Origin: a virus | IMG/VR virus record: IMGVR_UViG_3300036861_000344 | Span: 1 to 27,534 of that record | DNA: 27,534 nt | Direction: 5' to 3' (one strand) | Part shown: positions 1 through 27,534 of the stretch, one piece after another | How positions within the stretch are numbered: position 1 is the stretch's first letter | Layout of the letters: the number at the start of each line of letters is the position of its first letter | Made by a program: the position numbers and the translations under genes | Notes under the pieces: generated by a model | What the model was told of the DNA's origin: nothing | The model's database searches: none | What the model saw: the letters and a program-made list of their open reading frames with translations, nothing else

Positions 1-2
1 AG

Positions 3-254
3 CAGGCACCCGAGTCCAAGGCGCTGGTGGATCGTATCGGCGAGGTCGCCGAGCGACTCGAGGCGGAGCCCGAGGAGCCCGCCAGCGTCTCAGAGACAGC
101 CTCAGAGGCCGAGAAGGAACCGGAGCGCACCCCTGATGCCCCACCGCAGGCCTGTGGCGCTCCCAGCCCCTTCGAAGGCGGGGCGTTCTGCCTCTCCGAG
201 CCGGGCCACAAGGGCGTCCACCGCGCCGAGAACGAGTCCTGGCCGCAGAAGTGA
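3..254 (+). CDS. C-terminal part of a hypothetical phage protein (cut by window edge)
   Basis: The reading frame is open from the left edge, so the true start lies outside the window. The visible 83 residues contain an acidic, Glu/Pro-rich, probably disordered stretch, then a short motif CGAPSPFEGGAFC followed by a GHKGVH segment. That Cys-x(n)-Cys-x(n)-GH-x-x-H pattern recurs in small phage proteins and looks like a possible metal site; the 59-residue protein starting at 6454 has a related pattern. Its stop overlaps the GTG start of the next gene by 4 nt, so it is the upstream member of the same operon. A GTG at 27 is in frame, but upstream codons are also open and coding-like. Function not recognised. 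Confidence 0.6.
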   Translation, partial: QAPESKALVDRIGEVAERLEAEPEEPASVSETASEAEKEPERTPDAPPQACGAPSPFEGGAFCLSEPGHKGVHRAENESWPQK

Positions 255-856
255 GAAGCGATCAGGTGGCCGCGAGTTACCGGCGCCGATTCGGCGTCCG
301 CTGCTGCATCGAGTGCGGTGCCGAGTACGTCCCGTGCAGCAAGGCACAGGCCTACTGCTCCAAGGGTTGTGCGACAACCCGCCGCAACCGGCGCCCCTTG
401 GCGGCGCGCTTCTGGGAGAAGGTCGACCGATCGGGCGAGTGCTGGTTATGGACCGCTTCCCGGGACGAGTGGGGATACGGCCGCCTGAAGACTGAGTTTG
501 GGCATCACGCCCATCGAATCGCCTACGCCCTAACCAACGGCCCGATCCCGACGGGCTTGATTGTTATGCATCACTGCGATACGCCGGCGTGTGTACGGCC
601 CGACCACCTATTCCTCGGGACCCACGCCGATAACGCACACGATCGTGACCGGAAGGGACGCGCCGCCAAGCCTCCTAAGGCGCCCGGGACGCTGTGTCAC
701 TTCTCTCGGCTAACTGACGCCGAAGTCATTGAGATCAGGCGCCGATACGCGGCAGGGGCACGTCAGGTCGACCTAGCAGCGGCGTTCGGCGTCTCGGATG
801 GAGCCATCTATGCGGTGGTCCATGAGCGGTCTTGGAGGCATCTCCTTGCTGCGTAA
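251..856 (+). CDS. HNH endonuclease with N-terminal zinc finger and C-terminal HTH
   Basis: A 201-residue protein with GTG start overlapping the previous stop (GTGA). Residues about 19-40 form a CxxC...C-x3-C zinc finger (C19, C22, C36, C40). Residues 58-130 match the HNH_3-type nuclease of phages: WLWT at 65-68, AHRIAYAL, then HHCD (107-110), Cys114, PDHL (117-120) and THADN (124-128) as the His-Asn-His metal/catalytic core. Residues about 154-195 form a helix-turn-helix (RLTDAEVIEIRRRY then a second helix with VSDGAIYAVV) that probably gives DNA specificity, as in free-standing homing endonucleases. It should cleave or nick double-stranded DNA. Whether it acts as a homing enzyme or in phage DNA metabolism is not known. 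Confidence 0.88.
   Translation: MRSDQVAASYRRRFGVRCCIECGAEYVPCSKAQAYCSKGCATTRRNRRPLAARFWEKVDRSGECWLWTASRDEWGYGRLKTEFGHHAHRIAYALTNGPIPTGLIVMHHCDTPACVRPDHLFLGTHADNAHDRDRKGRAAKPPKAPGTLCHFSRLTDAEVIEIRRRYAAGARQVDLAAAFGVSDGAIYAVVHERSWRHLLAA
834..838 (+). promoter_or_regulatory. Shine-Dalgarno that selects TTG start at 846
   Basis: GGAGG lies 7 nt before a TTG codon at 846 and inside the end of the preceding HNH gene. The ATG codons at 798, 810 and 822 in the same frame lack a comparable site. Confidence 0.5.
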
Positions 857-1193
857 GGGCTTTCTCCGGCGTCGCCAGCATCCAGATCCTGTCTCCCCCG
901 AACTCCGGGCCGCGCTCTTCCTCCGCGACGCGGGCATGTGCACAGCGGCACGACTCGACCGCAAGCATCGCTGCCGGAACCAGTGGGGTGACGAGATGCG
1001 GCCGGACTTCTCGCCGGGACTGCAGGTCGACCACGTCAAGGACGAGCCGCGTTCCTCGAAGAGAGCGACCAGTGACCTGGCCCACACGATGCTCATCTGT
1101 GCCGGCGGCAACACCGTCGAGCACTGGAGCTCCGCGCATCGCGAGCAGGCGCTGGCGTACATCCGGGCTGCCAATCGAAGGCGGGCGGCGTGA
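846..1193 (+). CDS. Divergent HNH-like nuclease
   Basis: A 115-residue basic protein when started at TTG 846; ATG 822 or 798 are alternatives, overlapping the upstream gene more deeply. It has the ELRAALFLRDAGMC helix-plus-cysteine seen at the start of many HNH domains, then Cys43, then VDHVKDEPR (61-69), where the Asp-His pair fits the first HNH histidine. Later come LICAGGNT and a His-rich helix (HWSSAHREQALAYIR). The canonical second CxxC pair is not visible, so metal binding may be atypical. It follows another HNH gene in the same operon. The HNH fold is inferred from motif order; activity is less certain because the motif is degenerate. Confidence 0.6.
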   Translation: MLRKGFLRRRQHPDPVSPELRAALFLRDAGMCTAARLDRKHRCRNQWGDEMRPDFSPGLQVDHVKDEPRSSKRATSDLAHTMLICAGGNTVEHWSSAHREQALAYIRAANRRRAA

Positions 1194-1306
1194 TGGGCGA
1201 GATGACCCGCTGGCAGCGCATCCGAGAAGGTATCGCGGCTTGGTTCTTCCGCCTCGGCTGTGCCGCTCGGGGTTTCCACGGTCCTTTCTGCGGACACCAC
1301 GAGTGA
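1193..1306 (+). CDS. Small hypothetical protein (37 aa)
   Basis: ATG 1193 overlaps the previous TGA by one base (TGATG), and the stop overlaps the next gene's GTG start (GTGA at 1303-1306), so it fits the coupled operon exactly. The product is a short basic amphipathic peptide (MTRWQRIREGIAAWFFRLG) ending in CAARGFHGPFCGHHE, with two Cys and three His that could form a small metal site. No family recognised. Support comes from junction geometry rather than homology. A longer reading in frame with the next gene from 832 is less likely, because it would run antiparallel in composition to the HNH gene it overlaps. Confidence 0.5.
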   Translation: MGEMTRWQRIREGIAAWFFRLGCAARGFHGPFCGHHE

Positions 1307-1503
1307 CCTGCCGCTGCGGCAAGCCCGCCCGCTACTCGACGGACGACAACGCGAAAGCCTGGTGCCGTGACTGCTTGATCGGCCCGGTCAGCGCTCATGT
1401 CGCCCGCTCCGTCCGCTCCTTGACGTTACGCATGAAGCAGAACGACCCCGCCGGTACCTGGAGCTTCGAGGGGTCGACGTACACCTTGGAGGGGCAGGGG
1501 TGA
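1303..1503 (+). CDS. Small four-cysteine (zinc-ribbon-like) protein, 66 aa
   Basis: The protein starts at GTG 1303, overlapping the preceding stop by 4 nt, and its own TGA overlaps the GTG of the methyltransferase gene. The N-terminus has CRCGKPARYSTDDNAKAWC followed by RDC, a CxC...CxxC pattern typical of small zinc ribbons. The C-terminus (MKQNDPAGTWSFEGSTYTL) is predicted soluble. An AGGGGCAGGG purine run before 1500 probably serves the next gene. Similar mini zinc proteins recur through this operon. The exact role is unknown; DNA, RNA or protein binding is possible. Confidence 0.6.
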   Translation: MTCRCGKPARYSTDDNAKAWCRDCLIGPVSAHVARSVRSLTLRMKQNDPAGTWSFEGSTYTLEGQG

Positions 1504-2132
1504 GGGTCCTCGACCTCTTCTCCGGGCTGCGGGGCTGGTCTGAGCCTTGGAAGGAACGCGGCCACGAGACCTTCACCGTGGACATCGAGCCACGCTTCGA
1601 GCCGGACCTGTGCATCGACATGCTGAACCTGCACGTCGAGTACCTGCCCTGGCGGCCGGATGTCGTCCTGGCCTCGCCGCCCTGCACGACATTCACGACC
1701 ATGACGATGGGCCGCAACTGGACCCATGAGGGGCGGCCGAAGACACTCGCCGCCGCTACTGCGCTAGCTCTGATCTGGCGGACCCAGAGCCTCATAGCGC
1801 AGCTTCGGCCGGCCTTCTACGTCATCGAGAACCCCCGAGCCCGGCTGCGGACCCTTGGCCTACTCGATACCCACGAGCGGCGGACGGTCTGGTACTGCCG
1901 CTACGGCGAGGAGCGGGCCAAGCCGACCGACCTCTGGGGTGGCTTCCCGCCGACTTGGGTAGCCCGGCCCGGCTGCCGTAACGGCCACCCAGACCACATC
2001 CCGGCCCCCCGTGGCTCGCGGTCGGGCACTCAGGGGAACCTCGAATCGGCCGTCCTCGCCAAGATACCGTCTGAACTCTCGCTGGATATCTGCCTCGCCG
2101 CAGAGCACGACCTCATGGCGATGGTCGCATGA
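1500..2132 (+). CDS. C5-cytosine DNA methyltransferase-like protein
   Basis: A 210-residue protein with GTG start overlapping the upstream stop. Motif I is DLFSG (5-9), the AdoMet-binding loop. SPPC at 59-62 is motif IV with catalytic Cys62, and ENPRARLR beginning at 110 fits motif VI (ENP variant of ENV). A YCRYG segment near 133-137 and a KPTDLWGGF segment follow, as in phage DNMT-like proteins. It is shorter than classical bacterial C5 enzymes (300-400 aa) and lacks an evident large target-recognition domain, which is common in phage members. The likely reaction is transfer of a methyl group from AdoMet to C5 of cytosine in phage DNA. No partner restriction gene lies beside it. Target sequence cannot be read from the protein. 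Confidence 0.8.
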   Translation: MRVLDLFSGLRGWSEPWKERGHETFTVDIEPRFEPDLCIDMLNLHVEYLPWRPDVVLASPPCTTFTTMTMGRNWTHEGRPKTLAAATALALIWRTQSLIAQLRPAFYVIENPRARLRTLGLLDTHERRTVWYCRYGEERAKPTDLWGGFPPTWVARPGCRNGHPDHIPAPRGSRSGTQGNLESAVLAKIPSELSLDICLAAEHDLMAMVA

Positions 2133-2563
2133 GGCGCTACTGGCACGCTGCCATCGCCTGGTCGAGCATCTTCCTACTCGCGGTCATGGATGTCTCGGCG
2201 GGTGGGTGGAGCACCGCTGTCGCGAGCTGGTATGGCGGCTCGGATGGACTGCTGGGCAACGGCACCGCCTGCGGACAGACCCTCACGACCTCCCTGATGG
2301 GCGTGGCGCACAAGTCCCTCCCCTGCGGGACGCGGGTGACCTTCCGCCATGCCGGCCACACCCTGACCGTGCCCGTGGTGGATCGCGGACCCTTCGTGGC
2401 AGGGCGGACCTGGGACCTGACCGTAGCGACTTGTCGAGCTCTCGAGCACTGCTTCACCGGCCCCATCCAATACCAGGTCGGAGGTGGGAACGCTCCGGCT
2501 CATGTGACGGCGCCCCGTGTGCCCTCCCGGGGCACCGTCCTTCCGGCGACGGACTCGGAATGA
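2129..2563 (+). CDS. Secreted RlpA-like double-psi beta-barrel protein
   Basis: A 144-residue protein; ATG overlaps the previous stop (ATGA). Residues 1-24 are a signal peptide: a short basic start, hydrophobic core AIAWSSIFLLAVMDV and a small-residue SAGG cleavage region, without a lipobox Cys. The mature part has ASWYGG (32-37), GTACG (45-49), VAHKSLPCGTRV (59-70), VVDRGPF (83-89) and TWDLTVATCRAL (94-105), which is the RlpA-like DPBB order with the conserved Asp in DRGP and in the DL motif. Four Cys could form disulphides. RlpA family proteins bind or cleave peptidoglycan glycan strands. A secreted wall-active protein amid DNA-modifying genes is odd; it could help lysis or remodel the cell wall after infection. 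Confidence 0.78.
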   Translation: MRRYWHAAIAWSSIFLLAVMDVSAGGWSTAVASWYGGSDGLLGNGTACGQTLTTSLMGVAHKSLPCGTRVTFRHAGHTLTVPVVDRGPFVAGRTWDLTVATCRALEHCFTGPIQYQVGGGNAPAHVTAPRVPSRGTVLPATDSE

Positions 2564-3564
2564 GCAAGCTCAGCTTGGGTGTGGAGAAGGTGGCGGCGCG
2601 GCCGTCTGCCGTCGCCCTGGTGGACCAGGCTGAACGGCGGCTGGCCGTAGCCACCACGGTGCCGGAGCACCGAGCTCTCGAGGAGATCGCTGAAGCCGCC
2701 AAGCGGTACGCACGGACGCACCAAGAGAAGGTGGCCGCCCATGTCCTGAAGTGGCGCATCGCTCGGCGGGGCGGAAAGTTGCTCATCCAGATGGCCGAGT
2801 CGGGGAACCGTGCTGCTCGCGGTAAACCCGCCAGAGCGGCGGATTTACCAACGATAGCGTCCATGGGCCTATCAGAAGGGCGGTCACAGCGTTGGCAGAC
2901 CATCGCCAAGCTCGACGAGGCCCGCTTCCAGGCGGCTATCGCGACTCTCCAGAACAGTGACGAGGACACCGATCTCTCGTGGGCCGTGCGAGAAGTGACG
3001 CGGAAGCAGAACCGTAAGCTTGTAGATGAGACGTCGCCGCCGACTCATTTCGCTGGGCAGCTCTACCGGACCATCGTCATCGACCCGCCCTGGGATCCAT
3101 CCGACGAGGGAGACGTGGATCAGATGGGCCGGGCGCAGCCGACCTACTCGACGATGCCGCTGGCCGATATCGCGGCGCTGCCCATTGCTGAGCTCAGCGA
3201 GTCCGAAGGCTGCCATCTCTATCTGTGGATCACCAACCGCTCGCTGCCCAAGGGGTTCGGGCTGCTGGAGCAGTGGGGCTTCCGCTACGTCACCGCGCTG
3301 ACGTGGTGCAAGCCGTCCATCGGCATCGGCAACTACTTCCGCAACAACACCGAGCACGTTCTGTTCGGCGTTCGTGGCTCGCTACCGCTGCTCTACCAGG
3401 ACACCGGCACGTGGTTCCAGGCACCCCGGGGTGGACGACACTCGGCCAAGCCGGACCAGTTCTATCAGATGGTGGCCCGCCTATCACCTGCACCGAGGTT
3501 GGACATGTTCGCCCGTGGGCCACGCGAAGGCTTCGCGGTGTGGGGTGCCGAGGCTGCCGCATGA
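2560..3564 (+). CDS. MT-A70 family adenine-N6 DNA methyltransferase
   Basis: A 334-residue protein; ATG 2560 overlaps the preceding TGA, and the frame's longer 5' extension to 2011 is only the shadow of the previous genes. The C-terminal half carries IDPPWD with DPPW at 175-178, the MT-A70 catalytic motif, then LADIAALPI, HLYLWITN, the aromatic WGFRYVTALTWCK, FRNNTEHVLFGVRGS and HSAKPDQFYQM, all typical of phage and transposon MT-A70 enzymes. The N-terminal 160 residues are helical and basic, with LSEGRSQRWQTIAKL resembling the DNA-binding domain often fused to this family. The predicted reaction is AdoMet-dependent N6 methylation of adenine. It is part of the three-methyltransferase set of this operon. 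Confidence 0.87.
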   Translation: MSKLSLGVEKVAARPSAVALVDQAERRLAVATTVPEHRALEEIAEAAKRYARTHQEKVAAHVLKWRIARRGGKLLIQMAESGNRAARGKPARAADLPTIASMGLSEGRSQRWQTIAKLDEARFQAAIATLQNSDEDTDLSWAVREVTRKQNRKLVDETSPPTHFAGQLYRTIVIDPPWDPSDEGDVDQMGRAQPTYSTMPLADIAALPIAELSESEGCHLYLWITNRSLPKGFGLLEQWGFRYVTALTWCKPSIGIGNYFRNNTEHVLFGVRGSLPLLYQDTGTWFQAPRGGRHSAKPDQFYQMVARLSPAPRLDMFARGPREGFAVWGAEAAA

Positions 3565-4100
3565 AGCGCGTCTATCTGTTCTCCGAGCGGATGGCGATGA
3601 GCACGGGCGTTGCGACCGCGCAGTCAGTCGGCGATGTCCTGACAGGCGCCATCCCCGGTGCCACGGCTGTCCGGCGAGCATCGGAACGAGACGACCGCAA
3701 TGGCACAGACTGGTGGGTGGACCGGGAGCATGGCCGACCGCTGAGCGTCGATGTGAAGGTGCGCGAGCAGGACTGGGCTGCGACGCATCCCGACGAGGAC
3801 GATCTAGCTCTCGAGGTATGGAGCAAGATCGAGCAGAAGGTTATCGGCTGGACGCTCAACTCGGCCAAGGCGACCGACTACGTCCTGTGGTGGTGGAGTG
3901 ACACAGGCCGCTGGTGCCTCGTCCCCTTCCCCATGCTTGTCGCCGTCTTCCAGGAGAACTACCTGGCTTGGACTACGACCTATCGGAAGGCCGATCAGAG
4001 CACCGAGGAGCAATATCACTCGCGCTGCGTCTTTGTACCCCGGCGCATCGTGTGGCGAGCGATTTACGAACGCTTCGGCGGACTGCGAGAGGCCGCATGA
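3561..4100 (+). CDS. Putative PD-(D/E)XK-type nuclease-fold protein
   Basis: A 179-residue protein with ATGA overlap at both ends (start 3561, stop 4100). The segment around residues 49-69 (GTDWWVDR then LSVDVKVRE) has Asp50 followed by D64-x-K66, the arrangement of the PD-(D/E)XK nuclease core. Downstream are a Trp-rich stretch (DYVLWWWSDTGRWCLVPF) and a C-terminal basic helix (RRIVWRAIYERFGG). The family is not one I can name. The fold is inferred from the D...DxK pattern only, so a non-catalytic DNA-binding role is possible. Its position between an adenine methyltransferase and the replication-like gene is consistent with DNA processing. Confidence 0.5.
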   Translation: MKRVYLFSERMAMSTGVATAQSVGDVLTGAIPGATAVRRASERDDRNGTDWWVDREHGRPLSVDVKVREQDWAATHPDEDDLALEVWSKIEQKVIGWTLNSAKATDYVLWWWSDTGRWCLVPFPMLVAVFQENYLAWTTTYRKADQSTEEQYHSRCVFVPRRIVWRAIYERFGGLREAA

Positions 4101-4582
4101 CCCGCGCCTACATCCGGCTCGATCCGGACTACGCCGAGCGCAAGGAGCACTATCCGGACGGGGCGTTCGTAGCCTTGACGGCGCTGCTCTGCGCCGGCGC
4201 GAACCACTCCAAGAGGGGCGTCTACAAGAGCGAGAAGCTGGTACGTGTCCTGCTGGGCAAGCGTGCTCGGTGGATCCCCTACCTCATCGAGCAGGGCGAC
4301 CTCGTCCTACGGGACGACGCCAGCATTTACATCGACGGCTGGGAGGAGTGGCAGGAAGGCAACTGGAAGGTTGCCGAACGCATGGCCAGGGTGCGCGCCA
4401 AGCGTCACCGCAACCGTAACCCGAAGCGTAACCCGGTGAGTAACCCCGGCAGTAACTCGTTGTTTTTAGAAGACAACGACAACGACAATGACAACGACGG
4501 TTCTTCCGTAACGACAAGTTTCCACGAACGCATGTCGGCGGCGGGCTTCGACCCCGAAGCCGTCCTGGGCAAGTCGGCATGA
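4097..4582 (+). CDS. Replication-initiator/replisome-organizer-like protein
   Basis: A 161-residue protein, ATG 4097 overlapping the previous stop. The N-terminal ~90 residues look like a winged-helix fold (IRLDPDYAERKEHY, then FVALTALLCAGANHSKRGVYKS, then LLGKRARWIPYLIEQGDLVLRD). They are followed by DGWEEWQEGNW and a strongly basic helix (VAERMARVRAKRHRNRNPKRNP), a combination common in phage replication proteins. A low-complexity linker then contains alternating Asp-Asn (126-134), and the C-terminus is a short FHERMSAAGFDPEAV helix. The linker DNA holds 12-nt direct repeats and an AT-rich stretch that may be the origin (see separate entry). I infer a role in replication initiation from these features; no exact family match can be claimed. 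Confidence 0.5.
   Translation: MTRAYIRLDPDYAERKEHYPDGAFVALTALLCAGANHSKRGVYKSEKLVRVLLGKRARWIPYLIEQGDLVLRDDASIYIDGWEEWQEGNWKVAERMARVRAKRHRNRNPKRNPVSNPGSNSLFLEDNDNDNDNDGSSVTTSFHERMSAAGFDPEAVLGKSA
4414..4515 (+). other. Candidate phage replication origin (iteron-like repeats plus AT-rich segment)
   Basis: Four copies of GTAAC recur at exact 12-nt spacing (4416, 4428, 4440, 4452), most within a CGTAACCC or AGTAACCC context. An AT-rich, purine-biased tract follows at 4459-4492 (about 38% GC by hand count in a GC-rich genome) with GACAAC tandem hexamers at 4472-4498, and a further GTAAC is at 4508. The whole set lies inside the replication-like gene. This resembles lambdoid origins, where initiator iterons and an AT-rich unwinding zone lie inside the initiator gene. 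Assignment is inferential. The repeats also encode a low-complexity RNP/DN linker, which is the alternative explanation. Confidence 0.4.
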
Positions 4583-4779
4583 GATGCCTACTCTGCGGCC
4601 TCGACTCCCCCGACGTCCGGGTGGCACTCATCCGCTGGCGCGACCCCCTTCCGGGAAAGACGTTCGACCAGGGACCGAGATGCCGGGACAGCCACGCCTG
4701 CTGGGAACGGGTGAAAGCACTCGGGGAAGCCTGGCCGGTCGACGATGGCCGGGAAGTGGATCCGAAGGTGGCTGCGTGA
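4579..4779 (+). CDS. Small cysteine-containing phage protein, 66 aa
   Basis: ATG 4579 overlaps the upstream stop (ATGA). The start MRCLLCGLDSPDVRVALIRW has a CxxC pair, and a second pair lies in RCRDSHACWERVKALGE, giving a CxxC...C-x5-C site suited to zinc. Similar 60-70 residue proteins with a 'CRDxxACWxR' segment occur in actinobacteriophage early operons with no assigned function. The stop overlaps a GTG that begins an 11-codon reading frame leading exactly to the next gene. Confidence 0.6.
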   Translation: MRCLLCGLDSPDVRVALIRWRDPLPGKTFDQGPRCRDSHACWERVKALGEAWPVDDGREVDPKVAA

Positions 4780-4811
4780 CGCTCACCGCTGACCGGGAGG
4801 CTCGGGGGTGA
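4776..4811 (+). CDS. 11-residue leader/bridge peptide frame
   Basis: GTG 4776 overlaps the preceding stop by 4 nt (GTGA) and its own TGA overlaps the GTG of the next gene (GTGA at 4808-4811). The frame contains the GGGAGG ribosome-binding sequence of the downstream gene. It may be translated only to carry ribosomes across the gap. The peptide is too short to judge by homology. Confidence 0.25.
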   Translation: MTLTADREARG

Positions 4812-4951
4812 CGCCGCGCTGGTGGTGGGAATGGCGTTGCTGCGGGCACTTGTGGGAGCTGTTGCCATCGCGCCTCTTCCCGGAACGGGGGGCATTCCGG
4901 CCTCGTTGTCCTAGCTGCGGCGGGCTTCCGAAGCGGAGATGGGCGCGATGA
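4808..4951 (+). CDS. Small zinc-ribbon-like protein, 47 aa
   Basis: GTG 4808 is preceded by GGGAGG at 4795-4800, 7 nt upstream, and the stop overlaps the ATG of the methyltransferase gene at 4948. The peptide starts with aromatic and basic residues (MTPRWWWEWRCCGHLWELL) and has CCGH near the N-terminus and CPSCG near the C-terminus, a plausible zinc knuckle pair. Length, junctions and ribosome-binding site support translation. Function is unknown. It belongs to the set of mini zinc proteins in this operon. Confidence 0.5.
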   Translation: MTPRWWWEWRCCGHLWELLPSRLFPERGAFRPRCPSCGGLPKRRWAR

Positions 4952-6018
4952 CGCTCATCCTCGGGGACTGCGTAACCGTCATGGAAGGGATGGAGCCGGC
5001 CTCGGTCGATGCCGTGGTGACTGACCCGCCCTACTCGATCAGCTTCATGGGCCGCACGTGGGACAAAAGCTTCGGCCACGGTGCTTGGGCTGAGACCGCC
5101 CTCCGCGTCGCCAAGCCCGGCGCCTACCTGCTCGCCTTCGGAGGCACCCGCACCTACCACCGTCTCGCCTGCGCCATCGAGGATGCGGGCTGGATCATCC
5201 GAGACTGCCTGGTCTGGGCGTACGCCTCGGGCTTTCCGAAGAGCCGGGCGCTCTTGAAGCCGGCTTGGGAGCCGATTGTCATGGCCAGGAAGCCGGGGCC
5301 GCTGCGGGAGCTGGCCATCGATGCGTGCCGCATACCGGGCCAGTGGTCAACGTGGCGACGTCGGGACGGCAGTATCAATCCGTCGGCGGGCTTCGCTGAC
5401 GAGTACGTCGCTGGAACCGAGCGCCCAGAGGGCGTGCGCAATGACGAGTCGCCTACCGGAAGGTGGCCGAGCAATCTAATCCTGACCGACCCCATCTTCG
5501 ATGGCGACACACCGGGCGTGGTGGGCGGTGGAGAGACGGCAAGCGGAAGTCGACAAGGCGAGTACGGCGGCTCCGGTTCCTGGAGCGGCCAGTACGGCCC
5601 TGTCTCGAGGGCGATTGACGGCGACTCGGGTACCTACTCCCGCTTCTTCCTGATCCCCAAGGCCGACCGGGCTGATCGTGAGCCGGTGCTCGGAGGGCTG
5701 GAAGCGCGACCGGCAGGGCTAGCGAACGAGTCAGGCCGGCGACTCCCCGACCGCCGCGCCCGCCTGCCGCATGACCGGGCTCAGAGAGCCAACCATCACC
5801 CCACGGTCAAGCCCACCGAGCTGATGCGCCACCTCGTCCGGCTCGTCACGCCTTCCGGGGGGACCGTCCTCGACCCATTCCTGGGAAGCGGAACGACCGC
5901 AATCGCCGCCGAGATGGAGGGCTTCCAGTGGATTGGTATCGAGCGCGAAGAGGAGTACGTCCGCATCGCCGAGGCCCGGCTGCAAGGCGTGCAGCGCGGG
6001 ATGGGGCTCACGGCATGA
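4948..6018 (+). CDS. DPPY-type (N6-adenine/N4-cytosine) DNA methyltransferase
   Basis: A 356-residue protein. ATG 4948 is preferred because it gives the ATGA overlap used throughout the operon and the usual MTLILGDCVTVM start; ATG 4939 is an in-frame alternative. DPPY at 26-29 is the catalytic motif IV, followed by FMGRTWDKSF as in phage DNA methylases. The AdoMet-binding motif VLDPFLGSGTT lies near the C-terminus (about 307-317), after HHPTVKP, so motif IV precedes motif I (beta-class order). A long central insert (residues ~110-250), rich in Gly and Ser, probably holds the target-recognition region. The predicted activity is methylation of an exocyclic amino group of A or C in phage DNA. 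Confidence 0.87.
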   Translation: MTLILGDCVTVMEGMEPASVDAVVTDPPYSISFMGRTWDKSFGHGAWAETALRVAKPGAYLLAFGGTRTYHRLACAIEDAGWIIRDCLVWAYASGFPKSRALLKPAWEPIVMARKPGPLRELAIDACRIPGQWSTWRRRDGSINPSAGFADEYVAGTERPEGVRNDESPTGRWPSNLILTDPIFDGDTPGVVGGGETASGSRQGEYGGSGSWSGQYGPVSRAIDGDSGTYSRFFLIPKADRADREPVLGGLEARPAGLANESGRRLPDRRARLPHDRAQRANHHPTVKPTELMRHLVRLVTPSGGTVLDPFLGSGTTAIAAEMEGFQWIGIEREEEYVRIAEARLQGVQRGMGLTA

Positions 6019-6143
6019 CGAAGCGTTGCGAATGGCCCAAGAAGCCCTGCCCGAGACCGGCCCGCCAGCAGCGGAATGGCTACTGGCTCTGCGTATCCCA
6101 TCTGGGAGTGGCAGCGAAACAGGCGGCTAGGTGGCCAGCATGA
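6015..6143 (+). CDS. Small basic Cys-rich protein, 42 aa
   Basis: ATG 6015 overlaps the methyltransferase stop (ATGA) and the TGA at 6141-6143 overlaps the next ATG. The sequence MTKRCEWPKKPCPRPARQQR then GYWLCVSHLG contains Cys5, Cys12 and a C-x2-H site, a compact zinc-binding arrangement common in tiny phage proteins. Net charge is strongly positive, so nucleic-acid binding is plausible. No named family. Confidence 0.55.
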   Translation: MTKRCEWPKKPCPRPARQQRNGYWLCVSHLGVAAKQAARWPA

Positions 6144-6457
6144 CCCTCCTCGCCCGCCAAGCCCTCCCTGTCTCGGAAGATGACCTGCTGACTGCGGTCG
6201 TCGACGCCCTGCGCTGGCACGGCTGGCTCGTCCATCACGATCGCCGGAGTGATAAGGCGCTGCAGCAGGGCGACGCTGGCTTCCCGGATGTGGTGGCCAC
6301 AGACGGCCACCGTATCCTCGTCATAGAAACGAAACGGGAGGGTGCCCGGCCGACTGCGGATCAGGCCGTATGGTTGGCAGCCCTGGAAACGGCCGGCGCC
6401 GATGTCCGCGTCCTACGTCCCTCCGGGCTGGATGGGTTCTTGAAGGAGTTGGGGTGA
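6140..6457 (+). CDS. VRR-NUC domain nuclease
   Basis: A 105-residue single-domain protein; ATG 6140 overlaps the previous stop, and an upstream GTG at 6131 is less likely. The pattern is SEDDLLTAVVDALRWHGW, then HDRRSDKALQQGDAGFPDVV with Pro-Asp at 49-50, then LVIETKRE with Glu63-x-Lys65, then ADQAVWLAALETAGADVRVL. This is the stand-alone phage VRR-NUC type of the PD-(D/E)XK superfamily, including the conserved Q-x(3)-L-x(3)-G helix. These enzymes are structure-selective DNA nucleases; in phages they are thought to act in replication, recombination or Holliday-junction processing. All catalytic residues are present. Confidence 0.85.
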   Translation: MTLLARQALPVSEDDLLTAVVDALRWHGWLVHHDRRSDKALQQGDAGFPDVVATDGHRILVIETKREGARPTADQAVWLAALETAGADVRVLRPSGLDGFLKELG

Positions 6458-6633
6458 GCCGAGATTGCGGTTTCACTTTGCATGAGCGTGCCTGTCAGCG
6501 GCCCTATGGTCACGCATCGCCCCATCTGATCGAAGTAGAGCAGGCGGAGGAATGGGTGCCTCGCTGGGTCACTATCGAGGGCTTGCGTCTCACGAAGGAG
6601 TATCGGACCTACCGCCGTAGGTCGGCGGGATAA
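6454..6633 (+). CDS. Small hypothetical protein with CxxxxC-GH motif, 59 aa
   Basis: GTG 6454 overlaps the nuclease stop (GTGA). The N-terminal segment CGFTLHERACQRPYGHASPH resembles short Cys/His motifs in phage mini-proteins and the tail of the first protein in this window. The rest (EEWVPRWVTIEGLRLTKEYRTYRRR) is amphipathic and ends basic. It stops at TAA 6631, inside the ribosome-binding site of the next gene. Function unknown. Confidence 0.55.
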   Translation: MSRDCGFTLHERACQRPYGHASPHLIEVEQAEEWVPRWVTIEGLRLTKEYRTYRRRSAG

Positions 6634-6638
6634 GGAGG
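6632..6638 (+). promoter_or_regulatory. Strong Shine-Dalgarno AAGGAGG
   Basis: A near-perfect anti-16S complement overlaps the upstream stop codon and lies 9 nt before GTG 6648. It is the only full-consensus site in the early operon, and it occurs where the next gene does not overlap its upstream neighbour, so initiation here is independent. Confidence 0.55.
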
Positions 6639-6647
6639 AACCGGCAG

Positions 6648-6884
6648 GTGTATGTGCGGCGACTGACTGAGGAAGAACTGGCTGCCATCGCGGAGCGGGC
6701 CGATGCTTGGACGGAGTTTCCCGGCCCTTGGAGGCTGAGGGCGCGGCAGGCTAATCAGGACCGAGCCGCCCTCCTCGGCCATGTCATGGCACTCCAAGGC
6801 ACCCTCGACTATGAGAGGTGGGCCGTTGCACACGGTGTTCCGGCCGGCCTCATCCGCCGTTCACGAGTGGAGGCCCACTCATGA
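6648..6884 (+). CDS. Hypothetical protein, 78 aa
   Basis: GTG 6648 follows AAGGAGG at 9 nt spacing. The protein begins MYVRRLTEEELAAIAERADAW, a short acidic helix, followed by FPGPWRLRARQANQDRAALLGHVMALQGTLDYERWAV. It is mostly helical, soluble and without cysteines. The 'LTEEELAAIxERAxAA' type of opening is frequent in small phage early proteins of unknown role. The stop overlaps the next ATG (ATGA). Confidence 0.6.
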   Translation: MYVRRLTEEELAAIAERADAWTEFPGPWRLRARQANQDRAALLGHVMALQGTLDYERWAVAHGVPAGLIRRSRVEAHS

Positions 6885-7219
6885 CCAAGCTCGACCTACC
6901 CCGGCTGCGTGCCCTTATAGAGAAGCTGCCCCGCTTCTCGGAGTACCCGGTGGGGATGATGGAGGACTCGAACGGCTGGTATATCGAGATTGAGGCCGTC
7001 CTCTACCTCTTGGAGGAGGAAGGCAGGCGGCGAGATAGGGCCTTGGAGGCCGCCGACGCTCTGGCGGAGTTCGCTCTGGCGGAGTTCGCCCGCGATGATG
7101 TGTTCTGCGGCGGCGAGCCCTATCGCTGGCGGCAGGGACTCGGGGAGAAGCTGGGCGCTTACAAAGAGGCCCGCGCCCTGCTGGAGGCCGAGCCCGCCGC
7201 AGTAGAGGAGGTGACGTGA
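6881..7219 (+). CDS. Hypothetical protein with internal short duplication, 112 aa
   Basis: ATG 6881 overlaps the upstream stop and its TGA overlaps the next GTG. The protein is mainly helical and acidic (RALIEKLPRF, then AVLYLLEEEGRRRDRALEAADAL). A perfect-looking tandem duplication encodes ALAEFALAEFA: a CTGGCGGAGTTCGC unit occurs twice in a row near 7061-7089, probably a recent replication-slippage event. The C-terminus is rich in Ala and Glu and may be a coiled coil. No family recognised. Confidence 0.58.
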   Translation: MTKLDLPRLRALIEKLPRFSEYPVGMMEDSNGWYIEIEAVLYLLEEEGRRRDRALEAADALAEFALAEFARDDVFCGGEPYRWRQGLGEKLGAYKEARALLEAEPAAVEEVT

Positions 7220-7827
7220 GCGACCCTGTCGTCGATCGCTATGTCGATGTCTGGCGGCGTGCCTATTGGGCGCATCGTGAGGTGCCGGGGCGCCACCGCG
7301 GCGAGTGCTGTCAGGACCGGTGCTGGTCGGATATCGGCCGCCGCGTCCTCGATGAGATGGTCCCGAAGGTCCAAGCGTGGCTAGGGGAACCAGAGGCCCA
7401 GCCCGCCACGGGCACCGAGGCGCTGCGAGCGGCGCTGCTTTCCGTGGCGCATATCTATCGCCGCCAGCATGACGATGAGTGCAACTGCGAGGGCTGTAAT
7501 GCCTACGAAGCTGCGACGGATGAAGTCGAGCCGACTCAGCTCGACACGGCGGCGCTGGCGATCGACGAGGAGCGAGTGGCGCGGGCACTGCGAATACTGC
7601 GCGATACGCGGCTCGGTGATGATGAAGGGTTCCCTACTGCGATGGAAATACGCGCTGCGCTAGAGGCCGCCCGGCCCGTCTCCTCGGAGGGCTCCGCCCG
7701 CTCATTGGAGAGGCCTATTATTTACTATCCCGGCATCCCACGGCAGGTGTCGCCCGAGGAGTTCAAGGCCATCAAGCGACGGGTCTTCCGTCTCCGGCGC
7801 GCTACCCCGAAGGCCGCCGACCGGTGA
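7216..7827 (+). CDS. Hypothetical protein, 203 aa, with Cys cluster
   Basis: GTG 7216 overlaps the previous stop (GTGA). The N-terminal part has ECCQDRCW and the middle has DDECNCEGCNAYEAA, two cysteine-rich patches that could form a zinc site. Between them is an Ala/Leu-rich helix (TEALRAALLSVAHIYRRQH). The C-terminal third holds a basic region (EEFKAIKRRVFRLRRATPKA). No catalytic motif is evident. It is the last large gene before the integration module. Confidence 0.55.
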   Translation: MSDPVVDRYVDVWRRAYWAHREVPGRHRGECCQDRCWSDIGRRVLDEMVPKVQAWLGEPEAQPATGTEALRAALLSVAHIYRRQHDDECNCEGCNAYEAATDEVEPTQLDTAALAIDEERVARALRILRDTRLGDDEGFPTAMEIRAALEAARPVSSEGSARSLERPIIYYPGIPRQVSPEEFKAIKRRVFRLRRATPKAADR

Positions 7828-7862
7828 CCTCCAAGAAGCGAGCCTGGCAAGGTCGATCTTGA
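7824..7862 (+). CDS. 12-residue bridge peptide frame
   Basis: GTG 7824 overlaps the previous stop by 4 nt, and the frame ends at TGA 7860-7862, which overlaps the TTG start of the HTH gene (TTGA). This repeats the geometry at 4776-4811. It may allow termination-reinitiation across the gap rather than produce a functional peptide. Confidence 0.22.
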   Translation: MTSKKRAWQGRS

Positions 7863-8050
7863 GCCTGACCGAACTGCTGACGCTGGACCAGGCTGCGGCG
7901 CGGCTGCAGGTGTCGCGGCGGACCCTCTCGCGGCTGATGGCTTCGGGTCAGGTCAGGGTCGTTCGCTTCACGCAGCGGTCGGTGCGCATCAAGTCGACCG
8001 AGCTGGAGGCGTTCGTAGCGGCGTGTGAGCGCCGGAGCCGTGCGGCATGA
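7859..8050 (+). CDS. xis: MerR/Xis-type helix-turn-helix protein, candidate excisionase
   Basis: A 63-residue protein with TTG start and a short AAGG at 6 nt. The sequence LLTLDQAAARLQVSRRTLSRLMASGQVRVVRFTQRSVRIKSTELEAFVAACE is the typical single-domain excisionase/DNA-binding family: the helix-turn-helix is residues ~8-27, followed by a wing (VRVVRFTQRSVRI) and a final helix. It lies directly before the integrase gene, the usual position of a recombination directionality factor. It may bend attP DNA to favour excision. It could instead be a small transcription regulator, since the same fold does both. Confidence 0.75.
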   Translation: MSLTELLTLDQAAARLQVSRRTLSRLMASGQVRVVRFTQRSVRIKSTELEAFVAACERRSRAA

Positions 8051-8057
8051 TGCGCGG

Positions 8058-9158
8058 GTGGCGAGGCGACGCCGTCGTGGGGAGGGCTCGGTCTTCTACT
8101 CCCGTTCTGAACGGTCCTGGATCGCTCGTGTCTCACTGGGTTCCCGTGATGGGAAGCGGGTCCGCCACAAGGCCCGGGCCCGGAGTGAGCGGGAAGCACG
8201 GGCGGAGCTCGAGCGGATGCTCCGGGCCTACGGTGCCTCTGCTGACCCGGCCACGATGACCCTCGACGCCTACTTCAGCGACTGGCTGATGGGCATCCGG
8301 CCGACCATCGCCCCATCTACCTTCGTCAGCTATTCCGGGCATGTCCGGCTGCACATCTCGCCCCTCCTGGGAGGCATGATCGTGGCCCGCATCCGTACCA
8401 GCGATGTCAGGCGGCTCATCGCCGACCGGCTCTCAGCTGGTCTCTCGCCCGTTACCGTCCGGCGGGTCCTGACCACCCTCCAGATGGCCCTCGGCCAGGG
8501 TGTCAGGGAGGGCACTCTGGCAGCGAACGTGGCGACGCGGATGCCCCTTCCCCGCGCCGAGCGTAAGGCCATCCGGGCGATGACCGACACCGACGCCGAG
8601 CGCATCCTCAATGCTGTCTCAGGGGACCCGCTTGAAGCTCTCTACGTTCTCCTTCTGGGGGTGGGATTGCGGGCCGGGGAGGCGGTCGGGCTGGATTGGC
8701 GAGACGTCGATTTTGAGCGGGAGACGGTCTTCGTCCGCCAGGGCAAGACGCGGGCCTCGGCGCGGACCGTGCCTCTGCCTGACTTCGTCCTCGGAGCTCT
8801 CCGTGCTCATCGCTCCCGGGCGGTGCGGATCGGACCCGGTGAGCCCGTCTTCGTCGGTGAGAGACGCGGAGAGCGTCTCCGGGTGGACGTCGCGGGCCAT
8901 CGCCTCCAGAGGCTCCTAGCCCGAGCAGGGTTGTCCCGGATGCGAGTGCACGACCTCCGCCACGGCACGGCCACCCTGCTTCTGGCTCGGGGAGTGCCGA
9001 TGCGTGACATCGCCGACCTCCTCGGTCATGCCACGCCTTCGGTCACCGCCAACGTCTACGCCCACGTCACCGAAGAGATGCGGCGCAAGGCCGTCAGGAC
9101 GCTCGATCGCCCCACTCGGATGGCGCTAGGGTCCCATAATGGGTCCCGAAGTGGCTGA
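8058..9158 (+). CDS. int: Tyrosine site-specific integrase
   Basis: A 366-residue protein when started at GTG 8058 (MARRRRRGEGSVFYS); GTG 8025 or 8040 are in-frame alternatives inside the HTH gene. The basic N-terminus with GEGSVFYSRSERSWIARVSLG is an arm-type-binding domain. Residues ~68-165 are the core-binding SAM-like domain (TLDAYFSDWL...ALGQGVREG). The catalytic domain holds Arg205 (GLRAGEAVGL), Lys230, His298-x-x-Arg301 (HDLRHGTA), His324 (LGHATP) and nucleophile Tyr334 (ANVYAHV), so all residues are present. It integrates phage DNA at a bacterial attachment site, here probably tRNA-His. Its last codons contain two of the putative arm-type repeats of attP. Confidence 0.95.
   Translation: MARRRRRGEGSVFYSRSERSWIARVSLGSRDGKRVRHKARARSEREARAELERMLRAYGASADPATMTLDAYFSDWLMGIRPTIAPSTFVSYSGHVRLHISPLLGGMIVARIRTSDVRRLIADRLSAGLSPVTVRRVLTTLQMALGQGVREGTLAANVATRMPLPRAERKAIRAMTDTDAERILNAVSGDPLEALYVLLLGVGLRAGEAVGLDWRDVDFERETVFVRQGKTRASARTVPLPDFVLGALRAHRSRAVRIGPGEPVFVGERRGERLRVDVAGHRLQRLLARAGLSRMRVHDLRHGTATLLLARGVPMRDIADLLGHATPSVTANVYAHVTEEMRRKAVRTLDRPTRMALGSHNGSRSG
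9129..9147 (+). repeat. Left pair of attP arm-type direct repeats
   Basis: GGGTCCC occurs at 9129-9135 and 9141-9147, spaced 12 nt start to start, within the last codons of the integrase gene. The same pair with identical spacing and orientation occurs beyond the core (9284-9302). Paired direct repeats on both sides of a core are characteristic of arm-type sites bound by the N-terminal domain of tyrosine integrases. Confidence 0.6.
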
Positions 9159-9174
9159 TGCACGCTCCCGGTCG

Positions 9175-9224
9175 TCGGATTGTGGCTCCGAAGGTTACGG
9201 GTTCAAGCCCCGTAGGCCACCCCA
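9175..9224 (+). other. attP: attP core: 3' half of a tRNA-His(GTG) gene
   Basis: Bases 9175-9191 fold as an anticodon arm (TCGGA/TCCGA stem, 7-nt loop with T33 and anticodon GTG at 9182-9184). Then come a 5-nt variable loop, a T-arm (ACGGG/CCCGT with loop TTCAAGC), the acceptor 3' strand AGGCCAC, discriminator C73 (diagnostic of tRNA-His) and CCA at 9222-9224. The 5' half lacks a D-arm and A-box, so this is not a complete tRNA. It lies just after the integrase stop. Integration would restore the 3' end of the host tRNA-His gene. Confidence 0.85.
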
Positions 9225-9257
9225 CTTTCAGCACGAAACGGCGTGTCAGGTGACGCC

Positions 9258-9608
9258 ATGACGGGACAGTTCGAACCTTCAATGGGTCCCAGAACGGGTC
9301 CCGCCGACTGGGTGGCTCAACTGGAGACGAACTACGGCAAGCCCTTGTCCCCGAGGGAGTGGGAGGTCGTGGGGGCCAACCGACGGTTGGGTAAGCAGAA
9401 GCTCGTCGCTGCGGAACTGGACATAAGCCTGCAGACCGTCAAGAACCACCTCACGACCATTTACCGGAAGCTCGGCGTGTCCTCCTTCACCCAGGCGGTC
9501 GTCACGCTTTACGGCCTCGATGAAGAGCTGCCCAAGCGTCGCTTCGCCCTAGAGCGTTTCGCAGCTCACGTGCGCGCCGCGCTCGATGAGCTGGACGGGG
9601 CGGCGTGA
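9258..9608 (+). CDS. LuxR-type HTH DNA-binding protein
   Basis: A 116-residue protein; ATG 9258 has AGGTGA 4 nt upstream and is preferred over GTG 9243. Residues 29-85 are a GerE/LuxR C-terminal helix-turn-helix: PLSPREWEVVGANRRLG, then KLVAAELDISLQTVKNHL with the recognition helix, then YRKLGVSSFTQAVV. There is no receiver or autoinducer domain, so it is a stand-alone HTH. It lies immediately beyond attP, and its start contains two of the GGGTCCC repeats, so its expression may change upon integration. It could regulate lysogeny or late genes. No classical CI-type repressor is visible in the window. Confidence 0.85.
   Translation: MTGQFEPSMGPRTGPADWVAQLETNYGKPLSPREWEVVGANRRLGKQKLVAAELDISLQTVKNHLTTIYRKLGVSSFTQAVVTLYGLDEELPKRRFALERFAAHVRAALDELDGAA
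9284..9302 (+). repeat. Right pair of attP arm-type direct repeats
   Basis: GGGTCCC occurs at 9284-9290 and 9296-9302, again 12 nt apart and in the same orientation as the left pair. The first unit continues AGAAC, like ATAAT in the left pair, and the second continues with G in both. This pair lies within the early codons of the LuxR-type gene. Confidence 0.6.
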
Positions 9609-10336
9609 GTCGCAAGCACCCCCGCTTCACCGCCGACCGGGCCAAGCTCGAGCGACCGCACTCTCTCGACCACGAGGAGTCCGTCCGGCGGACCATGGAG
9701 AAGGGCCGGGAGCCTCGGGATCTCCGTGGGCTGCTGCGCTGGTTTCAGGAAGAGTGGGAGGACGATGTCCCTGACCGCCTGCACGGTCAGAGGCCCTGGA
9801 GCGCTCCGCAGCGTTACCGCCATTCGATCGGCTCTCAGTGTGAGTGCAAGCGCTGGTATCACGCCGGCGGCAAGGTCCTGTGCATCCTCTGTCGGGCCGA
9901 GGGTGAGCCCGTCCCTGATGCCAGACGGGGTGAGCCGGTGGCCGAGGGCTACCAGGGCCCCGCCTACGATCAGGTGCCTGATAGCGTCGGTGGCTCGCGC
10001 CTCGGCACCCCGACCTTCGCGGACCCGTTCCGGACCTATATCGAGGAGTCGCCCTTCCAGCTTCAGTACGCTGAGCGCGGAGGGCAAGAGGACATGACGC
10101 CGCACTATGCCCGGCCGATGCAGGCGGCCCTTGCGACCATCGCTGGGCATGACGAGCGGTCGCTCTACTACCAGCGCGCCATCTTCCTCTATCGCCTGGC
10201 CTGGTCGGGCTTCCAGTACCGGGTCGTGTGCGCCTATTTGGGCTTGCCGGAGTGGACCTGGGAGTGGGTCACGGAACAGGCCCTCCGGCTCCTCTGGAAT
10301 CGCTACCAAGTTGCGCCGGATGCGATGGCGGCATGA
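9605..10336 (+). CDS. Hypothetical protein with CxC...CxxC metal site, 243 aa
   Basis: GTG 9605 overlaps the LuxR-type gene stop (GTGA). The N-terminal 75 residues are basic and charged. CxC (79-81) and CILC (93-96) make a likely zinc ribbon around WYHAGGKVLC. The C-terminal part (residues ~175-240) is helical and aromatic, with ERSLYYQRAIFLYRLAWSGFQYRVVCAYLGLPEWTWEWV, resembling a compact DNA-binding HTH helix bundle, with a 'YLGLPEWTWEWVTEQA' segment possibly the turn. The position between the regulator and the terminase genes would suit a late regulator or packaging accessory, but I do not recognise the family. Confidence 0.6.
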   Translation: MSRKHPRFTADRAKLERPHSLDHEESVRRTMEKGREPRDLRGLLRWFQEEWEDDVPDRLHGQRPWSAPQRYRHSIGSQCECKRWYHAGGKVLCILCRAEGEPVPDARRGEPVAEGYQGPAYDQVPDSVGGSRLGTPTFADPFRTYIEESPFQLQYAERGGQEDMTPHYARPMQAALATIAGHDERSLYYQRAIFLYRLAWSGFQYRVVCAYLGLPEWTWEWVTEQALRLLWNRYQVAPDAMAA

Positions 10337-10491
10337 AGCGGTTGGTCTGCCGCTTGCTAGGTCATCGCCGTATCCCTGGCTACAAGATGGTTAGGGCTGG
10401 CGGCTCGGCCGTAATCTGGGACCACTCTCGCGTCGACTACTGGACGTGTGAGCGTTGCTGGGATCTGGTTGACCCGCCGGAGTGGTGGTAG
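10333..10491 (+). CDS. Small zinc-ribbon-like protein, 52 aa
   Basis: ATG 10333 overlaps the previous stop (ATGA). The sequence MKRLVCRLLGHRRIPGYKMV then YWTCERCWDLVDPPEWW has C-x3-H (CRLLGH) near the start and CERC near the end, matching the small 'C..LGHR....C..C' proteins common in phages and actinobacteria. One zinc ion could be bound by the Cys/His set. Function unknown. Confidence 0.65.
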   Translation: MKRLVCRLLGHRRIPGYKMVRAGGSAVIWDHSRVDYWTCERCWDLVDPPEWW

Positions 10492-10497
10492 GGCAGG

Positions 10498-10773
10498 ATG
10501 AGCGAGTCACGTGAGGCGCTGCATCGTGTTAATCGTCAGCGGGATGAGGTAATCGAGAGTTTCCAGCGGTTTTGGGATAAAGCCGTGGCGTCGGGCGACA
10601 TAGCGTTCTGGATTAGAGAACTCCCTTCCGTCCCGGGTGTCACGTTTTTCTGGCATCAAGGTCATTGGGGCGTGATTGGGCTGGAGTCGCTCTCGCCTGA
10701 ACTGTGGGTCATCGTGCGGGAGTACATCGAGGACGTTGTGGCGAAGCGGTGGGACGGTCGGAAGCTGGTGTGA
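10498..10773 (+). CDS. Hypothetical protein, 91 aa
   Basis: ATG 10498 follows the previous gene by 6 nt, with a GGGCAGG purine run just upstream. The N-terminal half is a charged helix (EALHRVNRQRDEVIESFQRFWDKAV); the second half has VPGVTFFWHQGHWGVIGLESL, which looks like a beta hairpin, and ends with a helix (VIVREYIEDVVAKRW). Codon usage here is slightly less GC-rich (TTT, GGT, AAA) than its neighbours, perhaps a recent acquisition. No family recognised. Confidence 0.58.
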   Translation: MSESREALHRVNRQRDEVIESFQRFWDKAVASGDIAFWIRELPSVPGVTFFWHQGHWGVIGLESLSPELWVIVREYIEDVVAKRWDGRKLV

Positions 10774-10915
10774 CGCCTTGACTCCTGTGCTACCCTCCGC
10801 CCGAGGCCGTGCCGTTCGGCCGAGTAGCCTCCCCGCAGGGCTCGGGTGAGAGCCAGGCGCAGTAGCCGGATGCGCAGAGCGGCACCCTTAGCTAGCCGCC
10901 GCGTCTCTTGCTGAG
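10774..10915 (+). other. Longest non-coding gap, with two small hairpins
   Basis: No frame here has convincing coding character. Two short hairpins are visible: GGCCG/CGGCC (10805-10809 with 10817-10821) and GGCTC/GAGCC (10839-10843 with 10850-10854). TTGACT at 10778 resembles a -35 box, but no -10 element sits at 16-18 nt; TACCCT at 10791 is too close. The gap precedes the HNH-terminase block, so a late promoter or structured leader is possible but unproven. Confidence 0.35.
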
Positions 10916-11221
10916 GTGCCCCTCCGCCCCTCCTCCCCTTGCAGTCAGCCCGGCTGCCCTCAGCTTCAGCCCTGCCCCTTCCACCCCAAGCGTCATTCCC
11001 AGCACATCCTCTCTCGGCAGGAGCGCGGCTACGACGTCTTCCACGACAGGCAGCGCCGAGAGTGGCAGCCACTAGTGGAGAGCGGCACCGTCCTCTGCGC
11101 CAGATGCGGTCGGCTCATCCTTCCGGGAGAACGCTGGGACTTGGGTCACAGCGATGATCGGGCTAGCTGGACGGGGCCCGAGCACAGCTACTGCAACCGC
11201 AGCTACCGGAGGTCGGCATGA
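10916..11221 (+). CDS. HNH endonuclease, terminase-adjacent type
   Basis: A 101-residue protein starting at GTG 10916; a stop at 10889 in frame limits the start. The N-terminus has CSQPGCPQLQPCPFHP, a Cys-rich finger. Then RGYDVFHDRQRREWQPLVESG leads to CARC (61-64), WDLGH (74-78), PEH (88-90) and CN (93-94), the small phage HNH core (second CxxC half reduced to the single C93). Small HNH proteins located next to terminase genes are required in several HK97-type phages to stimulate terminase cleavage during packaging. The location about 190 nt before the small terminase gene fits that role. Confidence 0.85.
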   Translation: MPLRPSSPCSQPGCPQLQPCPFHPKRHSQHILSRQERGYDVFHDRQRREWQPLVESGTVLCARCGRLILPGERWDLGHSDDRASWTGPEHSYCNRSYRRSA

Positions 11222-11307
11222 ACTGGGGAGAGTTCGCCTCCATCCTCTGGGTCATCGTGCTGCTGCTGGTCATCGTTGTCCTGCTGCGCTTCCTCGGAGT
11301 GGTCTGA
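11218..11307 (+). CDS. 29-residue single-pass membrane peptide
   Basis: ATG 11218 overlaps the HNH stop by 4 nt (ATGA). After MNWGEFAS the peptide is almost entirely hydrophobic (ILWVIVLLLVIVVLLRFLGVV), one transmembrane segment with an Arg near the C-terminal end. It is in the same operon arrangement as the genes upstream. Such mini membrane peptides in phages can be holin accessories, antiholins or superinfection factors; none can be assigned. The junction and the uniform hydrophobicity argue that it is real. Confidence 0.5.
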   Translation: MNWGEFASILWVIVLLLVIVVLLRFLGVV

Positions 11308-11397
11308 AGGGATAGGCCTCCCAAATCTCTGAGGAGTGCTGGCGCTAGGACCGCTGGCTAAGTCGCGTTTTCACCGCCGCGAATGAGATGCCGGTTT

Positions 11398-11405
11398 GGA
11401 AGGGG
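11398..11405 (+). promoter_or_regulatory. Shine-Dalgarno that selects start of small terminase
   Basis: GGAAGGGG lies 8 nt before GTG 11414. The alternative TTG at 11396 sits immediately before and within it, so GTG 11414 is favoured. Confidence 0.6.
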
Positions 11406-11413
11406 AACCCTCG

Positions 11414-11884
11414 GTGAGCCGTAGTCCGACACCGATCGAGAAACGCAGGCTCCTGGGCAACCCCGGCAAGCGGCCGATCCCTGAGACGACCGTCATCGAA
11501 GGTGCCGTCGAGCGCGTCCCGGACCCGCCGGAGTCACTCGGGGCCGAGGGCAAGAAGGCTTGGCTGCGGGTCTGGTCGGTGGCCGACAAGTGGCTCGTTC
11601 CGACGCTCGACTTGTCGCTGCTTATGCGCTACTGCGAGGCCCACGACGAGCGGGCCTACTACCGGGCGCTCATCAAGAAGCAGGGTCGCATGAGCGAGGG
11701 CTCGATGCGCCAGCCCAAGCTCCATCCCGGCGTGGAGGAGCTTGACCGGATCGGGGCGGCGATGCTGCGGATGGAGGACGCTCTTGGCTTCAGCCCCGTC
11801 AGCCGTGCTCGGCTCCACATCGAGAAGCGCAAGGGCAAGCAAGACCCGTTCGAGGACTTCCTCCGAAGGAAGCGGACCGGCTGA
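11414..11884 (+). CDS. terS: Small terminase subunit (P27 family)
   Basis: A 156-residue protein with GTG start and strong GGAAGGGG upstream. It opens MSRSPTPIEKRRLLGNPGKRPIPE, the typical P27 beginning (K-R-x-x-GNPGKRP), then DPPESLGAEGKKAWLRVW, LDLSLLMRYCEAHDERAYYRALI, and LHPGVEELDRIGAAMLRMEDALGFSPVSRARL, all family hallmarks. It recognises phage DNA at the packaging start and recruits the large subunit. The gene directly precedes the large terminase, whose coding frame overlaps its 3' end. Confidence 0.9.
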   Translation: MSRSPTPIEKRRLLGNPGKRPIPETTVIEGAVERVPDPPESLGAEGKKAWLRVWSVADKWLVPTLDLSLLMRYCEAHDERAYYRALIKKQGRMSEGSMRQPKLHPGVEELDRIGAAMLRMEDALGFSPVSRARLHIEKRKGKQDPFEDFLRRKRTG

Positions 11885-13538
11885 TCCTGTCCAGACCTAC
11901 GCCCGGGCGGTCACGTCGCGCAAGATCGTCGCCAACCGGTTGGTACGCCTCGCCTGCGAGCGGCACCTCGAGGACCTACGGACCGGGCACGAACGGGGAC
12001 TCCGCTGGGACCAGGCTCGGGCCGACAACGCCATCGAGTTCTTCAGCTTCCTGCTGCTGTCCGAGGGTGCCTTCGCGGGCAAGCCCTTCCGACTGGAGCC
12101 TTTCGAAGCGTTCATCGTCGGCTCGCTCTTCGGCTGGATCGGGCCGGACGGGCATCGGCGCTTCCGGAACGCCTACATCGAGATTGCCAAGGGCAACGGC
12201 AAGACGCCCATGGCCGCAGGCATCGGGCTCTATGGGCTGGTAGCGGATGAGGAAGCCTCGGCCGAGGTCTACACCGCCGGGGTCACCCGGGACCAGGCCA
12301 ACTACATCCTCCGAGACGCCCGGAAGTTCGTGGAGAACTCCCCTGCCCTGAAGGCCCGCGTCGAGGTCGGAGCGCACAACCTAGCCTTCGCCGCCACTGA
12401 CAGCTTCATGCGGGGCGTCTCGTCCGAGGCTCGCTCGCTCGACCAGAAGCGCGTTCACATGGCGCTCATCGACGAGATCCACGAGCACCCTGACTCGCTC
12501 GTAGTGGACAAGATGCGCGCCGGCACCAAAGGCCGCCGGCAGGCGCTCATCATCGAGATCACCAACTCCGGCTACGACCGACACTCGGTCTGCTGGCAGC
12601 ACCACGACTACTCGGTCAAGGTCCTGGAGGGGCTGGAGAACGACGCCTGGTTCGCCTACGTCTGCGGCCTCGACGAAGGCGATGACTGGACCGACGAGAA
12701 GGTCTGGCCCAAGGCCAATCCGGGCCTCGACACGATTATCACCCGCAAGTATCTCCGTGAGCAGGTCGCCGAGGCCCAGGGCATCCCGGCCAAGGAGAAC
12801 CTGGTCAAGCGGCTCAACTTCTGCATCTGGACCGAGCAGGCCACGCGCTTCATCCCGCTCGAGCGCTGGGACGCCTGCCCGCCCCTGACACCCGAGGAGG
12901 AGCTCAAGGGCCGAGAGGCCTGGGGCGGGCTCGACCTCGCGTCGACGACCGACCTCGCGGCTCTGTGGCTGTGGCTGCCTGACGAAGACGATTACGACAT
13001 CCTCGTCCGGCTGTGGTGTCCCGAAGAAGGGGTGGCGAAGCGCAGCAAGCGCGATCGCGTTCCCTACGACCGCTGGGTCGACCAGGGCTTCATCAAAGCC
13101 ACCGAGGGCGACGTCACCGACTACGACGTCATCCGCGCGGACTTGGCTGAGCTGGGCGAGACGTACCGCATCAACGAGATCGGCTACGACCCCTGGAATG
13201 CCACCCAGCTCGTGACCCAGCTCACCTCCGATGGGCTCTTGATGGTGCCCATCCGCCAAGGCTTCGCGTCGCTGTCTGCACCGACCAAGGAGATCCTGAA
13301 ACTGATCCTGGAGAAGCGCGTCCGGCTGGGAGGACACCCAGTCCTGCGCTGGATGGCCCAGAACGTGGCTGTACGGACGGATCCTGCGGGCAACATCAAG
13401 CCCGACAAGGAGCGCTCCTCGGACCGCATCGACGCCATCGCTGCGGGTGTCACCGGTCTGGCCCGGGTCATCGTCCGCCAGAGCGAAGGGCCGAGCGTCT
13501 ACGAGACGCGGGGCATGTTGTGGATCGACGTGGAGTAA
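11784..13538 (+). CDS. terL: Large terminase subunit (ATPase/nuclease)
   Basis: The conserved-looking region begins near 11883 (DPVQTYARAVTSRKIVANRLVRLACERHLEDL). TTG 11784 has GGAGG 6 nt upstream and is taken as start, but GTG 11805 and TTG 11940 are other choices. Walker A is KGNGKT (about nt 12189-12206), Walker B is LIDEIHEH (near 12465), and the coupling region GVSSEARSLDQKR lies just before it. The C-terminal RNase H-like nuclease has GGLDLASTTD, IGYDPWNATQL and SSDRIDAIAAG with acidic metal ligands. It powers DNA translocation into the prohead and cuts the concatemer. With no start, the N-terminus is uncertain. Confidence 0.92.
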   Translation: MASAPSAVLGSTSRSARASKTRSRTSSEGSGPADPVQTYARAVTSRKIVANRLVRLACERHLEDLRTGHERGLRWDQARADNAIEFFSFLLLSEGAFAGKPFRLEPFEAFIVGSLFGWIGPDGHRRFRNAYIEIAKGNGKTPMAAGIGLYGLVADEEASAEVYTAGVTRDQANYILRDARKFVENSPALKARVEVGAHNLAFAATDSFMRGVSSEARSLDQKRVHMALIDEIHEHPDSLVVDKMRAGTKGRRQALIIEITNSGYDRHSVCWQHHDYSVKVLEGLENDAWFAYVCGLDEGDDWTDEKVWPKANPGLDTIITRKYLREQVAEAQGIPAKENLVKRLNFCIWTEQATRFIPLERWDACPPLTPEEELKGREAWGGLDLASTTDLAALWLWLPDEDDYDILVRLWCPEEGVAKRSKRDRVPYDRWVDQGFIKATEGDVTDYDVIRADLAELGETYRINEIGYDPWNATQLVTQLTSDGLLMVPIRQGFASLSAPTKEILKLILEKRVRLGGHPVLRWMAQNVAVRTDPAGNIKPDKERSSDRIDAIAAGVTGLARVIVRQSEGPSVYETRGMLWIDVE

Positions 13539-13681
13539 TCGTCTTCCTCCTCGATGCCGTCGGATTAGGCCTGCTCATGGCCGGATGTGCCCTGTTCTCA
13601 CCCGCTTTGGCACTGGTCGTGCTCGGCATCGGCTTGCTCGTCTTCGCCCGGACCGTGGAGCGTGGGCGACCGCCTGATTAG
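13520..13681 (+). CDS. Small two-helix membrane protein, 53 aa
   Basis: GTG 13520 overlaps the end of the large terminase gene by 19 nt in another frame. The peptide has two adjacent hydrophobic segments (GVIVFLLDAVGLGLLMAG, then ALALVVLGIGLLVFA) followed by a basic polar tail (RTVERGRPPD). It ends 4 nt before the portal gene's upstream TTG. Its composition is clearly non-random for a shadow frame. Roles such as holin-like or membrane anchor are guesses. Confidence 0.5.
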   Translation: MDRRGVIVFLLDAVGLGLLMAGCALFSPALALVVLGIGLLVFARTVERGRPPD

Positions 13682-13684
13682 AGG
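13680..13684 (+). promoter_or_regulatory. Shine-Dalgarno that selects the portal start
   Basis: AGAGG lies 6 nt before GTG 13691, whereas the earlier in-frame TTG at 13685 directly abuts it with no spacing. Confidence 0.5.
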
Positions 13685-13690
13685 TTGCCC

Positions 13691-15013
13691 GTGTCCATCC
13701 TCAGCACTCTCCTGGAGCGACGCTCGATCGAGGACGCTCGCTGGCCGCTCACGTCCACGCGTCTCGTGGAGTGGCTGACCGGCGGGCAGAAGACCAGCTC
13801 CGGCATCTCCGTGAACGAGCAGTCGGCCATGAAGGTCGTGGCGGTCTATCGCGCCGTGGCGCTCGTCTCGGGGGCTATCGCCTCGCTGCCGCTCCAGGCC
13901 TTCCGAGCTACCGCTCAGCGGACGCCGTACTACTCGGCGTTCATCCGCGAGCCCCATTGGGACATGACCTCGATGGAGCTCTGGGAGACGGTGCTCTCAC
14001 ACCTGCTCCTATGGGGCAACGCCTACGCCGAGAAGCACCGTGATGCGTCGGGGCTGGTGCGCTGGATCCACCCACTTGCGCCTTCGCGGGTCAGTCCCCA
14101 GCGCGTCAAGCGCTCCGGTGGGAACCCCTGGGGCAAGGAGTTCGAGGTCACCTTCGACGACGGCCAGAAGAAGCGCTTCACGCCGGACACGATCCTGCAC
14201 GTCCGGGGGCCGTCCTATAACGACCTGGAGGGTCTCTCCCCCATCGGCGTGGCGCGGGAGGCTCTGGGTCTGGGCCTGGCGGCCGAGAAGTACGGGGCAC
14301 GGGTCTTCAACAACGACGCTCGGCCGGCCATCGCCCTCATCCACCCCAAGACCCTCAGCGACCCTGCCCGCAAGAACCTCTCAGAGAGCTTTCGTGCTCG
14401 CCAGGGAGCCGAGCACGCCGGCGGCTTCGCCCTCTTCGAGGAGGGCATGGAACTCAAGGAGTACGGCTTCCCGCCTCAGGACGCCCAGTACATCGAGAGC
14501 CGCAAGTTCACCATCACCGACATCGCTCGCCTTTACGGCATCCCGCCCCACCTCCTGGGAGACGTGGAGAAGTCCACGAGCTGGGGCACGGGCATCGAGC
14601 AGCAGGCCATCGGCTTCATCGTCTACACCCTGCGTCCCTGGCTGACACGGCTCGAGCAGCGGCTCTCGCGGGAGTGCCTGACGGGACCGAACGTCTGCCG
14701 CTTCAACACTGCCGACCTACAGCGCGGCGATGAGAAGGGGCGTGCAGAGGCCGCTGCTAAGTGGCTGCAATGGGGCGTCAAGTCCCGCAACGAGGTCCGC
14801 ATCGCCGAGGACCTGCCACCCGATCCCGGTGGCGACCACTTCATGGTCCCGGCGAACTTCAGCGTCCTAGACGAGAGCGGCCATCCCATCCTCGGTCGCC
14901 CGACGCCCCACGGACACCCTGAGCCCTCACCGCTGCTCGCCGACACCGAGCCGGTACGCCCGACACCCCAAGGCGGGAACGGGAACGGCCATGCCGTCCC
15001 GGTAGGAGGCTGA
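13691..15013 (+). CDS. Portal protein (HK97 family)
   Basis: A 440-residue protein, GTG start. Signature segments are in order: VNEQSAMKVVAVYRAVALVSGAIASLPL, HWDMTSMELWETVLSHLLLWGNAYAEK, IHPLAPSRV, ILHVRGPSYNDLEGLSPI, VFNNDARPAIALI, FTITDIARLYGIPPHLLGDVEKSTSWGTGIEQQAIGF, and TLRPWLTRLEQRLSRECL. These are typical of HK97-like phage portals. It forms the dodecameric ring at one capsid vertex through which DNA is packaged and to which the connector attaches. The C-terminus (after ~390) is Pro/Gly-rich and probably disordered. It follows terminase, the canonical order. Confidence 0.95.
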   Translation: MSILSTLLERRSIEDARWPLTSTRLVEWLTGGQKTSSGISVNEQSAMKVVAVYRAVALVSGAIASLPLQAFRATAQRTPYYSAFIREPHWDMTSMELWETVLSHLLLWGNAYAEKHRDASGLVRWIHPLAPSRVSPQRVKRSGGNPWGKEFEVTFDDGQKKRFTPDTILHVRGPSYNDLEGLSPIGVAREALGLGLAAEKYGARVFNNDARPAIALIHPKTLSDPARKNLSESFRARQGAEHAGGFALFEEGMELKEYGFPPQDAQYIESRKFTITDIARLYGIPPHLLGDVEKSTSWGTGIEQQAIGFIVYTLRPWLTRLEQRLSRECLTGPNVCRFNTADLQRGDEKGRAEAAAKWLQWGVKSRNEVRIAEDLPPDPGGDHFMVPANFSVLDESGHPILGRPTPHGHPEPSPLLADTEPVRPTPQGGNGNGHAVPVGG

Positions 15014-15014
15014 G

Positions 15015-15248
15015 ATGCCCTACGCGACGGTCGCCGACCTGCCCGCTCCGGTGCGTGAGCGTTACTCCGCGAAGTGCGCCCGGGCGTACATGCACGCCGC
15101 CAACTCGTCCTTTGAGGATGACCCCAAGGACGAAGGTAAGGCAGCTCGCATCGGCCATACCGCCGCGCAGCAGTGTGAGAAGGCCAACCGCTCCGAGGAG
15201 CGTAGCCAGCTCGCGCCCGAACTGGAGCCCTGCCCGGACTGTCTCTAA
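15015..15248 (+). CDS. ChaB-like protein, 77 aa
   Basis: ATG 15015 lies one base after the portal stop, with GGTAGGAGG upstream. The pattern MPYATVADLPAPVRERYSAK, then AYMHAANSSFED, then GKAARIGHTAAQQCE matches the ChaB fold (DLP-x2-V at the start, A-x-x-x-AN, AAxxxHxxA), a small domain found in bacteria and in phages. In phages it sits near portal or protease genes with unknown function; the historical 'cation transport regulator' name should not be taken as function. The C-terminus has CPDCL, an added CxxC. Confidence 0.7.
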   Translation: MPYATVADLPAPVRERYSAKCARAYMHAANSSFEDDPKDEGKAARIGHTAAQQCEKANRSEERSQLAPELEPCPDCL

Positions 15249-15793
15249 GCGGCCTTTGCGTCGGTCCAGCGCTTGCGCTGGTTGCACCGCTGGCAAAGCG
15301 TCTGGAGGTTCCCTGGGACGTTCGCTCCGCCCCGGCTCATGGCAATGACATGGTCGAGGCCACGTCCCGCCCCACACAATCGACAGACGGGCTGGCGTTG
15401 CCACAGAGCTAGAACGTCGTCCCGCGTAAGGCGGCCGGCGATGCCTGCCTCTTGGGCACGACGGTTGGCGGCCATTGCAGCCTGGTAGGCCGCGAGTCGG
15501 ATACGGGCGAGTGGTCTACGAGCTGCATTCCAGGCGCGGCGGCACTCCCAGCCGCAGAACCGGCGGCCAGTGTCGTGCGCCCATCGCTCGAACAGCCGCC
15601 CGCACTGCACGCAACTGACCTCGACCTGTTTGGTGCGCGTCTGGTTGCGGCGGCCGTAGGCCCCAGCACAGGTCCGTGAACAGAACCGCGCTCGACCGGC
15701 GCTGTGCAGGTCGCGCTTCACGGCGATCCCGCATTGAGCGCAGGTGAACTTGACGTAGTGGTAGACGCCGTTGCGCCTGCCCTTCACTCCCAT
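15245..15793 (-). CDS. HNH endonuclease with two zinc fingers, inserted on the minus strand
   Basis: A 182-residue protein, the only convincing minus-strand gene. Two N-terminal fingers of the C-x2-C...FC-x3-C type occupy residues 18-42 and 61-84. The C-terminal domain has CRLCG (137-141), LDHVIAMSRGG (146-156), NVPGNLQTLCQRCNQRK (158-174), a textbook HNH_1 motif with Asp147-His148, Asn162 and C167/C170 zinc ligands. It fills the gap between the ChaB-like and protease genes exactly: its 3' end overlaps the ChaB stop and its start lies 14 nt before the protease start. This is typical of a free-standing homing endonuclease that invaded an intergenic site. It would be transcribed from its own promoter, against the late operon. 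Confidence 0.9.
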   Translation of the reverse strand: MGVKGRRNGVYHYVKFTCAQCGIAVKRDLHSAGRARFCSRTCAGAYGRRNQTRTKQVEVSCVQCGRLFERWAHDTGRRFCGWECRRAWNAARRPLARIRLAAYQAAMAANRRAQEAGIAGRLTRDDVLALWQRQPVCRLCGAGRGLDHVIAMSRGGANVPGNLQTLCQRCNQRKRWTDAKAA

Positions 15794-15794
15794 C

Positions 15795-15800
15795 GGAGAG
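15795..15800 (+). promoter_or_regulatory. Shine-Dalgarno that selects the protease start
   Basis: GGAGAG lies 6 nt before TTG 15807, whereas TTG 15771 upstream is inside the opposing HNH gene and has no site. Confidence 0.5.
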
Positions 15801-15806
15801 ACAACC

Positions 15807-16895
15807 TTGGCGGAATGGTCGGCAGCACTGGTCAGCAGTCTACCCGACTCTGCGTTCGCGTGTATCGACGCGGGCGGTGAGAAGGACGAACAGGGAAAGA
15901 CTGTCCCTCGCTCCCTGCGGCATTACCCCCACCACGACAAGAGCGGCAAGGTCGACCTGCCGCATCTCCGAAACGCCCTCGCCCGTGTTCGTCAGGACGC
16001 CACGAGTTCCTGCGGCCGCGACCACTTGGAGGAACACGCCCGTGTGCTTGAGATCGGCGGCCGGGAGCGGCAGATGACACGAGCACTCCAACCCCTCATC
16101 GGACCGGAGCGCCGGTTCGTCGCCTTCGAGGCTGACCCGGCCGACGCCGAGGGTGATGGCGACCGACTCTTGTTCCGCGGCCATGCCGCGGTCTTCGGGA
16201 AGCGCGCCTATATCGGGCGCAAGCCCTACGGCTTCTGGGAGACGGTCCGCTCCGGTGCTTTTGCCAAGGTCATCTCCGACGGCGACGTGCGTCTGATGCA
16301 CAACCACGATCCGAACCTCGTCCTTGCCCGCTCGACGGTGAAGGAAGGCCCCGGCTCGCTTCACCTCGAGGAGCGCAAGAAGGGCCTCCACGTCGAGGCT
16401 GAGTGGGTGCCCACGAGCTATGCGCGAGACCTCCACGCCCTCGTTCGGTCCGGGGTCATCAACGGCATGAGTTTCAGCTTCCTGCCGGTGAAGGACGACT
16501 GGACGAGCAATCAGGAGGGCGAGGAGACCCGGGAGCTGCTGGAGCTCCAGGTCCCCGATGTCTCCACCGTCACCTTCCCTGCCTATAGCGAGACCGATGC
16601 TGCCGTGCGCAGTGCCGGCCTCGGCCTTCTCATGGATGCCACCGACCTGAGCGATGAGCAGCGTCTGCGCATCGTCCAGGCCGTGCGTCAGGGCGTCGTC
16701 ACACCCGATCTGGTGCCAGCTCTGCGAGCCGCCTCACGGGCACTCGTCGAGCTCACCGAGCGGTACGAGCCGGCTCTGGCCACTCGTGCGGATGCGGATG
16801 ACGAAGCGGATGTCCGTACCGAACAGATCTTCCTCCGCGCTCGGGCCCTGATGGCTCTGGCCGGGGACTACACGAAGGGAGCCAGAGTCCGATGA
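15807..16895 (+). CDS. Prohead protease (HK97/S78 family) with extra N-terminal domain
   Basis: A 362-residue protein starting at TTG 15807. Residues 1-90 (SSLPDSAFACIDAGGEKDEQG, RSLRHYPHHDKSG, VDLPHLRNALARV) are an N-terminal domain seen alone in many phages and resembling a DUF6582-type 'HxRNALAR' module; here it is fused to the protease. From residue ~103 (RRFVAFEADPAD) the S78 protease follows, with LLFRGHAAVFG, FWETVRSGAF, LMHNHDPNLVLAR (His165/His167) and VINGMSFSFLPVKDDW with likely nucleophile Ser222. It cleaves the scaffold-like part of the capsid protein and itself during maturation. C-terminal ~100 residues are helical and may act as scaffold. Its stop overlaps the capsid ATG. Confidence 0.9.
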   Translation: MAEWSAALVSSLPDSAFACIDAGGEKDEQGKTVPRSLRHYPHHDKSGKVDLPHLRNALARVRQDATSSCGRDHLEEHARVLEIGGRERQMTRALQPLIGPERRFVAFEADPADAEGDGDRLLFRGHAAVFGKRAYIGRKPYGFWETVRSGAFAKVISDGDVRLMHNHDPNLVLARSTVKEGPGSLHLEERKKGLHVEAEWVPTSYARDLHALVRSGVINGMSFSFLPVKDDWTSNQEGEETRELLELQVPDVSTVTFPAYSETDAAVRSAGLGLLMDATDLSDEQRLRIVQAVRQGVVTPDLVPALRAASRALVELTERYEPALATRADADDEADVRTEQIFLRARALMALAGDYTKGARVR

Positions 16896-18145
16896 CACCG
16901 TTGGAGGTTCGCGAGAAGCGAGCCTCGATCTGGGCCGACATGGAGGACATCCGCCTCCGTGCGGCGACCGAGAGCCGCAAGCTCTCGCAGGAAGAGACCA
17001 ACCGCTGGGAGGCCCTGGAAAAGGACCTCACCGAGTGGTCCGGGACGCTCAACGTCCTGGAGAAGGGCGAGAAGCTTGAAGAGCGCTTCGCCGCCCAGCC
17101 GACCGATGGTGCCGTGGAGACCACGGCGCTGACCATCGAGAAGGACGACGATCCCGAGAAGCGCTACGCCCAGGCCTTCGGCAACATGCTTCGCCGAGGC
17201 GTCAGCGACATCGCGCCGGAAGACCGCGCACTCGTCAGCGACAAGTTCGAGTCCCGCGCCGCGGGCACCGGCACGACCGCTGGTGGCTATCTGATCCCGG
17301 CGCAGTTCCGCCAGAAGCTCATCGAGACCCTCAAGTGGTACGGCCCCGTTCGCGACGTGGCCGAGGTCATCACGACCGACAACGGCGCGGACCTCCCCTG
17401 GCCGACCGTCGATGACACCGCCAACGTGGGCGCCATCCTCGCCGAGAACACGCAGGTCACAGAGCAGGACGTGACGTTCGGTCAGGCCATCCTCTCGGCC
17501 TACATGTACACGTCCAAGCTGGTGCGCGTCAGCCTGCAGCTCCTCCAGGACAGCGCCTTCGACGTGGAGGATTGGCTCACCGGAGCCCTGGGTCGGCGCA
17601 TCGGCCGGATCCAGAACACCCACTTCACCACGGGCACGGGCACGGGTCAGCCCGAAGGCATCCAGACCAACTCCACGATCGGTGTGACGGGCGGCGCGGG
17701 CACGGGCCTGACGATCTCGTACAACGACCTGGTGAGCCTGGTGCACTCGATCGACCCGGCCTATCGGGCGCGGGGCAACGGCGCGTTCATGCTGAACGAT
17801 GCGACCATCGCCGCGGTTCGGCGGCTGCGGGACGACTCCGGTGGCGCTGGTCTCGGCCGGCCCCTCTGGGAGCCCTCTGTCCAGGTCGGCCAGCCTGACA
17901 GCCTGATGAGCTACCCGGTCATCGCCAACAACGACATGCCGGTCATGGCCATCAACGCCAAGTCGATCCTGTTCGGCGACTTCCGCGCGGGCTACGTCGT
18001 GCGTGACGTGACCGACGTGCGGACGCTCCGCCTCGAGGAGCGCTACGCCGACTTCCTGCAGGTCGGCTTCCTGCTCTTCCAGCGGAGCGGTGGGCGACCC
18101 CAGGACCTGAACGCCTACAAGGCATACAAGAACGGCGCTTCGTAA
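16892..18145 (+). CDS. Major capsid protein (HK97 fold)
   Basis: A 417-residue protein, ATG overlapping the protease stop. The first ~105 residues are charged and helical (LEVREKRASIWADMEDIRLR, then coiled-coil-like LEKDLTEWSGTLNVLEKGEKLEERF), the delta/scaffold domain normally removed by the protease. The mature part begins near residue 125 with AGTGTTAGGYLIPAQFRQKLIETLKWYGPVRDVAEVI, then LPWPTVDDTANVGAIL, ALGRRIGRIQNTHFTTGTGTGQPEGI, and PVIANNDMP...ILFGDFRAGYVVRDVTDVRTLRLEERYADFLQVGFLLFQRSGG, all typical of HK97-like coats. It forms the icosahedral shell. This is the strongest anchor for the head module. Confidence 0.95.
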   Translation: MTPLEVREKRASIWADMEDIRLRAATESRKLSQEETNRWEALEKDLTEWSGTLNVLEKGEKLEERFAAQPTDGAVETTALTIEKDDDPEKRYAQAFGNMLRRGVSDIAPEDRALVSDKFESRAAGTGTTAGGYLIPAQFRQKLIETLKWYGPVRDVAEVITTDNGADLPWPTVDDTANVGAILAENTQVTEQDVTFGQAILSAYMYTSKLVRVSLQLLQDSAFDVEDWLTGALGRRIGRIQNTHFTTGTGTGQPEGIQTNSTIGVTGGAGTGLTISYNDLVSLVHSIDPAYRARGNGAFMLNDATIAAVRRLRDDSGGAGLGRPLWEPSVQVGQPDSLMSYPVIANNDMPVMAINAKSILFGDFRAGYVVRDVTDVRTLRLEERYADFLQVGFLLFQRSGGRPQDLNAYKAYKNGAS

Positions 18146-18149
18146 GAAG

Positions 18150-18217
18150 CGGCTGACGGCCGAACCGTCCGACTGGCCCACGTCACGGGCCACCTAACCC
18201 CCCGACTCTCCAGGAGG
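18150..18217 (+). promoter_or_regulatory. Two-hairpin leader element, copy 1
   Basis: After the capsid stop a small hairpin (CGGC/GCCG, 18150-18162) precedes the 11-nt linker AACCGTCCGAC, then hairpin TGGCCC/GGGCCA (18174-18192, 7-nt loop), a C-rich run and AGGAGG (18212-18217). Copy 2 at 18823-18890 has the same linker and order, with different but paired stem bases. It may be a partial terminator, RNA stabiliser or translational control element between capsid and downstream genes. Confidence 0.55.
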
Positions 18218-18227
18218 TGCTTCACCG

Positions 18228-18629
18228 ATGCCCGATCACAAGGGCGACCACGATCGCGTCGTGATGGCCAGCCGCCACCCTGACGGCTCGCCGGACCAGA
18301 CGCCCGACTTCACCTACATCGGCGACAAGGAGTTCTCCAAGAGCGCCACCGCCGAGCAGCTCAAGCAGCAGGCCGTCAGCGCGGAGGACGTGCGCCTCCG
18401 GGGTGCCGCCGCCGCCGGTGGTGGCGAAGGCGGCTCAGAGCCCGACGACGCTGTCCAGAAGCTCATCGACGCCCACGAGAGCGCGGCCAAGGGCGCTGAG
18501 AAGACCGCCAACGCGGAGGTCGACTCGAAGTTCGAGGATGTCGAGAAGGAGTCGGCTGAGGCTCGGCGAGCGTCGGGCTTCGAGACGACAGCCTCGGCAC
18601 CGGCGGCCGAGAAGACCGTCAAGCGCTAG
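18228..18629 (+). CDS. Hypothetical virion-associated protein, 133 aa
   Basis: ATG 18228 has AGGAGG 10 nt upstream after the two-hairpin leader. The protein is charged and low complexity: an N-terminal DHKGDHDRVVMASRHPDGS region, a Gly/Ala run (RGAAAAGGGEGGSE) and a long Glu/Ala/Lys helix (KLIDAHESAAKGAEKTANAEVDSKFEDVEKESAEARR) likely to form a coiled coil. Separate expression directly after the capsid gene suggests a decoration, scaffold-like or accessory head protein, but no family is recognised. Confidence 0.6.
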   Translation: MPDHKGDHDRVVMASRHPDGSPDQTPDFTYIGDKEFSKSATAEQLKQQAVSAEDVRLRGAAAAGGGEGGSEPDDAVQKLIDAHESAAKGAEKTANAEVDSKFEDVEKESAEARRASGFETTASAPAAEKTVKR

Positions 18630-18823
18630 TGGTCAAGGTGCGGATGCTCGACTCGGTGGCCGGAGCTGACATCGACTGGCAGCCCGGCCAGATCATCGAG
18701 ATGAGCGAAGCCGATGCAGCGAAGTGGGCTGACGGCGAGCGGGCGGAGCGTGTCGATGAGCACCGCTCGCGCAAGACCAAAGCCCGAGAAGTAGCCCAAC
18801 GAGGCGGCCTGACGGCACCGTAG
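18629..18823 (+). CDS. Small head-region protein, 64 aa
   Basis: GTG 18629 overlaps the previous stop by one base (TAGTG). The sequence VRMLDSVAGADIDWQPGQIIEMSEADAAKWADGERAERV fits a short phage protein that is frequent next to capsid genes: an SH3-like beta motif (WQPGQIIEMS) followed by a helix (EADAAKWADGERAE). Function is unsettled, perhaps head completion. A stem-loop follows directly after its stop. Confidence 0.65.
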   Translation: MVKVRMLDSVAGADIDWQPGQIIEMSEADAAKWADGERAERVDEHRSRKTKAREVAQRGGLTAP

Positions 18824-18890
18824 GGGCGCAACGAGACCCGCCCCAACCGTCCGACTGGCCGGCGTAACCGGCCATCCCCCCTTCAAGGAG
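18823..18890 (+). promoter_or_regulatory. Two-hairpin leader element, copy 2
   Basis: Stem GGGGCG/CGCCCC (18823-18828 with 18839-18844) begins at the last base of the preceding stop. The conserved AACCGTCCGAC linker follows (18845-18855), then stem TGGCCGG/CCGGCCA (18856-18874, 5-nt loop), C-run and AAGGAG (18885-18890) before ATG 18896. The order and linker match copy 1, and stem positions change on both sides, which supports a selected RNA structure. Confidence 0.58.
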
Positions 18891-18895
18891 TCCTG

Positions 18896-19144
18896 ATGGA
18901 CAAGCTCGACGAGGCGCTCGCTGCTGCCGCCAAGCTGACTGTGACGATGCGCCAGTTCAACGTGACCATCAGCTCGACCGGCCACCCTGCTGTCCTGGCT
19001 CTGCCCGAGGACGCCACCGACGCCGAGATCGCTGAGGTCGCGGGCTGGCTACTGACGGCGGTCATGAACGGCTACCGGGCTGAGCGAGCCAAGAGCCCTG
19101 CGGCGCGGCTCATTGTGCCCGCCGTGGCCTTACCCCGGAACTAG
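18896..19144 (+). CDS. Hypothetical protein, 82 aa
   Basis: ATG 18896 with AAGGAG 5 nt upstream, after leader copy 2. The protein is small and mixed alpha/beta: DKLDEALAAAAKLTVTMRQF, then NVTISSTGHPAVLALPEDATDAEIAEVAGWLLTAVMNGYRAERA. The 'LPEDATDAEIAEVAGWLL' helix is amphipathic. No signal peptide or cysteine. It lies in the virion gene block; function not recognised. Confidence 0.58.
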   Translation: MDKLDEALAAAAKLTVTMRQFNVTISSTGHPAVLALPEDATDAEIAEVAGWLLTAVMNGYRAERAKSPAARLIVPAVALPRN

Positions 19145-19153
19145 GAGGCCTTG

Positions 19154-19579
19154 ATGGCCGGCAAGAGCGACTACCTGGAGAACCGCGTTCTCGACCATTT
19201 CCTTGGTGGTGTGGCCTCCACAGCCCCAGCCACGGTCTACGTCGGACTGTTGACTACCGCGCCTAACGATGCCAGCACGTCCGGCTCACTCTCGCCGGGC
19301 GTGGAGGTGACGGGCGGTTCCTACGCCCGCGTCGCGGTCACCAATAACGCCACCAACTGGCCCGCCGCATCAGGCGGGGCGAAGGCGAACGGCACGGCCA
19401 TCACCTTCCCGGCTCCCTCTGCCAACTGGGGCGTGGTCGTCGCCTTCATCATCGCCGACGTCGCGTCAGGTGCCGGCAACATCCTCTACTGGGGACTCGT
19501 CACCCCCAACAAGACCGTGAACAACGGTGACCCAGCGCCTTCCTTCGCGATCGGTGACCTTGACGTCACGGAAGACTGA
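19154..19579 (+). CDS. Conserved phage virion protein, tail-fibre/adhesin-like
   Basis: A 141-residue protein; ATG 19154 has AGGAGG 5 nt upstream and is preferred to the adjacent TTG 19151. MAGKSDYLENRVLDHFLGG, APATVYVGLLTTAPND, GGSYARVAVTNNATNWPAASGG, KANGTAITFPAPSANWGVVVAFII and GNILYWGLVTPNKTVNNGDPAPSFAIGDLDVTED match a widespread phage family, mostly beta, seen near tail-fibre and adhesin genes of many phages. It is likely a virion surface or tail-tip component. Its stop overlaps the next ATG. Confidence 0.72.
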   Translation: MAGKSDYLENRVLDHFLGGVASTAPATVYVGLLTTAPNDASTSGSLSPGVEVTGGSYARVAVTNNATNWPAASGGAKANGTAITFPAPSANWGVVVAFIIADVASGAGNILYWGLVTPNKTVNNGDPAPSFAIGDLDVTED

Positions 19580-20694
19580 TGAGACGTACCCTCCTCGCAG
19601 CCCTCGGGGCCCTGGCAGTAGCCGGGGCCCTTCTGATTCGGCCCGATGCTCCTGTCTCGGGCCACCATTCTTCTGACCTAGCGAGCATGGACGCACGCGT
19701 GGATGCGCTGGAGTCACAGGTGGCCGAGCTCTGGATCGACTACCAGGCACGCAAGACGCCGAAGCCCACGGCGACGCCGCTACCGACCCCCACGCCGACA
19801 GTGGTGCCCACAGCCACCCCGACAGTGGTGCCTACCCCTGGTCCGACGGCCACTGTCCCGCCCCCGAGCGGCTTCGAGCTGCAATGGCCGCAATACCCGG
19901 CCTTTTGGACCCTCGGCGACATGGCCGATGTGGCGACCACGGGCCAGGACGCCTGGGATAGCTTCGATGACGTGGACTACGAGGGGCGCTGCGCTCCCGG
20001 CGAGTCCGGTGCGTTCTGTCCGGGGGACGGGATCAACGAGCGGTTTGAGATCGTCTCGGACCCGGCGGGTTCGGGCCGGTTGGTTATCCAGACGCTCAAC
20101 GTCTCGACCGACGTGGACGACCAGTACCCCAGCTCACCTTCGCACACCGGGGCATGGGCCAATCCTCGGGACCAGTTCGCGGGCGTCACGGCCTGCCATG
20201 CCTGGGGTGTCCTCTTCCGCGACGCGACGGAGTTCCCCCCGCCGGGCGGCTGGATGCTCGTCCATGAGGATCACTCCGGTGGTGGACCGCCGAACACCGC
20301 GCTAGAGGTCCTCGACGGCCCTGACGCGGACACGGCTCGCAATGAGCTGGGCTACCGCGTGCGCAACGGCTCAGGCGCCGATATCGGCATCGTCTATGAC
20401 CTCGGCCCCTTGGCCTACGGTCACTGGCACTACATCGTCTCCTGCGTCCGCTTCGACAACGGGACGGCAGGCTGGGCGCGCATCTGGCACTCGCTCGATG
20501 TGACGCCAGACGTGACCGGCCCACCGACCGGCGAGCGGACGGGCATCGACATGACCTGGGCTGACGGCTTCACCTGGCTGGGCATCTACCGCCAGCCGCT
20601 GCCATCGGGTGAGAGTCAGACGGTCTACTTCTGGGGCTATGGCCGAAGTGCCGGTGATCCGGCGCGGGCGGTGGCCCTGGCGCAGCTCCCCTAG
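19579..20694 (+). CDS. Secreted protein: signal peptide, PT-rich linker, ConA-like (polysaccharide-lyase-like) domain
   Basis: A 371-residue protein, ATG overlapping the previous stop. Residues 1-~25 (RRTLLAALGALAVAGALLIRP) form a signal peptide. Residues 33-56 (SDLASMDARVDALESQVAEL) look like a coiled coil, and 59-97 are a Pro/Thr/Ala linker (PTATPLPTPTPTVVPTATPT) partly from a 24-bp tandem repeat (CCGACAGTGGTGCC at 19795 and 19819). The C-terminal ~270 residues (ERFEIVSDPAGSGRLVIQTLN, HAWGVLFRD, TALEVLDGP, YGHWHYIVSCVRFDNGTAGWARIWHSLD, DMTWADGFTWLGIYRQ) have the beta-sandwich pattern of heparin-lyase-like polysaccharide lyases. It may bind or degrade surface glycans. A Sec signal on a protein in the head block is unusual. 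Enzyme class not certain. Confidence 0.7.
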   Translation: MRRTLLAALGALAVAGALLIRPDAPVSGHHSSDLASMDARVDALESQVAELWIDYQARKTPKPTATPLPTPTPTVVPTATPTVVPTPGPTATVPPPSGFELQWPQYPAFWTLGDMADVATTGQDAWDSFDDVDYEGRCAPGESGAFCPGDGINERFEIVSDPAGSGRLVIQTLNVSTDVDDQYPSSPSHTGAWANPRDQFAGVTACHAWGVLFRDATEFPPPGGWMLVHEDHSGGGPPNTALEVLDGPDADTARNELGYRVRNGSGADIGIVYDLGPLAYGHWHYIVSCVRFDNGTAGWARIWHSLDVTPDVTGPPTGERTGIDMTWADGFTWLGIYRQPLPSGESQTVYFWGYGRSAGDPARAVALAQLP

Positions 20695-21768
20695 ATGCCC
20701 GTCAGCCGAGCCCGCTACGCCTCGCCCGCGATCGGGTCATTCATGCTCATGGACCAGGCGGCTCTAGTGGCCCTGCCAGCGTCAGGCTCGGCTTGGGACG
20801 CCATCATCACCGCCTCTGATGCGGCGGCCGGGACGCCCAACCTCGCGGACATCAACACCCTGACGCATCAAAAGGTGGCCTTCGCTAAGGCCCTCCGTTA
20901 CGCCCGCGTGGGCGGGAGTACCTACCGCAGCGACGCGCGGGACCTCATCCTCGCTGCCATCGGCACGGAGGACAACGGGTCCGGGGCGGACGGGGCGCTC
21001 GCTCTCTCCCGTCAGTTGGCGCCATACGTCATGGCCGCCGACTTCATCAACTTGCGTGGCCTGTCGGTCGGCGACGACAACACCTTCCGCACCTGGCTGA
21101 GCACCATCTGCACGAAGGTGGTCGGCTCCCACGGCCTGTGGTTCACCGTCCGGGGCACGCACGAGAACGCGCCTGCGAACTGGGGCTGCCTGGCCGGCGC
21201 ATCGCGCATCGCGACCGCCATCTACCTGGGCGACACGACCGACATCAACTTCGCGCGGGTGGTGCTCCAAGGCTTTCTCGGCGACCGGACAGCCTACTCG
21301 GGTTTCCTGGCGCTGTGGCAGCCGGAATACGACGAAGAGCGGACCTGGGCCTGCTCCCCGGACCTGTACACGCCCATCAACCCGGCCTGCACCCTGAGCA
21401 CCATCAACGTGGATGGCGTCATCCCGGTGGATACCCCGCGCGATAGCGTGTCGACGCAGGTGACGCTCACCTGGCCCCCGCCTCCGGTCGGCGTCAACTA
21501 CACCCTGGAGGACCTCCAGGGGCTGATCGTCCAGGCCGAGCTTCTCAACCGACGCGGGTATCCGGTCTACACCTGGTCATCGCAGGCGATCAAGCGGGTG
21601 GGCGAGATGATCGAGCGTTCCCGCCTTGCTGGCGGCACGGGTTGGATCGACTTCGCCGTCAACGACCACATCCCCTGGGTGCTGAACAAGCGGTACTCGA
21701 TGGGACTCGCCACGCGAGCAGCCGGGTGGGGTCGCATGTTCGGCTTCACCGACTGGCTCTACCAGTAG
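20695..21768 (+). CDS. Alginate-lyase-like alpha-toroid protein, paralogue 1
   Basis: A 357-residue protein with ATG immediately after the previous TAG. Repeated helix pairs occur: VAFAKALRYARVGGSTYRSDARDLILAAIG, ALALSRQLAPYVMAADFINL, NWGCLAGASRIATAIYLGDT, LEDLQGLIVQAELLNRRGYPVYTWSSQAIKRV, DFAVNDHIPWVLNKRYSMGL, FTDWLYQ. The composition and 'ALRYARxG...Y' start resemble alginate lyase (PL5) and related alpha/alpha-toroid lyase folds of phage depolymerases. Possible catalytic residues (Asn/His/Tyr) occur around GTHENAPANW and NDHIPW. It is the first of a tandem pair. No signal peptide, so it is likely a virion protein. Function inferred from fold pattern only. Confidence 0.65.
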   Translation: MPVSRARYASPAIGSFMLMDQAALVALPASGSAWDAIITASDAAAGTPNLADINTLTHQKVAFAKALRYARVGGSTYRSDARDLILAAIGTEDNGSGADGALALSRQLAPYVMAADFINLRGLSVGDDNTFRTWLSTICTKVVGSHGLWFTVRGTHENAPANWGCLAGASRIATAIYLGDTTDINFARVVLQGFLGDRTAYSGFLALWQPEYDEERTWACSPDLYTPINPACTLSTINVDGVIPVDTPRDSVSTQVTLTWPPPPVGVNYTLEDLQGLIVQAELLNRRGYPVYTWSSQAIKRVGEMIERSRLAGGTGWIDFAVNDHIPWVLNKRYSMGLATRAAGWGRMFGFTDWLYQ

Positions 21769-22857
21769 ATGGTCCTCCAGCACGGCCGGGACGTGACCAG
21801 CCCGGTCATCCCCCTGGGGCCGTACCTGCTCATCGACGCGGGCGAACTGGCGGCCCTGCCCACGAGCGGCACGGCCTATACCAACATGCTCGCCTACGCC
21901 GACGCGGTGTGGCCCACGCAAGATATCCAGGACCCCGTCAACCAGCATGCTGCCCATGTCCTGGCCGGAGCTCTGGTCTACGCCCGCACCGGCACCGGTT
22001 CCTACCGGACCAAGACGCAGACGGGGATCATGGCCGTCATCGGCACCGAGGGCTCGGCCTCAGGACCGGCCAACGGTGTGCTGGCGATGGCTCGCCATCT
22101 CTCCAACTACGCCCTGGCGGCTGACCTCATCGGGCTGGGGGCACTTTCGCCGACCGACGATGACTCGTTCCGCACCTGGGCCGGCGCCATGCGTGCGCAG
22201 AACATCGGTAGCCATGCTCGCTGGAAGAACCTCCGCTACACCCACGAGGATGCGGGCTCGAGCTGGGGCAGTCTGTCGGGTGCGTCACGCATCGCCGTCT
22301 CGGCCTATCTCGGCGATACCAACGACCTCGCAGCAGCCGACCTCGTGTATCAGGGCTTCCTCGGTGACCGCACCAAGTGGATCCACACCGACGCGCTCAC
22401 CAACTACCCCGATCGCGTGTCATGGTCGTGCGCTGGCGACGCCACTGCGGCGCCCATCAACCCCGCCTGCACGCTCTCGGGCATCAACGCCAACGGCTTT
22501 ATCCCGGTCGAGATCGCACAGACCACCAGCGGCGATCAGGTCCTGACCTGGCCGCCCGCCGATGAGGGCATCGACTACCAGACCGAAGCCCTGCACGGGC
22601 TCATGGTCCAGGCCCAGCTCCTCTATCGCCAGGGCTACTCCTCGGCCTGGCTCTACTCCGACCAAGCGTTGAAGCGCGCAGCCGATGTCATCACCCGCTC
22701 AGGCGACGCCGCCGGCCGGACCTGGAACGAGGGCAACACGGTCAAGCGCAGCATCCCCTGGCTGCTCAACAGCATCTACGGCACGACCTACCCCACCGTC
22801 CAGCCCATCGGGCTGGGGCTGAACATCAGCCACACCGATTGGCTCTATGGCGGCTGA
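21769..22857 (+). CDS. Alginate-lyase-like alpha-toroid protein, paralogue 2
   Basis: A 362-residue tandem paralogue of the preceding gene, ATG directly after its TAG. Shared blocks include HVLAGALVYARTGTGSYR, IGTEGSASGPANGVLAMARHLSNYALAADLIGL, SLSGASRIAVSAYLGDTNDL, VYQGFLGDRTKW, PINPACTLSGINANGFIPV, EALHGLMVQAQLLYRQGYSSAWLYSDQALKR, RSIPWLLNSIYG and HTDWLYG. The extent of similarity over the whole length points to duplication followed by strong divergence. Both have an internal WPPxxxGxxY loop before the final helices. Different substrate specificity of the two copies would be one reason to keep both. The stop overlaps the next gene by 11 nt. Confidence 0.65.
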   Translation: MVLQHGRDVTSPVIPLGPYLLIDAGELAALPTSGTAYTNMLAYADAVWPTQDIQDPVNQHAAHVLAGALVYARTGTGSYRTKTQTGIMAVIGTEGSASGPANGVLAMARHLSNYALAADLIGLGALSPTDDDSFRTWAGAMRAQNIGSHARWKNLRYTHEDAGSSWGSLSGASRIAVSAYLGDTNDLAAADLVYQGFLGDRTKWIHTDALTNYPDRVSWSCAGDATAAPINPACTLSGINANGFIPVEIAQTTSGDQVLTWPPADEGIDYQTEALHGLMVQAQLLYRQGYSSAWLYSDQALKRAADVITRSGDAAGRTWNEGNTVKRSIPWLLNSIYGTTYPTVQPIGLGLNISHTDWLYGG

Positions 22858-24016
22858 CTTCTGCTGCACTGGCGGCTGTGGTATCGCCGTCGTCGGCACC
22901 GGGAACATCCAGCGTCACTGGAATGTGCTCATCGGGACCGTGGCCGTAGAGACGACCATCGTCCCGCCGGGGATGCCCGCGTCGTATAAGTTCGGCGCCA
23001 CCGCCGTGGATGGCTCGCTGGCCTACACCATCGCCCGGAAGTTCGTCGCCGCGCGCTTCTATATCTACTGCGACAACTGGCCCTCGGCGGGCATCTTCCC
23101 GCTCTTCTCGGCCAACGCCAACGGCGCCTTCTCGGTCCAGCTCGGCACGACCGGGCTGATGTTCTGCAAGGTGGGCGCTGGAGCCAACAGCGGGACCGTC
23201 CAGCTCACCCTCGATACCTGGCATCGCGTCGATGTCCTGTTCGACTCCAATACCGGCACCGGCTCGGCGAAGATCAGAGTGGACGGTGGGACCGAGCAGA
23301 CCGCCACGAATGTCCAGACCAGCGTCAACATGACCTCGGCCCGCATCGGACTCGGGGCCACCGCCTCGGGACCGATCTACATCGCCGGGTTCATCCTGGG
23401 TACCGCTGCCGCCGATTACCCCTGGGGCGCGGGCAAGGTCATCGCCGACCGGCCCACGCGGGACTCGGGCCATTCGGTGGGTGCGGGCGCGTTCGTGGAC
23501 GATCTTGGGGCAGCCCTGTCCAACGCCACCACCACGGCCTGGCAGCGGCTCGACGACCCGATGACCGGCGCGAGCCCGTTCATCAAGCAGACCGTCAACG
23601 ATGGGGCGGGCTACATGCAGGTGGGCTTCGCTGCCACCAGTGAGACGGGCAACGCTCGCTCCCTGTGCATCACGGCCTCGGTCCGCGCCGACACCACGGG
23701 CGCGAACCAAAGCAAGGTCGTGGTCAACGACAACGGCACGCTGGTCGATGCCTGGCCGGGTACCTCGGATTTCTCCGACTTGACCAACTCCTACCCCTCC
23801 AAGCAGTACGCCACCGCTCCCTCGGGCGGGGCCTGGATACCCGCTCGGGTGGACGGCCTGCTGGTGCGTATCGGCCATGGCCTGCTCATCCCCGGCGCGC
23901 CCATCTTCCAAGGCATCGTGCGCGAGATGGAGTACGCCATCAGCGCACCGGCCGAAGGTGCGCGAGGGATGCAACTCATATCTCGCACCGCACAACATCG
24001 GGCATCCCGCTGGTGA
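22847..24016 (+). CDS. LamG/ConA-like lectin-domain virion protein
   Basis: A 389-residue protein; ATG 22847 lies within the end of the previous gene. After a Cys-rich start (FCCTGGCG) the N-terminal 200 residues are beta-rich: NIQRHWNVLIGTVAVETTIV, ARKFVAARFYIYCDNWPSAGIFPLFSANANGAFSVQLGTTGLMFCKVGAG, TLDTWHRVDVLFDSNTGTGSAKIRVDGGTE, SARIGLGATASGPIYIAGFIL. This is the LamG/ConA-like sandwich (TWHRVDVLFD and IRVDGG are hallmark strands) common in phage tail and fibre proteins. The second half (VIADRPTRDSGHSVGAG to end) is another domain of beta character. It probably binds glycans or another host ligand. Confidence 0.75.
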   Translation: MAADFCCTGGCGIAVVGTGNIQRHWNVLIGTVAVETTIVPPGMPASYKFGATAVDGSLAYTIARKFVAARFYIYCDNWPSAGIFPLFSANANGAFSVQLGTTGLMFCKVGAGANSGTVQLTLDTWHRVDVLFDSNTGTGSAKIRVDGGTEQTATNVQTSVNMTSARIGLGATASGPIYIAGFILGTAAADYPWGAGKVIADRPTRDSGHSVGAGAFVDDLGAALSNATTTAWQRLDDPMTGASPFIKQTVNDGAGYMQVGFAATSETGNARSLCITASVRADTTGANQSKVVVNDNGTLVDAWPGTSDFSDLTNSYPSKQYATAPSGGAWIPARVDGLLVRIGHGLLIPGAPIFQGIVREMEYAISAPAEGARGMQLISRTAQHRASRW

Positions 24017-24028
24017 GAAAGGATCGGC

Positions 24029-24496
24029 ATGGCTAAGGCTGGCTACACCGTCACCACAGAGGGAGCCGTGGCCCTCGCGGCCGCAGGGACGGCCAAGACG
24101 ATCCTGGCTATCATCGCGCCGGCCCAGTTCGGTATCGACCTCAAGAAGGTCTACTTCTCCTTCGATGGCGTGACCGCCTCGGAGAAACCCATCCTGGTGG
24201 AGATCGTGCGCTTCACGACCGATGGCACGGGCACGGCGGTGACCGTCGCGCAGGCCTACGGCCCGACCATCACGGCAGGCTTCACGGCCAAGAAGAACTA
24301 CGGCACTGAGCCCACCACACCGACCGTCCTGGCAGCCCTGGAGTTCGACCCCAACAAGGGCTCGGTCATCTACGACTGGCCGCTGGCCGAGACCTACGAC
24401 ACGGCCGTCTCACAGGTCATGGGCGTGCGTATGACCATCCCCACTGGTGGCGCCGCAGTCAACGCACGGGTGACGCTCGGCTTCGAGAGGACCTAA
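24029..24496 (+). CDS. Conserved phage structural protein, 155 aa
   Basis: ATG 24029 with AAAGGA 5 nt upstream. The pattern LAIIAPAQFGIDLKKVYFSFDGVTASEKPILVEIVRFTTDGTGTAVTVAQAYGPT and TAKKNYGTEPTTPTVLAALEFDPNKGSVIYDWPL is recognisable in many phage genomes near lectin and repeat proteins, predicted as a beta-sandwich virion component. MTIPTGGAAVNARVTLGFER ends it. The exact role (decoration or fibre) is unclear. It belongs to the accessory block. Confidence 0.68.
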   Translation: MAKAGYTVTTEGAVALAAAGTAKTILAIIAPAQFGIDLKKVYFSFDGVTASEKPILVEIVRFTTDGTGTAVTVAQAYGPTITAGFTAKKNYGTEPTTPTVLAALEFDPNKGSVIYDWPLAETYDTAVSQVMGVRMTIPTGGAAVNARVTLGFERT

Positions 24497-24499
24497 GTC

Positions 24500-25303
24500 G
24501 TGGCCCGTCTGGGCCGCGCCCGGCGCCTTTCCCCGGTCCTCCAACGAGGCCTAGTCGCTGCCGCTGGAGCCGATACGGCTCTTGCCGGGTCGAGTGCCGG
24601 CAGCTCCTCAGCATCGGGCGTCCTTACCACCCAGGTCCGTCTCGCTGGTTCCTCCGCTGGCGTCGCGACCGCTTCCGGAGCCCTAACCACTCAGATCCGG
24701 CTGGCAGGGACCTCGGCCGGTGTCGGGACCGCTTCCGCAAGTCTGACGACCCAGATACGCCTGGCTGGATCGTCAGCGGGCGTGGGGACGGCGCAGGGCT
24801 CGCTGACGACAGCCATCCCGCTCGCGGGGTCCTCTGCGGGCACAGCGACCGCCTCCGCTGGCCTGACGACCCAGATTCAGCTCGCTGGGGCATCGGCTGG
24901 CACCTCGGACGCCACGGGCATCCTGTCCAGCACCGGGGATGTCGCTCTTCACGGAGTGACTGCGGGCTCTTCGTCGGCAGCGGGCATCCTGTCCACGGCC
25001 ATCAGCCTGGTCGGCTCGGCTCCAGGGACATCCACTGCCGCAGGTTCTCTCGCGACCGCCATCGCGCTGGCGGGAGTAGCAGCGGGTGGCTCGACGGCAG
25101 CGGCTCAACTCGCCACGGCGATTGCTCTCGCCGGACAGTCAACGGCGTCGTCGGGCGGGTCGGGGGCCTTGTCCGTCATCGTGGCCACGGTTGGTGGCTT
25201 CCCGCCGCGCCTGTCGGTGAGAAGCGCCTCTCCTCGGTTGCGCGCTGAGACGGACGTGCCTGTCCTCACCGCCTCCTCGCACGTACCGGAGATTGACGGT
25301 TGA
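24500..25303 (+). CDS. Protein of ten 20-residue repeats
   Basis: A 267-residue protein, GTG start. From residue 28 to ~229, ten tandem 20-residue units (one 22) of consensus LAGSSAGxxTASGxLTTxIx are seen, made of small residues (A, G, S, T) with a hydrophobic at two fixed positions. This resembles beta-solenoid or fibrous phage repeat proteins. The first five units are nearly alike, while later ones diverge, suggesting 60-bp expansion. The C-terminal ~40 residues (GFPPRLSVRSASPRLRAETDVPVLTASS) form a non-repeat cap. The protein may be a fibre, spacer or head-surface protein. Its stop overlaps the TTG of the connector gene (TTGA). Confidence 0.75.
   Translation: MARLGRARRLSPVLQRGLVAAAGADTALAGSSAGSSSASGVLTTQVRLAGSSAGVATASGALTTQIRLAGTSAGVGTASASLTTQIRLAGSSAGVGTAQGSLTTAIPLAGSSAGTATASAGLTTQIQLAGASAGTSDATGILSSTGDVALHGVTAGSSSAAGILSTAISLVGSAPGTSTAAGSLATAIALAGVAAGGSTAAAQLATAIALAGQSTASSGGSGALSVIVATVGGFPPRLSVRSASPRLRAETDVPVLTASSHVPEIDG
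24581..25186 (+). repeat. 60-bp tandem repeats encoding LAGSSAG units
   Basis: Ten in-frame units, nine of 60 bp and one of 66 bp, with GCTGG and CTGACGACCCAGAT-like segments recurring at the same phase. Spacing is contiguous and the frame is kept, so these are coding repeats and not a CRISPR array. Confidence 0.75.
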
Positions 25304-26190
25304 TTCACCTCACGGTCACCCTGACCCGCTCATCCGCCGACATCCTCCGAGACTACGGAGCCAACGCGAAGCTCCATGTCCAGCGCGACACGACGGCTGC
25401 CTTCCTGGCTCCGGTCGACCTCCCGCTCATCGCCATCCTCGATGGCACCGAGAGCTACGAGACGGCTGACTCGAATGGCACGGCCAGCTCTTGGTATCGG
25501 AACCGCTATGAGGACAACACCGCCGCTAACGCGTCGCAGTGGTCGACCCCAGAGCAGCCGGATCAGGACACCTACGCCACGCTTGACGATGTCCTACGGA
25601 CGTTCGGCAACGACGAGCCCTCCACCGCCAAGCAGGCACGCTACTCGGACCTGCTGCGGGTGGTCACGGACGAACTGACGGCTGAGATCGGACGGGACTT
25701 CTTCCGTCACCCGGCTGTCTCGGGCACGGAGACGCGCTACTTCACCGCTGATAGCAAGCGGAGATTGCACGTCCACGAAGGCATCATCCCGGGCTCTATT
25801 GTGAGCGTGAAATACGGCACCTATGGCTCGACACTTACGACCGTCAACGCGGCTGACTACCTGACCGAAATAGTCGACGGGGCCATCGTCCACCTCGACC
25901 TGACGGGGGTCGGGACGACGCTGCAGGAATGGCCTACGGGCGACTACGAGGTCGAAGTGGTGGCGGCCTTCGGTCATGCCACACCGCCCGTCCGGCTCCG
26001 CGAGGCTACGGTGGCACGGGTCCGTCAACTCGTCGGAGCGGACCCGTCCGTGCAGGGGGGAGTGCCTGGTCCCCCCGAGCTGGGCGGTCGAGGGGGCACT
26101 TGGGCTTCGGCAGGTCTCATCCGCTGGCCGGACGTGACCTATCGGGCCATCGACCACTACCGGCGGCGCTTCGCCGCCTGTTACGTCTAG
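25300..26190 (+). CDS. Head-tail connector (gp6-like) with N-terminal Fn3-like domain
   Basis: A 296-residue protein, TTG start overlapping the upstream stop (TTGA). The first ~87 residues (LTVTLTRSSADILRDYGANAKLHVQRD, IAILDGTESYETADSNGTASSWYRNRYED, WSTPEQP) have the beta pattern and 'SWYRxRY' segment of phage fibronectin-like domains. From ~88 (TYATLDDVLRTFGNDEPS, YSDLLRVVTDELTAEIGRDFFRHP, ETRYFTADSKRRLHVHEG, GDYEVEVVAAFGHATPPVRLREATVARVRQLV) it is a head-tail adaptor of the HK97 gp6/gp15 type. It should bind the portal and receive the stopper. The extra beta domain may contact capsid or carbohydrate. Connectors are usually about 100-200 aa, so this is a fusion. Confidence 0.8.
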   Translation: MIHLTVTLTRSSADILRDYGANAKLHVQRDTTAAFLAPVDLPLIAILDGTESYETADSNGTASSWYRNRYEDNTAANASQWSTPEQPDQDTYATLDDVLRTFGNDEPSTAKQARYSDLLRVVTDELTAEIGRDFFRHPAVSGTETRYFTADSKRRLHVHEGIIPGSIVSVKYGTYGSTLTTVNAADYLTEIVDGAIVHLDLTGVGTTLQEWPTGDYEVEVVAAFGHATPPVRLREATVARVRQLVGADPSVQGGVPGPPELGGRGGTWASAGLIRWPDVTYRAIDHYRRRFAACYV

Positions 26191-26597
26191 TGATCGAGTT
26201 CGATGTGCGCGGCCTGCCTGAGGCCAAGCGCCTCCTCGATGAGTTCCAGGGCAGGGCACTCGACAAGCGGGTCAAGAACGGCCTGCGAGCGGGTGCCAAG
26301 CGCCTCCGTCCTCCCCTCCGGGCAGCGGGAGCGCAGCGGAGCCAGCGCGTGGGGAAGTCGGTCGGCTACCGCACCAAGGGTCACAACGTCATCGTCGGGC
26401 CGCGCTTCTTCACTTGGCTCTTCTTTGAGCGAGGCACGAAACCCCACGGCATCCCCATCGGGCGCGGACCGTCTGCGGGGCGAGTCATCCCCCACCCCGG
26501 CCAACGTCCTACGCCCTTCGTGGGTCCGACCTTCGACGCCCAGCGGAGCGGGGTCGAGCGGGACATCGAGGCCAAGATGTTCGAGGGCCTGCGCTAG
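26190..26597 (+). CDS. HK97 gp10-like neck/tail protein
   Basis: A 135-residue protein, GTG overlapping the preceding TAG by one base. It begins VIEFDVRGLPEAKRLLDEFQGRALDKRVKNGLRAGAKRL, a helix typical of the family, followed by the diagnostic VIVGPRFFTWLFFERGTKPHGIP and HPGQRPTPFVGPTFDAQRSGVERDIEAKM. HK97 gp10-like proteins form the head-tail junction and complete the neck. The position between adaptor and tail-completion genes fits. Confidence 0.85.
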   Translation: MIEFDVRGLPEAKRLLDEFQGRALDKRVKNGLRAGAKRLRPPLRAAGAQRSQRVGKSVGYRTKGHNVIVGPRFFTWLFFERGTKPHGIPIGRGPSAGRVIPHPGQRPTPFVGPTFDAQRSGVERDIEAKMFEGLR

Positions 26598-27083
26598 ATG
26601 GCTGGTGAGAGCGAGGTCTGGCTCGACGCCATCGCTCGGGTGGCCGCAACCATCGAGGGCATCAAGGCCGCCAAGGCTTACGCCGGAGGGAAGGGCGGAG
26701 CTCCGGCGACGGTCGTCAAGCCTCTTCCGGATGTGCTCCAGGAAACCCCTGCGGCTCTCGTGGTCATGCGCGAGGGCGAGATCCTAGCCGGGACTTGGGA
26801 GCGTCAGACGCACACCGTCGAACTCCAGATCTACTTCTCCCGCGAGGACCTTGGGGATGCCTACGGGGAACTGACCAAATACCCCGCCCGTGTGGGCATG
26901 GCCTTTGAGGCGCACTCCAAGGCCTTCCTCGCATCGGGTGTGCAGTCGTCGATCCCACTCAACTACCGCATCGAGGACGTGGAGTGGCCGATCACGCCCG
27001 AGGGTCCCTGGCCGCTCTACATCGTCCTCATCTGGGACATCCAGGTGAAGGTCAACATCCCGCGCAACTACCAGGCCGCCTGA
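26598..27083 (+). CDS. Tail completion/terminator-like protein
   Basis: A 161-residue protein, ATG directly following the upstream TAG. WLDAIARVAATIEGIKAAKAYAGG, VVKPLPDVLQETPAALVVMREGE, WERQTHTVELQIYFSRED, YPARVGMAFEAHSKAF, and YRIEDVEWPITPEGPWPLYIVLIWDIQVKV suggest the alpha/beta fold of siphovirus tail completion proteins, which cap the tail tube and join it to the neck. Order (neck protein, then this, then the major tail gene region) supports the call. Homology cannot be confirmed by eye. Confidence 0.65.
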   Translation: MAGESEVWLDAIARVAATIEGIKAAKAYAGGKGGAPATVVKPLPDVLQETPAALVVMREGEILAGTWERQTHTVELQIYFSREDLGDAYGELTKYPARVGMAFEAHSKAFLASGVQSSIPLNYRIEDVEWPITPEGPWPLYIVLIWDIQVKVNIPRNYQAA

Positions 27084-27093
27084 AAGGAGCCCC

Positions 27094-27510
27094 ATGCCTG
27101 ACGAGGAGAAGCTCAACCAGTCGGAGCCCGATCCTCCGGTCCTCATCTTCATGGGCGACCCCGACTCGGGCGAGCCGCACATCCCCGGAGTCCCCGCGCG
27201 GGACTTGACCGCGCACGACATCAGCCGCCTCGTCTACCGGGGCGTGATGACGCCCGAGCATCGCTTCCTGACACCCGACGACAAGGGCTTCGAGAAGGCC
27301 GCAGCGCACGTCGGAGAAGTGCTTCTGGCGCGCTACATCCCGGGCACGTCCGACCCCCTCTACGCCGCAGCGACGGCCCAGGGCAAGCCCAAGAGCACCA
27401 CTGACAAGGGCCGCAAGGCAGCCGCCCAGAAGGTCGGCGATGCGGCCGCCGATGTTCCACCCGCACCTGAGCCAGAACCGACCGTCGTGGTCGCACCCCC
27501 GGAGGTCTAG
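27094..27510 (+). CDS. Hypothetical tail-region protein, 138 aa
   Basis: ATG 27094 with AAAGGAG upstream. The central part PHIPGVPARDLTAHDISRLVYRGVMTPEHRFLTPDDKGFEKAAAHVGEVLLARYIPG resembles a short 'IPGVPARDLTxxDI' motif found in small phage virion proteins. The C-terminal half is low complexity (Lys/Ala then PAPEPEPTVVVAPPEV) and probably disordered. It is located immediately before the presumed major tail protein. Function unknown. Confidence 0.62.
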   Translation: MPDEEKLNQSEPDPPVLIFMGDPDSGEPHIPGVPARDLTAHDISRLVYRGVMTPEHRFLTPDDKGFEKAAAHVGEVLLARYIPGTSDPLYAAATAQGKPKSTTDKGRKAAAQKVGDAAADVPPAPEPEPTVVVAPPEV

Positions 27511-27513
27511 GAG

Positions 27514-27534
27514 ATGCCCGAGCTCGTGTTCCAC
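27514..27534 (+). CDS. Start of the next gene, probably major tail protein (truncated)
   Basis: ATG 27514 follows a GGAGGTCTAGGAG stretch, and the frame MPELVFH is open to the window end. The position after connector, neck and completion genes is where siphoviruses usually encode the major tail tube protein. Only seven codons are visible, so the product is a positional inference. Confidence 0.4.

Follow-up and report, generated by a model that had tools for sequence, protein, structure and literature searches.

Gene content of the locus

We analyzed a DNA sequence of 27,534 nucleotides from an uncultured phage (IMG/VR record IMGVR_UViG_3300036861_000344, hereafter the window) in which genes for tail-fibre-like, lyase-like, LamG-like and repeat proteins form a block between an HK97-type capsid gene and a head-tail adaptor gene (Table 1). 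A preliminary description had placed the block at positions 19154-25303. The same open reading frames were found again at these positions, and Pfam and PHROG matches bear out the gene types. Genes for the protease, portal and terminase are located upstream of the capsid gene. The window is a fragment and does not extend to the genes for the tube, tape measure and tail tip; the canonical fibre position was therefore examined in relatives instead. A megablast search of positions 15000-27534 against phage records returned no match.

The genes of the block are packed stop to start, abutting or overlapping, and the packing continues into the adaptor gene. The 133-aa protein encoded before the cassette has tblastn matches in the majority of 80 major capsid protein (MCP) loci reaching past the capsid gene. 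The preliminary description had raised the possibility that the block is an inserted moron-type cassette. Its presence does vary among relatives, as it is lacking in two of them (L045 and L003 in our numbering of loci). However, GC content is flat across the block, a search with the sigma-70 consensus found no promoter-like site, and stop-start coupling ties the block genes together and joins them to the adaptor gene. A moron acquired recently, driven from its own promoter and without a part in virion structure, is hardly credible on this evidence.

Table 1. Features of the block and its borders in the window
Feature	Position	Strand	Evidence or remark
Major capsid protein, left border	16892..18145	+	phrog_10 2.7e-71
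133-aa protein, outside fibre cassette	18228..18629	+	conserved directly 3' of capsid gene
82-aa protein, function not assigned	18896..19144	+	ORF alone
Gp80-family bead protein (ATG 19154)	19151..19579	+	PF23140 7.3e-38; phrog_240 5e-22; PDB 8jou chain 5e-7
PL371	19579..20694	+	PF14099 2.6e-6, marginally below cut-off; N-terminal hydrophobicity 2.51
AL357, polysaccharide-lyase-fold protein (predicted)	20695..21768	+	PF05426 5.6e-6, 26.5 bits, above cut-off; AF2 pLDDT 90.6
AL362, tandem paralogue of AL357	21769..22857	+	45% identity to AL357
LamG-like jellyroll candidate (Lam389)	22847..24016	+	weak phrog_2448 2.4e-5
o155, 155-aa protein, directly upstream of rope gene	24029..24496	+	61-46% identical proteins in L179-L184
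rep267, rope candidate	24500..25303	+	lag 20, z 23.9
Head-tail adaptor, right border	25300..26190	+	weak phrog_137 0.012; 32% to L022 4465-5319 (phrog_442 1e-15)
Neck protein	25929-26597	–	phrog_5, 5e-13 (strand column left blank)

A Gp80-family bead protein

The first gene of the cassette, previously described as tail-fibre-like, encodes a protein that by sequence belongs to the Gp80 family, which also includes the bead of fibre I in the podophage GP4. The protein scores 130 bits against PF23140, for which the cut-off is 27, and it matches PDB entry 8jou, in which ten chains of the bead are present. The PHROG 240 family carries the label 'head protein'.

Fibre I of GP4, described by Zheng and colleagues in 2023, is reported to consist of gp80 beads and a rope protein. 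Its five chains, each of five dimers, are reportedly attached to the head at the tail vertex. Homologues of the bead occur in the particles of other phages. That of phiM5 is noted as detected in particles, and in the GP4-like phage JC1 the bead homologue gp53 was recovered from CsCl virions with 59% coverage (PMC9144972).

A repeat protein with a 20-residue period

The last gene of the block encodes rep267, which consists of a (V/M)ARLGR N-terminus, ten units of approximately 20 amino acids, and a 38-residue C-terminal tail. The ten units were delimited by hand; automatic counting recovers 9 of the 10, the last unit being degenerate. The best lag is 20, with a z of about 24 over shuffles; the other genes tested range from -0.8 to 3.0. 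The repeat is thus not a product of chance.

Genes of this kind recur beside Gp80. Across 50 independent Gp80 loci, a period of 18-22 residues is found in 22 of 270 genes near Gp80 versus 2 of 405 far genes (Fisher 1.2e-7), and a period of exactly 20 is found in 15 near genes versus none of the far genes. Of 40 non-redundant loci, 20 have a repeat gene close to Gp80, and about half of the Gp80 loci are without a repeat protein above threshold. In seven phages, five from the GP4 group (BcepIL02, BcepMigl, Itty13, PBC5 and POI1126) together with C72C1 and phiM5, the gene adjoining Gp80 has a best lag of 20 in every case, with z ranging from 0.9 to 11. An independent control of 80 capsid-relative loci contained such a period in only 5 of 989 genes. 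Three of these five are repeat regions beside Gp80-like beads in L002 and L022, and the period in L022 is 18 rather than 20.

We regard rep267 as a candidate for the rope, a name that reflects its period and neighbourhood rather than homology with the rope of GP4. Rope homology sought through the PDB gave nothing, and the rope equivalent of BcepIL02 (gp56) has no PDB match. The JC1 rope homologue gp54 is absent from the virion proteome list of that phage (PMC9144972). Ten units in rep267 recall the ten bead chains of 8jou, but unit counts differ among other ropes, so the correspondence is at most suggestive.

The pairing of bead and repeat protein bears on the proposal, made in the preliminary description, that the block products form a glycan-binding or glycan-cutting coat over the head lattice. 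The block does follow the capsid gene, and the label of PHROG 240 agrees with such a location. However, the structural precedent for Gp80 is a discrete fibre, a protein bound to the lattice needs no repeat rope, and no block protein matched a decoration family in Pfam or PHROG. We therefore consider capsid decoration very improbable.

Lyase-like, LamG-like and o155 genes

Four genes with glycan-type products lie between the bead gene and o155. PL371 begins with a signal- or anchor-like N-terminus, followed by a coiled-coil-like stretch, a Pro/Thr linker and a ConA-type polysaccharide-lyase-like domain; it is the only window gene tested that has strong N-terminal hydrophobicity. AL357 is predicted to have an all-helical polysaccharide-lyase fold, its AlphaFold2 (AF2) model aligning with the PL5 alginate lyase A1-III over 281 residues (Z 24.3, rmsd 3.0). 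AL362 has no Pfam match, and from its identity to AL357 it is expected to share the fold. Similarly, the LamG-like protein is not recognized in a Pfam search, and its single-sequence AF2 model (pLDDT 31) was not used.

AL357 thus resembles PL5-type alginate lyases such as A1-III and AlgL in its modelled fold and its match to PF05426. It differs from them in its conserved site. An NNWG motif in the closest cellular relatives reads ANWG in AL357 and SSWG in AL362, with an additional R to Q change in AL362, in which erosion is greater. The NNH motif of PL5 lyases is absent from both proteins; its site was equated with NNWG by motif and not by residue-level superposition. Because the motif is eroded, glycan binding is a likelier role for the pair than cutting.

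The o155 relatives adjoin Gp80-like genes, rope genes or both. Searches by tblastn with AL357, PL371, Lam389 and o155 against phage records gave no match, and in IMG/VR no relatives came up for AL357 queried by itself, for the adaptor or for Lam389. Bacterial relatives of AL357, examined for prophage context, have no window structural gene beside them. Lyase domains were also considered as a general companion of Gp80 and rejected, with PF05426 in 0 of 50 Gp80 contigs and PF14099 in 1 of 50 (weak).

The N-terminus of PL371 makes export of part of the block possible, in which case PL371 would be an exported or membrane-anchored enzyme. The operon could be mixed, with Gp80, o155 and the rope as virion parts; PL371 and the AL pair would instead be secreted or anchored at the cell surface and change the host exopolysaccharide, as a release aid or for superinfection exclusion. 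Glycan-type proteins with N-termini similar to that of PL371 occur in the o155 cassettes of L179 and L181, many cellular AL357 relatives start with signal-like leaders, and the gene of a phage relative (L144) lies after an amidase-like gene. However, AL357 and AL362 themselves lack such an N-terminus and their motif is eroded, and genes near Gp80 show no general enrichment of signal-like N-termini (1/134 versus 2/209). We consider a mixed operon somewhat unlikely; it is compatible with a bead-and-rope fibre as far as bead and rope are concerned.

Position of the cassette in relatives

The nearest capsid relatives with a bead and rope carry them in the head module. The order in L022 is capsid, bead, rope and adaptor, and in L002 the pair is located between portal and protease. 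In L084 the capsid gene is followed by Gp80, rope, an adaptor-like gene, the tube and the tape measure. In L184 the order is capsid, adaptor, Gp80 and o155, and in L181 it is adaptor, Gp80, cargo, o155, rope and tail genes. The preliminary description had named, as an observation that would refute it, close relatives with these genes as true tail fibres behind another set of connector genes. This objection does not hold, because the adaptor or adaptor-like gene comes after the fibre genes in L022 and L084. It had also called for comparison with phages lacking the block; L045 and L003 are such phages, the former with a lyase-like spike encoded downstream of its tape measure, whereas L022 and L002 keep bead and rope among head genes.

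Gp80 cassettes are not confined to this position. In other siphophages the same cassette follows the tape measure, and Lietuvens, mycobacteriophage CharlieGBrown, L180 and several HK97 contigs have Gp80 cassettes behind the tape measure or in the baseplate region. Gp80 alone thus does not fix a fibre at the neck, and the same fibre could be carried by the tail tip or baseplate, with the gene position an accident of module shuffling. However, the two closest carriers in the capsid clade (L022 and L002) have the cassette among head genes, L022 encodes, after its tape measure, a separate large tail-tip protein that bears a carbohydrate-binding domain, and the GP4 precedent reportedly sits at the head's tail vertex. 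Tail-tip mounting is unlikely in our judgment.

Proposed function

Given these associations, the block is probably an operon that encodes a bead-and-rope virion fibre of the GP4 type, itself probably mounted at the neck, with the genes for the glycan-type proteins inserted among the fibre genes. Gp80 would be the bead and rep267 the rope, threading the beads such that each unit of about 20 residues docks one bead subunit, and o155 may serve as a linker or cap. The resulting flexible fibres would most likely be attached close to the portal vertex or neck. Linkage of the cargo to the fibre, its substrate and the host are inferred; PL371, AL357, AL362 and the LamG-like protein would act on extracellular polysaccharide, as cargo of the fibre or, in the case of PL371, alternatively as an enzyme exported or anchored in the membrane. 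The evidence supports the preliminary interpretation in that glycan-type appendage genes occupy an unusual slot, and it does not support the whole-capsid coat or the moron.

Fibres of this type are already known, while the cargo and the genomic position are unusual. The window bead shares its Pfam family with that of GP4, and in GP4-group relatives a gene with a 20-residue period directly follows the bead. In contrast to GP4, the window genome is HK97-type and siphophage-like by gene content, has lyase-like genes between bead and rope, and by gene order carries the cassette between capsid and adaptor. The Anabaena myophage A-1(L) also has flexible bead-chain fibres at its neck, formed by gp80, gp81 and gp82 and tipped with a putative carbohydrate-binding module (PMC10966104). 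However, its beads join head to tail without a rope, and the three proteins neither match PF23140 nor have a 20-aa period. By these tests the A-1(L) fibre is an analogue and not a relative.

A broader reading is that the locus represents a widespread modular class of fibre, in which a rope repeat of about 20 residues docks Gp80 beads and the stretch separating bead from rope serves as a slot for cargo. Here the slot would be filled by a duplicated, catalytically eroded lyase that has become a module for glycan binding on a fibre close to the head. We advance this only tentatively and think it rather unlikely as a whole. With one unit per bead subunit, rope length would set fibre length, and the idea that repeat number determines fibre length is testable.

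Genes annotated as 'hypothetical' or 'tail fibre' at odd sites in many phage genomes may now be read as one recognizable unit, a Gp80 bead with a neighbour of approximately 20-residue period. This combination offers a simple marker for bead-and-rope fibres in metagenomic phages. If the proposed role of the cargo is true, the cassette would add a way for phages to take up host-type polysaccharide lyases and put them to new use, possibly for binding, close to the head instead of at the tail tip.

The Gp80 cassette

The window, a 27.5-kb IMG/VR fragment with HK97-type head genes, derives from a temperate phage; methyltransferase and integrase genes on its left side are followed by those for terminase, portal, protease and capsid. 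The block of about 6 kb of carbohydrate-associated genes that the preliminary description placed between the capsid gene and the head-tail adaptor was confirmed, both in its ORFs and in their order. Neighbouring genes touch or overlap, and in some cases the stop codon of one adjoins the start codon of the next; GC content is flat (0.65-0.68), and a search with the sigma-70 consensus found no promoter-like site in the block. The HNH endonuclease gene between portal and protease (phrog_1271, 2.5e-20) probably entered the head operon as a homing-type insertion.

Coordinates of features in the window and in compared loci
Source	Position (strand)	Feature
Window	15245-15793 (-)	HNH endonuclease
Window	16892-18145	Capsid
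Window	18228-18629	133-aa gene
Window	19151-19579	Gp80 (bead)
Window	19579-20694	PL371
Window	20695-21768	AL357
Window	21769-22857	AL362
Window	22847-24016	LamG-like
Window	24029-24496	o155
Window	24500-25303	Repeat protein (candidate rope)
Window	25300-26190	Head-tail adaptor
L002	7136-8569	Rope
L084	11136-11618	Small gene before rope
L086	1999-11635	Gp80, variable genes, rope
L144	9153-10945	AL357 relative
L181	667-2599	Glycosyltransferase-like, methyltransferase-like genes
L184	2415-5302	Glycosyltransferase-like, methyltransferase-like genes

The bead protein belongs to the Gp80 family (PF23140, 7.3e-38 in Pfam; phrog_240 'head protein', 5e-22 in PHROGs), which takes its name from gp80, the fibre I protein of podophage GP4. 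It matches PDB chain 8jou_a (5e-7), present in ten copies in the 8jou entry. Fibre I is reportedly built of five gp80 dimers that an elongated rope protein links into a chain, and is said to attach to the head at its tail vertex. The bead of the GP4-like phage JC1, gp53, is present in purified virions, and the JC1 rope homologue is absent from the purified-virion list (PMC9144972). The kind of fibre that the block probably encodes is already known, and the block would be a variant of it. Of the earlier interpretation, the presence of glycan-type appendage genes in an unusual slot is supported; a coat over the whole capsid and a moron cassette are not.

Position of the cassette in relatives

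Relatives of the capsid protein fall into three states. In the near-complete record L022, the capsid gene is followed by a homologue of the 133-aa gene, a phrog_240-type bead, a 204-aa protein, a repeat protein and the adaptor; separately, a tail-tip protein of about 1000 residues with a carbohydrate-binding domain follows the tape measure. The bead and rope of L002 lie between portal and protease. In L045 and L003 no genes separate the 133-aa gene from the next connector-type gene, and in L045 a pectate-lyase-like spike is encoded downstream of the tape measure. Contig L084, whose capsid belongs to another family (phrog_1623), has the order capsid, Gp80, two small genes, rope, adaptor-like gene (without PHROG match, named from position and length), tube and tape measure. 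Two loci reached through relatives of o155 carry adaptor, Gp80, a signal-bearing beta-helix-like protein, a GH16-like protein, o155, rope and tail genes (L181), and capsid, adaptor, Gp80 and o155 (L184). These gene orders make the head-tail junction a recurrent cassette site, yet not the sole one, as the cassette follows the tape measure in Lietuvens, CharlieGBrown, the o155 relative L180 and several HK97 contigs; neck attachment of the fibre is therefore considered likely from gene position.

A further head-module position occurs in contig L086, where the cassette, with a 20-residue rope, lies between terminase-like and portal-like genes and is followed by an acyltransferase-like gene, a ConA-like protein with coiled coil and Pro linker, and a glycosyltransferase-like gene. 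The genes tabulated for L181 and L184 lie inside the head operon, adjoining the Gp80 cassettes.

A 20-residue period beside Gp80

The repeat gene, the last before the adaptor, encodes a VARLGR N-terminus followed by ten units of 20 residues, one of them being 22 residues long (consensus LAGSSAGxxxASGxLTTxI). Its period score reaches z ~24 at lag 20, compared with -0.8 to 3.0 for the other window genes tested. A period of 18-22 residues is a general property of genes near Gp80: across 50 IMG/VR loci retrieved with Gp80 alone, it was significant in 22 of 270 near genes (positions -2 to +6 of Gp80) versus 2 of 405 others (Fisher 1.2e-7), and was exactly 20 in 15 near genes and in none of the others. 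Half of the non-redundant loci (20/40) have such a gene. In cultured phages the gene adjoining the Gp80 homologue had its best lag at 20 in 7/7, three of them weak (z < 2.5) and five GP4-related. A separate control of 80 loci retrieved via the capsid protein gave 5 periodic genes among 989, three being the repeat regions of L002 and L022, beside Gp80-like beads. The repeat protein is a candidate rope on which, we infer, the beads are threaded.

The neck fibres of A-1(L) look similar in micrographs, but both the Gp80 domain and the repeat are missing from them, and they are therefore regarded as an analogue. A CarboxypepD_reg-like domain was matched in the C-terminus of the L002 rope (3e-6) and recognised by eye in the small gene that precedes the rope of L084; gp82 of A-1(L), which anchors to the neck through its N-terminal domain, gave a very weak match (0.11). 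The domain could be a neck anchor common to all three.

Lyase-fold and other proteins

The block contains one Alginate_lyase domain above the Pfam cut-off and a Polysacc_lyase-like domain just under it; its remaining proteins have no clear family in Pfam or PHROGs, the LamG-like label being based solely on a weak PHROG match. Among the block proteins, PL371 alone has a strongly signal- or anchor-like N-terminus, and may for that reason be exported instead of packaged. The paralogues AL357 and AL362 lie in tandem (45% identity). The best structural matches of an AlphaFold2 model of AL357 (pLDDT 90.6, from 26 aligned sequences) are polysaccharide lyases, as are the lower ones; PL5 alginate lyase A1-III aligns over 281 residues (Z 24.3, rmsd 3.0). 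At the NNWG motif, compared in 24 relatives, the two Asn are kept in 23 and 24 of 24. AL357 has ANWG and AL362 has SSWG in its place; AL362 also carries Gln where the relatives have an invariant Arg. These changes suggest that AL362 has lost activity and that activity of AL357 is doubtful.

The 28 cellular relatives of AL357 are mostly from Chloroflexota and Actinomycetota, and many have signal-like leaders and Pro/Thr-rich linkers. This taxonomic range hints at a host in one of these phyla. The contig L172, which encodes a lyase relative of this type but is labelled as a Klebsiella pneumoniae MAG, is probably mis-binned. In the unrelated phage contig L144, a relative that keeps NNWG and begins with a signal-like leader directly follows an amidase-like gene, so this lyase family is also found beside lysis genes.

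Proposed working of the fibre

Most likely, Gp80 beads would assemble onto the 20-residue units of the rope, with o155 as a joining or capping part, and the fibre would have its anchor close to the portal vertex. The fibre would keep the virion within the exopolysaccharide that surrounds host cells, whether or not it carries lyase-derived cargo.
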